A DNA stretch of 64,000 nt from Pengzhenrongella frigida. Its GTDB lineage: Bacteria; Actinomycetota; Actinomycetes; Actinomycetales; Cellulomonadaceae. The stretch is from NCBI RefSeq assembly GCF_004168625.1, contig NZ_SDWW01000023.1, positions 1-64,000 of the forward strand. The letters run 5' to 3'. Made by a program: the position numbers and the translations under genes. The notes under the pieces were generated by a model, which did not search any database, was not told the DNA's origin, and was given only the letters and a program-made list of their open reading frames with translations. Shown in pieces: positions 1-64,000 of the stretch. Position 1 is the stretch's first letter. Each line of letters opens with the position of its first letter.

Positions 1-78
1 CGCGCCCGTGTGGCGCTTATCCCCGCATTTTGGTATCTCCACACGCTCATCATATCCACGCTAAGCGACACACTACAC

Positions 79-1737
79 ATGTTCGATCACCGGTGGCTGC
101 AGAGCGACGTGGCTGGTCAGCGGCCTGCGCCGACCCAGGACGCGCCCGGCACCCCGCACGGGCCCGGGCCGCGGGACCGGGCTGGCACCGCGGACGTGGC
201 CGGCTCGCAGGTGATGCCGGCTGGGTGGGTGGAGCCGTCGGCGGACCTGGTGGCCCTGTGGGCCGCGATCGATGCCGCGCTGGGCGAGCCGGACGTCCCC
301 GCCAGCTACGCCGAGACGGCCGCGGAGCGGTTGGACGACTTTGACCTGGTGGAGCTGATCGCCCGGCTGGAGCGGGACGCGTCCCACGCCCGGGCCCGCC
401 AGCTGGTCGCGGTCGAGGTCCTGTCGCGGCGGGCGTCGATGAACCCGTCCTGGCCGATCACAGTGGCCCAACCGAACGTGGCCGGGGAGGAGGTCGCCGC
501 CGCGCTGGGCACCTCCCGGGCCGCCGGACGCGAGCTGGTGGACACCGCCCGCCTGTTCGCCGGCCCGCTGCTGGCCACCGCCACCGCCCTGGAGGCCGGG
601 CAGATCGACTGGGGCAAGGCCCGCATCGTGGCCGCCGTGCTCGGCGACGTGGCGGTCCAGGTCGCCGCCGACGTCCAGGACCGGGTCCTGCCCCACGCCG
701 GACGCCGCACCCACACCCAGCTGCGCGCCGACCTGGCCAAGGCGTTGATCGTGGTCGACCCCACCGACGCCGAGCAGCGCACCGTGCGCGCGGTCGACCA
801 CCGCCGGGTGTGCCGACCCAAGGTCCTGGCCGACGGGATGGCCGGGATCTGGGCCGTGCTGCCCGCCGCGGTCGCCGCCGCGATCGACACCGCCCTGACC
901 GCCACCGCCCGCCACGCCACACACGCCGGCGACCCGCGCACCACCGACCAGCTCCGCGCCGACGCGTTCGCGGCCGCCCTGATCGGCACCGGCACCGGCG
1001 CCCACCGGCACGGCCCGGGCGGGTCAGGCGGGTCGGGCGACGCGGTGTCCTCCCACTGCCCCGGCGCCTCGTTCGGCCCCTCCGCCACCACACCCGCAGC
1101 CACCGAACCAGCCCTCGCCGGGGTGGCGCCCACTGGACCGGCCCCCACCGGACCGGCGCCGAGCGTGCCGAGCCCGCCGAACCCGCTCACCCTGGCCGGC
1201 GGGGTGCACGTGGACGTCACGGTGTCCCTGGCCACCCTGCTCGGCCTGGACGAGAACCCCGGACAGCTCGCCGGGTACGGGCCGATCACCGCCCAGACCG
1301 CCCGCCAACTGGCCGCCGCCGGGACCTGGCGGCGCCTGGTCACCGACCCGCTCACCGGCACCGTCTTGGACGTGGGCACCACCCGGTACCACCCACCCGC
1401 CGACCTCGCCGCGATGATCCGCGCCCGCGACCACCACTGCCTGTCCATGATCTGCGCCGTGGCCGCCGACCGGTGCGACCTCGACCACCGCGAACCGTTC
1501 CACCCCGACGGCACCGGCGGAGCCACCTCCGCCGCCAACCTCGGCCCCCTGTGCAGGCGCGACCACCTGATCAAGACCCACGCCCGATGGCACCTATCCA
1601 CCGACCCCCAGACGCCGGGTTCGTACACGTGGACCACCCCCACCGGGCACAGCTACCCCTACCGACCCGACCCACCGCCCGGGCACGAACCCCCACTGAC
1701 CCGCGACTTCGACTGGGACACCCCACCCCCGTTCTGA
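79..1737 (+). CDS. DUF222 domain protein with C-terminal HNH endonuclease motif
   Basis: The protein is about 552 aa. The N-terminal two thirds is Ala/Leu-rich helical sequence of the DUF222 (13E12-repeat) type, and a Pro/Gly/Ser/Thr-rich linker follows. The C-terminal part carries an HNH-like core: a DHHC segment, then CDLDHREPF, then SAANLGPLCRRDHLIK and KTHARW. Such proteins are abundant, multi-copy and poorly characterised in actinomycetes; nuclease activity is inferred from the HNH core only. The ATG at 79 (MFDHRW) is preferred over a GTG at 10 because the intervening residues look untranslated and hydrophobic without family character. No clear Shine-Dalgarno sequence precedes either start. 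It stands alone, pointing towards the ABC exporter genes. Confidence 0.85.
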   Translation: MFDHRWLQSDVAGQRPAPTQDAPGTPHGPGPRDRAGTADVAGSQVMPAGWVEPSADLVALWAAIDAALGEPDVPASYAETAAERLDDFDLVELIARLERDASHARARQLVAVEVLSRRASMNPSWPITVAQPNVAGEEVAAALGTSRAAGRELVDTARLFAGPLLATATALEAGQIDWGKARIVAAVLGDVAVQVAADVQDRVLPHAGRRTHTQLRADLAKALIVVDPTDAEQRTVRAVDHRRVCRPKVLADGMAGIWAVLPAAVAAAIDTALTATARHATHAGDPRTTDQLRADAFAAALIGTGTGAHRHGPGGSGGSGDAVSSHCPGASFGPSATTPAATEPALAGVAPTGPAPTGPAPSVPSPPNPLTLAGGVHVDVTVSLATLLGLDENPGQLAGYGPITAQTARQLAAAGTWRRLVTDPLTGTVLDVGTTRYHPPADLAAMIRARDHHCLSMICAVAADRCDLDHREPFHPDGTGGATSAANLGPLCRRDHLIKTHARWHLSTDPQTPGSYTWTTPTGHSYPYRPDPPPGHEPPLTRDFDWDTPPPF

Positions 1738-1769
1738 CGCGCGACCCCACCGTTCTCACGCACACACCC

Positions 1770-1802
1770 CGGCCTGACGCGCGCCTCGGCCTGACGCGCG
1801 CC
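1770..1802. repeat. 16-bp tandem direct repeat in intergenic region
   Basis: CGGCCTGACGCGCGCC occurs at 1770-1785 and 1787-1802; a shorter copy of the core (CTGACGCGCG) overlaps the stop codon of the DUF222 gene. The 1738-1916 gap separates two convergent genes and holds no other recognisable feature. Confidence 0.7.
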
Positions 1803-1916
1803 CGGCTCTGATCCCGAGTCCCCTTCTCGCGACGCACTGTGAGCCCCAAGCGCGCGACCCATCGTGGGCCCCAAGGACCCTGGAGTGCTGACAGCCTGTC
1901 GGGCGCCGCCTCCGGA

Positions 1917-2825
1917 TCAGACCTTGCGGCGGTAGGCGCGCATGGCGAGCGGGAGGAACACCGCCACCAGTCCCACGCACCATACGAGCGTCCACCAGAC
2001 GTGGTTGCCGATCGGCTCGCCCAGGAAGAGCCCGCGCATCGACGCGACCAGGTGAGTCAGCGGGTTGACGTTGACGAACCCCTGCATCCAGCCGGGGAGC
2101 GAGCCCGTCGGGACGAAGACGTTCGAGGCGAAGCTCAGCGGCATGACCAGCAGGAACATGATTCCCTGCACGGCACCCGAGGTGCGCACCTTCATCCCGA
2201 CGAACACGGACACCCAGGAGAGCGAGAGGGCGAACAGCACCGCGAGCAGGCAGCCGGCCACGGCCGAGGCCACGTTCGTCTGGATGCGGAAACCCATGGC
2301 GTAGCCGATCGCGAACGTGGAGATGGTCACGAGCACGTAGCGCACGACGTCGCCGAGCACCGCTCCGATGAGTGGTGCCGACCGCGGGATCGGCAGGGAC
2401 CGGAACCGGTCGAAGATGCCCTTCTCGAGGTCGGTGTTGAGATTCACCCCGATCGCGATCGCGCCCTGCGCGATGGTCTGGGCGAGGATGCCGGGCAGCA
2501 GGAACTGGAGGTAGTCGCCGGTCGAGCCCGCGACCGCACCGCCGAAGATGTACACGAAGATCACCAGGAAGATCACCGGCTGCAGCGTGACGTCGATCAG
2601 CGCCTCGGGGGTGCGCCAGGTCTTGATCAGGCTCCGCTTGGCGAGCGTGAGCGAGTGGCGCAGCAGGGGAAGGGGCCGGGGCTTGGCAGCAGCGACGGGG
2701 ACTGCGACAACGACGCCGCTGCCCGACGCGTCGCCCTGACGCAGCGGCCCGACCGAGGGAGGACTGGCGGCGGGGTCGGCGGTGAGGTCGGCGGCGGGAT
2801 TCGTGGCAGCGGTATTGGTGGTCAT
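1917..2825 (-). CDS. ABC-2 type exporter permease, DrrB family
   Basis: This 302-aa integral membrane protein has about 60 polar, Ala/Pro-rich N-terminal residues, then six hydrophobic segments of the ABC-2 type. Family-like stretches are DLEKGIFDRFRSLPI, a GVRTSGAVQG-like region (MKVRTSGAVQGIMFL) and NPLTHLVASMRGL. It would form the channel of an ABC drug, lipid or antibiotic exporter in the cytoplasmic membrane. Its start overlaps the stop of the upstream ATP-binding gene by one base (TGATG), so the two are co-transcribed and translationally coupled. The substrate cannot be told from sequence; daunorubicin/doxorubicin resistance is only the family name. Confidence 0.88.
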   Translation of the reverse strand: MTTNTAATNPAADLTADPAASPPSVGPLRQGDASGSGVVVAVPVAAAKPRPLPLLRHSLTLAKRSLIKTWRTPEALIDVTLQPVIFLVIFVYIFGGAVAGSTGDYLQFLLPGILAQTIAQGAIAIGVNLNTDLEKGIFDRFRSLPIPRSAPLIGAVLGDVVRYVLVTISTFAIGYAMGFRIQTNVASAVAGCLLAVLFALSLSWVSVFVGMKVRTSGAVQGIMFLLVMPLSFASNVFVPTGSLPGWMQGFVNVNPLTHLVASMRGLFLGEPIGNHVWWTLVWCVGLVAVFLPLAMRAYRRKV

Positions 2826-3796
2826 CAGGCCACTTCCTCGGTGGTGTCGGACGAGGTTCGACCCGTCAGGGTGAAGAAGACCTCGTCCAGGCTCGGCAGG
2901 TGCAGGGACATTTCGGTGACGGCGATGCCGGCGGACGCGAGACGCGCGACCGTGGCCGACAGGGCATCGCCGTCGGACACGGGGACGGACAGCAGGCCCT
3001 TGCGGGACTCCTCCGGCGCGCCGGCGGCGGACACCGCCGCGAGGATCGTCGCGGTCTCGGCCAGGCGGGTGACGTCGGAGGGGCGAACCTCGAGGGTCTG
3101 GCCGCCGACGATGCGTTTGAGCCCTTCGGGGGTGTCGTGCGCGATGACGCGGCCGTGGTCGATCACGGTGATCTCGTCGGCGAGCGCGTCAGCCTCGTCG
3201 AGGTACTGGGTGGTGAGCAGCACCGTGGAACCGTCCGCGACGAGCGAGCGGATCACGTTCCACATGTCCTCGCGCTTGGACGGGTCGAGGCCCGTGGTCG
3301 GCTCGTCGAGGAAGATCACCTCGGGGCGACCGACCAGGCTCGACGCCAGGTCGAGCCGGCGTCGCATCCCGCCCGAGTAGGTCTTCGCGGGCCGGTCCGC
3401 CGCATCCGTCAGATCGAACCACTCGAGCAGCTCCGCGGCGCGCTGCCGGGCCGCCGGGGCGCGCAGGTCCAGCAGGCGACCGATCATCACGATGTTCTGC
3501 CGCCCGGTGAGGTCTTCGTCGACGGACGCGTACTGGCCGGTCAGGCCGATGGACTGCCGCACCCGCTGGGCGTCGTGAGCGACGTCGTGCCCCGCGACGC
3601 GGGCGTGCCCGCCGTCGGCGGTGAGCAGGGTGGCGAGGATACGGACGGCGGTCGTCTTGCCAGCGCCGTTCGGGCCGAGGACGCCCAGCACGGTGCCGCG
3701 GGCGACGGACAGGTCGACGCCTTGCAGCGCCTTGGTCGTGCCGAAGCTCTTGGTCAGGCCCTCGGCCTCGATCACCAGGTCGTGGTGTGTTGTCAT
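2825..3796 (-). CDS. ABC exporter ATP-binding protein, DrrA family
   Basis: This 323-aa ATPase subunit powers the permease encoded immediately downstream. It shows Walker A GPNGAGKTT (Lys about residue 47), signature YSGGMRRRLDLA, Walker B VIFLDEPTTGLDP and the D-loop. The C-terminal extension of about 90 residues ends in MSLHLPSLDEVFFTLTG, the hallmark of the DrrA/daunorubicin-resistance subfamily. Length is typical for that group. The start ATG at 3796 follows a short non-coding region; no adjacent regulator is seen. Confidence 0.92.
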   Translation of the reverse strand: MTTHHDLVIEAEGLTKSFGTTKALQGVDLSVARGTVLGVLGPNGAGKTTAVRILATLLTADGGHARVAGHDVAHDAQRVRQSIGLTGQYASVDEDLTGRQNIVMIGRLLDLRAPAARQRAAELLEWFDLTDAADRPAKTYSGGMRRRLDLASSLVGRPEVIFLDEPTTGLDPSKREDMWNVIRSLVADGSTVLLTTQYLDEADALADEITVIDHGRVIAHDTPEGLKRIVGGQTLEVRPSDVTRLAETATILAAVSAAGAPEESRKGLLSVPVSDGDALSATVARLASAGIAVTEMSLHLPSLDEVFFTLTGRTSSDTTEEVA

Positions 3797-3900
3797 ACCG
3801 CCGAGCCTGGCGGGCTCCGCTGAGGCGACGGTGACATCCGCCTGACACCGTGGGTGGATCGCAGCGAAGGACCGGCATCGGTCACCTGTCCGCGCAGGTC

Positions 3901-3950
3901 AGCGCGGGGCGCAGTCCGTCAGCGCGGGGCGCAGTCCGTCAGCGCGGGGT
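3901..3950. repeat. 20-bp tandem repeat running into the hspR stop codon
   Basis: The unit AGCGCGGGGCGCAGTCCGTC lies at 3901-3920 and 3921-3940, and a third half copy at 3941-3950 is inside the hspR coding end. The second copy boundary coincides with the TGA of hspR (3939-3941 on the minus strand), so the duplication probably arose by slippage at the gene end. Confidence 0.85.
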
Positions 3951-4349
3951 CGGCCGCCACAGGACGAGAGTCCCGGGCGCCGTCGTGCGGGCGGGGCGGC
4001 GGCCCCGGGGCACGGCGACGACCTCACCTCCGGGGCCGGCCGTGAAGACCCGGTGACCGGGCTCCGCGAGCGCGCGCAGGATCTCCACCTGGTTGCGCAA
4101 CCGGTGGACCTCGGACTCCAGCGCGAGGATCCGCTTGATGCCGGCGAGATTGATGCCCTCCTCGTGGGAGAGCCGCTGCACCTCACGCAGGCTCGCGATG
4201 TCGCGCAGCGAGTAGCGGCGACCCCGACCGCGGGCCCGGCCGGGCGACACCAGGCCGAGCCGGTCGTACTGCCGCAGGGTCTGCGGGTGCAGGCCGGCGA
4301 GCTCGGCCGCGACCGAGATCACGAAGACCTGTGCGTCCTCGGGAACCAT
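3939..4349 (-). CDS. hspR: Heat-shock repressor HspR, MerR family
   Basis: This 136-aa protein has an N-terminal MerR-type winged helix (FVISVAAELAGLHPQTLRQYDRLGLVSPGR, then RRYSLRDIASLREVQRLSHEEGINLAGIKRIL) and a helical tail. HspR represses the dnaK operon by binding HAIR sites, using DnaK as co-repressor; this is known for Streptomyces and Mycobacterium. Here it is the last gene of dnaK-grpE-dnaJ-hspR and two HAIR sites precede dnaK, so autoregulation is expected. The ATG at 4349 has GGAGGTGG just upstream; a longer reading frame to 4424 lacks a ribosome binding site. The gap to dnaJ is 78 bp. Confidence 0.92.
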   Translation of the reverse strand: MVPEDAQVFVISVAAELAGLHPQTLRQYDRLGLVSPGRARGRGRRYSLRDIASLREVQRLSHEEGINLAGIKRILALESEVHRLRNQVEILRALAEPGHRVFTAGPGGEVVAVPRGRRPARTTAPGTLVLWRPTPR

Positions 4350-4427
4350 CTCCACCTCCGCCCGCTCTGCCGTGCGCCGTTGCGTCGTACTTCGTGCCGG
4401 TCGATCCACTGCCGGTCGATCCACTCG

Positions 4428-5432
4428 TCACTCCACCGCGCGGGCCGCCAGGTCGGCTCGCGGGTCGTCGCCCGCCGTCGCAGCGGCGAAGGCCTCGACC
4501 GCGTCCCGCGCAGCGCCGGTCAGCTTCTGCGGCACCACGACCTGGACGGTCACCAGCAGGTCGCCCGTGCCCTTGACCGTCGTGATGCCCTTGCCGCGCA
4601 CGCGCAGCACCCGGCCCGACGGCGTGCCCTCGGGCACGCGGAGCCGGACCGTGTCGCCGTCGAACGTCGGGACCGTCACGGTCGCGCCGAGCGCCGCCTC
4701 GTCGAAGGTCACCGGCAGGTTCAGCCGCAGGTTGTTCGCGTCGAGGGTGAACACCGGGTGCGGGCTGACCTTCACGGTCACGACGAGGTCGCCGGCGGCT
4801 CCACCGGGCTCGCCGGCGCGGCCGCGACCGCGGAGCCGGATCTTCTGCCCGTCGCGCACCCCGGCCGGGATCCGCGCGGTGACGTTGCGTCCGTCGACCC
4901 CGAGGGTCACCGTCGAACCCTCGACCGCCTGCCGGAACGGCAGCGTGGTGGACGCCGCGAGGTCGACCCCCGGGCGGGGCGCACGGAACCCGCCGCCGCC
5001 ACCACCGGCGGCGCCACCGCCGAACAGCCCGCCGAGGAGGTCCTCGAAACCGGCGCCGCCGCCCTGCTGGCTGTACCGCGCCTGCGGTCCGCCGGCCCGG
5101 CCCCCGCCACCGCCACCGAACATCCCGCCGAACATGTCCTCGAACCCGGCGCTCGAGCCGCCGCCTCGGCCCGAACCGGCGGAGAACCGCGGCCCGCCCG
5201 CCATCGCGCGCAGCTGGTCGTACTGCTGCCGCTGCTTGGGGTCGGACAGCACCGCGTAGGCCTCGCCGACCTCCTTGAACTTCGCCTCGGCCTTCGCGTC
5301 ACCGGGGTTGTGGTCCGGGTGCAGCTTGCGAGCGAGCTTGCGGAAGGACTTCTTGATCTCGGTGTCGTCAGCGGTCTTCGACACGCCGAGCACGGAGTAG
5401 AAGTCCTTCTCCAACCAGTCCTGGCCGGTCAT
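4428..5432 (-). CDS. dnaJ: DnaJ/CbpA-type co-chaperone without zinc finger
   Basis: This 334-aa J-protein stimulates the DnaK ATPase and delivers substrates. The J domain has HPD at about residues 38-40. A very Gly-rich linker contains two near-identical blocks (GFEDMFGGMFGGG and GFEDLLGGLFGGG), followed by the two C-terminal substrate-binding beta domains (PGVDL to VQVVVPQKL). No CxxCxGxG repeats are present, so it is a type II (CbpA-like) protein, although it occupies the classic dnaJ position in the operon. A canonical DnaJ with a zinc finger is probably encoded elsewhere. It lies 118 bp downstream of grpE, and a strong hairpin sits in that gap. Confidence 0.9.
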   Translation of the reverse strand: MTGQDWLEKDFYSVLGVSKTADDTEIKKSFRKLARKLHPDHNPGDAKAEAKFKEVGEAYAVLSDPKQRQQYDQLRAMAGGPRFSAGSGRGGGSSAGFEDMFGGMFGGGGGGRAGGPQARYSQQGGGAGFEDLLGGLFGGGAAGGGGGGFRAPRPGVDLAASTTLPFRQAVEGSTVTLGVDGRNVTARIPAGVRDGQKIRLRGRGRAGEPGGAAGDLVVTVKVSPHPVFTLDANNLRLNLPVTFDEAALGATVTVPTFDGDTVRLRVPEGTPSGRVLRVRGKGITTVKGTGDLLVTVQVVVPQKLTGAARDAVEAFAAATAGDDPRADLAARAVE

Positions 5433-5485
5433 CGTGCCTCAATCTCTCGCCCATGGTTCTCGATGACGTGGTTCTCGATACACGC

Positions 5486-5528
5486 GCGTTCGCGCCCCGT
5501 GGGACTTCTCCCAGCGGGACGCGAACGC
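5486..5528 (-). other. Strong hairpin between grpE and dnaJ
   Basis: GCGTTCGCG (5486-5494) pairs perfectly with CGCGAACGC (5520-5528). Inside, CCCG pairs with CGGG and TGGGA with TCCCA around a 4-base loop, with one mismatch and one bulge. No T-tract follows on the transcribed strand, so an intrinsic terminator is unlikely. It may stabilise or process the dnaK-grpE message or lower dnaJ-hspR expression. Confidence 0.7.
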
Positions 5529-5550
5529 ACGGCCGTGCCTTGTCGACCTG

Positions 5551-6147
5551 TCAGGCGTCCGGATCCGCGACGGCGACCCGGGCAGCTCGCACGACCCGGC
5601 CGGCGACCCGGTGACCGGGCTGCATCACGAGCGACACGGTCGGTTCGGTCACGTCGTCCGAGTGCTGGTGCATGAGCGCCTCGTGCACCTGCGGGTCGAA
5701 CACCTCACCGATCGCGCCATACCGCTCCCACCCGAACCGGGTGAGCGTCGCCTCGAGCTTCTCGGCGATCGCCGCGAACGGCGTCCCCTCGAGCTCACCG
5801 TGCTGGCGCGCCAGGTCGATGTCGTCGAGCGCCGGGATCAGGGCCTCGAGGACCTGGCTGACGGCCTGGTCCCGCGCGACGCTCCGGTCCCGCTCGACGC
5901 GCCGACGGTAGTTGACGTACTCCGCCTGCACGCGCTGAAGGTCCGACAACCGTTCCTCGGCGAGCGCGACGGCACCGATCAGCTCGGCATCCGCGCCGGC
6001 GGGCTCGAAGTCGAGCCCCTCGAGCGGATCCACGTCGAACTCGCCCGACGAACTGTCGCCCGAGACCGGGGCGGGCTCGTTCGCCGCACCGGTCTCGGGG
6101 TCGAACTCGTCTTCCCCACCGGGGTTCACAGCGGGGTGCTCGGTCAC
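5551..6147 (-). CDS. grpE: Nucleotide exchange factor GrpE
   Basis: This 198-aa protein exchanges ADP for ATP on DnaK. An acidic, probably disordered N-terminus of about 70 residues precedes the long coiled-coil helix ([32 protein letters not shown]). The C-terminal beta domain has the family end motif: a [12 protein letters not shown] segment, then VMQPGHRV and [13 protein letters not shown]. The start overlaps the dnaK stop by four bases (ATGA), showing translational coupling. Confidence 0.93.
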
Positions 6148-8009
6148 TTCGACGCGTCCTCGTCGTCCACGATCTCGGCGTCGACGATGTCGTCGTCCGC
6201 ACTGGCCGACGGCGTCTCGTCGTCGGCCGGGGCGGCGCCGTCGGCCGGGGCGGCCGAGCTCGCGGCGTACAGGGCCTCGCCGATCTTCTGGCTGACGGTC
6301 ACGAGGATGGCCTGCTTCGCCTTGACCTCGGCGACGTCGGTGCCCTCGAGCGCCGTGCGCAGCTCGGCGACGGCGGCCTTGACCTCGGTCGTCACGTCCT
6401 CGGGCAGCTTCTCGGCGTTCTCCACCAGGAGCTTGTCGGTCGAGTAGACGAGCTGCTCGGCGGAGTTGCGCGCGTCGGCTTCCTCACGGCGCTCCTTGTC
6501 CTCGGCGGCGTGCGCCTCGGCCTCCTTGACCATGCGGTCGATCTCGTCCTTCGGCAGCGCGGAGCCGCCGGTGATCGTCATCGACTGCTCCTTGTTCGTG
6601 CCACGGTCCTTCGCCGAGACGTGCACGATGCCGTTCGCGTCGATGTCGAACGTGACCTCGATCTGCGGGACACCGCGCGGCGCCGGCGCGATGCCGGTCA
6701 GCTCGAACGTCCCGAGCGGCTTGTTGTCCCGGGCGAACTCGCGCTCACCCTGGAACACCTGGATCAGCACCGACGGCTGGTTGTCGTCCGCCGTGGAGAA
6801 GATCTCGCTCCGCTTGGTCGGGATGGCCGTGTTGCGCTCGATGAGCTTGGTCATCACCCCGCCCTTGGTCTCGATGCCGAGGCTCAGGGGCGTGACGTCG
6901 ATGAGCAGCACGTCCTTGCGCTCACCCTTGATGACGCCGGCCTGCAGCGCGGCGCCGACGGCGACGACCTCGTCCGGGTTGACGCCCTTGTTGGGCTCCT
7001 TGCCGCCCGTGAGCTCACGCACGACGTCGGCGACGGCCGGCATCCGGGTCGAGCCACCGACCATGACGATGTGGTCGATGTCGCCGACCTTGACGCCCGC
7101 GTCGCGGATGACGGAGTTGAACGGCGCCTTGGTGCGCTCGAGCAGGTCAGCGGTCATCTGCTCGAACTGCGCGCGGGTGAGCTTCTCGTCCAGGTGGATC
7201 GGGCCGTTCTCGCTCATCGACAGGTACTGCATCGACACGTTGGTGCTCGTCGCGGACGAGAGCTCCTTCTTGGCCTGCTCGGACGCCTCACGCAGACGCT
7301 GGAGGGCGATCTTGTCCTTCGACAGGTCGACGCCGGTCGCGTTCTTGACCTGCTTGATCAAGTACTCGACGATCCGGTTGTCCCAGTCGTCGCCGCCGAG
7401 GCGGTTGTCGCCCGAGGTCGAGCGGACCTGGATGGTCGAGAAGTCGTCCTCGTCCTTGCCCACCTCGAGCAGGGAGACGTCGAACGTGCCGCCACCGAGG
7501 TCGAAGACGAGGATGAGCTCGTCCTCCTTGCCCTTGTCCAGGCCGTAGGCCAGCGCGGCCGCGGTGGGCTCGTTGACGATCCGGAGCACGTTGAGGCCGG
7601 CGATCTGGCCGGCATCCTTCGTGGCCTGGCGCTGAGCGTCGTTGTAGTACGCCGGCACCGTGACGACCGCGTCGGTGACGGGCTCGCCCAGGTACTCCTC
7701 GGCGTCGCGCTTGAGCTTGCCCAGGATGCGGGCCGAGATCTCCTGCGCGGAGTACTGCTTGTCGTCGATGGCGACGGACCAGTCGGAGCCCATGTGGCGC
7801 TTGACCGAGCTGATCGTGCGGTCGACGTTCGTGACCGCCTGGCGCTTGGCGACCTCGCCGACAAGCACCTCACCGGTCTTCGAGAACGCGACGACCGAGG
7901 GGGTCGTACGAGCTCCCTCGGCGTTCGCGATCACGGTGGGCTCGCCACCCTCAAGGACAGAAACCACAGAGTTCGTGGTGCCGAGGTCGATTCCGACCGC
8001 TCGTGCCAT
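6144..8009 (-). CDS. dnaK: Molecular chaperone DnaK (Hsp70)
   Basis: This 621-aa Hsp70 is the first gene of the operon dnaK-grpE-dnaJ-hspR. The nucleotide-binding domain begins [17 protein letters not shown]. It includes [38 protein letters not shown] and [12 protein letters not shown]. The substrate-binding domain includes [11 protein letters not shown] and the lid. The C-terminus is acidic and ends [15 protein letters not shown], similar to other actinobacterial DnaK tails. The ATG at 8009 is chosen from the conserved N-terminus; the reading frame extends further upstream but through the HAIR operators. Confidence 0.97.
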
Positions 8010-8058
8010 GGTCATTTCCTCCACTGCGTGCTGGTGCCCGCGACGACTTGCCGGGGCT

Positions 8059-8079
8059 CTTGAGCCTGCTGGGCTCAAG
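8059..8079. promoter_or_regulatory. HAIR operator 1 (HspR binding site) upstream of dnaK
   Basis: A perfect 7-bp palindrome CTTGAGC-N7-GCTCAAG lies about 50 bp upstream of the dnaK start. The spacing and arms match the established HAIR consensus CTTGAGT-N7-ACTCAAG. Confidence 0.92.
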
Positions 8080-8121
8080 TCTGCAACGGTTGGCCTCGCG
8101 GCGCAAATTCGTGACGCCAGA

Positions 8122-8142
8122 CTTGAGTCTGTCAGGCTCAAC
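8122..8142. promoter_or_regulatory. HAIR operator 2 upstream of dnaK
   Basis: CTTGAGT-N7-GCTCAAC is a near-perfect HAIR site 63 bp from the first (centre to centre), so both face the same side of the helix at six turns. One outer base pair departs from the consensus. Confidence 0.85.
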
Positions 8143-8278
8143 TACGTCGAGAGGCGGGGCATTCCCCCTGCCCAGGCCGCCGTGCGACCTCGATCCACCC
8201 GTGCTCGCCAACGGTGACCTTGGTGCCGTCGCCTCTGAGCGACACGGGAGGCGAACGGCTCATGCCCGACCCGAAGCG

Positions 8279-8398
8279 TCAGGTGGGACCGGGGTGATCT
8301 TGTCCGATCGCGGCCAGGCTGACGAACGGTTCCGACGACGCGCGTGCGACCAGCTCGCTGAAGGCGTCCGCGAAGAGCTGCTCATCGAGAGCCGTCAT
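8279..8398 (-). CDS. Small hypothetical protein (39 aa)
   Basis: This short ORF begins MTALDEQLFADAFSELVARA and ends GQDHPGPT. An AGGGGA ribosome binding site lies six bases before the ATG, and the sequence is amphipathic-helical and acidic. It points in the same direction as dnaK, about 270 bp upstream of it, with the HAIR operators in between. Nothing reveals its function. The strong ribosome binding site and normal residue composition support a real gene; a longer in-frame start at 8533 is not supported. Confidence 0.5.
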   Translation of the reverse strand: MTALDEQLFADAFSELVARASSEPFVSLAAIGQDHPGPT

Positions 8399-8449
8399 GT
8401 CAGTCCCCTGTGAGTCATCGATCGTCGAGTGCACCTCAGTGGTCGTCGT

Positions 8450-8483
8450 GATCACGCTCGGAGTCTGATCACGCTCGGAGTCT
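8450..8483. repeat. 17-bp tandem direct repeat
   Basis: GATCACGCTCGGAGTCT occurs twice back to back (8450-8466, 8467-8483), about 50 bp upstream of the 39-aa ORF. It may be regulatory (each copy begins with GATCACGC) or a slippage product. Confidence 0.75.
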
Positions 8484-8604
8484 CGGCCATCGAGGTGGAC
8501 GACGGATGACTGGCGTGCAGCTTCGTGACGCACCGCAGGTGACGATCACGCGAGTGCCTCAGAGTGCCGCCCGAGCCGCGTCGCGCTCAGACGAGCGTCG
8601 TGCC

Positions 8605-10599
8605 TCAGACGAGCAGCTGGTGCCGGGCGAGCTCGTGATAGAGCGCGCTGGCGACCAGGAGCTCGCTGTGGGTGCCGATCGCGACGACGCGGCCGGCGTC
8701 GAGCACGACGATCTGGTCCGCACTCGCGACGGTGGCCAGCCGGTGCGCGACGATCACCACGGTGCGCCCGACGGCGGCGGACGCGATGGCGGCTTTCATC
8801 GCCTGTTCGTTCCGGCCGTCCAGGCTCGACGTCGGTTCGTCCAGGAGCAGGAGCGGGGCGTTGCCGATCAGCGCCCGGGCGATCCCGAGGCGCTGGCGCT
8901 CCCCGCCGGACAGGCCCGCGCCGCCGTCCCCCACCACGGCGTCCAGGCCGTCGGGGTGCTGGTCGACCCGGGCGAGCAGGTTCACCGACGCCAGCACGCG
9001 CCGGCACTCCTCGTCCGTGGTGTCGGGGGCGGCGAGCACGAGGTTGTCGCGGATCGTGCCCGCCAGCACGGGCGCGTCCTGCTCGACGTAGCCGATCCGG
9101 GCGCGCAGCGCGGCTCGGTCCCGCGCGCGGATGTCCGCGCCCTCGAACCTGATCGTGCCCGCATCGGGTTCGTAGAACCGCTCGACCAGGGCGAGCAGGG
9201 TCGACTTTCCCGCGCCCGACGGGCCGACGATCGCCGTCGTGGACCCCCGCGGAACCGCGAACGTGACGTCGTCGAGGATGACGTCGGCGTTGCGGTCCCG
9301 GCCGGAGGCCCGGACGACGCTGCGGTACCGGAACGAGACCCCCTCGAACGAGAGCACCGGGTCGTCGTCGGTGAGCCGGTCGGGCTCGGTGAGCCGGTCG
9401 AGCGAGGGGACGACGACGGCGGCGTCGTGGGCGTCGGCGTGGGCGTGGGCGTGGGCGTCGTCGGCGGCGTCGGCTTCGTCCTGGGTGTCCTCATCCTCGG
9501 TCGGCAGGTCGAGGATCTCCTGGATCCGGGCGAGCGAGCCGAGCGCGCTGCGGACCGTGCTGATCGCACTGAACGCCTGCCCGAGCGGCATCAGCATCAT
9601 GAACAGGAACAGGATGAAGGTGATCAGGTCGGCCACGGACAGCGTGCCCGCGGCGACCCGGTACCCGCCGACGCCCAGCACCGCGAGGAACGCGCCCTGG
9701 ATGGCCAGCCCGCTCACGGGCCACAGGATCGCGCCGACCCGGGCGATCGCGACTCCGAAGCTGTACGCCGACTCGGCGTCGGCCTCGAGCCGGTCGCTCT
9801 CCCGCTCGGTGGCCCCGGTGGCCCGCACCGTGCGAATGGCCGTCAGGGCCCGTTCGACGCCGGCCGCGACCCGACCGACCGCCTCCTGCGACGCGCGCGT
9901 GAGGGTCTGGATCCGCGCGCTCGCCACCACGACGCTCACCACGGCGAGGCCGATCACCGCCACGGTCAGGCCGAGGAGCGCCGGATCGATCAGGGCCATG
10001 GCGACCAGCGACCCGACGAAGACCAGAGCGCCCCCGAGCGCGTCGACGAGCCCGCCGGTCAGCACCGCACGGAGCAGTGTCGTGTCCGACCCGACCCGGG
10101 ACACCATGTCGCCGGTGCGCCGGGTGTCGAACTCGCGCACGGGCAGCCGCAGGAGGTGCCGGATCAGCTTGCGGCGGGCACTGAGGACGACGCCCTCCGC
10201 GGTGCGCTCCAGCAGGAACTGCTGCACGGCTCCGAGGAGTCCGGCGCCGACGAGCAGCCCGATCAGGACAGCCACCGCGGGGCCGTAGGGCTCGCCCGCG
10301 CCGACGGCGGTGATCACCCGGTTCACGGCGAGCGGCTGCGCGAGGCTCAGGGCGGCGGCGACCAGCGAGATGACCACCACGACGCTGAGCACCGGCCGGT
10401 GCTCGCCGAGGTAGGCGAACAGGTCTCGCAGCCGGGCCGGGGGTGCGGCGGGGACCTCGGCTGGGGCGTCCGGCGGGGCGTCCGGCGGGGCGTCGGGCGG
10501 GAGGTCGGGCGGGAGGTCGGGCGGGGCGTCGGGCGGGGCGTCGGGCGGGAGGTCGACGCCGTCAGCGACCGGCGTCACCCGCGGGTCCGTGTCACTCAT
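8605..10599 (-). CDS. ABC exporter, fused membrane and ATPase domains
   Basis: This 664-aa half-transporter has a Pro/Asp-rich N-terminus (about 45 residues of PPDA/PPDL repeats). A six-helix exporter domain follows (RLRDLFAYLGEHRPVLS to FMMLMPLGQAF). Then comes a linker rich in Asp/His/Ala, and an ATPase domain with Walker A VGPSGAGKSTLLALVERFY, signature LSGGERQRLGIARAL, Walker B LLLLDEPTSSLDG and the H-loop IVAHRLATV. It would dimerise to export a lipid, peptide or drug. The ATG at 10599 has AGGAGG seven bases upstream; the frame is open to 10677 but the extra residues are basic low-complexity. It is divergent from the GNAT gene. Confidence 0.9.
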   Translation of the reverse strand: MSDTDPRVTPVADGVDLPPDAPPDAPPDLPPDLPPDAPPDAPPDAPAEVPAAPPARLRDLFAYLGEHRPVLSVVVVISLVAAALSLAQPLAVNRVITAVGAGEPYGPAVAVLIGLLVGAGLLGAVQQFLLERTAEGVVLSARRKLIRHLLRLPVREFDTRRTGDMVSRVGSDTTLLRAVLTGGLVDALGGALVFVGSLVAMALIDPALLGLTVAVIGLAVVSVVVASARIQTLTRASQEAVGRVAAGVERALTAIRTVRATGATERESDRLEADAESAYSFGVAIARVGAILWPVSGLAIQGAFLAVLGVGGYRVAAGTLSVADLITFILFLFMMLMPLGQAFSAISTVRSALGSLARIQEILDLPTEDEDTQDEADAADDAHAHAHADAHDAAVVVPSLDRLTEPDRLTDDDPVLSFEGVSFRYRSVVRASGRDRNADVILDDVTFAVPRGSTTAIVGPSGAGKSTLLALVERFYEPDAGTIRFEGADIRARDRAALRARIGYVEQDAPVLAGTIRDNLVLAAPDTTDEECRRVLASVNLLARVDQHPDGLDAVVGDGGAGLSGGERQRLGIARALIGNAPLLLLDEPTSSLDGRNEQAMKAAIASAAVGRTVVIVAHRLATVASADQIVVLDAGRVVAIGTHSELLVASALYHELARHQLLV
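10463..10558. repeat. 12-bp coding minisatellite, eight units
   Basis: Eight 12-bp units, either GGGGCGTCSGGC or GGGAGGTCGGGC, lie in tandem within the 5' end of the ABC exporter gene. They encode alternating DAPP and DLPP tetrapeptides. The unit size is a multiple of three, so copy number can vary without frameshift. Confidence 0.9.
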
Positions 10600-10751
10600 C
10601 GGTTGCCCTCCTGTGAGCCGACGCCTGCGTAGCCGACGCCCGGGTGAGCCGACGCCCCGTGCGGGCCCCCTCGCCATCGCATCGCCAGCGTAAGACGACT
10701 CCGCGCGGAAATCGCGTGACCGGCACGGGGTGCCCGAGGCATCCTGACCGG

Positions 10752-11867
10752 GTGAATCCCGCCTGGCAGGTCCATCCCGTCCCGGTCCCCGACTCGCTCG
10801 AGGACGACGACGCCTGGGCGTTGCACGCCATGACCGACCTCGATCGGCTGGTCAACGAGGCGGTGTGGGGGCACGACGACCTCGCCTACCCGGCCGCCGC
10901 GAGTCTCGCCAAGATGCGCGACGAGCACTACACGCGCAGGGCCCACCTCGTCGCCGTCTCGCCCGATCGCCCTCGCGACGTGGTCGGGGCCGCCCTGGTC
11001 CGGCTGCCTCAGCACGGCAACTCCCACCTCCTCGAGGTCGATCTCCTGGTGCACCCGGAGCACGAGGGCCACGGGGTCGACGACGCGCTGCTGACCGCGA
11101 CGCTGGCCAGCGCCCGGGCGGCGGGCCGCAGCGTCGTGGTCCTGTCGAGCGAGCACACCCGCGAGCCGGCGGCCGGCGACCCGGACGCCCTCGTGGCGCC
11201 GACCGGCAGCGGCCGGATCTCGCGCACCGACCCGGGCGCCACGCTCGCCGAGCGGTTCGGCTTCACCCTCGAGCAGGCCGAGCGCTACAGCCTGCTGCCG
11301 CTGCCGGTCGCACCCGAGCGGCTCGCCGAGCTGCACCGGTCCGCCGCTGCCCACGCGGGACCGGACTACCGCACCCTGACCTGGCAGGACCGCTGCCCGG
11401 ACCGGTGGGTCGACGACTACGCGCGGCTGGAGACCCGCATGAGCACGGACGCGCCGTCCGCCGGGCTCGAGACCGCCGAGGACCCGTGGGACGAGCAGCG
11501 GGTCCGCGTCGCCGAGGCCGCCACCGCCGAGGCCGGCCGCGGCAGCCTGGTCACGGTGGTCGAGCACGTCCCGACGGGCACGCTGGCCGGCTTCACGATG
11601 GTCGAGTTCCCGCGGCAGTCACCCGAGATCGTGTTCCAGCAGGACACCCTCGTGCTGCGCGAGCACCGCGGACGCCGGCTCGGGCTGCTCATCAAGGCGG
11701 TCAACCTCGAGCATCTCGCGACGCTGCGACCGCACGCCCGACGGCTGCACACGTGGAACGCTGAGGAGAACGCGCACATGCTCGCGATCAACATCGCGCT
11801 CGGCTTCGTCCCCGTCGGGGTCTACGGCGTGTGGCAGAAGCACGTGGAAGCGGCCACTCACCGATAG
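10752..11867 (+). CDS. Tandem GNAT N-acetyltransferase
   Basis: This roughly 371-aa protein has two GNAT folds. The first has a VDLLVHPEHEGHGVDDALL acetyl-CoA loop. The second has the better motif A, VLREHRGRRLGLLIKAVNLE, followed by NAEENAHMLAINIALGF, typical of GNAT C-termini. The architecture resembles mycothiol-synthase-like and Eis-like double GNAT proteins, but the substrate is unknown. The start is a GTG at 10752; CATCCT lies six bases upstream and could be the -10 of a leaderless message. A longer ORF to 10644 reads through low-complexity basic sequence. Confidence 0.82.
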   Translation: MNPAWQVHPVPVPDSLEDDDAWALHAMTDLDRLVNEAVWGHDDLAYPAAASLAKMRDEHYTRRAHLVAVSPDRPRDVVGAALVRLPQHGNSHLLEVDLLVHPEHEGHGVDDALLTATLASARAAGRSVVVLSSEHTREPAAGDPDALVAPTGSGRISRTDPGATLAERFGFTLEQAERYSLLPLPVAPERLAELHRSAAAHAGPDYRTLTWQDRCPDRWVDDYARLETRMSTDAPSAGLETAEDPWDEQRVRVAEAATAEAGRGSLVTVVEHVPTGTLAGFTMVEFPRQSPEIVFQQDTLVLREHRGRRLGLLIKAVNLEHLATLRPHARRLHTWNAEENAHMLAINIALGFVPVGVYGVWQKHVEAATHR

Positions 11868-11898
11868 CGTGATGGCCTCGCCGATCTCAGGAGGTCTC

Positions 11899-12144
11899 GT
11901 GGCCAAGCTCGACCAGTCCACCAAGTCCAAGCTCATCGGCACGGCGGTCGCTCTCGTCGGCGCGATGGCCGTGCAGAAGGCCGTCTCGTTCGTCTGGACG
12001 GCCATGAGCGGCCATCGACCGCCCCCCGACGACGACACCAGCGCCGGTCTCGGGGAGATCGCCGCGGCCGCCGTGATCACCGGCGCGGCGATGGCGCTCG
12101 TCCGGGTCCTGGCGGTCCGTGGCGCGCGGCGCGCGATCGACTAG
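11899..12144 (+). CDS. DUF4235 small membrane protein
   Basis: This 81-aa protein has two hydrophobic segments (LIGTAVALVGAMAVQKAV and EIAAAAVITGAAMALVRVLAV) separated by a polar loop with PPPDDD, the pattern of actinobacterial DUF4235 proteins. GGAGG five bases before the GTG at 11899 fixes the start. It lies 31 bp after the GNAT gene and may share its transcript. Function unknown. Confidence 0.8.
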   Translation: MAKLDQSTKSKLIGTAVALVGAMAVQKAVSFVWTAMSGHRPPPDDDTSAGLGEIAAAAVITGAAMALVRVLAVRGARRAID

Positions 12145-12174
12145 AGGCCCGGCGCGGCTAGAGGCCCGGCGCGG
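12141..12174. repeat. 17-bp tandem duplication carrying two convergent stop codons
   Basis: CTAGAGGCCCGGCGCGG occurs at 12141-12157 and 12158-12174. The palindromic CTAG in copy one gives the TAG of the DUF4235 gene; that in copy two gives the TAG of mrpG on the other strand. The duplication therefore separated the ends of two convergent genes. Confidence 0.85.
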
Positions 12175-12544
12175 CGTCCCGCGCATCGGCCTCGCTCTCG
12201 GCCGCGTTCTGGTCGGCCGTCAGCTCGTCGACCACGAGCAGCTCGCTGCGCACCTTCCCGGTCCGGTAGCCCGCGCGGCCCACCATGTGCGAGGCCACCG
12301 GCGAGGTCAGCAGCTGGAAGGCCACCACCAGCACGAGCATCCACACCGCCGGCCCGTTGCGCAGCCGCAGCGCGAGCCCGATCAGCACCAGGATCAGGCC
12401 CAGCACCTGCGGCTTGGTGGCGGAGTGCATCCGCGCGAGCAGGTCCGGGAAGCGCACGAGCCCCACCCCCGCGGCGAAGGCGAGCAGCGAGCCGCCGAGC
12501 AGGCAGATCGCCGCGACGACGTCGGCCACCGTGGTCCAGCTCAT
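12158..12544 (-). CDS. mrpG: Mrp cation/H+ antiporter subunit G
   Basis: This 128-aa membrane subunit has three hydrophobic segments and the PhaG/MnhG core (LLAFAAGVGLVRFPDLLARMHSATKPQVLG). It is the last gene of the leftward mrp operon; its ATG overlaps the mrpF stop by one base. The C-terminal polar tail of about 35 residues is longer than in many homologues. It works with MrpA-F as one Na+(K+)/H+ antiporter complex in the cytoplasmic membrane. Confidence 0.92.
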   Translation of the reverse strand: MSWTTVADVVAAICLLGGSLLAFAAGVGLVRFPDLLARMHSATKPQVLGLILVLIGLALRLRNGPAVWMLVLVVAFQLLTSPVASHMVGRAGYRTGKVRSELLVVDELTADQNAAESEADARDAAPGL

Positions 12545-12936
12545 CAGCGCACCTCCCCGGGGGCGAACCCGCCGTGGTGCTCGGCGTCGTCGCTGCCGAG
12601 GTTCGCGGCCCGGTCGGCCTCGGCCCGCTGCGCCTCTTCGAGGGCGATCTCCTCGCGGGTGCGCACCTTGCCCTCACCCGCCGCCTCCCGCGAGGCGAAC
12701 CGCGCGATCGTGACCGAGCCGACGAAGCCCACGAGCGAGAGCACGACCAGCACCGGGATGGTGTCGGCGCGCCGGTTGTACGCCGCCTCGAGCCCGACGA
12801 ACGCCACCAACGTCGTGGTCACGACGTCGAGCGCGATCGTGCGGTCGAGGATGCTCGGGCCGCGTTCGGCGCGGTACACGGCACCCACGAGCGCCCCGGT
12901 CAGCAGGATCGTGCACACGATGGCGACGGCGATCAT
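12544..12936 (-). CDS. mrpF: Mrp cation/H+ antiporter subunit F
   Basis: This 130-aa subunit has three membrane segments and the family core RAERGPSILDRTIALDVVTT. The C-terminal half is a soluble, charged extension (EEAQRAEADRAANLG). The ATG at 12936 overlaps the mrpE stop (ATGA). The frame is open further upstream but that is a shadow of mrpE. Confidence 0.92.
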   Translation of the reverse strand: MIAVAIVCTILLTGALVGAVYRAERGPSILDRTIALDVVTTTLVAFVGLEAAYNRRADTIPVLVVLSLVGFVGSVTIARFASREAAGEGKVRTREEIALEEAQRAEADRAANLGSDDAEHHGGFAPGEVR

Positions 12937-13511
12937 GTGGTCACCCCTCTCTTCCGGTTCGCGGCCGGCACCGGGCCGAGGCCGGCGGCGGCGAGCTGGG
13001 CGTCGGACGCGATCGCGCGCAGCACCCGCTCCTCCTGGTCGAGCACCGACTGCCGCGCCGCCTCGATGCCGCCGGCGGTGTCGACGTCGAGCACGTGCAG
13101 GTACAGCGTGCGGGTCAACCGGTGCGCCTCGACGACGATCGAGCCCGGCACGAGCGAGCACAGCTCGGCGGTCAGGGTGAGGTAGAGGTCCGACGAGCTG
13201 CGCAGGCGCACCCCGATCACCGCGCTCACCGGTGGTCCCGGCCGGAATGCCTGCACGCCGACCTGCACGCTCGCCACGACGAGGTCGCGCGCGAAGTGCG
13301 CCACCAGCCGGATCAGCCCGAAGGGTCGCAGCCGGCCACCGGAGGCGACCGCCGGCAACGGCAGCAGGACGGTCACCGCGAACGCGATGGCCAGCCCCGC
13401 GAGCACGTTGCCCAGCCGCAGGTCGCCCCACAGCAGGACCCAGACGATGGTCAGCCACAGCATCGTCGGCCACTGGACGGCCACCGCCCGGCGGCGCGGG
13501 TGCAGGCTCAC
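12933..13511 (-). CDS. mrpE: Mrp cation/H+ antiporter subunit E
   Basis: This 192-aa subunit has two N-terminal membrane helices (MLWLTIVWVLLWGDLRLGNVL, and the LAIAFAVTVLLPLP segment). A cytoplasmic domain follows with PGPPVSAVIGVRLRSSSDLYL and SLVPGSIVVEA, typical of MnhE/MrpE. The GTG at 13511 overlaps the mrpD stop (GTGA). A Met 20 residues later is an alternative, but the overlap pattern of the operon favours the GTG. Confidence 0.9.
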   Translation of the reverse strand: MSLHPRRRAVAVQWPTMLWLTIVWVLLWGDLRLGNVLAGLAIAFAVTVLLPLPAVASGGRLRPFGLIRLVAHFARDLVVASVQVGVQAFRPGPPVSAVIGVRLRSSSDLYLTLTAELCSLVPGSIVVEAHRLTRTLYLHVLDVDTAGGIEAARQSVLDQEERVLRAIASDAQLAAAGLGPVPAANRKRGVTT

Positions 13512-15109
13512 GGGGTCACCGCCTCGGCCTCGTCGACGGCCTCGTCCGCGGCCTCGCGCGCCTCGGCCGCCTCGCGGGCCACGCGGTCCGAGATCCCCGA
13601 GCCACGGCCGCCGTCGGGCAGGACGGCGGTGATGTAGCCGTCGCGGTCGTCCAGGTCGTGCGCGGCGCGTTCGGTGTACGCGTAGAGCGGGCCGGCCACG
13701 ACCGTGAGGCCGATGCCGAACACGACGAGCACGGCCGCGGAGCCGACCATGCCGCGGGGCAGGTGCACCGGCTCCACGGGGGCGGGCGCCGTCTGCCAGA
13801 ACGCCTTGTTCCAGGCCTTGACCAGCGCGTACAAGGTCAGCAGGGAGGTCACCACGCCGCCGGCCACGAGGGCGTAGGTCATCGGCGTCCCGGCGGCGAC
13901 GCCCGCCTCGAGCAGCCCGACCTTGCCGAGGAAGCCCGAGAACGGCGGGATGCCGGCGAGGTTCATCGCGGGCACGAAGAACAGCACCGCCAGCAGCGGC
14001 GCGATCTTCGCCAGCCCGCCGAGGTGGTCGAGGGACGTGGTGCCCCCACGGCGCTCGATGAGGCCCGCCACGAGGAACAAGGTGGTCTGCACCGTGATGT
14101 GGTGCACCACGTAGAAGATCGCCGCGGCCATCCCGGCCTCGCTCGACAGCGAGATGCCGAAGATCATGAACCCGATGTGGCTGACCAGCGTGAACGACAG
14201 CAGTCGCTTGATGTCGTTCTGGGCGACCGCGCCGAGGATGCCGACCAGCATGGTCGCCAGCGCCGCCCACATCAGCAGGTCGTCGGCGCGACCGCCGGGG
14301 AACAGCAGCGTCTGGATCCGGATGATCGCGTACACGCCGACCTTGGTCAGCAACCCGGCGAACACCGCCGTGACCGGCGCCGGCGCCGTCGGGTAGGAGT
14401 CCGGCAGCCAGGCCGAGAGTGGGAAGATCGCCGCCTTGATGCCGAATGCGAGCAGCAGCAGCAGCTGCAGCGCGAGCGAGATGCCCGGGTCGATCTCAGG
14501 CAGCCGCTGCGCGAGCTGCGCCATGTTCACCGTGCCCGTGGCCGAGTAGGCCAGGCCGATCGCGAACAGGAAGATCACCGAGCTCAGCAGCGCCACGACG
14601 ATGTAGATCGTGCCCGACCGGATGCGCTCGGCGGTTCCCGTCAGCGTGATCAGCACGTAGCTGGCCGCGAGCAGCACCTCGAAGCCGACGTAGAGGTTGA
14701 ACAGGTCGCCGGACAGGAACGCGATGGCGATCCCCGCCGCCAGCACGAGGTACGACGGGTGATAGATCGCGACCGGTGTCTCCTCGTCGCCGTCGGCCAC
14801 ACCCTGGGCGAGGGAGTAGACGAGCACGCACAGCACGACCAGCGCCGAGATCGCGAGCATGAGCGAGCTGAGGCGGTCGGCGACGAGGTTGATCCCGACC
14901 GGCGCCGACCAGCCGCCGACGTCGACGATCAGCGGCCCCGAGCCGGACTGGGCGAACAGCAGCCCGACCGACGCGACCAGGCTCAGCGACAGCACCACGA
15001 GCGTGATCACGCGCTGCGCCGACGCGTGCCGCCACAGCGCGAGCGCGAGCCCCGCGCCGGTCAGCGGGAGCATCACCGGCAGCGGCACCAGCCAGGTGAG
15101 GTCGCTCAT
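13508..15109 (-). CDS. mrpD: Mrp cation/H+ antiporter subunit D
   Basis: This 533-aa polytopic subunit is homologous to NuoN/NuoM proton-pumping subunits. Family landmarks are YLVLAAGIAIAFLSGDLFNL, GIKAAIFPLSAWLPDSYP, VTAVFAGLLTKVGVYAIIR and HIGFMIFGISLSSEAGMAA. It has a charged C-terminal tail (EAAEAREAADEAVDEAEAV). It carries part of the ion translocation path. The ATG at 15109 overlaps the mrpC stop (ATGA). Confidence 0.94.
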   Translation of the reverse strand: MSDLTWLVPLPVMLPLTGAGLALALWRHASAQRVITLVVLSLSLVASVGLLFAQSGSGPLIVDVGGWSAPVGINLVADRLSSLMLAISALVVLCVLVYSLAQGVADGDEETPVAIYHPSYLVLAAGIAIAFLSGDLFNLYVGFEVLLAASYVLITLTGTAERIRSGTIYIVVALLSSVIFLFAIGLAYSATGTVNMAQLAQRLPEIDPGISLALQLLLLLAFGIKAAIFPLSAWLPDSYPTAPAPVTAVFAGLLTKVGVYAIIRIQTLLFPGGRADDLLMWAALATMLVGILGAVAQNDIKRLLSFTLVSHIGFMIFGISLSSEAGMAAAIFYVVHHITVQTTLFLVAGLIERRGGTTSLDHLGGLAKIAPLLAVLFFVPAMNLAGIPPFSGFLGKVGLLEAGVAAGTPMTYALVAGGVVTSLLTLYALVKAWNKAFWQTAPAPVEPVHLPRGMVGSAAVLVVFGIGLTVVAGPLYAYTERAAHDLDDRDGYITAVLPDGGRGSGISDRVAREAAEAREAADEAVDEAEAVTP

Positions 15110-15618
15110 CGCGGTCCCTCCGACGGGGTCGTCGCGGCGCCCGACAGTCCGATCTCGTCCCGGGCCTCCGCGGCGTCCCGTTCGAGGTCGAGCTTGGCCA
15201 TGTCGGCGTCCGCGTCCTCGAAGATCGGCTCGTCGCGCGCGGCGATCCGCGCGATGCGCCGGTCCTCGACGTCGTCCTGCACCTCGTCGTGCCGGTGCAG
15301 CTGCCACGACCGGTATGCCAGGGCGAGCAGGAACGCCGTCATCCCGAGGGTGATGACGATCGCGGTCAGCACCATGGCCTGGGGCAGCGGGTCGCTCATC
15401 TCACCCTCCGGCGTGGTGCCCACGATCGGCGCACCGCCCGCGGCGCCGCCGGCGACCAGGAAGCTGAGGTTGATCCCGTTGCCGAGCAGGATGATCCCGA
15501 TCAGCACGCGGCTCAGGCTGCGTTCGAGCAGCAGGTAGACGCCGGTCGTGACCAGCACCGCGATCACCACGACGAGCACGAGGTTCGGGCTCATGTCCGG
15601 GCTGACGTCCGGGCTCAT
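15106..15618 (-). CDS. mrpC: Mrp cation/H+ antiporter subunit C
   Basis: This 170-aa NuoK-like subunit has three membrane helices; GIILLGNGINLSFLV and LPQAMVLTAIVITLGMTAFLLAL are the conserved parts. A soluble acidic tail of about 55 residues follows. AAGGAG lies inside the end of mrpA, eight bases before the ATG at 15618; the start overlaps the mrpA stop (ATGA). Confidence 0.93.
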   Translation of the reverse strand: MSPDVSPDMSPNLVLVVVIAVLVTTGVYLLLERSLSRVLIGIILLGNGINLSFLVAGGAAGGAPIVGTTPEGEMSDPLPQAMVLTAIVITLGMTAFLLALAYRSWQLHRHDEVQDDVEDRRIARIAARDEPIFEDADADMAKLDLERDAAEARDEIGLSGAATTPSEGPR

Positions 15619-18600
15619 CGGGTGGCTCCTTCGGCCGGGTTGCCGGCGCGGTTGCCGCCGGGGGTCGACGCGAGGTCGTCGGCGCCGGTCGCCTCGCCCT
15701 GCCGGTCGATCTCGGCGCCGAGGCTCCGGAGCACGTCGAGCACGAGGCCGACGACGACGAGGAACACCCCGAGGTCGAAGAACAGCGACGTGACCACATG
15801 AAGGGTGCCGATCAGCGGGATCTTCAGGTCGATGATCACGCTCTGCAGCGCCTCACCGCCGAGGATCAGCGCGAGGAGGCCGACGCCGGCCGACAGGAAC
15901 AGCCCCGAGCCCAGCAAGAGCCCGGGGTGCACCGGGGCGGCCTCCCCCAGCTCGTACCGTCCGCCGGCCAGGTACCGCACGATCAGGGCGATGCCGACGA
16001 CGAGCCCGGCCGCGAACCCGCCGCCGGGGGCGTTGTGCCCGGCGAACAGCAGGTAGACGGCGAACACGATCAGGGTCGGGAACAGCAGCCGGGTGACCAC
16101 CTCGAAGATGACCGACCTGCGCTGGGGGGCCAGGGTGCGCTCGGCGCGCAGCCATGCGCGGGAGCCGGTGATCGCGCGCTGCTCGTCCGGTGCCGGCGCC
16201 GCGACGCCCCGGCGCCGCAGCGCGGCCATCTTGTTGTCGTCGCCGCCGCCCCAGACCCGGACGCCCTCGCCCTCGCCCTCACTGTCGGCGTCGAGGTCGC
16301 TCACCCGGTGGATGTCGCCGCTGCGGCGCTGCAGGAAGATCAGCGACGCGACGCCGGTCGCGGCCACCAGCAGCACCGCGATCTCGCCCATGGTGTCCCA
16401 CGCGCGGATGTCGACCAGGACGACGTTGACGATGTTCTCGCCGCCGCCGAACGAGTACGCCTCCTCGGCGAAGTCGAGCGACTGCGGCAGGTGGATGCGT
16501 GCCCCGGGGGCGACCAGCGTGAGGCCCGCGACCGTGATCCCGACCGCGAGCGCGAGCGCGAGCCGGAGCCACCGGCTGGCGGGGAGCGGCCGGTCGGAGA
16601 AGTACGCCGGCAGCCGCCGCAGCACCAGGACGAACACGACCACGGTGATGGTCTCCACGAGCACCTGGGTGAGCGCCAGGTCCGGCGCGCCGTGCAGCAG
16701 GTACAGCACGGCGATGCCGTACCCGGAGATGCCGAGCAGCACGACGGCCTTGAGCCGCCGTCGGGCGCGCACGGTGAGGATGGCCGCGACGACGATGACG
16801 CCGGCCGCGATGAGCTGTCCCGGCGAGTCCCAGGCGCGCACCGACGTCGGCAGCGACGTGCCGGTGACCAGCGCGGTCCCGCCCAGCGCGACGAACACGA
16901 TGAGGATGCCGGCGAGGTAGACCGGTAGCGAACCGCGCTGGGTGACGGCGGTGATGTCGGCCGAGAAGTCGTCGAGCCGGCGCATGAACCGGCGGTAGAC
17001 GAGGTCCGCCTCCGGTCCGGTCCGTAGCGTGTCCTGGAACCTCTCGACCGGTCGGCGGGCCCAGAACAGCAGCGCGCCGCCGCCGAGGATCACCGCGGTC
17101 AGCGCGAGGGTCGGGGTGAACCCGGCCCACAGGGTCAGGTGCGACGGCTCGCCGACCGGGTAGGTGTCGGCGTACGGCGAGAGCAGGTCCTCGCCGAGCC
17201 CGGGCAGCAGGGCGGCGGCGAGCCCGAGGATCCCGAGCACGAGCGAGGGCCACACCAGCAGCCAGGAGGGCCGCGTGATGGCGGGCGGCACGCCCGGTCC
17301 CGTCGGTTCCGGCTCGCCCGCAGGCGTCGCGGGGTGGGTGACCGAGCGCTTGGTCGCGAACGCCCCCCAGTACAGCCGCAGGCCGTACGCGACGGTGAAC
17401 CCCGACCCGACGACGACGGCGCCGAGGACCACCCAGCCGACCCAGCCGCCGACGTCGTGCTGGAGCGCCTCGAGGGCGGCCTCCTTGGCGACGTACCCCG
17501 CGAACGGCGGCAGCCCGATCATCGACGCCGTCGCCAGTCCGGCCGCGAGCGCCGTGGCCGGCAGCGCCCGCCCGACGCCGGACAGGCGGCGCAGGTCGCG
17601 GGTCCCGGTGGCGGTGTCGATCACGCCGACGGCGAGGAACAGGGCCGCCTTGAACATCGCGTGCGCGCCGATCATCGCCAGGCCCGCGAGCGCCGCCGCC
17701 TTCGTGCCCAGGCCCACGAGCAGCACGATGAGGCCGAGCTGGCTGACCGTCCCGAACGCGAGGATCAGCTTGAGGTCGTGCTGGCGCAGGGCGCGGTACC
17801 CGCCGAGCAGCAACGTCCCGCAGCCGAGCACGGTGATCATCACCTGCCAGACGGTCAGCTCCGCGTACGCCGGCGCGAACCGGGCCACGAGGTAGACCCC
17901 GGCCTTCACCATGGCTGCGGCGTGCAGGTAGGCGCTCACCGGGGTGGGGGCGGCCATGGCGGCGGGCAGCCAGAAGTGCACCGGGATGAGCGCCGACTTG
18001 GTCGCCGCACCCAACAGGATCAGGGCCGCCGCCACCGGGATGGCGGGGCCGTGCGGGGGGTTCGCGATGATCTCGGAGAGCCGGTAGGTGCCCGCGTCGG
18101 CGCCGATCAGGATCAGCCCGACGAGCATCGCCAGCCCGCCGGCGGTCGTGATGATGATCGCCTGCATCGCCGCGCGCCGGCTCGCCTTGCGGTCCGCGTA
18201 GTGCCCGATGAGCAGGTAGGAGAAGACGGTCGTCAGCTCCCAGAACGTGTACAGCAGCAGGAGGTTGTCGGCCACGACCAGGCCGAGCATCGTGCCCGCG
18301 AAGGCGACCAGCACCGCGCCGAACCGGCCGAGCCCGCCGGCCGTCGCCGAGAAGTACGCCGAGGAGTACACCAGCACCAGCGCGCCGATGCCGCCGACCA
18401 GCACGACCATCAGCCACGACAGCGTGTCGAGCCGGAACGCGAGACTGAGCTGCAGGCCCGGGACCCACTCGACGAGCTCGACCGGCCCGTCGCCGCGCAT
18501 CACCGCACCCGTGTGCGCCAGCGCCCACACCATCGCCGAGGCCGGCGCCGCGGCCAGGACGAGGTACGCGCGCCGGCCCCACCACGACACGAGCACCGGC

Positions 18601-18650
18601 GCGGCCAGCGCCATCGCGAAGTGGGCAACGATCAGCAGCAGCACGTCCAC
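15615..18650 (-). CDS. mrpA: Mrp antiporter subunit A fused to subunit B
   Basis: This 1011-aa protein is the first gene of the mrp operon. Residues about 1-500 are NuoL-like (LLYTFWELTTVFSYLLIGHY, KSALIPVHFWLPAAMAAPTP). About 550-780 hold the MrpA-specific C-terminal membrane region with a DUF4040-type stretch (GAPDLALTQVLVETITVVVF). About 860-985 form an MrpB/MnhB domain (FPTLIVFAVYLLFAGHNAPG). No separate mrpB gene is present, so the fusion supplies that function. GTG at 18650 begins just after a weak purine-rich site. Na+/H+ antiport for pH and salt homeostasis is the family role. Confidence 0.94.
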   Translation of the reverse strand: MDVLLLIVAHFAMALAAPVLVSWWGRRAYLVLAAAPASAMVWALAHTGAVMRGDGPVELVEWVPGLQLSLAFRLDTLSWLMVVLVGGIGALVLVYSSAYFSATAGGLGRFGAVLVAFAGTMLGLVVADNLLLLYTFWELTTVFSYLLIGHYADRKASRRAAMQAIIITTAGGLAMLVGLILIGADAGTYRLSEIIANPPHGPAIPVAAALILLGAATKSALIPVHFWLPAAMAAPTPVSAYLHAAAMVKAGVYLVARFAPAYAELTVWQVMITVLGCGTLLLGGYRALRQHDLKLILAFGTVSQLGLIVLLVGLGTKAAALAGLAMIGAHAMFKAALFLAVGVIDTATGTRDLRRLSGVGRALPATALAAGLATASMIGLPPFAGYVAKEAALEALQHDVGGWVGWVVLGAVVVGSGFTVAYGLRLYWGAFATKRSVTHPATPAGEPEPTGPGVPPAITRPSWLLVWPSLVLGILGLAAALLPGLGEDLLSPYADTYPVGEPSHLTLWAGFTPTLALTAVILGGGALLFWARRPVERFQDTLRTGPEADLVYRRFMRRLDDFSADITAVTQRGSLPVYLAGILIVFVALGGTALVTGTSLPTSVRAWDSPGQLIAAGVIVVAAILTVRARRRLKAVVLLGISGYGIAVLYLLHGAPDLALTQVLVETITVVVFVLVLRRLPAYFSDRPLPASRWLRLALALAVGITVAGLTLVAPGARIHLPQSLDFAEEAYSFGGGENIVNVVLVDIRAWDTMGEIAVLLVAATGVASLIFLQRRSGDIHRVSDLDADSEGEGEGVRVWGGGDDNKMAALRRRGVAAPAPDEQRAITGSRAWLRAERTLAPQRRSVIFEVVTRLLFPTLIVFAVYLLFAGHNAPGGGFAAGLVVGIALIVRYLAGGRYELGEAAPVHPGLLLGSGLFLSAGVGLLALILGGEALQSVIIDLKIPLIGTLHVVTSLFFDLGVFLVVVGLVLDVLRSLGAEIDRQGEATGADDLASTPGGNRAGNPAEGATR

Positions 18651-18662
18651 TCCGTCCTCGTG

Positions 18663-18716
18663 GTGGGCGGTTGGTCGGTCGGGCAGTCAGTCGAGCAGTC
18701 GGTCGGGCAGAGCCGA
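18663..18716. repeat. Short degenerate repeats in the mrpA leader
   Basis: GGTCGGTCGGGCAG/TCGAGCAGTCGGTCGGGCAG-type units repeat across the 185-bp divergent region between mrpA and the Fe-S gene. No clear hairpin or operator palindrome was seen; the stretch may be a leader or slippage product. Confidence 0.5.
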
Positions 18717-18823
18717 ACAGACGCGCCGGGCGGATTCCCCGGGCGTGGGCCGAACTGGGTGTGGGTAGAGGGTAACAAGCCGGCCAGGCGTGGGCGTCCT
18801 TCGTTGGCGGCCCCCTGCGGCAC

Positions 18824-18829
18824 TACCGT
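18824..18829 (+). promoter_or_regulatory. Candidate -10 of a leaderless promoter
   Basis: TACCGT lies six bases upstream of the GTG of the Fe-S oxidoreductase gene, with no Shine-Dalgarno sequence. The decamer TACCGTGTCC is identical to that before dcd (22,713-22,718 region), at the same distance from a GTG start. This is the arrangement of leaderless transcripts common in actinobacteria. Confidence 0.55.
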
Positions 18830-18835
18830 GTCCGC

Positions 18836-21052
<2,217 letters not shown>

Positions 21053-21060
21053 CGTCGGGG

Positions 21061-22125
21061 CTAGAGGTCGGCGGGGTCCACCAGGAACTCGGCGGCGTCG
21101 ACGACCTCACCGCCGACGGCGTGGTGCACCTCGCGCGTGAGCGCACTGACGAGCGGCAGGGCCCGGCCCCGAGCGACCCGGTGCGCGAGCGAGGGCCGTT
21201 CGAGCTCGAGCTCCTGGAAGTCGGGCGCCTGCCACCGCACGCGGTACGCGATCGCGCCGTTCGCGGCCCAGGGCAGCGCGCTGAGCACCAGCGGGACGAC
21301 GTCCTCCCCCGCCGCCTCGAGCACCAGCAGGCCGTCGATCCCCATCTCGGCCTCGACGCCGTACCCGGTGAGCTCGTCGGGGGCCGAGAGCGCGGCGACG
21401 TCGTACGCGTCGGCTTCCGCGTGCAGGTTCTTGCGCAGCGCATCGCTGAGCCCCGCGGCGCCGGGCACCTCACGCGTGCCGGTGCCGGGCGGCGGACCGG
21501 CCCACGGCACGGGGTCCATCGCGAGCCGCGCGCGCGGCATCACCCGCTTCATCACGGCCAGCGCGGCGGTGGGCTCGAGCCAGACGTCCGAGTAGACCGT
21601 GAGGTCGATGACCGCCTCGGCCGGCGGGGTCAGCACGACGCCGCTGCCGGCGATCCGCACCGACCCGCCCAGGCGCCGCGCCGCGGCCACGAGCCAGTGG
21701 GCGACCCGCTCCTCGTCGCGCACGGGCATCCCGTCGCTGAACGCGCGACCGAGCCCGTCGCGGTCCCCGCCCGGGTAGGGCGGGTCGCCCCGCTCGTGCG
21801 GAGCCTCCACCACGAAGGCGGTGACGGCCGACGTCGGCAGCCCGAACCGGGCGGCGTCGGCGGGACCGAACGCGTACGGGCCGACCAGGCGCGAGTGGCG
21901 CGAGAGCCGCAGCACCCGGGGTGCGGCGACCCCGCGGGGCCGCCGGCCACCGGAGTGCGCGCGCCCGGCGGCGGCCGCCGCGTCCCAGCCCGCCGCGAGG
22001 AACCGGCTGACGGCGAGCGCCTCGACCTCGTCGGCCCCCACGCCCTCGGGCAGGGCGAGCAGGTGACAGCTCGCGGTCGCCGGGTCGGCGGACGGGAACG
22101 GCGGCAGCTCCGGCTGGTTCGCCAT
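21061..22125 (-). CDS. Hypothetical protein, dcd-linked (354 aa)
   Basis: This soluble 354-aa protein has no recognised domain. It is Ala/Pro-rich with an even spread of secondary structure and no membrane segment. The start MANQPELPPF at 22125 lies six bases after the dcd stop, so it is the second gene of a dcd operon. The longer frame to 22287 overlaps dcd and is a shadow. A role linked to nucleotides cannot be claimed from position alone. Confidence 0.7.
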   Translation of the reverse strand: MANQPELPPFPSADPATASCHLLALPEGVGADEVEALAVSRFLAAGWDAAAAAGRAHSGGRRPRGVAAPRVLRLSRHSRLVGPYAFGPADAARFGLPTSAVTAFVVEAPHERGDPPYPGGDRDGLGRAFSDGMPVRDEERVAHWLVAAARRLGGSVRIAGSGVVLTPPAEAVIDLTVYSDVWLEPTAALAVMKRVMPRARLAMDPVPWAGPPPGTGTREVPGAAGLSDALRKNLHAEADAYDVAALSAPDELTGYGVEAEMGIDGLLVLEAAGEDVVPLVLSALPWAANGAIAYRVRWQAPDFQELELERPSLAHRVARGRALPLVSALTREVHHAVGGEVVDAAEFLVDPADL

Positions 22126-22130
22126 CTCGG

Positions 22131-22706
22131 CTACACCTCGGTGCTGTGGAAGTTCTGCCAGGAGCGGGACGCCGTCGGGCCGCGCTGGCCCTGGTAGCGC
22201 GAGCCGGAGTGGGTGGACCCGTACGGGAACTCCGCCGCCGACGACAGCCGGAAGAAGCACAGCTGGCCGATCTTCATCCCCGGCCACAGCGCGATCGGCA
22301 GCGTCGCCATGTTGGACAGCTCCAGCGTGACGTGGCCGGTGAAGCCCGGGTCGATGAACCCCGCCGTGGAGTGGGTGAGCAGCCCCAGCCGCCCGAGCGA
22401 GGACTTCCCCTCGAGGCGCGCGGCGATGTCGTTCGGCAGCGTCACGGCCTCGTACGTCGAGCCCAGGATGAACTCGCCGGGGTGCAGGATCAGCGGCTCC
22501 CCCTTCTCGACCTCGACCAGGCGGGTCAGGTCGGGCTGGTCCAGCGACGGGTCGATCACCGCGTACTTGTGGTTGTCGAACAGCCGGAACAGCCGGTCCA
22601 GGCGGATGTCGATGCTGGACGGCTGGATCATCGCCGGCTCGTAGGGGTCGAGCACGACGCGCCCGGAGTCGAGCTCGGCACGAATGTCACGGTCGGAGAG
22701 CAGCAC
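22131..22706 (-). CDS. dcd: dCTP deaminase
   Basis: This 191-aa trimeric enzyme deaminates dCTP to dUTP; actinobacterial forms often also hydrolyse dUTP to dUMP. Conserved parts are [56 protein letters not shown] and QLCFFRL. The length fits the family exactly when translation starts at the GTG at 22706. No Shine-Dalgarno sequence precedes it, and TACCGT lies six bases upstream, so the message is probably leaderless. Confidence 0.95.
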
Positions 22707-22712
22707 CTGGAC

Positions 22713-22718
22713 ACGGTA
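22713..22718 (-). promoter_or_regulatory. Candidate -10 of leaderless dcd promoter
   Basis: On the minus strand TACCGT is followed by six bases and the GTG of dcd, matching the arrangement before the Fe-S gene at 18,836. Confidence 0.55.
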
Positions 22719-22835
22719 GCGCCCGGGAACCGTGGGTCTGCGCGCCGCGGCGGGGCCATGGGAGCGGGATCGGGTCCGCGCACCTGGCGCGGTTGGGTAT
22801 GCTCGGTGCCGCGCACCTGCCTTGGTGGGTTTCGC

Positions 22836-22909
22836 GCGGGTGTAGTTCAGTGGCAGAACTTCAGCTTCCCAAGCTGATAGCGCGGGTTCGATTCCCGTCA
22901 CCCGCTCCA
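22836..22909 (+). tRNA. tRNA-Gly (CCC), 3' CCA encoded; integration site
   Basis: A full cloverleaf is visible. The acceptor stem pairs GCGGGTG with CACCCGC. The D arm follows, then the anticodon stem TCAGC/GCTGA around the loop TTCCCAA (anticodon CCC), then the T arm CGGGT-TCGATTC-CCG. Discriminator T and CCA are encoded. A tyrosine integrase starts 109 bp downstream, so the 3' part of this tRNA is very probably the attachment core (attL side) of the element to the right. Confidence 0.95.
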
Positions 22910-22982
22910 GACTGAACGTGCAGGTCAGAGAGATTTCTGGCACGAATAGGCCATCTCCCGGTAGGCTCTGTGGCATCGCTTT

Positions 22983-23002
22983 GCTCCATTACGCTCCATT
23001 AG
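22983..23002. repeat. 10-bp tandem repeat before the integrase gene
   Basis: GCTCCATTAC is followed directly by GCTCCATTAG, 15 bp upstream of the integrase GTG. A period of one helical turn next to a presumed att site suggests arm-type integrase or Xis binding, but two copies only is weak support. Confidence 0.45.
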
Positions 23003-23017
23003 GCGCTGGGGGTAACT

Positions 23018-24370
23018 GTGCCGAACCGGAAGGGACGCCGCCTGTTCGGCTCCATCCGCCAGGAGGCGTCGGGCCGCTGGATGGTCCGCGTACCCATCCC
23101 CGACAGCGGCGGCAAGACCCGGTCGATCGGCACCTTTGCCACCAAGCGCGCCGCGGAGGACGCCCTGGCGATCGAGCACGGCTCGATCGCCACCGGAACC
23201 TGGGTGGACCCCAACCGAGGCAGCGAGCTCCTCGGTCAGTACGCGGCCACCTTCGTCGCCACGAACGGGTACCGCGAGCGCTCCCTTGCCCTCAACGAGC
23301 GCCTGCTCGCGGAGTGGATTGACACCACCCACTTCCTCACCGTCGGCGGCAGCCGCCACGCGATTGGTCTAGGCATGCGATCGCTGAGCTCGCTGACGAC
23401 CCAGGACATCCGACTGTGGCATGCGGCGGTGACGGCGGAGTCCCGCCGACGCGCCGTGCAGCGCCTCGAACGAACGGCGAAGCACCCGAAAGCCGTCAAC
23501 AAGGCGGTCCGCGCCTGGGCCCAAGGCGCAGGCATCGCCGTGGCCGCGACTGGACGCATCCCGACAACTGTCTTGAGCAAGTGGGAAGCCGCCGGAGGTC
23601 GCAAAGCCCTGGCCCCAGACATCCCGCCGACTGCCGGCGCCACGGAGGCCGCGCAGGCCTACCGTCTGCTGCACGCTGTGCTCGCACGTGCCCGACGCGA
23701 CGGACTGATCAAGGAGAACCCTGCAGCGATCGAGGGGGCAGGTTCGGTGGCGACGCTTGAGCGCAGACCCGCCAGCATCCCCGAGCTCCGGGTGGCTGCG
23801 GGCGCCATGACGGCCCGATACCGAGCCGCTGTCTGGGTCGCAGCAATGACCTCGATCCGCAGCGGTGAGCTGTTCGCGTTGCGTCGCTCCGACTGGGACC
23901 CCCAGAGGCACACGCTACGGATCGAGCGCTCCGTCGAGCTCGAGACGTCCGACGACGACTTCGGCCAGGTCAAGGCCTCGGCCTCGCTGCGTACCGTCGT
24001 CGTGCCCAAGATCGCGGCGACGGCTCTGGAGGAGCACCTGGAGCAGTTCACGGCGAAGGCGCCCAGGTCGCTGATCTTCACCACCTCGACCGGTGGCATC
24101 GTGTACCCGAGCCGAGTCGGCAAGCAATGGGCCCGGGCGCGTTCGGCCGCGGGCCGCGAGGATCTTCATTGGCACGACCTGCGCCACACCGGGCAGAGCC
24201 TCGCGGCCGCCGCTGGCGCCGGGATCAAGGACCTGCAGGCTCGCGCCGGTCACTCTACGACGACGGCGGCCATTCGCTATCTTCACCAGGTCCAGGACAG
24301 CGACCGCCGGGTCGCCACCGCGTTGGACGAGCTCGTTGCCCGCGAGGATCAGTCAGGTGAGGATTCGTAG
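23018..24370 (+). CDS. int: Tyrosine integrase with internal Lsr2-like domain
   Basis: This 450-aa recombinase probably integrates the element into tRNA-Gly. An N-terminal arm-binding type region (GSIRQEASGRWMVRVPIPDS) is followed by a core-binding helical part. The catalytic domain has R281 (SIRSGELFAL), H386-x2-R389 (HWHDLRH), H412 (RAGHSTTT) and nucleophile Y421 (AIRYLHQ). Unusually, residues about 158-193 (KAVNKAVRAWAQGAGIAVAA, then TGRIPTTVLSKWEAAG) resemble the DNA-binding C-terminus of the nucleoid protein Lsr2, with its W, GRIP and helix pattern. GTG start with GGGGG upstream. Its 3' end overlaps the convergent xis-like gene by 18 bp. Confidence 0.93.
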   Translation: MPNRKGRRLFGSIRQEASGRWMVRVPIPDSGGKTRSIGTFATKRAAEDALAIEHGSIATGTWVDPNRGSELLGQYAATFVATNGYRERSLALNERLLAEWIDTTHFLTVGGSRHAIGLGMRSLSSLTTQDIRLWHAAVTAESRRRAVQRLERTAKHPKAVNKAVRAWAQGAGIAVAATGRIPTTVLSKWEAAGGRKALAPDIPPTAGATEAAQAYRLLHAVLARARRDGLIKENPAAIEGAGSVATLERRPASIPELRVAAGAMTARYRAAVWVAAMTSIRSGELFALRRSDWDPQRHTLRIERSVELETSDDDFGQVKASASLRTVVVPKIAATALEEHLEQFTAKAPRSLIFTTSTGGIVYPSRVGKQWARARSAAGREDLHWHDLRHTGQSLAAAAGAGIKDLQARAGHSTTTAAIRYLHQVQDSDRRVATALDELVAREDQSGEDS

Positions 24371-24676
24371 CCACGTCTCCCGCCCGAAGGAGTCCGTACG
24401 GACTGGACGCTGGGCCGGCGTTGTGCACGCCTCGATCAACCGATCGGCCGTCGACCGACGCACGCGTAGGAGGCGGCCGATCGCGACGACCTCGATACGC
24501 CGTTCCTCGATCAGCGTGCGGGCCCGCCGCTCCGAGATGCCGAGGTACACGGCCAGCTGCACTCGGTCGAGCAGCGGGTCTGGGTTGGCGACTTCAACAT
24601 GGTCACGCGCAGCCTCGATCGTTGCGCGGTCGTGCTCCGGACGGCCTGCCATCACGTTTGAGTCGCGAGTGCCCAC
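24353..24676 (-). CDS. Excisionase-like MerR-fold DNA-binding protein
   Basis: This 107-aa protein holds a winged helix-turn-helix (LLDRVQLAVYLGISERRARTLI, then IGRLLRVRRSTADRLIEA). That is the usual form of actinobacterial Xis/AlpA-type directionality factors. It lies convergent to the integrase and overlaps its end, as expected for a gene controlling excision. The GTG at 24676 has GGGAGGG upstream. The leader contains GCCTTCGGAG and TTGATCT, both seen before other genes of the element. Confidence 0.75.
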   Translation of the reverse strand: MGTRDSNVMAGRPEHDRATIEAARDHVEVANPDPLLDRVQLAVYLGISERRARTLIEERRIEVVAIGRLLRVRRSTADRLIEACTTPAQRPVRTDSFGRETWLRILT

Positions 24677-24759
24677 AGCTTCCCTCCCTGATCCTCGTTG
24701 TGCTGTCTTGATCTCCGAAGGCGCGACGCAGCCGTCGGGAGGTCACAACGCATGGTCGG

Positions 24760-25191
24760 TCACATTGGCGGTCCCACGATTTCGCCGCTCCCGCCCTCGA
24801 CATCACGAACTGTGGAGCGCGAGCTCTCAGCGCGAGTGCGGCCGACGTGGTCCTCGACGACGCCGGGGGTGGACCTCCGCTCCGTCCCCAGTTCGGACGC
24901 CAACGCGCCGAACTGGGTGCGCCAACGCAGCAAATCCTCAGCGGAGTCGCCGGCTGTGCTCAGGACGATCTGCCGGACGTAGTCCGCCTCCCACGACCCG
25001 GGACGACCGGAGAGCAGCCTCTCCACGCCGCCGACGTTGGCCGCCACAGCAGTCAGGACGTGACAGGCGATCTCTCCGAAGTCGACTCGCTCGCGATGTT
25101 CGTGCGGGCTACCCGCGCCGGTGGTCCGGGTACCCAGTGCCGCCTCGGTCAAAGCAGCGATCGCTTCGCCAACCGGGTCTTTGCTTCGCAT
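24760..25191 (-). CDS. Hypothetical protein (143 aa)
   Basis: This soluble protein begins MRSKDPVGEAIAALTEAALG and contains a helical block (DFGEIACHVLTAVAANVGGVE, SWEADYVRQIVLSTAGDSAEDLLRWR) and a Ser/Arg-rich tail. No family is recognised. It is the last gene of a leftward group with the 481-aa and 117-aa proteins upstream (gap 34 bp), in the early part of the integrated element. Confidence 0.6.
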   Translation of the reverse strand: MRSKDPVGEAIAALTEAALGTRTTGAGSPHEHRERVDFGEIACHVLTAVAANVGGVERLLSGRPGSWEADYVRQIVLSTAGDSAEDLLRWRTQFGALASELGTERRSTPGVVEDHVGRTRAESSRSTVRDVEGGSGEIVGPPM

Positions 25192-25225
25192 GGCGTGTCC
25201 TCTCGATCGTCTCGTCACCGGTCTG

Positions 25226-26671
25226 TCACCGCTCGCAGCCATAGGCCGGGCCCGGGCCCGGCGGCACACCGATCGCGCGCTCCGCATGCTCGCGCCCGTT
25301 CAGCCGTGGGCCGGCTGGGCTGAGGTCACGGTTCGCGCCCAGGAACGTGCTGGCCGAATCGACCTTCACCGCCGCAGCCACGACGTCGGCGCTGCGCTCG
25401 GCCAGCGAGTCGCGAAGGGCTTCGGGGATGGGTATCGAACGGTTGGCATACAGGTCCCCCATCTCGACCCAGGCCGCATCGTCGGACCGGACGAACAGAA
25501 CCGTGCAGGCAGCAGCCACGCCACGGGCCGGGGCGAAGAACTCCGGATCGGTGACCGCCTCACGCAGTACGTAACCGAAGTCGACCGCGGCGACCATCCC
25601 TCGCTGCACCTCCAGGCTCGCCGCGCCCAGGTCCACGCGTCGCGCCATCGTCTCTGGTCCGGCATGGCCTCCGAGGTCTGCGGTGATCTCCCGCAGAGAC
25701 GCGCGAAGCTCGGCGCCAGCGTGCAGGAGGTCGGGGTCGACTCTCCGGGCACGTCCGGCGATCTGCTGGAGGTCGACACCCAGCTGCGCCCAGGCGTCGT
25801 CGAGCGAGCCGAGCGCCGGCTGCAGACGGTTCGCGTGCTGGTCGGCATCGATGGCACCGAGGTGAGCGGCGGCGGCGAAGATCCTTCCGCCGGTCACGGT
25901 CAGGTCTCGTTCGACCTTGACCGTGAACAGGATGTCCGTTGCAGTCGGCGATGCCGCCAACGTCCGACGAGCTTGGACGTCCCAGCGTGCGATGGCACGT
26001 TCGAGGCGGGCCGGCTCGACGGGGTCGAGGTGCTGCCCGGTCAGCGCGGCGGGCCAGCGGCCCGCCAGATAGGACGCCGCCAACTGTTCGGCGGTGCCCA
26101 CCCGCACCAGGAGGTCGTGCGACTGGTCTGCCGAGTGCCCCTGCTCGACGCGTTGCTTCGCGTCAAGCACGCGGCGCAGGTCGCGGTTGTAGTGATCGAG
26201 CGACTGGCCGACACCGTGCGAGGCGACGTAGACCACGTGCATGATCCGCGTTCGGGCAGCCTCGGAGTCCAGGTGCCCCGGTTCGCTGAGCGGCGCAGTG
26301 GGGTGTCGGCGGGCGGTGACCAACTCAGCTGCCAGCCAGAGATTCTCCACAACCCGCTCCAGGAGCGGGTCGCCCGCACCGACACCCGGCCAACCGGTCC
26401 GCAGCTGGGTGCGGTGCATCCCGAGCGCGATCTTATGAATCCGCCCCATGCTCGGGTCGCCGGTCCGATCTGGGATCGACGCCCACAATCCGGCCGCCGC
26501 CTCAACAACCTCGCCCCACGAACGCGCTCTGGCCTTGGCCGTATGTGGCGGCGCCTCCCACAAGAGCTCACGTGCGGCGAAGTCGGCGTCCTGCAGCAGA
26601 TCTCCTACCGTCCGCTCATCGGGCGGCACCGGCGGCGCAGTGGCAGACGACGGGCCCATCGCCGCCGTCAC
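25226..26671 (-). CDS. Hypothetical helical protein (481 aa)
   Basis: This is a long, mostly alpha-helical soluble protein with no recognised catalytic motif. The N-terminus is VTAAMGPSS and the C-terminus is Pro/Gly-rich. The GTG at 26671 overlaps the stop of the upstream 117-aa gene (GTGA), so both are one operon. Proteins of this size and style are common and unassigned in actinobacterial conjugative elements. Function unknown. Confidence 0.7.
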   Translation of the reverse strand: MTAAMGPSSATAPPVPPDERTVGDLLQDADFAARELLWEAPPHTAKARARSWGEVVEAAAGLWASIPDRTGDPSMGRIHKIALGMHRTQLRTGWPGVGAGDPLLERVVENLWLAAELVTARRHPTAPLSEPGHLDSEAARTRIMHVVYVASHGVGQSLDHYNRDLRRVLDAKQRVEQGHSADQSHDLLVRVGTAEQLAASYLAGRWPAALTGQHLDPVEPARLERAIARWDVQARRTLAASPTATDILFTVKVERDLTVTGGRIFAAAAHLGAIDADQHANRLQPALGSLDDAWAQLGVDLQQIAGRARRVDPDLLHAGAELRASLREITADLGGHAGPETMARRVDLGAASLEVQRGMVAAVDFGYVLREAVTDPEFFAPARGVAAACTVLFVRSDDAAWVEMGDLYANRSIPIPEALRDSLAERSADVVAAAVKVDSASTFLGANRDLSPAGPRLNGREHAERAIGVPPGPGPAYGCER

Positions 26672-27021
26672 GATGCAGCCTCGGATTCGGCGACCAAGTC
26701 GTCTAGCTCGGAGATCACTGCGGCGGCACCGGTAGGGAACTCGTCGACCGGGTACCGACGAGCGGCGTGTCCCGCCGCCCGGATGAGCTCCCGCACAGCG
26801 GACGAACCAGCGACCTCCAGGACGATGTCCTCGAGGTCGCCGTCGGAGTCAATGGGCAGCAACGCCACGGCCCTCGACGCGACGATCTGTGCGCCCAGGG
26901 CCAGGGAGTGCAGGTCCGGCCTGCCGGCAGCCGTCGTCTGTGGGCTGTCGGCTGCGGCCGTCAGGATCGCGATGATCTGCATCCACGTGGCCGTCGGGTT
27001 GACGGCATTGAACTCGTTCAT
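26668..27021 (-). CDS. Hypothetical protein (117 aa)
   Basis: This begins MNEFNAVNPTATWMQIIAILTAAADSP and ends DDLVAESEAAS. It is mostly helical and acidic, with no membrane segment or known domain. GGAAGGGAG upstream of the ATG at 27021 sets the start; the open frame beyond is divergent promoter region. First gene of the leftward three-gene group. Confidence 0.65.
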   Translation of the reverse strand: MNEFNAVNPTATWMQIIAILTAAADSPQTTAAGRPDLHSLALGAQIVASRAVALLPIDSDGDLEDIVLEVAGSSAVRELIRAAGHAARRYPVDEFPTGAAAVISELDDLVAESEAAS

Positions 27022-27229
27022 CGTCCCGCTCCCTTCCTCTGGGGCCTTCTCCCATGGGGCCACGATCGGCCGCCCGTGCGGGGGCAACGGCAGTTGGTTG
27101 TGGATAGCGCGGTCATGTCGGTGGCGCGGTGGACAGTTCATTCACAGGCCGAAGGCCGGCCGACGACGTGTGGTGGTCAGCTGGATCGACTGGCGTCGTT
27201 TCGCTCTCGTGCGAATGGAGGTGGCGGCG

Positions 27230-28084
27230 ATGCCGGTGTGGGTGGTGAAGACCCTGGCGGTCGGGCCAGGGGTAGTGGTCAGCGTTGTCGTGGTTGCACT
27301 CACGCTCGCAGCCGCACCTGGGCCGATTGCCGCGGGCGCGGCACTGGTGCTGGCCGGGGTCGTCGCGGCGGCCGGCCACCGCGCGTGGGAGGGGCCGGCA
27401 GCTGCGATCGTTCTGGGCGCGCGTCGGCTGCGGCCGTCTGAACGCCACGACCTGGCGGCGGTGCTGACCCAGTTGTGCCGGGCCGGGCTGGGTCCGCCGC
27501 TGGTGGACGTCCGCGTGAAGCGATCTCGGGCGATCGGAGCCATGGGTTCCGGTCGACGCACCATCATCGTGTCCACGGGACTGATCGAGGCCGTCGTTCG
27601 CGGCGACCTACCGAGCCATCAGGCAGCCGCCGTGGTCGCGCACTCAGCCGTACTGGTCCGCGAGGGGGCAACACGCGCGGATCTGCTCATCGGTTGTGCG
27701 TCGGCGCCATGGCGAGCGACGCGCGCGGCGATCCACGGCATCTGCGGTTCGCTGCACAGGTTGCCGTTGACGCAGGCCTCGTGGCGGCTGCGAGTTGTCG
27801 TGGTGGCCGTGGCTGTCGTGCAGGCCGTCCAGGCTGGGCGAGTAGATCTCGCGGTCGCGATCGCCGCGATCGGAACGCTCAGCTACGGGCTTCCGGTGTG
27901 GGAGCGCCGGTGGCATCAACTGCTCGTGAGAGTCGGCGACGAAGGAGTAGCGCGTGTTGGCTTCGGTGACGACCTCGTCGCGTTCCTGCACACCTGCCCA
28001 AGAACCGACGACACGAGGACGCGACTCCGAACACTGCTCCCATCCGGCACGCGGCGACCGGCATTGGGAATCGTCACGCACTGA
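27230..28084 (+). CDS. Membrane protein resembling a catalytically dead M48 peptidase
   Basis: The protein is about 284 aa. Two N-terminal membrane helices (residues about 8-50) are followed by an M48/HtpX-like soluble part, SGRRTIIVSTGLIEAVVRGD then QAAAVVAHSAVLV. Two more hydrophobic segments come near 190-230. In active M48 peptidases the equivalent of HSAVL is HExxH; here only the first His (138) remains, so zinc catalysis is not expected. The ATG at 27230 has GGAGGTGG upstream. The enormous frame that extends upstream to 25121 is the antisense of the hypothetical genes. Possibly a structural part of the transfer machinery; this is inference. Confidence 0.65.
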   Translation: MPVWVVKTLAVGPGVVVSVVVVALTLAAAPGPIAAGAALVLAGVVAAAGHRAWEGPAAAIVLGARRLRPSERHDLAAVLTQLCRAGLGPPLVDVRVKRSRAIGAMGSGRRTIIVSTGLIEAVVRGDLPSHQAAAVVAHSAVLVREGATRADLLIGCASAPWRATRAAIHGICGSLHRLPLTQASWRLRVVVVAVAVVQAVQAGRVDLAVAIAAIGTLSYGLPVWERRWHQLLVRVGDEGVARVGFGDDLVAFLHTCPRTDDTRTRLRTLLPSGTRRPALGIVTH

Positions 28085-28383
28085 CGATGATCAAGCAGCC
28101 GACCAGCACCGCGACGACGATCAGCGCGGCAGACCGATCGCACCGATCGGATTATCTGCTTGGCCGACGACCCTGCTGCTCGGCCAGGAGTCGCGGGGTC
28201 ACCCGCGCGACCGTCACCTAGGGTGCCCACCGCTGGTCGACCCGCGAGGTCGCGGCCAACCGCTCGGCGGTGTGCGCGCTCGACTGCACCGGCCCAATGC
28301 TGTTCAAGTCCGCCGACAAAGCGCGGCCCTGCTCCTCCGTCGCGGCAAGTGGCACTGCTCCAAAAGGGCCTGCCCGGTCGCCG

Positions 28384-28740
28384 CTACAGGGCCCATTGGG
28401 CGTAGCAGAGATCCCGTTCCCCTTTCGCGTTCCCCCTGAAGCCGTCGCCGACTTCCTTGTCTCCGCCGGAATGCACAACGAGCGAGGCCAGTGACGGTTC
28501 ATTGCGGTCGCGACAGTCGATGGTGATGGCGTCCAGGGCTTTACCGAAGCCGCGAACCGAGTAGGCCCCACCGGTGGCCGCGGCGAGCCCCTTGTAAGAG
28601 GTCGTCGCGCGGAGCTGGGCGACGGTGATTAGTGCCGCCCGTATCCGGTCAAGGGCATCGAGCATGTGCGGAGTGACGTTGACGGTTGTGCCGCGAAAGT
28701 CGATGTCGAGCGGGCCGAGCTGCACCTTCAGAGTGTCCAT
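28384..28740 (-). CDS. Hypothetical protein (118 aa)
   Basis: This begins MDTLKVQLGPLDIDFRG. The C-terminal half (SYKGLAAATGGAY, SLASLVVHSGGDKEVGDGF) recalls a small winged-helix-like module found beside nuclease domains, in which a 'tYgdLA' helix precedes 'LsalVV..g.pGdGF'. That resemblance is from memory and weak. GAGGG precedes the ATG at 28740. It is followed on its 3' side by a 299-bp stretch (28,085-28,383) where no convincing gene is seen. Confidence 0.5.
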   Translation of the reverse strand: MDTLKVQLGPLDIDFRGTTVNVTPHMLDALDRIRAALITVAQLRATTSYKGLAAATGGAYSVRGFGKALDAITIDCRDRNEPSLASLVVHSGGDKEVGDGFRGNAKGERDLCYAQWAL

Positions 28741-29106
28741 GCCCTCAAGTATCCCGCCCGTTTCTGCGTATGGTCGAAAATCTGGATCCAAGCCGTGACG
28801 TGACCGACCCAAAGCCACAGCAATCCGGACCTATCAGCCTGCCCGAGCTCCCCGCACAGTGTCCTGAACATGGCGCGGCCGCCATACTTGAGGCGTCCAG
28901 TCGGATGCCCTGCTGTCGCCAGGTTTCGCCAATCCGCCACTGTGCCTAATTCGGGATCCCCGGGCTCCACCATCATGGCGCCCCTAATGGTGGCCGGGTA
29001 GCCCAGCGACCTGACGGGTCGGCCGTCCTCGCCGACCGACGAGTCCTTGGGACCGTCCGAGCCGACTGAGTGCTCTCTGCGCGCAGAAGAGCAACGTTGG
29101 CAGGTA
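28741..29106. other. Region without a confident gene
   Basis: 366 bp lie between two leftward hypothetical genes. One minus-strand frame stays open through it (containing MFRTLCGELGQADRSGLLWL) but begins inside the neighbouring gene and has no ribosome binding site. It could be a decayed gene end. No repeat or promoter motif is evident. Confidence 0.4.
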
Positions 29107-29892
29107 CTAACGTCCCCGCAGTTCCCGCTCCAAACTGTTCGCCAGCCCAGTCTTACCTGCTGCGCGAAGTTCGGCGATTGCGCGCAAGATGATCTTCTGA
29201 AGGCGCTGGATCTGATCCCGCAACAACCCGACCTCCCCCGCCCCCGCCCACTGTCGAACGAGCGCGTGCCCTGGGCGAAGCTCCCGCAGAATGGAGTGGG
29301 ACGAGCGGTGCCCGGGAAGGTACCCCTCCGCGCGAAGTTTATCTTCTGCCTCCTCGATGTAGTGCATGACTGGCTCAGGCTCGGCTGCGGCGAATGCGCG
29401 AGCGAACTTGAGCGCACTGAGGTGCGAGAGATGCGCGGCACCGAAGCGGTCCAAAAAAGCCTGCGGTTCGTTCATTGGAACGTCCGTCAACCCAGCCCGA
29501 ATCCATAATCGCTGTGCACGTTCGGGGTTGACGATCCACGTTCGCTGGAACCCTGTCTCGTCCCCCGTGGCCTCGAAGACGGCACTTATCGCATCCTCGA
29601 CAACGCGATCCAGCTCTGAACGCGCAAGTGCATCAAGCGCGTCCTGCCGGTCTCGATCGCGTTCAAACCGCACCCTCTCGGACCAACGACACAAGACGCT
29701 CCGAGAAGTCACCCACTCCTCGAGCCCAGCGAGGTCGCCGACAACCCTGCGCACCTTCACCTTGCCCGCACGGGCAGGACCAACGAACACGACCTTGGAG
29801 AGAGCTGCCTTTGAATCCCGTGGTGCCTCACTCCACGCGTAGCTTGTGCCAAGCACCAGATCCTTCGTCCGCACCCAACCAGTTTGGACCAC
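29107..29892 (-). CDS. Hypothetical protein (261 aa)
   Basis: This 261-aa protein has an N-terminal beta-rich part (TKDLVLGTSYAWSEAPRDSK, SKVVFVGPARAGKVKVRRVV) and a long charged helical remainder ending SLERELRGR. No known domain is recognised. Base composition is slightly lower in G+C than its flanks, suggesting an independent insertion. The GTG at 29892 is the only good start; alternatives lie five codons downstream. Confidence 0.6.
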   Translation of the reverse strand: MVQTGWVRTKDLVLGTSYAWSEAPRDSKAALSKVVFVGPARAGKVKVRRVVGDLAGLEEWVTSRSVLCRWSERVRFERDRDRQDALDALARSELDRVVEDAISAVFEATGDETGFQRTWIVNPERAQRLWIRAGLTDVPMNEPQAFLDRFGAAHLSHLSALKFARAFAAAEPEPVMHYIEEAEDKLRAEGYLPGHRSSHSILRELRPGHALVRQWAGAGEVGLLRDQIQRLQKIILRAIAELRAAGKTGLANSLERELRGR

Positions 29893-29955
29893 TTGCCGAC
29901 GGTTTGCCGTCGAGTAGGCCCAGCGGCAGCCCAGGACGCGGCTTGATCGACTAGT

Positions 29956-30393
29956 TCAGCAGGACGGTTTGGCCGGCTGGTTCGGCAGTCGCTGACCGTC
30001 TGGCACGGGAGCGAGGGTGCCGCCGGCGCGCTTTTCGGCGTCCGAGACCGCAACGGCGATGGCCTCGTGGATCCACGATGACCGGCTCAGCATTCGACCT
30101 GCCTGGCGGTCGTCGATGATGGCCTGTTCCATCGCGGCCCGCGTCGACGCGCGCAGCGAGTGGTGCCGGTTGAGGCCGGCGGTCGCGGTGATGACGGCCC
30201 GCGGTGGGACGGCGAGCGCTGCGCGTCCCTGAGTGCCGCGCGCCACGTGGGCCTCCAGAACCCAGTGCAGCCACTGGATGAATCCGGCGGGCGCGTTGGC
30301 GTGATGGTCGAGGTCGTACACGTAGGCCGCTCGGGCACGCGCCCACATCTGCGGGTCCCACCACGCCCCGGTCGCTACTCGAGATTCGCTCAT
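29956..30393 (-). CDS. Hypothetical protein divergent from parB (145 aa)
   Basis: This begins MSESRVATGAWWDPQMWARA. It is mainly helical, with Trp/Tyr-rich N-terminus and a middle part SLRASTRAAMEQAIIDDRQA followed by SWIHEAIAVAV, which looks like a short ribbon-helix or helix-rich DNA-binding fold. It is transcribed away from parB over a 207-bp gap and could be its partner or regulator; no family was identified. Confidence 0.6.
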   Translation of the reverse strand: MSESRVATGAWWDPQMWARARAAYVYDLDHHANAPAGFIQWLHWVLEAHVARGTQGRAALAVPPRAVITATAGLNRHHSLRASTRAAMEQAIIDDRQAGRMLSRSSWIHEAIAVAVSDAEKRAGGTLAPVPDGQRLPNQPAKPSC

Positions 30394-30571
30394 CAGCTCA
30401 CGACCAGGGCTAACACCCAGCTGCATTGACGGTTGGTCGCGACGACCGAGCGCCGGAAGGAGCGGCCGGGGCCTCCTCTGTCCACAGCGGCCGCGCACAG
30501 CCAAGTCCGTCCACAACGACGGCTGAGCGACACCACGGAACGACTCATTTCGGAAGCATAGGGCATGTCAG

Positions 30572-30585
30572 TTTGATCTATTCGA
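30572..30585. promoter_or_regulatory. Operator-like 14-mer upstream of parB
   Basis: TTTGATCTATTCGA lies 15 bp before the parB ATG. Its exact reverse complement lies at 32,231-32,244, just after parB and before the DUF932 gene. The shared site suggests one regulator, possibly ParB itself. Confidence 0.6.
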
Positions 30586-30600
30586 TACCGAGGAGCAGCG

Positions 30601-32172
30601 ATGAGCACCACTGCAGAAGCGCCGGTCTACGAGGTCGGTCGCGTGTACGAGGTCACGCCGGGCGACCTGCGGATAGGGACGAACGTGCGCAAGGACACCC
30701 GGCCTGACGCGAAGGACTTCGCCGCCTCGGTCCGGGCGCGCGGCGTGATCGTCGCGATCGATGCGCACGTCGACGAGCAGGGTGGCCTGCGTGTCCTGCG
30801 CGGGCAGCGACGGGCGCTGGTCGCCGCGCTGGTGGGCACCCCGTCTGGCACTGTGCCGGTCCGGGTCGTCGCGACCCCGGAGGAGGCAGACCGCATCACC
30901 GATCAGTTGGTGGAGAACCTTCACCGCGCCGACATGCACGAGCGCGAGGCTCGCGACGGTGTCGAGCAGCTCGCGCTGCTGGGTGTGTCGGTCGCGCAGA
31001 TCGTCAAGCGCACATCCTTGCCCCGCCTGGTCGTGGACAACGCGTTGAGCGTCGCCGAGCACCAGGCCAGCAAGGAACGGATGGACACCCACGACATGAC
31101 CCTGGAGCAGGCCGCGATCTTCGCCGAGTTCGAGGACGACCCCGACGCCGTCGCGGCTCTGGAGAGCGCGTGGGAGAGCCAGTGGGAGCGGCCCCGGCTA
31201 GTGCACATCGCCCAGCGACTGCGCGACGAGCGCACCGAGCGCACCGCACTGCGCGCCGAGGTCGAGCGCTTGCGCGCCGACGGGCTGCCGGTCCTCGACC
31301 CCGCCGACATGCCCTCGGGCTTCCGGCGGCTGGCTTTCGAGGATCTGCGCGACCAGGACGGCCAGGCGGTCCCTGCCGAGGCGTGGGCAAGCACGCCCGG
31401 CGCGGCCGTCGTCGTCACCGTCGAGTGGCGGCACGACGACCCCGAGGACGCCAGCCCCGACGACGAGGGGGACGACGACGATCAGGACTCGACCGAGCTC
31501 CGCAAGGCCTATGTGCCGGTGTGGGTATGCACCGACCCGACAGGCGCCGGGCTGCATCACTACTGGGACGGCGCACCCCCACGCGATGCCCTGCCCGCCG
31601 CCGACAGCGACGACGAGCGCGCCGCCCGGGAGCAGGCCGAGCAGGCCCGCCGCGAGGCCGAGTCCGCCGAGCGGCGCCGGGTGCTGGCCAACAACGCCGC
31701 GTGGCGCTCCGCCGAGGTCGTGCGCCGCCAGTGGCTGGCCTCGCTCCTGGCCCGTCGCCAGGTCCCCAAGGGTGCCGAGATCCTCATCGCCCGCGCCGTG
31801 CTCGAGCGGCAGTACAGCCTGACGCACGCTCTGAGCAACGGGCACGATCTGCTCGGTGACCTGCTCGGCCTGCGCCCCGCCGACGGCGGCGGCTACCAGT
31901 TCGGCGCCCAGGTCGCAGCCCGCGTCCTGGACCAGGCCAGCACGCCCGCCGCCGCGACGATGCGCACCCTCGCCGCCGTCCTGGCCGCATGGGAGGCGCG
32001 CAGCGGCGTGCCCACCTGGCGCAACCCCGGCGCGTACGACGCCGCGATCATGGCCGCGTTCATCAGCTGGGGCTACCCCGCCAGCGACGTCGAGCAGTTG
32101 CTGACAGGTCCCGCCGAGAACGACGAGGCCGACGACGCCAACGAGCCGGACCACGACGTCGCGGCCGGCTAG
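30601..32172 (+). CDS. ParB/RepB/Spo0J family protein
   Basis: This 523-aa protein has an N-terminal ParB domain (TPGDLRIGTNVRKD, LRVLRGQRRALVAAL, ITDQLVENLHRADMHERE). A helix-turn-helix follows (LALLGVSVAQIVKRTSLPRL), then a long acidic centre (DPEDASPDDEGDDDDQD) and a helical C-terminal part. Such proteins partition or regulate plasmids and conjugative elements; no ParA lies adjacent. ATG with GAGGAG upstream. Nearly identical operator sites flank the gene, which suggests autoregulation. Confidence 0.85.
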   Translation: MSTTAEAPVYEVGRVYEVTPGDLRIGTNVRKDTRPDAKDFAASVRARGVIVAIDAHVDEQGGLRVLRGQRRALVAALVGTPSGTVPVRVVATPEEADRITDQLVENLHRADMHEREARDGVEQLALLGVSVAQIVKRTSLPRLVVDNALSVAEHQASKERMDTHDMTLEQAAIFAEFEDDPDAVAALESAWESQWERPRLVHIAQRLRDERTERTALRAEVERLRADGLPVLDPADMPSGFRRLAFEDLRDQDGQAVPAEAWASTPGAAVVVTVEWRHDDPEDASPDDEGDDDDQDSTELRKAYVPVWVCTDPTGAGLHHYWDGAPPRDALPAADSDDERAAREQAEQARREAESAERRRVLANNAAWRSAEVVRRQWLASLLARRQVPKGAEILIARAVLERQYSLTHALSNGHDLLGDLLGLRPADGGGYQFGAQVAARVLDQASTPAAATMRTLAAVLAAWEARSGVPTWRNPGAYDAAIMAAFISWGYPASDVEQLLTGPAENDEADDANEPDHDVAAG

Positions 32173-32230
32173 TCCACAGCCCCACGGATCACGACTGGCG
32201 GGAGTTGCCCCGGTGGACAACTCCCGCCAG

Positions 32231-32255
32231 TCGAATAGATCAAATAGATTGATCT
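32231..32255. promoter_or_regulatory. Palindromic operator upstream of DUF932 gene
   Basis: AGATCAA-N5-TTGATCT (32,237-32,255) is a perfect 7-bp palindrome overlapping the 14-mer TCGAATAGATCAAA, the reverse complement of the site before parB. It lies 35 bp before the DUF932 ATG. Confidence 0.65.
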
Positions 32256-32289
32256 TGTCAGGTCAACCACCCAGGAAGGGACACCCGTC

Positions 32290-33294
32290 ATGGCCCACGA
32301 GATCGAGACCCACGGCCGCCAGGCCGCCGCCCTGTTCGCCCGCACCGACCCGTGGCACCGCCTCGGCACCACCGTCGCCGGCGAGGCATTCACCGCCGAG
32401 GACGCGATGACCCTCGGGCACCTGGGCGGGTGGCAGGTGCGCAAGGTCCCGCTGACCGCCTCCGAGGTCGGCGCCGATGGCGTGACCACCCTGGACGTGC
32501 CCGGCTTCGCCACCGTGCGGACCAACCCGTTCACCGGCGCCCCCGAAGCGCTCGGCGTCGTCGGCGCCGGGTACACCCCGCTGCAGAACGAGAAGCACGC
32601 GGAGTTCCTCAACACCCTGGCCGACGCGTCTGGCGCGGTCTTCGACACCGCCGGATCGCTGCGCGGCGGCCGTCAGGTCTTCGTCACCATGCGCTTGCCG
32701 CAGCACCTGAGCATCGGTGGCACCGACCGCGTCGACCTCAACATCGCCGCCCTCAACAGCCACGACGGCACCAGCGCCTTCCGCGTCCTGGTGACCCCGG
32801 TCCGCGTCGTGTGCGCGAATACCCAGAGCGCGGCTCTGCGCGACCACGTGTCGTCCTGGTCGATCCGCCACACCCGCAATGCCAAGGCCGCCGTTCAGGC
32901 GGCCCGCGACTCGCTCGGTCTGACGTTCGCGTACGTCGAGGCCTTCCAGGCCGAGGCCGAACGGTTGATCAACACCACGACCACGGACTCGCAGTTCTTC
33001 GACCTGGTCGCTGACCTGTTCCCCGCCCCGGCCGCCGACGCGCCCACCCGCGTGCGACACACCCACACCCAGCGCCAGCAGACCCTGGCCCACCTGTGGC
33101 ACGACGCCGACACCCAGACCGGCATCCATGGCACGGCGTGGGGCGCCTACCAAGCAGTGGCCGAGTACGTCGACCACTTCGCCCCGGTGCGCGCCCGGCT
33201 CGACCCCGCCGCCGCACGCGCGGTGCGGCTGCTGACCACCGAGGAGCCCGCCCGACTCAAGGCCCGCGCCTGGGCCGCACTTTCCCCGGCCTGA
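32290..33294 (+). CDS. DUF932 plasmid/phage-type protein
   Basis: This 334-aa protein matches the DUF932 (phage/plasmid-like, TIGR03299-type) pattern: PWHRLGTTV near the start, LGVVGAGYTPLQNEKHAEFL, FVTMRLPQHLSIGGTDRVDL and VRVVCANTQSAAL followed by WSIRHTRNAKA. These proteins are common on actinobacterial plasmids and integrated elements; their biochemical role is not established. GGAAGGG lies before the ATG at 32290. It follows parB by 117 bp, with a palindromic operator between. Confidence 0.88.
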   Translation: MAHEIETHGRQAAALFARTDPWHRLGTTVAGEAFTAEDAMTLGHLGGWQVRKVPLTASEVGADGVTTLDVPGFATVRTNPFTGAPEALGVVGAGYTPLQNEKHAEFLNTLADASGAVFDTAGSLRGGRQVFVTMRLPQHLSIGGTDRVDLNIAALNSHDGTSAFRVLVTPVRVVCANTQSAALRDHVSSWSIRHTRNAKAAVQAARDSLGLTFAYVEAFQAEAERLINTTTTDSQFFDLVADLFPAPAADAPTRVRHTHTQRQQTLAHLWHDADTQTGIHGTAWGAYQAVAEYVDHFAPVRARLDPAAARAVRLLTTEEPARLKARAWAALSPA

Positions 33295-33346
33295 TCGACC
33301 CCGACCGCGCCCGGCACACTTCCCCGGTGCCGGGCGCGGTCGCGCG

Positions 33347-33883
33347 TCACCACAGCGACGGCTGCTCACCGAACACCCGCCGCAGCCGCACCAGGTCGGC
33401 CGCCACCAACGCCGGATCGGTGCGGGCTAGGTCCCGCAGTTCGCGCGCCCGACGACGAGACCCGCGCACGTCACCCAGCGGCGAGCCGGTCACGTCTCGT
33501 CGCGCCGCCCACTCCCGCCGGTTCTCCACATACGACGACGTAACCACGTGCCCCGGCCCCACCCGCTGGCACAACGGGTTGTCGCACCGGTGCCCGAGCA
33601 CCTCGGCCGCCGCCAGCGCCGCCACACCGTTCGCCAGCGCGAACGCGAACCGGTGCGCCACGAGCACCCGCCCCCGCGCGAGCCAGAACCGGCCGTGCCC
33701 TCGTCCGCTCACCGCGCCGGTCCACCACTGGCACCCGCTGCCGTCGACCTGAACCAACTTCGCCCGGTACCGCGCGACGACCTCAGGTGACGCGCACCCG
33801 GCCGCGAGCGCCGCCGATCCGGCCTCACCGAGCCGCACGGTCGCCACCCGAACCACCGTCGCCCGCCCCAGCGTCCCGAGCAC
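33347..33883 (-). CDS. HNH-like endonuclease (phage homing type)
   Basis: This protein of up to 178 aa has a core of the phage HNH kind: CQWWTGAVSGRGHGRFWL, HRFAFALANGV and LGHRCDNPLCQR, then VTSSYVENRREW where the usual 'PdHL..GT' lies. It may cleave DNA; the altered third motif makes activity uncertain. The GTG at 33883 overlaps the upstream 138-aa gene by 59 bp; a GTG at 33838 (15-bp overlap) is equally possible. It is convergent to the DUF932 gene. Confidence 0.65.
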   Translation of the reverse strand: MLGTLGRATVVRVATVRLGEAGSAALAAGCASPEVVARYRAKLVQVDGSGCQWWTGAVSGRGHGRFWLARGRVLVAHRFAFALANGVAALAAAEVLGHRCDNPLCQRVGPGHVVTSSYVENRREWAARRDVTGSPLGDVRGSRRRARELRDLARTDPALVAADLVRLRRVFGEQPSLW

Positions 33884-34241
33884 CCTCGGTGGTCGCGTCC
33901 GCGCTCGTCGTCCGAGTCCCCCGCACTGGCGCTATGACGGCCGCCGGCTGCGACAGCTGCCGAAGCCGCGCTGCCTCGCGCACGGTCAGCAGTTCCGCGC
34001 CGCCGCACCACTCGACCGCCTCGGTCAGGTTCAGTCCTTCCCGCTCGGTCAGCTTGACCAGCGCCGCCCCGGCGCGCGCCTCGCACACCGAGACCACCGC
34101 GTCGCGCTCGGCCAGCGCCGTGATGACCTCGACCCCCAGTGCGTCGCGCCGCCGCTCCTGCTCCGCCCGCCGCGCTCGCATCCGCGCCTGCGCATCCAGC
34201 GCCGTGCGCCGTGCCCGCTGCCTCGCCGTCTGATCCACCAT
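33825..34241 (-). CDS. Hypothetical coiled-coil protein (138 aa)
   Basis: This begins MVDQTARQRARRTALDAQAR, an Arg/Ala-rich helix of about 40 residues. A second helical part follows (ERDAVVSVCEARAGAALVKL, GGAELLTVREAARLRQLS) and then a low-complexity tail. The pattern suggests a small DNA-associated protein. AGGGGAG lies before the ATG at 34241. Divergent from the relaxase gene; its leader contains GCCTTCGGAGGTG. Confidence 0.6.
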   Translation of the reverse strand: MVDQTARQRARRTALDAQARMRARRAEQERRRDALGVEVITALAERDAVVSVCEARAGAALVKLTEREGLNLTEAVEWCGGAELLTVREAARLRQLSQPAAVIAPVRGTRTTSADATTEGARDAGAGDGGSGGDRAAR

Positions 34242-34463
34242 CGCAACTCCCCTTCTCGTTTGACCTCACCTCCGAAGGCCGACCCGAGCCCTCACGCGCT
34301 CACCACGTAGCCCGCGCAATGCCGACGTCGTCCCCCTCCACGACGACGACCGACCACAGCACCGCTCCGACACGACCCGAAAACCCCAAAGCACTGCCCC
34401 ACACACCTCTTGCATTGCCGGAATTCGACGCCTCCTCCACCGATCGCCAGGGCCACTTCAGTT

Positions 34464-34477
34464 GCCTTCGGGAGGTG
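34464..34477 (+). promoter_or_regulatory. GCCTTCGG/GAGGTG leader motif before the relaxase
   Basis: GCCTTCGGGAGGTG contains the ribosome binding site of the relaxase gene. Related sequence precedes the 138-aa gene (34,265-34,281, minus), the 152-aa gene of the transfer operon (52,554-52,576, minus), the small gene near 61,030 (minus) and the xis-like gene (24,713-24,723, minus). It may be a shared regulatory leader of the element. Confidence 0.45.
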
Positions 34478-34482
34478 TGACG

Positions 34483-37400
34483 ATGTCGATCCACAAGCTG
34501 ACGGCCGGGAGCGGGTACGACTACCTGACTCGCCAGGTCGCGGTTCACGACGCGACCGAGAAGGGCCACACAAGCCTGGCGTCCTACTACGCGGCCAGGG
34601 GCGAGGCCCCGGGCACGTGGATCGGGTCTGGCCTCGTCGGAATCGACGGGCTGGACGAGGGCGACGAGGTCACCGCCGAGCAGCTGCGCAACCTGTTCGG
34701 TGCAGGAAAGCATCCGCTGGCCGAGCAGCTGCGCGCCGCCGCCGCCGAAACCGGGCTCAGCGAGCGCGAGCAGGAGACCGCCACCTGGTTGGGCACCCCG
34801 TTCCGGGTCTACGCGAACGACACCTCGGCCTTCCGCATCCGAGTGGCGAAGGAGATTGCCGCCCTCAACGCCAGCAACGGGCGGCGCTCCGCCGACCCGG
34901 TGCCGCTGGCCGACCGGGCTCGCATCCGAACCCAGGTTGCGGCCGAGCTGTTCCGCGAGGAGCACGGCCGCGAGCCCGCCGACGCCCGTGAGCTCGCGGC
35001 CACGATCGCCAAGCACTCCCGCCCGCGCACCAACGCCGTGGCCGGGTACGACCTGACGTTCTCCCCGGTCAAGAGCGTGAGCACGCTGTGGGCGATCGCC
35101 GACCGACCGATCGCGGCCGCGATCGAGCGGGCCCACCAGACTGCGGTCAAGGACGCTCTGGCGTTTCTCGAGAACACGGCGCTGTTCACCCGCGAGGGCA
35201 CCAACGGTGTCCGGCAGGTCGAGAGCCGCGGGCTGGTCGCGACCGCCTTCACTCACCGTGACAGCCGCGCCGGTGACCCCGACCTGCACACCCACGTCGC
35301 GGTCGCGAACAAGGTCCAGACCCGCGACATGGGTCGATGGCTGGCCATCGATGGGCGGCTGATCTTCGCTGCCACCGTCGCGGCATCCGAGACGTACAAC
35401 ACCGCGCTCGAGCGGCACCTCACCGACACCCTCGGCCTGCGGTTCGAGGTCCGCCCAGGCGACGACCCACGCAAGCGCCCGGTCCGCGAGATCGTCGGCG
35501 TCGACCCCGCGCTGGCTTCCCGATGGTCCACCCGACGAGCCAGCATCGAGGTCCGCCGCGCCGAGCTGGCCAGCACCTTCCAGGCCACCCACGGTCGCCC
35601 GCCCACACCCGTGGAGTCCGTGCAGCTGGCCCAGCAGGCAACCCTGGAGACCCGGCAAGGCAAGCCCGAACCGCGCAGCCTCGCCGAGCAGCGCGCCACC
35701 TGGGCGGCCCAGGCGCGGGGTGTCCTGGGCGGCGAGCGTGGGGTGCAGGCGATGCTGCGCCGGGTCCTGCGCCCGGCCGAGGCCCCGACCCGGCGGGTCG
35801 ACGCGGCGTGGGTGCGCGAGACCGCCGCCGTCATCCAGAACACGCTCCAGGCGAACCGCTCCTACTGGCAGCGGTGGCACGTCGAGGCCGAAGCCCAGCG
35901 CAGGGTCCGCGGCGTCGCCGTGCGCACGCGCGACGTCGAACGAGTCGTCGGGCTGCTGGTCGACGAAGTCCTGACCCGCAGGTCGGTGCCACTCACCCGC
36001 TCCGAGCGGGACATCGAGACCCCCACCGAGTTGCGCCGCAGCGACGGCTCGAGCGTGTACACGATCGCCGGATCTACCCTGTTCACCTCCCCCGACCTGC
36101 TCGCGGCCGAGGCGCGCATCGTCGCCCACGCCGGCCAGCACGACGGCACCCGCGCCACCGCCGCCGCCGTCGGGCAGGCGCTCACTCAGTCGGCTGCGGA
36201 CGGCCTGCCGCTCAACGCCGGGCAGGCGTCGCTGGTCACCGAGATGGCCACCTCCGGCGCTCGGGTTCAGCTCGCAATCGCGCCGGCCGGAGCGGGCAAG
36301 ACGACCGCCATGCGCGCCCTGGCCACCGCGTGGACGGCCGGCGGTGGAGACGTCGTCGGTCTGGCGCCGTCCGCCACTGCCGCGACGGTCCTGGGCGAAG
36401 CCATCGCCGCCCGCACCGACACCATGGCCAAGCTCCTGTGGCACCTGGACCACGACCCAGAGCACCTGCCCGGCTGGGCGCGGCGCATCGGCCCGGCGAG
36501 CCTGGTCGTCGTGGACGAGGCAGGCATGGCCGACACCCTCTCGCTGGACCGCCTGATCGAGTTCGTCACCGCGCGCGGCGGGTCGGTGCGCCTGGTCGGC
36601 GACGACCAGCAGCTGTCCGCCGTCGGCGCGGGAGGAGTGCTGCGCGATGTACGCGCCACCCACGGCGCACTGCACCTCACCGAGCTGATGCGCTTCGCCG
36701 ACCCGGCCGAAGGCGCCGCCTCCCTGGCCCTGCGCGACGGGCTGACCGAGTCGCTCGGTTTCTACCTCGACGCCCACCGAATCCACGTCGGAGACCTCAC
36801 CACCCTGACCGACGACGTCTTTGACGCCTGGCGCACCGACCGCGAGGCCGGCCGCGACGCGGTCATGCTCGCCCCGACCCGCGAGCTCGTCGGCGAACTG
36901 AACGATCGAGCCCGCGCCCACCGGCTCGCCGGCCAGACCCCGGAGCGCACCGTGTCCCTGGCCGACGGGTCGACCGCCTCGGCTGGCGACACCGTCATCA
37001 CCCGGGCCAACAACAGGCAGCTGCGCGTGACCGGCACCGACTGGGTCAAGAACGGCGACCGGTGGCACGTCACCGCCGTCCACTCCACCGGGGCACTGAC
37101 CGTCCGGCACACCACCAGCGGCTGCAGCGTCGACCTGCCGGCCGACTACGTGCGCACCGCAGTCGGCCTCGGCTACGCCACCACGATCCACACCGCTCAA
37201 GGCGTCACAGCGGATACCAGCCACACCCTGCTGACCGGGCAGGAGTCGCGGCAGCTCACCTACACCGCCGTCACCCGCGGCAAGGCCGCCAACCACCTCT
37301 ACCTGGAGGTCGTCGGCGACGGCGACGAGCACAATGTCATCCGCCCCGACTACGTCCAGCCGCTCACCGCGACCGACCTTCTCGAGCGGATTCTGGCCCG

Positions 37401-40026
37401 CGACGAGTCCGCCAAGTCGGCGCACACCACCCGCCGCGTCGCCGACGACCCCACCACCCTGCTGAGCCAGGCGGCTGCCCGGTACGTCGACTCGCTGTAC
37501 GTCGGCGCCGAGCAGTTGCTCGGACCCCAGCAGGTCGAACGCCTGGACCGTGCAGCGGACCTGGTCGTGCCCGAGCTGACCCGGGCCGCCGCCTGGCCGA
37601 CCCTGCGTGCACACCTGCTCCTGCTCGCAGCACAAGAGGGCGACCCCGTCGCGCACCTGCGCGCCGCCGCGGATGCGCGCGAGCTCGACACCGCCGACGA
37701 CGTCGCCGCCGTGCTCGACTGGCGACTGGACGACACCGGCCTGCGCAACGCCGGCACCGGCCCGCTGCCCTGGCTGCCCAGCATCCCCGCAGCGCTTGGC
37801 GAAGACCCCCAGTGGGGTCCGTACCTGGCAGCGCGCGCCGCGCAGGTACGCGACCTCGGCCAGCAGGTCACCGAGCAGGCGCAATCAGGCGACTCGATGC
37901 CGCAGTGGGCCCGCACCGGGCAGCACCGCCCCGACGACGACCTGCTCGTCCAGGTCTCCGTATGGCGCGCAGCCACCGGCGTGCCGGACAGCGACCGGCG
38001 CCCCACCGGTGCTCCGCATCTTGGCAAGGCCGCCGCCCGTTACCAGCAGACGCTCGACACCCGCCTCGCCACCCAGCACACCCCGGCCCTCGCCGAGTGG
38101 CAGCCCCTGCTCGACCGCGCGCTCACCGATGACCGACACGACGCCTTCATGCCTGTGCTCGCCGAGCGACTGTCGGCCCTGGCGCGCGCCGGCCTCAACG
38201 CACCGCAAATCGTGCGCAGCGCGCTGGCCGACGGCGGCCTTCCCGACGACCACGCCGCGGCGGCCCTGTGGTGGCGCATCACCGGGCGCCTGTCTCCCGC
38301 GGTCGCAGCACAGGCCGAGTCCGACCAGCACCTCACGACCGCGTGGACTCCCCGCCTCGCCGACCTCGTCGGCCCGGACACCGCCGACATGCTGCAGGCC
38401 AGCCCGTGGTGGCCAGCGCTGGTCACCAGCGTCGACCACGCCATCGCCCGCGGCAACACCCTCGAGTGCCTGTTCGCAGCTCCGATCGTCGACGACGACG
38501 TCGACCCGTGCCAGGCACTCGTCTGGCGGATCTCCGTCCTGACCGACCCCGTCGGAGAGAGCTCCGAGCGGTACCGACAAGGGTTCACACTTGGTGGCGA
38601 CGAGGTCGACCCGTTCGGGCAAGACGACCCGCAACACGGGCTCGTTGCCCTCACTGACAACGAGTGGCAGCACCTGTTGCCCGCGGTCGACCAGACCCAG
38701 GACGACCGGTTCGCGCCCGAGCCGGACGAGCCCGACACGACGGATCCCTTCGACGACCCCGCCTTCGTCGAGGCCTTCCTCACCCTCGCGGCGGCCGCGC
38801 GAGCCCACGCCACCACGCTGCCGCCCACCGACCGGATGGTCGACGCGCAGGCAGCGCGGGAGTTCGACGCCGCCATGGCCCCCGTCAGCCCGGCCCGCAT
38901 CCTCGAGCTCAACCGCCTGGCCACCGACTTCTACGTGCGCCAATTCCCCGACTCCTGGGCCCAGCGCTACCTGACCGAACGGCTCCGCACCGACCTCACA
39001 GGCGACCCGTACGTGCTCCCCGGATACGCCCCGGCCGGCTGGACCCGACTCGTCGACCACCTACACCGCCAGGGCGTCACCGACCTGGAGCTCACCGAGT
39101 CCGGCCTGGCCAGCGTCGCGCGAACCGGTCGCCTCATCGACCGCTTCCGCGACCGCCTCGTCTTCCCGATCACCCGCCTCGCCGCCGACGGCGAGCTCGA
39201 ACCACTCGGCTTCGTCGGCCGGCGCCACCCCGAGGCGACCGACCAAACGGGCGGGCCGAAGTACCTGAACACTCCGAATTCGGTGCTGTTCCACAAGGGC
39301 GCGCAGCTCTACACCGTCCGCGCCGACCGCCTCGAATCGGGCGCCGCGCCCGTTCTCGTCGAAGGGCCGGTTGACGCCGTCGCTGTCGCGCTCGCAGGTG
39401 GGAGTCGCTTCGTAGGCGTAGCGCCGCTCGGAACGTCCCTTACCAATGAGCAGGCCAGAGAGCTCGCAGCATTGGTGCACAGAAATGGCGCATCAACCCT
39501 CGTTGCTACCGACGCCGACCTAGCCGGCCGCCTCGCCGCTGAGCGCGACTACTGGCTGCTCGCCCAGCACGGTCTCGCCCCAGCCGCGACCCTCCTACCC
39601 GCCGGCTGGGACCCCGCGAGCCTGCTCGAGGGCTCAGGTGCAGCCAACCTTCGAGCAGCACTTCGAAGCACAACCGACCTCGCTGAAATCCTCATCACCG
39701 AAAACCTGGGCAGCGCCACTGGACTGGAGGCTGTCAGGGGATCGGCGCAAGTGCTCGCGTCCACCCCCCCATACGCTTGGGGCCCCGGCACATCTCGCAT
39801 AGCCCTCCACACCCGCATCCCCGAACATGTCGTGCGTAGAGAACTCGCGCGCGCGCTCCAGCAGTGGACTAAGAATCCTGGTGGCCATGCTGCGGAGCGT
39901 CTCGCCGAACCGAGCACTGAGCGAAGAAGAATGGGGCCATCCACTCATCCGGCACCGCTCCCCAAGACCCCACGGATCGTCGAAGCGTCGAGGCCGAGCG
40001 CCGATCCGACGAGCCCATCCCGATGA
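34483..40026 (+). CDS. MobF relaxase-helicase-primase fusion
   Basis: At about 1847 aa, this protein would nick the element at oriT, unwind it, and possibly prime the complementary strand. The N-terminal TrwC-type relaxase has tyrosines near residues 12-14 (GYDYL) and the metal triad H258, H269, H271 (DPDLHTHVAV). A RecD/TraI-like helicase follows with Walker A APAGAGKTT (K606), VVVDEAGMAD and a TIHTAQGVT motif. Residues about 1470-1760 match the DnaG catalytic core: FRDRLVFPI, PKYLNTPNSVLFHKG, toprim E1627 (LVEGPVDAV) and DxD 1677-1679 (TDADLAG). The ATG at 34483 follows GGAGGTGTGACG. Next come 248 bp before the leader ORF of the cargo operon. Confidence 0.92.
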   Translation: MSIHKLTAGSGYDYLTRQVAVHDATEKGHTSLASYYAARGEAPGTWIGSGLVGIDGLDEGDEVTAEQLRNLFGAGKHPLAEQLRAAAAETGLSEREQETATWLGTPFRVYANDTSAFRIRVAKEIAALNASNGRRSADPVPLADRARIRTQVAAELFREEHGREPADARELAATIAKHSRPRTNAVAGYDLTFSPVKSVSTLWAIADRPIAAAIERAHQTAVKDALAFLENTALFTREGTNGVRQVESRGLVATAFTHRDSRAGDPDLHTHVAVANKVQTRDMGRWLAIDGRLIFAATVAASETYNTALERHLTDTLGLRFEVRPGDDPRKRPVREIVGVDPALASRWSTRRASIEVRRAELASTFQATHGRPPTPVESVQLAQQATLETRQGKPEPRSLAEQRATWAAQARGVLGGERGVQAMLRRVLRPAEAPTRRVDAAWVRETAAVIQNTLQANRSYWQRWHVEAEAQRRVRGVAVRTRDVERVVGLLVDEVLTRRSVPLTRSERDIETPTELRRSDGSSVYTIAGSTLFTSPDLLAAEARIVAHAGQHDGTRATAAAVGQALTQSAADGLPLNAGQASLVTEMATSGARVQLAIAPAGAGKTTAMRALATAWTAGGGDVVGLAPSATAATVLGEAIAARTDTMAKLLWHLDHDPEHLPGWARRIGPASLVVVDEAGMADTLSLDRLIEFVTARGGSVRLVGDDQQLSAVGAGGVLRDVRATHGALHLTELMRFADPAEGAASLALRDGLTESLGFYLDAHRIHVGDLTTLTDDVFDAWRTDREAGRDAVMLAPTRELVGELNDRARAHRLAGQTPERTVSLADGSTASAGDTVITRANNRQLRVTGTDWVKNGDRWHVTAVHSTGALTVRHTTSGCSVDLPADYVRTAVGLGYATTIHTAQGVTADTSHTLLTGQESRQLTYTAVTRGKAANHLYLEVVGDGDEHNVIRPDYVQPLTATDLLERILARDESAKSAHTTRRVADDPTTLLSQAAARYVDSLYVGAEQLLGPQQVERLDRAADLVVPELTRAAAWPTLRAHLLLLAAQEGDPVAHLRAAADARELDTADDVAAVLDWRLDDTGLRNAGTGPLPWLPSIPAALGEDPQWGPYLAARAAQVRDLGQQVTEQAQSGDSMPQWARTGQHRPDDDLLVQVSVWRAATGVPDSDRRPTGAPHLGKAAARYQQTLDTRLATQHTPALAEWQPLLDRALTDDRHDAFMPVLAERLSALARAGLNAPQIVRSALADGGLPDDHAAAALWWRITGRLSPAVAAQAESDQHLTTAWTPRLADLVGPDTADMLQASPWWPALVTSVDHAIARGNTLECLFAAPIVDDDVDPCQALVWRISVLTDPVGESSERYRQGFTLGGDEVDPFGQDDPQHGLVALTDNEWQHLLPAVDQTQDDRFAPEPDEPDTTDPFDDPAFVEAFLTLAAAARAHATTLPPTDRMVDAQAAREFDAAMAPVSPARILELNRLATDFYVRQFPDSWAQRYLTERLRTDLTGDPYVLPGYAPAGWTRLVDHLHRQGVTDLELTESGLASVARTGRLIDRFRDRLVFPITRLAADGELEPLGFVGRRHPEATDQTGGPKYLNTPNSVLFHKGAQLYTVRADRLESGAAPVLVEGPVDAVAVALAGGSRFVGVAPLGTSLTNEQARELAALVHRNGASTLVATDADLAGRLAAERDYWLLAQHGLAPAATLLPAGWDPASLLEGSGAANLRAALRSTTDLAEILITENLGSATGLEAVRGSAQVLASTPPYAWGPGTSRIALHTRIPEHVVRRELARALQQWTKNPGGHAAERLAEPSTERRRMGPSTHPAPLPKTPRIVEASRPSADPTSPSR

Positions 40027-40274
40027 TTCAGATGCGGGTGATGGTCGCGCCATAGAACGAGGCCTGAAGCCATCCGCGCTTCGCGGAGGCGACGAATCGC
40101 AGGGCGTCCTGCCTCAAATTCACGCTGCGGGACGCCAACCAGCATCGCTGGCTCGCTCGCAGCTACCGCTAGGCCGACCAGACACCTCATCCGGCCCGGG
40201 AGTTGGCGTTTCAGTCGCGAACAAACCGACGTGAGGCTGCCATACTCACGCCAGACGCCCGACGGAGGAGCACC

Positions 40275-40331
40275 ATGGCATCGCACGTGAGTGAAGCCCA
40301 ACATCTCGGAGACGCGGCAAGGTCAAAGTAG
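40275..40331 (+). CDS. 18-codon leader ORF before the PLD-helicase gene
   Basis: ATG at 40275 is preceded by a strong GGAGGAG site. It encodes MASHVSEAQHLGDAARSK and stops (TAG) two bases before the helicase ATG, which itself has no ribosome binding site. It is in another frame. The arrangement suggests translational coupling or attenuation; alternatively it is a frameshifted N-terminus of the helicase. Confidence 0.5.
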   Translation: MASHVSEAQHLGDAARSK

Positions 40332-40333
40332 AC

Positions 40334-42370
40334 ATGCTCCGCGACCTCCAGAGCCTGAAGCCGCACTACGCCACCGGCCAGGACTCGCTTCTTGACGACT
40401 TCTACGTGCCCTGCCTCAAAAACGCAAGCCGTTACGACCGGGCAACTGGATACTTCAGTAGCGCGCTTTACGCGGTCACGAGCGCCGCTTACGCCCGATT
40501 TATCGCCGCCGGCGGAACGATCCGACTGATCACCTCGCCGCACCTCTCGTCGGAGGATGTTCAGGCCCTCGCAGAGGGCGCAGCCGCGAAGGAGGTAGGG
40601 GAAAGCGCCCTCCGAAATGAACTGGTCCTCCTGCTGGGTCGGCAAGAGACAGCGGCGCCGACGCGGCTGCTCGCGACTATGGTTGCAACCGGGGTCCTAG
40701 ACCTTCGGGTGGCCCTCCAGCCAGGCGCGGGTATCTTCCACGACAAGGTCGGAATCTTCCAGGACGAAGAAGACAGACGCGTGGCATTTATCGGATCGGC
40801 AAACGAGACCTTCAGCGGCTGGGGTGCAAATCATGAATCTATCGAAGTCTTTGCAAGCTGGGAAGGAACCACTGACCTAGCCCGGGTACGGCGGCTCGCC
40901 GCCTACTTCGAGCGGCTTTGGGCTGGCGGGGAAGGCGAGATTGAGGTGCTCAGCCTCAATAAGGAGATACTAGATCTACTACGCGAGAACGCGCACGACT
41001 CCGTAGAATCTGCTCTCGCCGCTACATCACTGCGCGCGACCACGGATTCTGGCAAGAAGAAGCTCATGGAATTTCAAGCGGACGTCCTCGATTCTTGGAA
41101 GTCCACCAACCATCATGGAATAGTCTCGTTTGCCACCGGTGCAGGCAAGACGATCACCGCTATCGAGGGTATCCGGCGCTGGTCCGCTGATGAGCAAGGT
41201 GGCGCAGCGGTCGTCATCGTCCCGAGCGCTGATCTCCACAAACAGTGGGCAAGAGAGATTAGGGCTGAACTACCGGAAGCGAATCTAATCCTTGCCGGCG
41301 CTGGACATTCCGAATGGCGCGGAGAGCTTCGATGGATCCTTTCAGACCATGCCAGGGATGGACAGCCACGGCTCGTTCTGGCCACCAACAAGACTTTTGT
41401 TTCACCCCAATTTCAGGAGTCTATTGACTCTCGTAGGCCAGAACTTCTGCTCGTTGCCGATGAACTGCACCGAACGGGCTCGCCAGCGGTGCTTCAGGCC
41501 CTACAGAACGCGCCGTTCAAGGCAACCCTTGGACTAAGCGCCACGTACGCGCGCCAATTCGATGAAGGCGGAACCCAAAGCCTCCTCGAATTCTATGGTC
41601 CAGTTCTTGAACCAGTAATTGGCCTCACAGAAGCGATTATGCTTGGCCGGCTCGTTCCCTACGATTACTTTCTCCACAGAACCTCACTGGACGACCAAGA
41701 GCAGGAGCAGTACGACAAACTCACGGTAGAAATCAAGAAGATCGCGGCGCGCGACCGCGACGCAGACTCGTCTAACTCGTTCCTCAAGATGCTGCTAATT
41801 AGGCGAGCGCGAATCCTGAAGCAGGCACACGCGAAGGTACCGGCCGCCCTTGACGTACTTCAGGCCGAGTTTCAAGAAGGCGATCGCTGGCTGGTCTATT
41901 GCGATGACACTACACAGCTCAAGGCGATGATCCAAGCCTGCCTCAGTTGCGGTCTGCCGGCGTTGGAATACCACTCACAGATGACCTCCAGCCGCGACGA
42001 TGTGATGGCCAGTTTCGAGCGCCGCGGAGGCATCATGGTAGCCATTCGATGTCTCGATGAAGGCATCGATATCCCTGCCTGCGACAAGGCTCTCGTCATC
42101 GCCAGCTCGACAGTCGAGCGCGAGTACGTCCAACGGCGCGGACGTGTTCTCCGCACAAGCCCCGACAAATATTCAGCTGCCGTTCACGACATGTTGCTGG
42201 TCGACAAGGCCGGTGGAGTCCTAACGCGAGGCGAAGCGCTCCGTGCGCTTGAATTCGCGAGGCTTGCTCGTAACGAGACTCCAACTTTTGAACTTCAACA
42301 CATGTTGGCCCTAAGTGCCGACTTCGGAGCAGAAATTTCAGCGATACTGGAAGGTTTTGAGGATGAGTAG
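40334..42370 (+). CDS. PLD-domain superfamily 2 helicase (cargo module A)
   Basis: This 678-aa protein has an N-terminal phospholipase-D-like half: KNASRYDRATGYFSSALY, then HDK at 136-138 followed by FIGSANETFSGWG. A DEAD/DEAH-type helicase half follows, with Walker A FATGAGKT (K272), LLVADELHR, LGLSATYAR, VAIRCLDEGID and YVQRRGRVLR. PLD-helicase fusions are frequent in restriction and anti-phage loci, where the PLD part can be a nuclease. It is the first gene of a four-gene operon whose junctions overlap or abut. Base composition is lower in G+C than the relaxase gene. Confidence 0.85.
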   Translation: MLRDLQSLKPHYATGQDSLLDDFYVPCLKNASRYDRATGYFSSALYAVTSAAYARFIAAGGTIRLITSPHLSSEDVQALAEGAAAKEVGESALRNELVLLLGRQETAAPTRLLATMVATGVLDLRVALQPGAGIFHDKVGIFQDEEDRRVAFIGSANETFSGWGANHESIEVFASWEGTTDLARVRRLAAYFERLWAGGEGEIEVLSLNKEILDLLRENAHDSVESALAATSLRATTDSGKKKLMEFQADVLDSWKSTNHHGIVSFATGAGKTITAIEGIRRWSADEQGGAAVVIVPSADLHKQWAREIRAELPEANLILAGAGHSEWRGELRWILSDHARDGQPRLVLATNKTFVSPQFQESIDSRRPELLLVADELHRTGSPAVLQALQNAPFKATLGLSATYARQFDEGGTQSLLEFYGPVLEPVIGLTEAIMLGRLVPYDYFLHRTSLDDQEQEQYDKLTVEIKKIAARDRDADSSNSFLKMLLIRRARILKQAHAKVPAALDVLQAEFQEGDRWLVYCDDTTQLKAMIQACLSCGLPALEYHSQMTSSRDDVMASFERRGGIMVAIRCLDEGIDIPACDKALVIASSTVEREYVQRRGRVLRTSPDKYSAAVHDMLLVDKAGGVLTRGEALRALEFARLARNETPTFELQHMLALSADFGAEISAILEGFEDE

Positions 42371-42617
42371 TGCGTATTCAAGAGATCAGCAAGATCCAAA
42401 GGAGCGCGCAAAGGCGGTACTCTTGACGGTAGTCCACCGTAGCGATTTCCGGCGCGACCACCCAACCATCTCCTCTGTCGTCACTGATGACATCGTCGAG
42501 GACGCTGTCGAAGCAGCGTATAAGACACAGTTCGACGAGAATAGGGCCCAATTCCGTCAGAAAATCGCTGCCCTCGGTGAGCTTGTGGCGCAGAATCTCC
42601 GACCGGAGAGTGAATAG
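42363..42617 (+). CDS. Small hypothetical protein (84 aa), module A
   Basis: This begins MSSAYSRDQQDPKERAKAVL and is helical and charged (TDDIVEDAVEAAYKTQFDENR). The ATG at 42363 overlaps the helicase stop by eight bases, and its stop directly abuts the ATG of the ATPase gene. A small linker protein between an effector and an ABC/SMC-type ATPase is the plan of several three-component defence systems; no sequence family was recognised. Confidence 0.75.
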   Translation: MSSAYSRDQQDPKERAKAVLLTVVHRSDFRRDHPTISSVVTDDIVEDAVEAAYKTQFDENRAQFRQKIAALGELVAQNLRPESE

Positions 42618-44600
42618 ATGAGTCTCGAGCTCATTAGCCTGACTCTAAGAAATTTCGGGCCATACTACGGAGAGAGCCATCTTGAATTCGCCGCGCCCGG
42701 CGAGCATCCGCTGACGTTGGTCTACGGCGAAAACACCCTCGGCAAGACTCAGATGTTCAACGCGTTGCGGTGGTCTCTATACGGAACATGGAATGGCGCA
42801 CGAGGAGCCCAGCCGACTGCGACTGAACTCGAGAACCGGTTCAACCGGCGAGCGCATCGCGAGGGCGAAGACGAGATGAGCGTGACGCTCCGGTTTTCAG
42901 CCAACGGAAAAAACTACGACTTGCATCGATCCGCCTCTGGTTTCGCAACCGGCGCTGCGAGACAGGCAGCTGACCTTCGCATCGACTCAGACGCGATTGC
43001 CGCGAACCGGATTCCAGCGGAGATCGGGAACCTCCTGCATCCTCAAATTGCTGACTTCTTCTTGTTCGATGGAGAACTCCTAGAGCGCTTTTTCGAACGC
43101 TTGCGGACGACCGATCAGCGCCGAGAAATCCGCAACTCGATCGATCGTGTCTTGGGAGTTCCCGCTCTACAGCGCGCTTACGACGACATCGCAGAAATGA
43201 CGACAACAGCAGGTTTGGCAGCAGCCAAATCAATGAAAGCAGGAAACGAGCGTACGCGGGTCCAGGCCGAGTACAAACGGTTGAGCAGCAACTCCATCAG
43301 CATCCAGAAGGACCTCACGGGTCTCCACGCGAGTCTCGGCAGGGTCAAGTTGGACCTCGCCACAAAGTCGGAGGAGCTCCGCTCCGTAGACGCTCTCAAG
43401 GAAGACGCGAAGCAACTTGAACACCTTGAGGCACGGCTCGCGGATCTCAAGAAAGATGATGAAGCGGGGAAGATCGCACTACAGGGTTTGCTTACGGATG
43501 GCTGGTTCTCTGTAGCCCTTAAGGGGGTTTCCGCAGCCCTCACGCGAACGAAGACCGAGCTTGAAGATGCGCAGGCACAGAGAGAAGTCCACGATGCCCT
43601 TCAGCTAAAGGTCCGAACCCTTGAGGCTCGAATCCATGGCGGGAGTTGTGAGGCTTGTGGACAAGTACTTCCGCCGCCCGACGCCACTGTCTACGCAGAC
43701 CTTGAAACGACGCGGTCAGAACTCGCGGCGCTCGGTAACGCCGTAGATATGCTGTCGATCATCGAACGTGAACGCCAACTGCAAAAGGTTTTCGATGACA
43801 GAACGGTGAAGTTATACCGAGAACGTGTAAACAGCCTTCATCGGGCTCGACTGGGGCGGACGGAAACCCAGCGCGAAATCGATGACATCAATGTTCGCCT
43901 TGCGGAGCACAGTGCTCCGGCGATCCGGAGCTTGGCGGCGGTGGTCGAGAGTTTGAAACAGCAACTAGAAGATCACGGGAACAAGATCGAGTTGCGAAGC
44001 CTTGATTTTCAGGGCGTTCAGGCGGATCTGGCGAAGCTAGCGACGAAACTTGGTCGGCTCCCCTCAGTCGACCCGAAACCAGCCGCGCTCAGCGCGTTCT
44101 ACGGCTATCTGGCTGATGCCTTCGACAACTCAATTCAGGAATATCGCAATAGTGTCCGAGAGGCTGTCCAGGCCGACGTCACAGATCAGTTCAAGCGACT
44201 AATCCGCGACCCGCAAGCGTACGGCGAGGTCAAGATTGGCGCGGACTTCGATATGCAGCTACTTGATCCACATGGACGTGAGCGCCAGACGAGCGAAGGT
44301 GGGCGGCAACTCTTGGCTCTGGCGTTCATTGGTGCACTAAAGCGCGTGGCGGTGCGCGGAGGACCGGTAATCCTCGACAGCCCTCTTGGTCGCCTCGACA
44401 AGGAACACAGAAGCAACGTCCTGAGAACTTGGATCCCGCAACTCGGGTCTCAGGCTTCACTCTTTGTTCAGTCCGGGGAGCTTACTGAGCAGGAGGCAGC
44501 AAGCATCGTTGGTGACATCGTTGGGGCCGAGTATCGACTCGTACGACCCGACCGGGATCCGGAGAACGTTGTGATCGAGCGCATAGGGAGGGCATCGTGA
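42618..44600 (+). CDS. DndD/Rad50-like SMC ATPase with CxxC hook (module A)
   Basis: This 660-aa protein has Walker A VYGENTLGKT (K43) and a DndD-like FFLFDGELLERFFERL segment. Two coiled-coil arms flank CEAC (C344/C347), which resembles the Rad50 zinc hook. The signature is TSEGGRQLLALAFIGAL and Walker B is PVILDSPLGRLD. DndD-like ATPases act in DNA phosphorothioation and several defence systems; here dndB, dndC and dndE are absent, so a sulfur-modification role is unlikely. It probably senses or holds DNA ends for the PLD-helicase. The start abuts the 84-aa gene. Confidence 0.85.
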   Translation: MSLELISLTLRNFGPYYGESHLEFAAPGEHPLTLVYGENTLGKTQMFNALRWSLYGTWNGARGAQPTATELENRFNRRAHREGEDEMSVTLRFSANGKNYDLHRSASGFATGAARQAADLRIDSDAIAANRIPAEIGNLLHPQIADFFLFDGELLERFFERLRTTDQRREIRNSIDRVLGVPALQRAYDDIAEMTTTAGLAAAKSMKAGNERTRVQAEYKRLSSNSISIQKDLTGLHASLGRVKLDLATKSEELRSVDALKEDAKQLEHLEARLADLKKDDEAGKIALQGLLTDGWFSVALKGVSAALTRTKTELEDAQAQREVHDALQLKVRTLEARIHGGSCEACGQVLPPPDATVYADLETTRSELAALGNAVDMLSIIERERQLQKVFDDRTVKLYRERVNSLHRARLGRTETQREIDDINVRLAEHSAPAIRSLAAVVESLKQQLEDHGNKIELRSLDFQGVQADLAKLATKLGRLPSVDPKPAALSAFYGYLADAFDNSIQEYRNSVREAVQADVTDQFKRLIRDPQAYGEVKIGADFDMQLLDPHGRERQTSEGGRQLLALAFIGALKRVAVRGGPVILDSPLGRLDKEHRSNVLRTWIPQLGSQASLFVQSGELTEQEAASIVGDIVGAEYRLVRPDRDPENVVIERIGRAS

Positions 44601-44956
44601 GCGATGACAAGGTGCAGATCGGTCTGGGGCAAGACGCCGACAACGCACTCAAGGCGCTTGTTGACCAAGGCATATTCCCGAACGAGGGCGTGGGCTACAA
44701 GTTCGGCGTCGCCTACGCCCTTTCGCTGGGCACGACCCCCGAAGAGGTGGAAATAATCGGCAATAAGACGAAGTTTGCCGTGGCTGGACTTGATCCAGAT
44801 GGGCGCCTATCCATTTTAATTACCACCTTTCTTCCGGACTCCGATCGTCCCTACTGGGCCGCTGAAAAGCTTGCCGACTGGGGACTCCGCGATCTCGCTC
44901 GCAGACTGGCCGCTCACGAGGATCTCGCCGAGATCATGGAGCAAGCCGTCCTCTGA
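44597..44956 (+). CDS. Small hypothetical protein (119 aa), module A
   Basis: This begins VSDDKVQIGLGQDADNALKA; GVGYKFGVAYALSLG and YWAAEKLADWGLRDLARRL are its most regular parts, suggesting an alpha/beta fold. The GTG at 44597 overlaps the ATPase stop by four bases (GTGA), so it is translated with it. No family identified; it could be a sensor or toxin component. A 210-bp gap then separates module A from module B. Confidence 0.75.
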   Translation: MSDDKVQIGLGQDADNALKALVDQGIFPNEGVGYKFGVAYALSLGTTPEEVEIIGNKTKFAVAGLDPDGRLSILITTFLPDSDRPYWAAEKLADWGLRDLARRLAAHEDLAEIMEQAVL

Positions 44957-45086
44957 AGCCAAGGACTCGACCTCCCAGCGCCGACGCGGTCGCCTATCGG
45001 TACCGTCCGAGCCATGTCGGCGCCGGGGGCTGTCGGTACCAGCGCGTAGCCTTGGACCAGCACGGCGGTCGGTAGCAATGGCGGGT

Positions 45087-45100
45087 CACACGCGAGTGTG
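45087..45100. promoter_or_regulatory. Small palindrome before module B
   Basis: CACAC-GCGA-GTGTG lies about 70 bp upstream of the first ParB-like gene of module B. It could be an operator for either ParB-like protein. TTGACG at 45,114 is a candidate -35, but no well-spaced -10 was found. Confidence 0.35.
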
Positions 45101-45166
45101 TCGGCGGATCACCTTGACGACGCGCTCTGGCAGAATCCGTGTTGACGACAAGAGGGGTTGGTACCA

Positions 45167-46021
45167 GTGGAGAGCTCCGAGAGAGTCGACCAGGGAGGCA
45201 CCTCCGTTGGCGGTTCTGGTACCTCGTCCGGGGTGACGACCGTCACTCACGTGCAGGTCGACCGAATCCGGCCTGAAGATGGCTTGGGCCGCAAGAGAGA
45301 CCGCGAAGGTCACCTTGAACTGCAACGATCCATTCGACAGTTTGGGGTTCTTACGCCGATCACCGTCCGCCCCGCTGGCGACGGCACTGACGACTATCTT
45401 CTTATCAAGGGCCAAGGGCGGACCCTCGCTTGTCGTATTCTCGGCATGCAAGAGATTCCGGCGATCGTCGTCGACGAGGCCTACGGCCAGGACGAAAAAG
45501 TACGCCAGTTCCTGGTTGAGAATGTAGCGCGGCTCCGAATGCGTCCAGTTGATCGGGCGCTTCTCATTCGGAGGGCACGCGAAGATGGTGAAGAGACAAC
45601 CGAAATCGCCCGTAGATTCGGGGTGACCGCGACAACTGTTCGCCGGCTACTTGCCCAGTTCGAAGGTGCCTCGACTACTGAGGTAGCCGCGCTGCGATCA
45701 GGCGAGATAAGCCTCTCGCTGCACGCTGTAATCGCTCGGCATGTTGACCCAGGGGAACGGGATGATGCCGTCAGAGTTGTTTCGGGGGCCGATATCCGAA
45801 CAAAGGAGCTCGACGCAATTTTCGTCGGGCTCGGGTGGAGTGAATTGACCACCCTAGGGCTAACTCAGCGGGCCCAACGAATGGCCTTGCTGAGTTGGGC
45901 GTGCTATTCGATCGCAAACCTCCCCGGCGGTACTGTCCGTGATCGAATTCGCGGGCTCGCCACGCATTTTCCTCTTGAGTTTGAACCTGACGGTGCGACA
46001 TTGGCATTGGTGTCCCGATGA
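45167..46021 (+). CDS. ParB-like protein 1 (module B)
   Basis: The protein is about 284 aa. The ParB/sulfiredoxin-like N-domain shows RIRPEDGLGRKRD, LQRSIRQFGVLTPITV, DYLLIKGQGRTLACRILG and VRQFLVENVARLRM. A helix-turn-helix follows (ETTEIARRFGVTATTVRRLL). The C-terminal domain is not recognised. The GTG at 45167 has AGAGGGG nine bases upstream. It is the first gene of an operon with a second ParB-like protein and a DNA methyltransferase, so it may direct or regulate modification; partition is less likely because no ParA is present. Confidence 0.8.
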   Translation: MESSERVDQGGTSVGGSGTSSGVTTVTHVQVDRIRPEDGLGRKRDREGHLELQRSIRQFGVLTPITVRPAGDGTDDYLLIKGQGRTLACRILGMQEIPAIVVDEAYGQDEKVRQFLVENVARLRMRPVDRALLIRRAREDGEETTEIARRFGVTATTVRRLLAQFEGASTTEVAALRSGEISLSLHAVIARHVDPGERDDAVRVVSGADIRTKELDAIFVGLGWSELTTLGLTQRAQRMALLSWACYSIANLPGGTVRDRIRGLATHFPLEFEPDGATLALVSR

Positions 46022-46884
46022 AGATCGTCGAGATTCGACCTGATGACCTTGAATTAAGCCCCGACTTTGCTCGTTCGACAAGCGCCCGGTCGTTCGCGGA
46101 CCGTCTGCGCTCATCGATCGACGCAATAGGCCTCACCGAGCCCCTCAAAGCAGTTGAGAAACCCTCGGGTGGGTACCTCGTGATCGATGGGGTCTTGCGG
46201 CTTCAAGCGATGAGAACAATTCGGTTGCGCGATCCTCTGAGATTTCCGACGGTTCCTGTTTATCTCCTTGATTACTCGAAGCGGTTCGAGATTCGGTTCC
46301 AATCTGACATCTATCAGGATCTACTTCCGAGCCAACTGGCCACGCTCGTAGAGCACTTGCATCGAACCGAGGGTATTCGCAAAGTTGAAATAGCGCGCTT
46401 CATCGGTGTTTCCCCGGCTACGCTCCGAAACTACACTGGGCTTTGGCGCTTGCTTGACCGTGGCGGACTTTTCGCACGAATCGTGGAGCTAATGGATTTT
46501 GGAGTGCTTCCTGCCTCCAACCCCTACGCCTGGCTTCGCCTCACTGAGACTGGCCTCGATCGGGCCCTCAGGACCCATTTCTCTAACGGCCAAGAACCCG
46601 ACGCTTGGGTCGATGACGTTATCCACGACGTGCGGCTAGGCCGAAGCGTGCGGTATCAACTCAAAGACGCCGAAACCGCCACGGCGTCCTTGCCCCCGGA
46701 ATGTTATCGCGTCGGTGAAGACGTTCGTGCGATAAAGCGGGATTTGGGGCTTCGGCGCGCTGCAGACCGCGCAGTACTTGAGGACCTCCGGGAAGTGAGG
46801 GGGAAGCTTGTTCAGGTCTCCCAAAACTCGCGAGAACCTGTTCTCAGAATTGCCGCCATAGCACTCTCGGAGTACGTCGGATGA
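46018..46884 (+). CDS. ParB-like protein 2 (module B)
   Basis: This 288-aa protein is related in layout to the preceding one: EIRPDDLELSPDF, RSSIDAIGLTEPLKAVE, YLVIDGVLRLQAMRTIR. A helix-turn-helix follows (IRKVEIARFIGVSPATLRNY) and then a different C-terminal half. It diverges strongly from copy one. Start and stop both overlap neighbours by four bases (ATGA), so ParB1-ParB2-methyltransferase is a tightly coupled unit. The two may form a heteromeric DNA-recognition complex; this is inference. Confidence 0.78.
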   Translation: MKIVEIRPDDLELSPDFARSTSARSFADRLRSSIDAIGLTEPLKAVEKPSGGYLVIDGVLRLQAMRTIRLRDPLRFPTVPVYLLDYSKRFEIRFQSDIYQDLLPSQLATLVEHLHRTEGIRKVEIARFIGVSPATLRNYTGLWRLLDRGGLFARIVELMDFGVLPASNPYAWLRLTETGLDRALRTHFSNGQEPDAWVDDVIHDVRLGRSVRYQLKDAETATASLPPECYRVGEDVRAIKRDLGLRRAADRAVLEDLREVRGKLVQVSQNSREPVLRIAAIALSEYVG

Positions 46885-48239
46885 CCAGCGAAACTGATTG
46901 GTCGCAAGAGGCATATTTCGAGTCTCCGGAACCTGAGTCGCTAGATGGTGGCACAACTTCGAATGGAGATCTTTGGCATACAGTGAGCTCTCGCTGGGGG
47001 CACGCAATGCACTCCATGTGCTCATACTATGGGATGTTTCCGGCGAAAGTTGCCCACTACTTCATTCAGCGATACTCCGTCCCTGGGGACCTTGTTGTTG
47101 ATCCATTCAGTGGACGAGGTACTACGGCACTACAAGCAAGAGCACATGGTCGTCGAGCGCTCTGCAACGACCTGAGCCCTCTTGCGTACGTTCTCTCGAG
47201 CGCAAAAGTTGCCCCGCCGACGTGGCGCCTCGTCAACGCATACGTGGACGAACTCGAACGAGAATTCCGGTTGTCCGCCTACAGAAATGTTGACGTTTCG
47301 GCCGACATCGCGATGCTTTACCACGACAACTCGCTTAAGCAACTTGTCTACTTGCGAGAACGCCTCCTGAGCACTCCGATTAAAGAGTGGTCAGCGAATG
47401 AGTTTATGGTTGCCGGTGCCCTGGCCGGAATCATGCATGGCGGATGGCGCCGCGATGGAACCTCCCAGTACCTTAGTATCAGCATGCCCAATACCTTTAG
47501 CATGTCACCGACTTACGTGGCCAAGTTCATTGCAGACAATGGGCTTGAGAAACTCGACCAAGATGTCTTCGATCGGTTAAGAGACAAACTTGCGCGCCTC
47601 TACCTTGATGATTACTCCGGGGAAAGTGGCGCGGCCTTCCATCAGGATGCAGTTGAGATGCTAACTGGGTCCGAATCCATCCGCGGCAAGGTTGATCTCA
47701 TCGTGACTTCGCCTCCATACCTAGGAGTCGTGAACTACGGTGCGTCGAACTGGATCCGCCTCTGGCTTCTAGGTATCGACGAGGTCTCCAGGGATCAGGG
47801 AGCCGGCCGCAAACAACTCGATGCAGCCCTTGACCACGGACACAACTACACCAACTACCGAGACTTCATGTCACGGACCCTCCACGGTGTCGAGCGCTCA
47901 CTGAAGCGTGACGGCGTCGCAGTCCTCGTAATTGGGGACGTCGCAGAACCGGGAAAGCGACCAGTGCCGCTTGCCGCAAAGTTGTGGAATGACGTGAAGG
48001 CTGACACTGGTCTCCGCCTCCTCGAGATTGTCGAGGATGATCTCCCCACACAAAAAAAGGTAAGCCGGATCTGGGGCGAAACCAAAGGGCAGGCAACCAA
48101 CCGTGATTGTGCCCTCATCCTCACCCACGCTGGCGGTGACCCGGATCTAAGTAGAACGGCGATCGATTGGTCCGAGCCGTACCACGACGGCGGGCCCGAC
48201 GCCGCGCACGACCGCCTTCGCCGTAGCCGTACGAGGTGA
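46881..48239 (+). CDS. DNA methyltransferase, motif I before TSPPY (module B)
   Basis: This 452-aa adenine-N6 or cytosine-N4 methyltransferase has SAM motif DPFSGRGTT at residues 74-82 and catalytic TSPPY at 276-280, about 200 residues later. In the common beta class, TSPPY comes first and DPFxGxGTT last, so the order here is permuted. LVVDPFSGRGTTALQARAHG, CNDLSPLAY and AVLVIGDV support the fold. The start overlaps ParB2 and the end overlaps the DUF1643-like gene. It probably protects host DNA against the nuclease of the same operon. Confidence 0.85.
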   Translation: MTSETDWSQEAYFESPEPESLDGGTTSNGDLWHTVSSRWGHAMHSMCSYYGMFPAKVAHYFIQRYSVPGDLVVDPFSGRGTTALQARAHGRRALCNDLSPLAYVLSSAKVAPPTWRLVNAYVDELEREFRLSAYRNVDVSADIAMLYHDNSLKQLVYLRERLLSTPIKEWSANEFMVAGALAGIMHGGWRRDGTSQYLSISMPNTFSMSPTYVAKFIADNGLEKLDQDVFDRLRDKLARLYLDDYSGESGAAFHQDAVEMLTGSESIRGKVDLIVTSPPYLGVVNYGASNWIRLWLLGIDEVSRDQGAGRKQLDAALDHGHNYTNYRDFMSRTLHGVERSLKRDGVAVLVIGDVAEPGKRPVPLAAKLWNDVKADTGLRLLEIVEDDLPTQKKVSRIWGETKGQATNRDCALILTHAGGDPDLSRTAIDWSEPYHDGGPDAAHDRLRRSRTR

Positions 48240-48781
48240 AATTGGTGCCGGCTGAGAGTCGCGCAGAGAAGACTCTCCGCGCCCCGGCTCAACTAGCAGT
48301 AGTCTGCCTAAATCCCCCCAGCACCACCACGGGAAATCGCACCCTCGGTGCGGTAGGCCGGCTCGCCGATGGTCTCGGAATCAACGCTAGCCTCACGATC
48401 AACCTGCTTGATGTCCCATCGCGCTCGTTCGACGACTTTCCAGCTGTAGGGGATGATGAGCGCCCTTGGGCTTCATCTCGCAAAGACCTTCGGTCTTCGC
48501 TGTCGACGTTCTGTCCACAGCGGGACATTATCGTCGCAGCGTGGGGTCTCTCACAATTCCGAGGTCCGTCGCGTGCTCTCCTTGTCGGTCAAATCCAATG
48601 GCTGATCGGTTTCCTCGGGTCTCAAGGCTGGACAGAGTTGCACACGTTCGGCGGGCGTCCCCGACATCCGTCACGTTGGCATCAGTTCGTAAGCGACAAG
48701 CACGGAAGATTCCCGGAGTGCGAGCCGACCGCGAGGTACGCTGCAGCTCTGGTACCTGGGCCACTCGCGGACCTCCTGTGA
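48236..48781 (+). CDS. DUF1643-like protein (module B)
   Basis: This 181-aa protein has LAVVCLNPPSTTTGNRTLGAVG near the start, then INLLDVPSRSFDDFP, IIVAAWGLSQFRGPSRALLV and LHTFGGRPRHPSRW. This is the layout of DUF1643 proteins ('LNPS.A....D.T...', 'N...', 'WG'). DUF1643 genes often sit in phage and mobile-element modification loci; activity is unknown. The GTG at 48236 overlaps the methyltransferase stop (GTGA). Confidence 0.75.
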   Translation: MKLVPAESRAEKTLRAPAQLAVVCLNPPSTTTGNRTLGAVGRLADGLGINASLTINLLDVPSRSFDDFPAVGDDERPWASSRKDLRSSLSTFCPQRDIIVAAWGLSQFRGPSRALLVGQIQWLIGFLGSQGWTELHTFGGRPRHPSRWHQFVSDKHGRFPECEPTARYAAALVPGPLADLL

Positions 48782-48845
48782 GTCGGCGCGCGCTGCCGCT
48801 AGCGCCGTAAACGCCACTGTTGACTCGGACTGTGGGTGGTTGAGG

Positions 48846-49643
48846 ATGTCGACTCTTTCGGAACTCGTTGAGGCGTTAGACCGTGAGGGCGCTCCTGCCC
48901 GGCACGAACGCTCGAATATTGTTCTGGCAAAATACGGCGACGCGCCGAATATCTTCGACCTTCTGTGGTGTTTCGCTGGGGGGCACGTATTCGTGCGCGC
49001 AGAAACTCGCGGCGTGAAACCCTTCGAATGCGACCGACACTTCGTTCATAGATCTACGACACGTACAGGAACATCATTGCGGCCCATTGTCTCACACCCG
49101 ATATCAGTGACTCCCGCCGAAGTTGTAGGTCTTTTTCCACGTGCTGAAGTGGTTTCGTCCCCGAACGGCGGTGGCTATATTTCGGTTCGCTTTGCACATG
49201 ATGCCGTCACTGTTCCTGGTGTTGTTCGAGATGTAGTCAATGCGGTTGTCGCAGGCGTGCCGGCACTAGCCGACAAAGTTACTCCAGCAGGAGGAGTCAA
49301 TAGGCTTCTCCTCCGAGAGGCAATCGAGCCAATTCTGAGGGCGAACGGTTTGGGATCAGGAATCCCTTCGGGGAGTTTTGCCGAATGGGAAATCGATTAC
49401 GTGAGCTTGGATCGGGCGCTGGCAGTGAGTATCCAAACTGGACGCGCCGCCGCGAATAACTCTGCTCTGCTTGCTCTTCTCGCGGCATCTGCATTACCCG
49501 AGGTCGAGTGGGTTCTCGTGGTGCTTCCGCACAGATACAAAGGAGCTAACACATTCGATGCGGTGGCCAATCAGTTTCAGTCCCTGACAGCCGCACATGG
49601 AATAGACCTTTCACTTCAGGGTGCGTTTATTGTGGGTTTTTAG
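48846..49643 (+). CDS. Candidate restriction endonuclease (module B)
   Basis: This 265-aa protein has no recognised family. Its C-terminal half (SGSFAEWEIDYVSLDRALAV, then IQTGRA, followed by EVEWVLVVLPHRYKG) resembles a PD-(D/E)xK nuclease core: an acidic residue ahead of a beta strand, a second acidic plus xQ/K motif, then a conserved strand. Coming last behind a methyltransferase supports a restriction role. The ATG at 48846 has a GAGG site nearby; it lies 64 bp after the DUF1643-like gene. The assignment is tentative. Confidence 0.55.
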   Translation: MSTLSELVEALDREGAPARHERSNIVLAKYGDAPNIFDLLWCFAGGHVFVRAETRGVKPFECDRHFVHRSTTRTGTSLRPIVSHPISVTPAEVVGLFPRAEVVSSPNGGGYISVRFAHDAVTVPGVVRDVVNAVVAGVPALADKVTPAGGVNRLLLREAIEPILRANGLGSGIPSGSFAEWEIDYVSLDRALAVSIQTGRAAANNSALLALLAASALPEVEWVLVVLPHRYKGANTFDAVANQFQSLTAAHGIDLSLQGAFIVGF

Positions 49644-50017
49644 GATGGTTTTTCTTGCTCCGCGTAGCGACTGAGTTCGACGATAATTTTTGCGCTTTAT
49701 TTGGTCCATTAGGACGATTGCACTGGCTGCAACGAATCTTTCACGCAAACAAGCTCTTTCTTGGCCTTAATAGCGGTTACCCCATTTTTCGGTGAAGTGC
49801 CTGACGGCAGTGCAAGCCGTTACTTTACTTATTGATCGGTTGCGGCGATGTCACCGGGTGCATCGTCTATCCTGACTCGGATTCACCAGGCGATATCAAG
49901 TAGTTGCCCCGTGCCGGGGCTACTAGAGATTCAGGCAGACCCAAGGTGAAAGCCGGTATCAATCCGATTCTTCGCCGCTGAAACTCTCGTCGCGCATCTG
50001 GTCGACGATCTGCAATT
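49644..50017. other. AT-richer intergenic region with a terminator-like hairpin
   Basis: 374 bp lie between convergent cargo and transfer operons. A hairpin with stem GCCCCG/CGGGGC (49,906-49,920) and outer GTA/TAC pairs lies near the transfer-operon side and may end either transcript. No ORF with a ribosome binding site is seen. The strikingly lower G+C marks the right edge of the cargo insertion. Confidence 0.55.
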
Positions 50018-50632
50018 TCATCCTGCCGATGCTGAGACGTTTGCAGTCCCGCGAGGCTCGACGAAGGTGCCGATGTCGGCGCCGTAGGTCGTAGCTCGGT
50101 CTTGACGGGAGTCCTCGCTCTGATGGCGGGTATGCCGCCCCTGCGCGGGCCACGGCTGGTGGCCGCCGTCCTGGCAATGCTGACGAAGCCGCTGCCGCAT
50201 CCGGTCAACGAATGAGGGCAGCGCATATCGGTGCCACTCTTCAAGGGCGTCGGCGGTCAGGGCAAGGCCGGAGCGACGGCGTAGGTCCGCAATGACCGCG
50301 AGGTCGTGAACCAGGTGGGGGTGGCGTGGCCAGCAGGTCGGAATCATTGCGTCGGCGTCCCACGCGTACTCGTGGTTGAGCCAGGCAACAACCTGCTCGA
50401 GCCACTGCCAGAGCTCAGCGCGCAACTGCGGGTCGACGCAGGTGGCCGGGTCCCAGGGGCGGGCCAGCAGGCGGGGATCCCCCAAAGCGTTCCGCTGCTG
50501 GAGCGTCCCGCCACCTCCGGCAAGGTCGAGTTCGGCATAAGCGTGCTCCACCCGACGGCCCACCTGGGGGAAGGCACTAACCATGGCTTGAGGCGCTCGG
50601 CTCGGCGCAGTATTGGACGCCTCGTCACTCAC
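50018..50632 (-). CDS. Trp-rich hypothetical protein, transfer operon (204 aa)
   Basis: The middle part (RAELWQWLEQVVAWLNHEYA, IPTCWPRHPHLVHDLAVIAD, LTADALEEWHRYALPSFVDR) is a Trp/His-rich helical pattern seen in DUF4913-like proteins next to coupling proteins in actinobacterial elements. The start overlaps the coupling-protein stop by four bases. It is the last gene of the leftward transfer operon. Function unknown. Confidence 0.7.
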   Translation of the reverse strand: MSDEASNTAPSRAPQAMVSAFPQVGRRVEHAYAELDLAGGGGTLQQRNALGDPRLLARPWDPATCVDPQLRAELWQWLEQVVAWLNHEYAWDADAMIPTCWPRHPHLVHDLAVIADLRRRSGLALTADALEEWHRYALPSFVDRMRQRLRQHCQDGGHQPWPAQGRHTRHQSEDSRQDRATTYGADIGTFVEPRGTANVSASAG

Positions 50633-52095
50633 TGTCGAGTGTCCCCAGACCCATCAACGAGGCCGCTGCGTCGAGCCTGGGTGAGCGCCGCGAAGGCGCG
50701 GACCTCAGGAGTGATCTGGTCCCGGTGGCGGGCGGCTAGTTCCGCGCGCAGGGTGGCCTTGCCCGCAAGTAGTTTCCTGCCCACCTTGCCTTCGATACAC
50801 CGGTGCAACTGGGCGATGATCGGCGCACCGTTCTCCGCCAGCACCAGGGCCTGGCCCTCTTTGAGTTGACGGACCTCCGCCGGGGCGAGGATGGCGATGT
50901 CCTCCCCGGACGTCTGTCGGCCGCCCATGCGTCCGCCGTTCCAGCTCGTGCGCGCGACTCGTACCTGGCCGAGCAGGTCAGAAATCTCCTTGTTGAAGGA
51001 AACGTCCTTGGAGCCACCAAACACGATCAGGTTGTTGGTCAACCCGAGCAGGGTGCGGGCCTCCTGCTCACCGAAGACCGCAGCCAACTGAGGCCAGGCT
51101 TGGGCTGCCCAGATGAAGCTGATGCCGAGGGCGCGCTCGTTGGCCATGCGGGTCCGCAGGCTCGGTAGCGGTGCCGTTGAGGGCAACTCGTCTAGCACGG
51201 CGTGGAGCGGCGGGCACAGGCGCCCCCACGGGCTGGCGTTGGCCACCTCGAGAGCAGTGTCGAGAACATGCTCGGCAAAGGCCGTCATCAGCGGGGATGC
51301 GGAAGCGTAGGGATCCTCCCGCCCCAGTAGGTAGATCGTGCCGCGTGCAGCGATGACGTCTGCGATGGCCGTGGACGGGCGACCGGGGCCCGGCACGCAC
51401 CGGTGACGGATCTCATCTTGGAAGAACAAGGACATCGCTTGTTGGACGGTGGTGACGGTATTGCCGGCGGTGCGATCGTCGCCGTGCAGGGCGCCGTGCA
51501 GCAGGCCATCCCAGAAGGACGCGGCGTGGGGATGCTCCCGCAGGATCTCTGTCGCCTGAGTGGCTGCCATGGGCCGGGCTACCCAGCGCAACACGTCGTT
51601 GAGGCTGCCGCCGGTGAGCGCCGCGGCGTGGAAGAAGCCCTGGAGGACCTTCGCAGCCTCGGCGGCGTAGAAGCGGGCGGCGGCGTCGCCGTGGCCGCCC
51701 GCCACCGCGCCCTTGACCGTCCCGGCAGTGAACGCCTTGGCGCGTCGCTCGGCCACGAGCGGGTCGACGCAACCTCGAATCGGGTCCCAGACCACCTCCG
51801 GGAGGCCTGGCACGAGGCCGAACGGGTCAAGGACCACGCATGGGCGGCCGCCGGTGGACCGCGGACTGAAAGACAGCAACAGGTCGTCAACCTTCGTCAG
51901 GGTCACCATCGCGGCCCCGGGCGCGTCGAGGAGCGCGGGAACGAGCAGGTCCAGGGTCTTGCCCGAGCCCTGCGGGCCGATCACGCCAGCGGTGCGGTCC
52001 CACGGCACCCACAGCTCGCCGCCGCGAGGCTCTGTCGCCCGGCCGAGTTTCCAGCCGACGTCGGCCGGCCGCAGATGCCGCAGGCCGCGGGTCAT
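50629..52095 (-). CDS. VirD4/TraG-type conjugative coupling protein
   Basis: This 488-aa ATPase couples the relaxosome to the secretion channel. It has Walker A GPQGSGKTLDLL (K46), Walker B CPPLHAVLDELPSTAPLP, SFIWAAQAWPQL and RTLLGLTNNLIVFGGS. It lacks N-terminal membrane helices; the small membrane protein encoded just upstream probably supplies them. The ATG at 52095 overlaps that gene's stop (ATGA); the frame upstream is a shadow. Confidence 0.88.
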   Translation of the reverse strand: MTRGLRHLRPADVGWKLGRATEPRGGELWVPWDRTAGVIGPQGSGKTLDLLVPALLDAPGAAMVTLTKVDDLLLSFSPRSTGGRPCVVLDPFGLVPGLPEVVWDPIRGCVDPLVAERRAKAFTAGTVKGAVAGGHGDAAARFYAAEAAKVLQGFFHAAALTGGSLNDVLRWVARPMAATQATEILREHPHAASFWDGLLHGALHGDDRTAGNTVTTVQQAMSLFFQDEIRHRCVPGPGRPSTAIADVIAARGTIYLLGREDPYASASPLMTAFAEHVLDTALEVANASPWGRLCPPLHAVLDELPSTAPLPSLRTRMANERALGISFIWAAQAWPQLAAVFGEQEARTLLGLTNNLIVFGGSKDVSFNKEISDLLGQVRVARTSWNGGRMGGRQTSGEDIAILAPAEVRQLKEGQALVLAENGAPIIAQLHRCIEGKVGRKLLAGKATLRAELAARHRDQITPEVRAFAALTQARRSGLVDGSGDTRQ

Positions 52096-52550
52096 CGCCG
52101 ACCGCCCTGATGAGCGCCATAGAGGTCTGGGCGGATCACCTTGGCATGGTGGCGCAGCCGTGTTCGGCCGAGCAGCGCCTCGGCCTGCGCGGCGGTCGCC
52201 ATGCCTCGCAGGCGAGCGGGTCCCCAGCGGTCGAGCCCGAACTTCACCGCCCATCCGATCGCCACGAGGACGAGCAGTTCCACGATGCCGACGCACGTCC
52301 ACAACACCTCAACTGACGCCGGGCGGATTGCGGCGGGCAAGCCCGCCTCGGCATGCCCGCCGAGCAGCGGACCCAATGTGGTGAACAACGCTACGCGGTC
52401 GACGAACACCCATCCGTTGCCGGCGACAAGGTTCGCGAGCGACCGCCCGGTCTGCAGGCCCAGGATGACGGCCAGCAGCACTGCCAGCAGGGTCCCGACC
52501 GGGATCTCCCAGGTGAATGGGTAAGGCGTCGTGCGACGTGATCGTTGCAT
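52092..52550 (-). CDS. Membrane partner of the coupling protein (152 aa)
   Basis: Two to three membrane helices (WEIPVGTLLAVLLAVILGLQ, SVEVLWTCVGIVELLVLVAI) are followed by a soluble tail with ATAAQAEALLGRTRLRHHAK and RPDLYG, similar to the start of full-length VirD4-like proteins. VirD4 has therefore apparently been split into membrane and ATPase genes. GGAGGTGGCAC precedes the ATG; the leader contains GGCCTTCGGAAGGC. Confidence 0.75.
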   Translation of the reverse strand: MQRSRRTTPYPFTWEIPVGTLLAVLLAVILGLQTGRSLANLVAGNGWVFVDRVALFTTLGPLLGGHAEAGLPAAIRPASVEVLWTCVGIVELLVLVAIGWAVKFGLDRWGPARLRGMATAAQAEALLGRTRLRHHAKVIRPDLYGAHQGGRR

Positions 52551-52797
52551 GTGCCACCTCCGCCTTCCGAAGGCCGCACAGGGGCGGTCCGTGCTCACAC
52601 GGCACTGGAGTGGGCACCCCGCTCTTCTTGCTCAGTCGCTCCGGTCCTGGCAGCGCAGGACCGGTTCAAAATCACGGCAGCCGAAGAACACCCCCCGGAC
52701 CACGACGGCAGGGCGCACGACGATGGGCGAAGGCTGGCAGAACGACAAGATTCCCGACGCCCTCAGCAAGCGGATTCGAGGGGAAGACGAGGACGAT

Positions 52798-53184
52798 TCA
52801 TTTCGAATCCCACGCATCCGTTTGGACTGGCTTCCAGTCCTTGCGGAAGTCGCGGTGGTCTGTGTGTGCCTGGGCCAACTGCCAGAGCACCTTGTAGCCG
52901 TACTCGGCCACCGCAATGGCTTGAGCAGCGTCAGGACCAGGGCGCAACCGTTCGGCGTCGGATGCGATCACGGCATGATCGAAGAGTTCGATGACGCGCC
53001 GCGTCGCCTCACACTCGGCGAGCGCCCGTGTCGGATCCCATCGAACGATGTGATCCGACAGTTCGGCGTAGGGAGACGAGAAGAGCGCGCCGGCCTCGAT
53101 GCCTGAGGTGATGACGGCGGCAGCACGTGCCAACTGCGCATCTTCTTCGACGCGAGAGAGAAGGAAGTCAGAGAGGGAGACCAT
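52798..53184 (-). CDS. DUF6221-like protein
   Basis: This 128-aa protein has MVSLSDFLLSRVEEDAQLAR at the start, HIVRWDPTRALAECEATRRV in the middle, and ends in WQLAQAHTDHRDFRKDW, the layout of DUF6221 proteins. These occur in many actinomycete genomes and phages without known role. Start is the second Met (53184). It is leftward but separated from the neighbours by 136 and 247 bp of sequence without other genes. Confidence 0.75.
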   Translation of the reverse strand: MVSLSDFLLSRVEEDAQLARAAAVITSGIEAGALFSSPYAELSDHIVRWDPTRALAECEATRRVIELFDHAVIASDAERLRPGPDAAQAIAVAEYGYKVLWQLAQAHTDHRDFRKDWKPVQTDAWDSK

Positions 53185-53320
53185 GACGCCGATCATCGCA
53201 CCGGATTCTGGCGGCGCTGATTTGGACTCTGTGTAGAGCGACGGCGGCAGGTCCCCACGGGCCGTTCGTGTACGGGGTGAGGACCTGATATCCAGGGGGC
53301 AGGACGTGAGGTGGATGTAG

Positions 53321-54412
53321 TCACGTCACACCTGCTCCGACCCGCCAGATCGAGAAGAGGTTGTGCTCGGTCCAGTGGCCGTAGTCGTAGTGGCCGACCC
53401 GTGATCCGCCCGCCTCGATCGTGAGCCGCGCGGCCGGGTCGAAGACGATCATCACGTGGCCGACCCGGTTTGGGCCCAGGTAGCTGTCCGTGAAGATCAG
53501 GTCGCCGGGCCGCTCTTGGCCGAGCGAGACCTGGTAGCCGTGGCCCTGGGCCACCCAGTTCTGCTGGGCCGCAGCCGTACGCGGCAAGGTCACGCCGATC
53601 TGGGCGAACGCGGCGCGGGTGAACGACGAGCAGTCCCACGAGGTCGGCCCGTTGGCCCCGTAGACGTAGGGCTCGCCAAGCTGCGCAGTGGCGAACGCGA
53701 ACACAGTCGCGATCTGCTGGTTCGGGAGCGGGGGCAGGGCCGGGTTCCCCTGCCCGCCGATTCCGCAGTCGGACGGGTCGCCCGCGACCACTCCTCCCCC
53801 GTACGCCGCGGCGTAGTACAGGACGTCGTTCACGTACCAGTCGGCGTGGTTGTAGGCGAAGAGCGCGCGTCGCACGCCGGCGATGCCGGCGGTGACTCCT
53901 GAGGCGGTGAGGTAGTTCGCGGCGCTCATCACCGAGTCGGCGTCGTCGCGAATGTCGGCGCGCCCGTCGCCGGAGCCGTCAACGCCGTACCGGGCCCAGG
54001 TGGCGGGCATGAACTGCATGAGGCCCTGCGCGCCGGCCGAGCTCGTTGCGCGAGTCCGCCCGTGGGCGGTCTCTTCCATCCCGACTCCCGCGAGCAGGGT
54101 CCAGGGCAACTGGTATCGGTCGGCGGCGGCGAGGTAGTGCGCCTTGACGTCGTCGGGGATGGTCGCGGCCGGGTTACGCAGCGACGCGAGCCGAGGCGTC
54201 GCCGGTGCTGGCAGCTCGAAGCCGAGCCCACCCTCGCCGGCCGGATCGCCGTCGGCGATGACGACCGACTCGGCTGACGCTTCGTCGGGGACCACGCAGA
54301 GTGCCTGGACGGCTCCGCCGGAGACGGTGGACACGATCGCCGCCGCGCCCATCAGCATCAGCATGACCGGCAGGCAGAGGACCGCCGCGGCCCAAATCAC
54401 GGCCATCTTCAT
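53321..54412 (-). CDS. Lytic transglycosylase fused to NlpC/P60 (VirB1-like)
   Basis: This 363-aa cell-wall hydrolase opens peptidoglycan for the transfer channel. An N-terminal membrane segment (residues 5-28) is followed by an SLT-type domain with the catalytic Glu in GMEETAHGR and AQGLMQFMPATWARYG. Then comes an NlpC/P60 domain with Cys in WDCSSFTRAAF and His in RVGHVMIVFD. It lies four bases from the VirB4-like gene. Confidence 0.88.
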   Translation of the reverse strand: MKMAVIWAAAVLCLPVMLMLMGAAAIVSTVSGGAVQALCVVPDEASAESVVIADGDPAGEGGLGFELPAPATPRLASLRNPAATIPDDVKAHYLAAADRYQLPWTLLAGVGMEETAHGRTRATSSAGAQGLMQFMPATWARYGVDGSGDGRADIRDDADSVMSAANYLTASGVTAGIAGVRRALFAYNHADWYVNDVLYYAAAYGGGVVAGDPSDCGIGGQGNPALPPLPNQQIATVFAFATAQLGEPYVYGANGPTSWDCSSFTRAAFAQIGVTLPRTAAAQQNWVAQGHGYQVSLGQERPGDLIFTDSYLGPNRVGHVMIVFDPAARLTIEAGGSRVGHYDYGHWTEHNLFSIWRVGAGVT

Positions 54413-54415
54413 GCC

Positions 54416-55942
54416 CTACGCCGCCCCGGCGATGGCCTCGTTAGTCCACGTCAGCCGCTCTTCGACCGGGTGTAGCCGTGTCTCGACCTTGTACGGGTGC
54501 TCGCCGACCATCCATAGCGCTCTGCCTTTGCGCTGCATCGCCCAGCCGGTGATCGCTGCCGTGGCTTGCGGGCCGAGTCCGAGCATCGCGTCGAGCTCGC
54601 CGGCGATCTCGGGCTTTTGCCCGTGCAGGATCTTGATGTCGGCCAGGTGCATGAGGTCCCGGGCGATGTTCGCAGCCTGGGAGCCGGCGTCGCCGACGGT
54701 GAGCATGTCCGAGGGCTTGTGCGCGTTGGCCCACTGGATGTCTCCGCCCTTGCCGGCCACCCCGCGGGAGAGGCGGAAGTCCTCGTCGAGCGACTTCACC
54801 GCGTCGACGCCGAGGCGCATGATCTTCCACACCTCGTCGCGCACGACGACGCGCAGGTCTCCTGGTGGGGCGATCTCGCGCATGCCGCGGCCCCAGGAGT
54901 TGAGCGCGAGCAGGGCGATCCCGACCGCTTCGTCGCCCAGCGGGCTCAGCCGCGACAGCGACAGCGACTGGATCGGGGCGGCCCAGTCGACGGCGATGTT
55001 CGTGTGGTCGTCGAACAGGCCGGCCAGCGCCCCCGAGACGAGCTGGCCCAGAGCGTCGCGCAGCAGGCGGCTCTCGTCGAGGAACTGCTGGCGGGTGGCG
55101 AAGCGGCACTGCTCGATGAGGGCGTCGCTGGGCTCGTCGAGGTGGTGCCACAGCCTCGGGATCGTCGTCTCGGTAAGGGTCGAGGCGGCGTGCGTGTAGC
55201 CGGTGAGGTCGCGCAGTGCGGTCTTGATGATCACCTCCTCGGATGGTCCGAAAGGGACGCGTTGCTCGCCGATTCGTTGGCTGCCGACCAGGCCGCGGAC
55301 GAGCGTTAGCCAGCGGGAGAAGACGATCGCGGCGCGCTGCTGTGCCTGCCGGGCATCCAGGCGGTCCCAGCCGTCGCCGAGGGGGCCGAACGCGAGCGGG
55401 TTGACCCGAGCGGGCATGCCCGGGCCGAGAGCGATGGGGTCGACGCCGAAGAACCGGCACAGGGGCTCGTACTCGTCCTTCGGGTCGCCGAGGATGAGGA
55501 TCCGGTAGCCGAAGTCGGTCATCCGCAACGCGAACGCCTTGGTCGTGGCGGACTTGCCTGTGCCGGGCTTGCCCATGGTGATGACGTTGGCGTTGGTGAC
55601 GGGGATGTCGTCGCGCAGCACCCAGCCGATCGGGTCGGCGTAGAACGCGGTGCCGGACATCGTGTCGGCGCCCATCTGCGCGCCGGTCTGCGGCAGCCCG
55701 GGGCCAGCGACGAACGGCCAGAACGCTCCGGCCTGGTCGGAGGTCATCTGGTAAGAGACCACCGGCGCCGACGCGGGCGCCCAGCCTCGGCCTCGCCGTC
55801 GGTCGCCGCGCGCTCGGACGTGCCGGAACAGCTTCTCGGGCGAGGTGGCGGGTGGCGGCGCAAGAGCGGTCGGTAGCTCGTGCCCGAAGTCTGCGAGAAG
55901 CCGGGAAACGTCCCTGCCCGTCGTTGCCGGCCGCGGACTCAT
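54416..55942 (-). CDS. VirB4-like conjugation ATPase
   Basis: This 508-aa protein energises the secretion system. It has Walker A GKPGTGKSATTKAF (K130), RILILGDPKDEYEPL, VRDEVWKIMRLGVDAV (Walker B) and GDIQWANAHKPSDML. It is shorter than Gram-negative VirB4, since the N-terminal part is largely missing; the SCO6880-type protein encoded upstream may fill that role. The ATG at 55942 overlaps the previous stop (ATGA). Confidence 0.85.
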   Translation of the reverse strand: MSPRPATTGRDVSRLLADFGHELPTALAPPPATSPEKLFRHVRARGDRRRGRGWAPASAPVVSYQMTSDQAGAFWPFVAGPGLPQTGAQMGADTMSGTAFYADPIGWVLRDDIPVTNANVITMGKPGTGKSATTKAFALRMTDFGYRILILGDPKDEYEPLCRFFGVDPIALGPGMPARVNPLAFGPLGDGWDRLDARQAQQRAAIVFSRWLTLVRGLVGSQRIGEQRVPFGPSEEVIIKTALRDLTGYTHAASTLTETTIPRLWHHLDEPSDALIEQCRFATRQQFLDESRLLRDALGQLVSGALAGLFDDHTNIAVDWAAPIQSLSLSRLSPLGDEAVGIALLALNSWGRGMREIAPPGDLRVVVRDEVWKIMRLGVDAVKSLDEDFRLSRGVAGKGGDIQWANAHKPSDMLTVGDAGSQAANIARDLMHLADIKILHGQKPEIAGELDAMLGLGPQATAAITGWAMQRKGRALWMVGEHPYKVETRLHPVEERLTWTNEAIAGAA

Positions 55943-57450
55943 GCGTCCCCCGTGCGGGTGAGGCTCACGCCGAGCGGTACGACCGAGGCAGCGAACGCGA
56001 CATCGTGGCTGACGTCCAGTCGCAGCGGGGCGAAACCGGCGCGGCGGATCGCCGCGTCCAGGCGGCGCCCGTACTCGGCGACGCGCACCGTCTTGGGCAC
56101 GGTGACGGTGCACACCGCGTAGGGGCGGGTGAGCGCGCTCCCGCGGGCCTGCTTGGACTCGAGGGCTCGCACCTGCGCTGCGGCGTCGCGGACCTTCGTC
56201 GTCGAGCGCATTCGGGCTCGCTCCCGCAATCCTTGCCCCATGTCTGCGGCCCATTCCTTCGACGCCGTCTGCCGAGCGGCCTTGGACTGGCTCAGGATCG
56301 GAAACGCGACCAGGACGCTCCGCCGCTCCCCGGGCTCGGTCGGAGTCAGGACAGGAGCGAGCGCACCCAGGACGGCGCCCTTGACCGGGAGCTTGATGGT
56401 CGCGCTGATCGAGTTCCATGCGTCATGGCTGTAGTGCCGGGCGACGACGTCGGCGCCGGACGGGCCAGCCATGGCCCACGGAACGTCCGCAGTGACGTCC
56501 TCACCGTTTGCCGCAGCGAGGAGCGCATCGACGATCCCGACTCGATCACCGGGGGCGAACCCCGTGCGGCACGCCACTGCGAGCTCGGGGCTCGTCAGCC
56601 AGGTCACGGCGACCGCGCCGAGGCCGCCCTTGAGCTGGGACTCGACCTCGGCCATGAGCCCGTACATGACCTGGGCCCGTCCCTCGACCCCCCGGCCGGC
56701 TTCTCGTGCTGCCTTCGCGATCCGAGCCTCCGGCACCACGATCGTCACGAACGCCTCGGTGCGGACCGACGCCTGGGTCAGGACGCGCTGCAGGTCGTCG
56801 TTGATCGCCCGCACCTGCACCGGGCCGTCAGGGCGGCGGTGCCGGCGGATCCACTCGTCGCGCTCGGCACCGTCCTCGGGGACAGTGCGCACCAGGAGCA
56901 CGACCTCGTCGATCAGCTCGGTGCGCCCGGCCTGGTCGATGAGGTCGGTCAGGCCCTTGGCCATCCGCGCCCGGTCGTCGACCCCGCGCATCCCGATGCC
57001 AGGGTGGACGATCGCCGCGGTCGCCGCCCAGGTGCGCGCGACGTGGTTCTGGATCAGAGCTACCCGCGTGGCATTCAGTCCGGCGGGCGGCCCTTCGTGG
57101 ACCTCGATGCCGGTCAACGATCCGGGCAGGTCGAGGATTGCGAGGTCGTCGGCCTGCCCGCTCGAGGCGTGGGAGCGGAACCGAGTCCAGCCCGCGAGCG
57201 CGCCGATCGCGAAGGCAGTGCTGGCCAGCAGCCAGCCCATTGCCGAGCGGCCGCGCACCGGGACCACGGTCACCACGGCGACCGCACCGGCTATCAGGAA
57301 GAGGACGGCGGCCGACGCCCACGCTTGTCGGCTCAATGCCCAGAGCACGGGCAGGACGCAGACGGCCAGCACGGCTGCCTGCCACCCCGTAAGCCCGAAT
57401 GGGAACCAGCCGATCCGGGCTCTGGAGTACTCGCTGTAGACCTGACTCAC
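55939..57450 (-). CDS. SCO6880-type conjugation protein
   Basis: This 503-aa protein has two membrane helices near residues 18-60 (QAAVLAVCVLPVLWAL, SAAVLFLIAGAVAVVTVVPV). A PrgI-like start precedes them, and a long soluble part follows (YSHDAWNSISATIKLPVKGA). It is typical of the protein encoded just before VirB4 in actinobacterial type IV systems. The GTG at 57450 has GAAGGAG upstream. It probably anchors VirB4 to the membrane. Confidence 0.8.
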   Translation of the reverse strand: MSQVYSEYSRARIGWFPFGLTGWQAAVLAVCVLPVLWALSRQAWASAAVLFLIAGAVAVVTVVPVRGRSAMGWLLASTAFAIGALAGWTRFRSHASSGQADDLAILDLPGSLTGIEVHEGPPAGLNATRVALIQNHVARTWAATAAIVHPGIGMRGVDDRARMAKGLTDLIDQAGRTELIDEVVLLVRTVPEDGAERDEWIRRHRRPDGPVQVRAINDDLQRVLTQASVRTEAFVTIVVPEARIAKAAREAGRGVEGRAQVMYGLMAEVESQLKGGLGAVAVTWLTSPELAVACRTGFAPGDRVGIVDALLAAANGEDVTADVPWAMAGPSGADVVARHYSHDAWNSISATIKLPVKGAVLGALAPVLTPTEPGERRSVLVAFPILSQSKAARQTASKEWAADMGQGLRERARMRSTTKVRDAAAQVRALESKQARGSALTRPYAVCTVTVPKTVRVAEYGRRLDAAIRRAGFAPLRLDVSHDVAFAASVVPLGVSLTRTGDA

Positions 57451-57466
57451 GGTCGATCTCCTTCTC

Positions 57467-58882
57467 TCAGACGACGACCGCGGCGGCCGCGACCTCGGGT
57501 GCTGCGGCTGCGCCGCCACCGGCAGCGCCGGCGGCGCCACCGGTCGGGGTTCCACCGACCGGTGCATTCCCGACGGCGCCCGGGCTGGGACCGAAGCCGG
57601 CGTCGTCGTCGGGCCCCGAGCCGTTGATGTCCGGGGTGTCGTCGTCGCGCGAGCGGCCCCGCTGACCGGGACGGGACCGGCTGCCGGAGAAGTCGGGGAT
57701 GTAGGTGTTGTGGCCGACGCCCATCTGGTTGGTCAGGTCCGCGCCGACGGCGGCTGCCTGGCTGCCGAGGCCTTGGGCCATGCCCCAGCCCTGCGCCAGG
57801 GCTTGACCGCCCGCGCCGAGGGTGGCGCCGAGGAAGCCGCCCGTGAAGCGGGCGAATCTGTCGTTGGTGGCCGCCTCCGTGTCGGCTTCACCGCCGGACT
57901 GCCCGGAGGCCTCGCTGCTGGAGGCAGCACCCGACGTGCCGGCGCCGCTGTCCGCCCGACCGTTCATCAGGCCTTGCACTCCACCCTGGGCAGCTAGCCC
58001 GGCGCGCATCGCCGAGCCCGAGCTGGTGCCGGGGTCGACGAACGCGAGCAGCTTGAACAGCGCCAACGGCGCGAAGCTGCCGACGAAGATCAGCACGACG
58101 CCCGGGACGGCGGTACCGATCGCGGTCTGCAGCGAATCGGTCATCGACAGGGCCACACCACTGGTCGCTTTCACGCCCAGCCCGAGCAGCAGGACCATCA
58201 CGACGGGCGTGAACGCGGCTGCCAGGAACCAGCGGAAGGTCTTCCAGAACCAGGATCGTCCGCCGTCCCAGACGAGGCCGGCCGCGGAGATCGGGTTGGT
58301 GGCGGCGAGCACCATGAGCGCGGCCGCGCGAGCGAGCATGACCAGCAGATGCGCCACGGCCGCGAACACCACGAAGATCCCCAGGACACCCAGGACCGTG
58401 GCAACCGTGCCGTCCGTCAGGTCCGCGGTCGAGAACCCCGCCCACGGCTGCCACGCCGCGAGGGAGTCGACTCCGAGCAACGACTGCGTCAGCGCCCTCG
58501 TGAGCCCCCCGGCGGCTGCGAGGATGGCGATCGCGAACACGATCCACATCACCCACACCGCTCCGAACTGGCCGACGCCGAGCAGCACCCGGCCTATACT
58601 TTGCCCGTCGCGGCGCACCCCGGCGATGCCGAGCTGCACCAGGAAGAGCACTAGCACCATGGCGCCGGCGATCCAGAACGTCGCACTGTAGAGGTCTCGC
58701 ATCGGGCCGCTGGCGCTCAAGTCGGGCACGAGGAACGCGTCCTCAATCGTGAGGGCGAGCTTGAGCAGCCACAGCCCGGCGTTCCAGATCCCCAACATCG
58801 CGGCGGTCCACCCGTCGGCGACGACGCTCGCGGCGGCGTTACCCAGGGCGGTGAATGGGTTGAGGTAGTCGGACCAGTCCAT
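57467..58882 (-). CDS. Polytopic VirB6/TrbL-like protein
   Basis: This 471-aa protein has six or more membrane helices (WIAGAMVLVLFLVQLG, VWVMWIVFAIAILAAAG, VLGIFVVFAAVAHLLVML and others). A Gly/Ser/Ala/Pro-rich soluble C-terminus follows, rich in SGSRSRPGQRGRSRDDD. It likely forms the inner channel of the secretion system. ATG at 58882; the next gene upstream ends one base before it. Confidence 0.82.
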   Translation of the reverse strand: MDWSDYLNPFTALGNAAASVVADGWTAAMLGIWNAGLWLLKLALTIEDAFLVPDLSASGPMRDLYSATFWIAGAMVLVLFLVQLGIAGVRRDGQSIGRVLLGVGQFGAVWVMWIVFAIAILAAAGGLTRALTQSLLGVDSLAAWQPWAGFSTADLTDGTVATVLGVLGIFVVFAAVAHLLVMLARAAALMVLAATNPISAAGLVWDGGRSWFWKTFRWFLAAAFTPVVMVLLLGLGVKATSGVALSMTDSLQTAIGTAVPGVVLIFVGSFAPLALFKLLAFVDPGTSSGSAMRAGLAAQGGVQGLMNGRADSGAGTSGAASSSEASGQSGGEADTEAATNDRFARFTGGFLGATLGAGGQALAQGWGMAQGLGSQAAAVGADLTNQMGVGHNTYIPDFSGSRSRPGQRGRSRDDDTPDINGSGPDDDAGFGPSPGAVGNAPVGGTPTGGAAGAAGGGAAAAPEVAAAAVVV

Positions 58883-58883
58883 C

Positions 58884-59696
58884 TCACTCCTCCGTGCTTG
58901 TCGTCCAGGTGCGCCACCCGGCGGCGGCCGCCAGGTCGGTGCCGGGCCAGGTCGACGGCGCGGACGCCGGTGCCGTGCCGGGCGCGATGACCCACCGGCT
59001 CTCGGCCCATTGCAGGCGTTCGCAGTACCCGTAGGCGGCGCGCGCCTCGGTGACGACGGTGACGGTGGCGTCCAGCAGGACGCAGGCCACGACCCATCCG
59101 TCGCCGTCGCTGCCCTTGATCTGCGCGGCGCTCGGGACTGTGACGATCTCGGTGCCGGGCTCGTCGATGTGCGGACCGGCGTCGCTGCCAAGGAAGGCCC
59201 GAACCGCGGCCATCAGTGCCCACTCGTCGACCGCGGGCGCGCCGAGGGTGGACCACTGCTCGTGGACGGCCCGCACTTGCTGGATCGACATGCCCTGCAG
59301 GACCGTGGTGGCGATGGCGGCGAGCTGGCCAACCGCGCCCTCGGTCGTGTGATCGAACCCCGTCGGGACCTCCGCGGGGCCAAGCCTCGTCGCGGCAGGC
59401 ACGACGATCGTCGGCGCTGGGCTTGCGGCCGGGGTGCCGCCGCGAGAGTCCTGCGGGGACACGCGCAGCATCGGCGCAGTAGCGATGGCATCCCGACGGG
59501 ATTGTCCGGTCGGCAACGAATCGACGGCCACCGCGACGCCGTCGTCGTCGCGTGAAGTGCCGCTGGACGCGACGGCGCCGTGCACGGCGTAGATCAGCCC
59601 GGCCAGGCCGCTCACGACGACGAGAGCCATGCCGAGGACGACGGCGAGAAGCCGGCGCCTGTTCCAGCCCGGAGCCTCGTCACCAAGCGCCGACAT
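58884..59696 (-). CDS. Secreted or membrane-anchored transfer protein (270 aa)
   Basis: An N-terminal anchor (RRLLAVVLGMALVVVSGLAGLI) is followed by a mostly extracellular domain with LGPAEVPTGFDHTTEGAVGQ, QLAAIATTVLQGMSIQQVRA and VACVLLDATVTVV. No enzymatic motif. Position between the pilin-like and VirB6-like genes, with a 1-base overlap at its start, supports a structural role outside the membrane. Confidence 0.75.
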   Translation of the reverse strand: MSALGDEAPGWNRRRLLAVVLGMALVVVSGLAGLIYAVHGAVASSGTSRDDDGVAVAVDSLPTGQSRRDAIATAPMLRVSPQDSRGGTPAASPAPTIVVPAATRLGPAEVPTGFDHTTEGAVGQLAAIATTVLQGMSIQQVRAVHEQWSTLGAPAVDEWALMAAVRAFLGSDAGPHIDEPGTEIVTVPSAAQIKGSDGDGWVVACVLLDATVTVVTEARAAYGYCERLQWAESRWVIAPGTAPASAPSTWPGTDLAAAAGWRTWTTSTEE

Positions 59697-59995
59697 CACA
59701 CGCAGCCTGAGCCGGTGATGCCCGCGACCATCGGCGGGACCACCATGTAGGCGATGCCGGCGATGAACATCATGGTCAGCGAGACGATGCCGCCCTTGCT
59801 GGCGTGCGGCATCGAGAACACCCGACCGCCGACGATGGCACCGAGTCCGACGATCACGCCGATGCCGAGCAGGATCAGAACGCCCCACATGACGTAGCCG
59901 GTCATCTGGTCCGCGTAGGCCTGGGCGCCTGGCGGTGCCACGGGGCAGACGGTCGGCAGGATCGTGCCGAGATAGCTCGCGACGAGGTCTCTCAT
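59696..59995 (-). CDS. Small pilin-like membrane protein (99 aa)
   Basis: There are two hydrophobic segments (MTGYVMWGVLILLGIGVIVG, IVSLTMMFIAGIAYMVVPPM) with a short loop GGRVFSMPHASKGG, as in VirB2/TrbC-type pilins and actinobacterial counterparts. The N-terminal part may serve as a signal. ATG at 59995; the start and end overlap neighbouring genes by 4 bases and 1 base. Confidence 0.75.
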   Translation of the reverse strand: MRDLVASYLGTILPTVCPVAPPGAQAYADQMTGYVMWGVLILLGIGVIVGLGAIVGGRVFSMPHASKGGIVSLTMMFIAGIAYMVVPPMVAGITGSGCV

Positions 59996-60828
59996 GAGTT
60001 TCCCCTCTGTGGATGTCCGGCAGCGCTCACGTGGCGCAGGACCTCGCGTCCGGCCGCGACAAGCGCGGGTGGCAGCGGCTTGGAGTCGATGCCGCGCAGG
60101 GCGAGGCGCTTGTCGTGCGGGACGACGACCCACCGCCCGGCGCGATGTTGGTCCCCCGTGGCTGGCCCCATCGCGGTCGTGAGCTCGTGTGGCCACCGGC
60201 GCGGGTCCGAGCCGCGCACCGCGACGATGGCACGCGCGGGGTCAAGCAGGTTGAGCGTGGTCTCCAGCCGACGGAGCCCGGGCACGGTCGCCGTGCCGAC
60301 GAGTACAACTCGCGGCGCGGCGTCCACGGTCGCGCTCAACCACCCACCCAGCGCCATGAGCTGCCCCAGCTCCCAACCGACGTCGAGCACGCTCAGCGAC
60401 GTGCCGGTGGCCGCGTCATCGGGCAGCGGCAGCAGCCCGGCGTCCCGGTGATGCGTGCCCGGTCGGGCGAGGTGGACCTGGTCGCGGCGTCCGACGATCC
60501 ATCCCGATGAGGTGGTCCCTAGCTCGGCGGTTGCCGCTCCGGCCAAGCCCGACGCGGTTGGCGGGCTGCATTCGATGACGCGGGCTGGCGCTTCGTGGGT
60601 GGCGATCGCCAGGGCGAGGCTCGTCGCACCGGCCTGGGGCAGGCAGCCGACTACGGGCAGGACCGTCTCGCCCGGATGCCAGGTGCGGTCGTCCGCAACC
60701 GCCGGCGCGGTCGGTCGTGGCACGGTCTCGCGTTCCGTGGGACGCGGCAGGAGGAACTGTCCCTCCTGGACTGCGCACCAGGCGCGCCGCAACTCGTCGA
60801 TCCCGACCGCTCGGGTCGCGATCGTCAT
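59992..60828 (-). CDS. ParA-like P-loop protein with altered Walker A
   Basis: This 278-aa protein has VVGCLPQAGATSLALAIATH, a deviant Walker A in which the usual Lys is replaced (GAT for GKT). It also has SLSVLDVGWELGQLMAL in the Walker B position and PRVVLVGTATVPGLRRLETT. This looks like a ParA/Soj-related accessory ATPase of actinobacterial transfer loci that has probably lost nucleotide hydrolysis. The start overlaps the next small gene by four bases. Confidence 0.65.
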   Translation of the reverse strand: MTIATRAVGIDELRRAWCAVQEGQFLLPRPTERETVPRPTAPAVADDRTWHPGETVLPVVGCLPQAGATSLALAIATHEAPARVIECSPPTASGLAGAATAELGTTSSGWIVGRRDQVHLARPGTHHRDAGLLPLPDDAATGTSLSVLDVGWELGQLMALGGWLSATVDAAPRVVLVGTATVPGLRRLETTLNLLDPARAIVAVRGSDPRRWPHELTTAMGPATGDQHRAGRWVVVPHDKRLALRGIDSKPLPPALVAAGREVLRHVSAAGHPQRGNS

Positions 60829-61022
60829 GGTCGACCTCCGGCCAGTGCCGTGCGACGCATCCGCAGCGCCTCCCGCAGCTGTTCGGCGGGCAAGCCTGCC
60901 AATGCGGTTTGCGCGGCGCGGGCCCGGCGCAAACGCTCCAGGCTGTCCTCGAGGCCCGCCACGGCGGCGCTCTCGTCGTGGGCCTCGCGCAGGAGCCGCT
61001 GCAGTTCCAGTTCATCGGTCAC
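60825..61022 (-). CDS. Small coiled-coil protein, transfer operon
   Basis: The encoded protein is helical (TDELELQRLLREAHDESAAV, GLEDSLERLRRARAAQTALA). The GTG at 61022 has GAGG at good distance; ATG at 61028 and GTG at 61070 are alternatives (81 aa in the longest). The leader GCCTTCGG-N5-GAGGTG matches that of other genes of the element and argues against the longest form. Stop overlaps the next gene. Confidence 0.55.
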   Translation of the reverse strand: MTDELELQRLLREAHDESAAVAGLEDSLERLRRARAAQTALAGLPAEQLREALRMRRTALAGGRP

Positions 61023-61074
61023 GTCCATCACCTCGCAACCGAAGGCCGCCCGAACCTCCGGGGCGCTCACCGGC

Positions 61075-61887
61075 TCACGCCGACATCTGTCGCGCGTAGG
61101 CCTCGGCCAGCGCCCGCATGCTCTGTCGTGCCCGACGACGCACCGTCACCGCCGAGATCCCGTGCTGCGCCGCGACCACGCTCGACCCGGCCCGGGAGCA
61201 CAACCCGCTGCGCCCTTGTCGGCTGCGGGGCACCGCCACCTGGCATGCGGCTTCGGCGAGGCCGACGAGCAGCTGCCGATCGTGCTCGCCGATCACGCGG
61301 TGGGCCATCGCCCAGGAGAGGAGCTCAGCCAGCTCTTCCTCCGCCTCGACCGCGAGGGGTTCGGCCGCCTTCGCGTCGAGGACGCGCCACAGGTCAGCCT
61401 CGGGTGCGAGCGGCACCGCGTGTGCCCAGGTCGGGTCAACCGCCCGCAAGTGCTCATGCGCGCCGAGGTCACGCAGGACGCCGCGGCGCAAGTTCATGAC
61501 GATGTTGGCCGCCACCTTCCGGCGTCGCTCCCAGGCGAAGCTGCGCACCTCGATCCATAGCTGCGCAGCAACGCACTCGTCGATCCGAGGCGTCATGTCC
61601 CGCAGCCGGTGGGCCACAACGGTTGCTCCGGGCAGAAGCACCCAGACCAGCGCGCCAGCCGCGGCGATGTCGTCGCCACCGGTGGGGCTGCCGAGGCGGG
61701 CGAGAACGTGAAGGACGTCGTCGACGTCGAGGCGGTCGGCCGTGCGGATCCAGTCGGGCAGATCGAGCAGATCGTCCACTACGACCAGCCGCGGATCGTG
61801 CCCGCTCCAGCCAGCCCAATCCGTGCGGGCCTGGGCCAGCAAGCCCCGTGCCGGGTCGTTTAGTCCGAGTTGCGTTGCGACGCTCAT
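61075..61887 (-). CDS. Putative regulator with sigma-like C-terminal HTH
   Basis: This 270-aa protein has a C-terminus (GSSVVAAQHGISAVTVRRRA, then RQSMRALAEAYARQM) that resembles a sigma-70 region 4 or similar helix-turn-helix. The N-terminal part has LRDMTPRIDECVAAQLWIEV, also reminiscent of sigma factor region 2. As the first gene of the leftward transfer operon it may control it. ATG at 61887. Identification rests on pattern only. Confidence 0.65.
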   Translation of the reverse strand: MSVATQLGLNDPARGLLAQARTDWAGWSGHDPRLVVVDDLLDLPDWIRTADRLDVDDVLHVLARLGSPTGGDDIAAAGALVWVLLPGATVVAHRLRDMTPRIDECVAAQLWIEVRSFAWERRRKVAANIVMNLRRGVLRDLGAHEHLRAVDPTWAHAVPLAPEADLWRVLDAKAAEPLAVEAEEELAELLSWAMAHRVIGEHDRQLLVGLAEAACQVAVPRSRQGRSGLCSRAGSSVVAAQHGISAVTVRRRARQSMRALAEAYARQMSA

Positions 61888-62157
61888 CGCGGGTTCCTTC
61901 CGCCGTTGGGATACGGCGTGAAAGGTCTCGCTCAGTCGTCCCCTGACATGTCCCCGGAGAGGAGTCAGAGCGTTGGCGACAGCACCAATTCTTCGTCCCC
62001 CCTCGAGTACGCGAACCTGTGAACTGCGGAAACATGGGGCAACAGCGCGTCCCCCCTCGTCCCCCAGTCGATGAGGATTTGCCCTCGCATCACCTTCATA
62101 GTCCCGGCTCCGTGGCCCTCTGACTGGCCGTGATCGGCGCCCATCGGACTTGCCTGC

Positions 62158-62349
62158 ATGGCCCCATCACGCATTTTCTTGGAGATGACCGAGGGCATCT
62201 CCTTTCCGGACAGCGACCTCGTGATGTGGTTCCTCTGCGAACTCAAGATCCTCAGGATCCAGCTCGCTCTGGATGACTTCGGGATCGGGTACAACTCGCT
62301 CAGCGAACTGCGACGGTTGAAGACGTCGTGTCAGTGCCAGGTGCGATAG
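62158..62349 (+). pseudogene. Remnant of an EAL-domain c-di-GMP phosphodiesterase
   Basis: About 50 residues match the EAL core: LEMTEGISFPDSD, then IQLALDDFGIGYNSLSELRR. The catalytic DDFG.GY.SL part is intact, but everything before and after is missing, so it is a fragment of a formerly much longer gene. The 270 bp to its left (61,888-62,157) hold no recognisable gene. It may mark old chromosome at the right side of the element or a second insertion. Confidence 0.75.
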
Positions 62350-62380
62350 TTCCGGTACTCGATCGAACGGAGAGCCGGGC

Positions 62381-62908
62381 GTGGACGCTGGACTCGCAGT
62401 TGCCTGCTTGTCACTGGTGCTGTCGGCGGGATCGATCGGCTGGCAAGTAGCGACGCGCCATCTTGACGGTGGACGTGTGCGGCTGCGCCTTGTTCATGGC
62501 GTCGTTGGTGCCGGCGGTGTCGCGGCCGGAGCCGTCGGGCGGGACAGTGCACGTCGCGACTTATCGCGAATGCGATCGCAGGGGTTCATGGGGCCAGAGG
62601 TGGTCGGTGTCGCGGTGACGAACGTTGGTCGGGCACCAGTTCGGATCGACCGGTATAGCGTCCGGTTGAAACACGGTGGGTTCGCCTTCATCCCTGTTGG
62701 TGATGTGCTCGGAGCGAACCTTCCCCATCGACTCGAGCCCGGCGAGACTGAGACCTGGTACGCCGAGGTGCAGGCCGCGCGGGCGCTCGTCCATTCCGTG
62801 CGAAGTATCGAGCGCAACGTCAGCGACCGCGTCCGGATGACTGTCGAACTTGGAACCGGCGACGTGAAGCGCACGCGCCGCACGCTCGCTGTGGGTTCAG
62901 TCGAATGA
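62381..62908 (+). CDS. Hypothetical membrane-anchored protein (175 aa)
   Basis: An N-terminal hydrophobic segment (GLAVACLSLVLSAGSIGWQV) is followed by a soluble beta-rich domain with VGVAVTNVGRAPVRIDRYSV and RLEPGETETWYAEV, as in small immunoglobulin-like or Big-type folds. No named family was recognised. The GTG at 62381 has GAGCCGGG upstream. Its stop overlaps the next start (ATGA). Confidence 0.7.
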   Translation: MDAGLAVACLSLVLSAGSIGWQVATRHLDGGRVRLRLVHGVVGAGGVAAGAVGRDSARRDLSRMRSQGFMGPEVVGVAVTNVGRAPVRIDRYSVRLKHGGFAFIPVGDVLGANLPHRLEPGETETWYAEVQAARALVHSVRSIERNVSDRVRMTVELGTGDVKRTRRTLAVGSVE

Positions 62909-64000
62909 GCGTCGACGAGTTCGAATGGCTGCCAGATCACCAGTTGCACGTTGCCGCGACTCTTGCACACGCCGACCACCTGATCGAGAGAGTCACTGAG
63001 GCGCTACGGCCGACCCTTCGGGACGGCGCAGTCGAACTTGAGGACCGATATGAGGACGGCCTGTGCTTCGCAACGGTCAAGTCGGTCAAGCCGCTCCCGC
63101 CGGCGGTCGCGCTGTTCACAGCGGACGCCCTCACACAGCTCCGTGCTGCCATCGAGCATGTGCTTTTCGCCGAGGTGGAGCGCCGTGTGGGTCGCACGAT
63201 CACGGAGCGCGAGGCGAGGTCGATCGAGATGCCCGCGTTCACAGATGCTGACAAGTTCGCCTCGTGGATCACAGAGGGGCGAAGGAGAACGCTGGCGCCG
63301 TTCCGAGAAGGCTCGCTGCTCGTCCGGCGCATGCGCGAACTTCAGCCGTACAACAACCGGAAACGGCCGGACGACCACCCGCTGCGACTGCTGGCAGAGC
63401 ACACGAACCTCGCCAAGCACCGGACCCCGGTCGTCGCCGCAACGCATGTAGCACGCATCGTGCCTCTGGCTACACCGCCGGGCGTTGTTATCCCACCAGC
63501 CAGCGGGCAACCGGTGAAGGTCGGCGACGTCGTCGCGATCGCACCCGCAGGAACGGTGCTCCCTATGGACGTGTGGCCTACGGTCACAATCCAACGCCCA
63601 CACACCGGTGAACGCCCGGTCCTCGTCAAGGAACTCGCCTATGTCGCCGACTGGGTGAGGACCGTCGCGATCCCCATGTTGATCATCGGGCGACACAACG
63701 TGACCCCGCTCCCCTCGCAGCTCGATACAAGTCGCGGATGGGGTGACCTTCGCGCCGCCCTCGTGGACGCTGGGACCACGACCGCAGCTGAGCGCTTCGC
63801 CCGGTCGATACGACTCGTGATCGCACGCGAGGGGCTCCGCGACATCGTTGCCGAACACGACCCTCGACCGCCACGCTCTGAGGTCAGCGCGTGGATCACG
63901 AGCCTCCAGGACGAGGAGGTCTTCGCACGAGTCAAGGCACTCAAACCTGGCCAGACTGGCGCTGAGATCCTCCGCACCGCGCGGGTCGTCGACGGGTGGG
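62905..64000 (+). CDS. Hypothetical protein, 3' end beyond the window
   Basis: An uninterrupted frame of 365 codons begins MSVDEFEWLPDHQLHVAATL and runs off the window end. The N-terminal part is helical (LFTADALTQLRAAIEHVLFA) and contains NKRKPDDHPLRLLAEHTNLA-like sequence (YNNRKRPDDHPLRLLAEHTN); later parts are beta-rich. No known motif. It is translationally coupled to the preceding gene. Confidence 0.7.
   Translation, partial: MSVDEFEWLPDHQLHVAATLAHADHLIERVTEALRPTLRDGAVELEDRYEDGLCFATVKSVKPLPPAVALFTADALTQLRAAIEHVLFAEVERRVGRTITEREARSIEMPAFTDADKFASWITEGRRRTLAPFREGSLLVRRMRELQPYNNRKRPDDHPLRLLAEHTNLAKHRTPVVAATHVARIVPLATPPGVVIPPASGQPVKVGDVVAIAPAGTVLPMDVWPTVTIQRPHTGERPVLVKELAYVADWVRTVAIPMLIIGRHNVTPLPSQLDTSRGWGDLRAALVDAGTTTAAERFARSIRLVIAREGLRDIVAEHDPRPPRSEVSAWITSLQDEEVFARVKALKPGQTGAEILRTARVVDGW

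Follow-up and report, generated by a model that had tools for sequence, protein, structure and literature searches.

An Lsr2-type DNA-binding domain with altered DNA-reading residues set inside the core-binding domain of an actinobacterial tyrosine integrase

In Pengzhenrongella frigida, a tyrosine integrase gene starts 108 bases 3' of a tRNA-Gly(CCC) gene, on the same strand, within the 64,000-nucleotide stretch of DNA that we analysed (the window; Table 1). An initial annotation of this DNA placed a domain of the Lsr2 type inside the recombinase and proposed that it could target the enzyme to AT-rich xenogeneic DNA or compete with Lsr2. This raises the question of whether the segment is a genuine Lsr2 domain, how widely integrases share it, and what it does in the middle of such an enzyme.

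The integrase reading frame is complete. Its catalytic domain is matched by PF00589 at residues 264-424 (Pfam scan, E 1e-14) and the protein by phrog_1 among the PHROG profiles (E 6e-43); an NCBIfam search returned solely models far under cut-off. R281, K319, H386, R389, H412 and Y421, which we take from knowledge of the family to be the catalytic residues, are all in place; in 49 aligned sequences the first four are invariant, and H412 and Y421 are conserved in at least 90%. The AlphaFold2 model, for which 49 aligned sequences served as input, has a mean pLDDT of 93, with values of 95-98 in the insert. Its predicted layout is the three-part one of arm-binding tyrosine recombinases such as the Tn916/Tn1549 integrases and lambda Int. 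For the arm-binding-like domain, Pfam gives AP2 (E 0.007) and Arm-DNA-bind_4 (E 0.2), both under cut-off. In the core-binding domain, helix A (residues 72-82), helix B (87-101) and a hairpin precede a long helix C (128-154), which runs on towards two Lsr2 helices (157-170 and 183-191); helix D comes next. The whole model comes closest in structure to the Tn1549 integrase (6emz, Z 20.8); among structures that span the arm domain as well, lambda Int (1z1b) is nearest, with a Z of 18.0. Unlike the integrase described here, the Tn1549 protein has no room for the insert, as judged by alignment length (293 of 316 residues align over model residues 69-440).

The RAWAQGAGIAVAATGRIPTT motif occupies residues 165-184 of the integrase. 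Residues 159-192 align to positions 4-37 of the 37-position Pfam model of the Lsr2 DNA-binding domain (PF23359, Lsr2_DNA-bd), with an E-value of 1e-8 and 34.8 bits (cut-off 26.9), and the model matches the segment alone with E 2e-10. The integrase is also matched by the Lsr2-like PHROG 1223 (E 1e-9), and 31 of 34 aligned insert-bearing members are matched by PF23359 at E<=0.1; PF14659, the SAM-like core-binding model, matches 14 of the 34. A profile built from 32 segments retrieved three Mycobacterium tuberculosis Lsr2 chains in a PDB search (E 6e-10 to 2.5e-9), with 2kng as the best; five weak rows of that search (E 0.03-0.95) were read as chance. When modelled alone, the segment has a pLDDT of 74 and is less sure than in the whole-protein model. 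Its top Foldseek match is again 2kng (rmsd 0.5 over 32 residues, 41% identity, probability 0.98, E only 0.31), which is also the first of four rows in VIA-align, with a Z of 4.8 that the tool grades as middling. The sequence evidence for an Lsr2 identity is thus firmer than the fold evidence. We confirm that residues 158-193 are a genuine Lsr2 DNA-binding domain inside a tyrosine recombinase, as the initial annotation held: PF23359 scores over its cut-off, the Lsr2 chain 2kng is recovered by the segment profile and agrees with the predicted fold, and the catalytic domain is matched by PF00589. Instead of an ordinary SAM-like domain devoid of Lsr2 similarity, both domains are present, one within the other. 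The dimerisation domain of Lsr2 (PF11774) was absent from the integrase in a Pfam scan at E<=10 and in a search of the organism's own genome at this place; because it was not found, co-oligomerisation of the integrase with host Lsr2 is unlikely.

Table 1. Positions of the integrase gene, its domains and associated features in the window.
Feature	Coordinates	Strand	Basis
tRNA-Gly (anticodon CCC), integration target	22836..22909	+	ARAGORN
attL core, block identical to the tRNA-less copy at C11:23110, from the anticodon arm to past the tRNA 3' end	22861..22916	+	flanks by eye
GCAGGTCAGAG	22920..22930	+	by eye
Direct repeat in tandem, GCTCCATTAC GCTCCATTA, with a 10-bp period; possible arm-type sites	22983..23001	+	repeat search
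Tyrosine integrase gene (int), GTG start, 450 aa, stop within coordinates	23018..24370	+	ORF, Pfam, PHROG
N-terminal arm-binding-like domain, residues 12-58, predicted three strands and one helix	23051..23191	+	AlphaFold2
Core-binding domain, part one, residues 72-141 (helices A and B, hairpin, start of helix C)	23231..23440	+	AlphaFold2
Insert between helices C and D of the core-binding domain, residues 142-206 (approximate ends)	23441..23635	+	alignment of 103 integrases, 43 with and 60 without the insert
Lsr2 DNA-binding domain, residues 158-193	23489..23596	+	Pfam, PDB profile search, Foldseek, VIA-align
T178-G179-R180, in place of the Lsr2 AT-hook R97-G98-R99	23549..23557	+	alignment; Lsr2 numbering as in PMC6906086
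Core-binding helix D, residues 208-227	23639..23698	+	AlphaFold2
Catalytic domain, approximately residues 250-445	23765..24352	+	Pfam, alignment
HTH_17 protein, candidate excisionase, overlapping the int 3' end on the opposite strand	24353..24676	-	PF12728, E 7e-5, 23.5 bits (under the cut-off of 27)
TrwC-type relaxase/helicase with primase-like part	34462..40026	+	Pfam
Type IV coupling protein (TraG/TraD)	50629..52302	-	Pfam

A TrwC relaxase gene lies downstream of int, along with genes for a coupling protein and a transglycosylase, which makes the element conjugative in type, and its gene content points to an integrative and conjugative element, with integrase, relaxase and coupling protein, seated in the tRNA-Gly gene. 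Within it, a lower-GC island (40334-48239) encodes PbeA (E 6e-191), PbeC (E 4e-149), a ParB-like protein and a DNA methyltransferase, and is a candidate defence system; Pbe is linked to phosphorothioation. No attachment repeat was found within the window. The attL site lies there, and exact copies of the tRNA 3' end, at neither of which a tRNA gene is predicted, sit on a separate contig that is not joined to it (C11:23110 and C11:27431). The identity block begins in the anticodon arm, so the crossover is probably located in that arm. The two exact tRNA-Gly 3' ends on contig C11 (L184, C11:18000-32000) lie 4.3 kb apart and look like attachment sites in tandem, such as accumulating elements might leave. 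This genome has a second integrase with the insert, at a tRNA-Gly(TCC) gene on contig C30, whose tRNA-end copy is on C93. The host genome also has two full Lsr2 genes, on contigs C89 and C37 (L001 and L002), both with RGR; by eye, the one on C89 adjoins a transglycosylase-like gene resembling those of conjugative elements.

In order to determine how many integrases share the insert, we searched 101 genomes of the family with protein P0001 and matched 53. An insert-bearing integrase was present in 16 of the 30 loci returned, from 16 genomes including the organism's own, and some copies were broken. A further scan, in which a single genome stood for each species, gave 198 loci, of which the best 80 were taken, and IMG/VR added 47. 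In all, 164 open reading frames matched the integrase profile; after removal of those under 180 bits, those shorter than 330 residues and duplicates, and addition of the second integrase of the organism's own genome, 103 were aligned, 43 with the insert and 60 without. The length of the loop between helices C and D is bimodal, with 61-80 residues in insert-bearing and 2-20 in insert-free proteins. The one longer loop (129 residues) belongs to the Propionimicrobium lymphophilum integrase (L067:3980-5464), at a tRNA-Glu gene, which has two tandem Lsr2 domains in this same loop. Named carriers come from seven actinobacterial families: Cellulomonadaceae, Promicromonosporaceae, Microbacteriaceae, Nocardioidaceae, Gordoniaceae, Actinomycetaceae and Propionibacteriaceae. 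One integrase reading frame is shared by a Cellulomonas fimi SB record and G005, a genome assigned to the same genus as the organism studied here (L015 and L047). When the insert profile was searched across the order (297 genomes), its best matches (E <1e-13) were integrases in at least ten genomes, and in a class-wide search (345 genomes) six genomes had matches at E<=1e-12, every one an integrase; the organism's own genome was among the matches in both. The insert-free integrase of Nonomuraea gerenzanensis (L187) has, by eye, apparently a second arm-like domain in its catalytic half, and at L220:6662-7543 the 3' part of an integrase is partly duplicated about 2 kb downstream of an intact copy.

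Of 48 loci in viral contigs, L118 alone showed the insert motif or fell into the insert-bearing class, weak matches being left unclassed. We compared the P0001, L118 and L055 proteins with 50,697 phage records by tblastn and matched 456, 566 and 1431 records, respectively. None of these phage records covered 80% of the P0001 query; at least 80% of the query was covered in 219 records for L118 and 228 for L055, and among the rows listed (12 for each query) the single-piece matches extend over some 360-372 codons, compared with 430-442 residues in the query, and so are without the insert. A plasmid search returned 25 records, none covering 80%, and the insert was absent from the two best that were read. 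In a viral structure library, ordinary integrases were among the 50 matches listed.

A phylogeny reconstructed without the insert columns places 41 insert-bearing rows, together with the long insert-free branch L036, on one side of a branch with SH-aLRT support of 98; two further insert-bearing rows were too short for the tree. Two hits of the class-wide search (L223 and L224), like their relatives L228-L233, are distant integrases whose N-terminus is different, and they carry a TGR-type Lsr2 segment in the same loop; in the four members printed, 63 residues separate the same anchors. PF23359 scores 20.7 and 22.3 bits on two of these members, under cut-off, and the integrase-segment profile reaches E 3e-15 and 1e-13. 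In a 63-row tree (55 rows hand-picked from 101, plus 8; quick search without bootstrap, for which the tool warns that long branches meet), five of them join the insert-free L235 and L247 with support of 100, and well supported branches require at least two changes of the insert trait. These proteins are therefore probably a second, separate lineage bearing the insert at the same loop, in a placement that rests on long branches. The shared TGR would favour a domain passed on by recombination over double recruitment, and the recurrence of a TGR-type domain in the same loop of the second lineage suggests that the C-D loop is a useful socket.

In Lsr2, R97-G98-R99 lies in the minor groove and R77, S80, R84 and S95 lie on the backbone, according to PMC6906086, and a Q/RGR motif is described as the means by which Lsr2 and H-NS select AT-rich DNA (PMC6212790, PMC4466236, PMC6936261, PMC3374832). 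The integrase domain is like the Lsr2 C-domain (2kng, 6qkp) in profile and fold and keeps the equivalents of R84, W86 and G98 invariant. It is unlike it in lacking a dimerisation domain, in being set inside an enzyme, and in its hook, where TGR stands in place of the RGR of the Lsr2 family. Across the 43 integrases (for the two-domain L067, the first domain alone was used), T occupies the first hook position in 32 and S does so in 11, the glycine G179 is kept in all, and the third residue, R180 here, is R in 37, Q in 2, K in 2, H in 1 and A in 1, one of the six exceptions being a broken gene. R165, the equivalent of Lsr2 R84, is invariant (43/43), as are W167, G179 and W189; the last aromatic residue of the domain is W in all 43, in contrast to Y in M. 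tuberculosis Lsr2, and the equivalent of Lsr2 S95 is A in this integrase. Among non-integrase Lsr2 domains in the fetched loci, RGR is found in 31 of 34, a sample partly picked by likeness to the integrase profile and thus leaning against the contrast; L190 and L196, which match that profile, were excluded from it. The exceptions are L205 (TGR) and a protein of L197/L219 that has two such domains (TGR, VGR). In L219 this protein is a 393-residue frame (L219:4765-5943, minus strand) that adjoins an insert-bearing integrase, and its cysteine-rich tail looks HNH-like by eye; no Pfam match was found for the tail.

The DNA at the integration sites bears on the proposal that the domain directs the enzyme to xenogeneic DNA rich in AT, in the manner of Lsr2. 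Insert-bearing integrases chiefly target tRNA-Gly genes in GC-rich genomes: int lies by tRNA-Gly in 36 of 44 insert-bearing loci (35 of 43 scanned, plus the window), by tRNA-Ala in 4, by tRNA-Glu in 1 and by none in 3 (L038 and L073 are broken genes, and L027 was left out of the scan). Only 2 of 60 other loci have int by tRNA-Gly (57 insert-free; L072, L103 and L117 too short to class). In the 150 bp upstream of int, AT content exceeds the locus mean by 0.033 in insert-bearing loci (n=42) and by 0.070 in insert-free loci (n=56; p 0.001), and the longest A/T run averages 4.05 and 4.36, respectively (p 0.43). The proposal has in its favour that the domain family binds AT-rich DNA in Lsr2, as described in PMC6212790 and PMC4466236. 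Against it, RGR has become (T/S)G(R/Q/K/H/A), so that all 43 integrases lack the first hook arginine and 6 of them lack the second, the DNA upstream of int is less AT-enriched than in insert-free relatives, and the sites are mostly tRNA-Gly genes. We consider targeting of this kind highly improbable.

In many insert-bearing relatives (uncounted), GCAGGTCAGAG or something close to it can be seen by eye after the tRNA 3' end. Direct repeats of 8/9 or better occur upstream of int in 32 of 42 insert-bearing loci, compared with 20% of shuffles; their period is mostly 10 bp with the insert (27/42) and 11 bp without it (32/55), which is one evolutionary contrast for which we claim no cause. As the 41 insert-bearing rows of the first tree form one clade with a single insert-free row, the ties of the insert to tRNA-Gly and to repeat spacing are each single contrasts. 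Specificity for tRNA-Gly as the reason for the insert fails as a rule: seven second-lineage loci adjoin tRNA-Lys (3), tRNA-Met (1) or no tRNA gene (3), and L225 adjoins tRNA-Thr.

The module may also compete with Lsr2, as the initial annotation proposed. In counter-silencing, a separate reading, the module would displace host Lsr2 from the element ends or the int promoter, as Ler, a free-standing regulator that is a different protein with a different fold, does with H-NS. The two full Lsr2 genes of the organism's own genome speak for counter-silencing; the absence of the dimerisation domain from the integrase, the absence of a long A/T tract from the 37 int-upstream segments printed and the usual scarcity of integrase all argue against it, and we regard it as quite unlikely. 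The parallel itself is that Ler, in which VGR replaces QGR, is described as able to relieve H-NS silencing (PMC4466236).

Selection on the insert was assessed in 11 pairs. Its dN/dS was 0.13-0.57, below 1 in all 11; the insert is under purifying selection. In 10 of these pairs the insert had a higher value than the remainder of the protein, and mean top-residue frequency is 0.585 in the Lsr2 core, 0.592 in the arm domain, 0.587 in the first core-binding part, 0.671 in helix D and 0.624 in the catalytic domain. The higher dN/dS and the variable hook residue are what would be expected of a passenger, an acquired domain with little function that is tolerated in the loop. This is improbable given purifying selection in every pair, core residues that are invariant in 43 integrases from seven named families, and probably at least two lineages. 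The main rival, to which we accord a minor but real chance, is protein-protein contact: the module would keep the Lsr2 fold, having lost DNA binding, and would hold protomers, excisionase or a host factor. It would account for the invariance of R165, W167, G179 and W189 while the hook residue R180 varies, and a match to 1w4g (E 0.23, not significant) hints at kinship with a peripheral subunit-binding domain; weighing against it, the Lsr2 equivalent of the invariant R165 touches the DNA backbone, and R180 is kept in 37 of 43.

Because the Arg84 equivalent is invariant and the Arg99 equivalent is retained to this extent, we favour, with a probability of roughly 50%, a repurposed domain that acts as an accessory single-arginine DNA clamp beside the core site and not as a homing device for foreign DNA. 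The Lsr2 module would add a low-specificity DNA contact at or beside the core site, with R180 entering the minor groove and R165 gripping the backbone, and this contact may stabilise or shape the integrase-DNA complex at a GC-rich target. With the first AT-hook arginine lost, the module would, to judge from its sequence, no longer select AT-rich DNA as Lsr2 does. The clean presence or absence at one loop, the purifying selection, the precedent of Ler for a hook with one arginine and the second lineage with TGR in the same loop count in favour of such a clamp. Several points count against it: six of the 43 integrases have Q, K, H or A in place of R180, so that not all of them need a minor-groove contact; A stands where Lsr2 has S95; the insert has the higher dN/dS and is less conserved than helix D and the catalytic part; and insert-free relatives presumably recombine without the module.

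Related arrangements have been reported. The nearest fusion found is Ku-Lsr2 of the mycobacteriophages Omega and Corndog, as described in PMC8612146, in which a DNA-end enzyme of a mobile element is likewise joined to an Lsr2 DNA-binding domain; there, unlike the internal, (T/S)GR-bearing insertion of the integrases, the domain is C-terminal and keeps RGR. Ler, of the H-NS family, offers a similar case of a silencer-type hook with its first residue altered and its arginine kept, and the arginine alone of its VGR is described as inserted (PMC4466236). According to PMC8138268, tyrosine recombinases of mobile elements gained an N-terminal DNA-binding part; the same paper lists other subgroup insertions, and "Lsr2" occurs nowhere in its main text. 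No fusion of Lsr2 and integrase was found in a literature search of mostly open-access sources, and the architecture pages of Pfam/InterPro may already list the combination.

This integrase has a nucleoid-protein domain built into the middle of its DNA clamp, with diagnostically changed DNA-reading residues, an arrangement that probably occurs in at least two lineages; a match to an Lsr2 domain need not signify a silencer. A bolder reading, which we hold as a long shot, is that actinobacterial integrases have repeatedly plugged a modified silencer domain into one core-binding socket, as a Ler-like one-arginine reader that would assemble on and locally displace Lsr2-covered DNA and so tie integration and excision to the silencing state of the host. 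Residues 142-206 form a defined, deletable module with predicted contact residues, which makes it testable how integrases of GC-rich actinobacteria gain affinity for their tRNA targets, and whether mobile elements turn pieces of the host silencer against the silencer itself.
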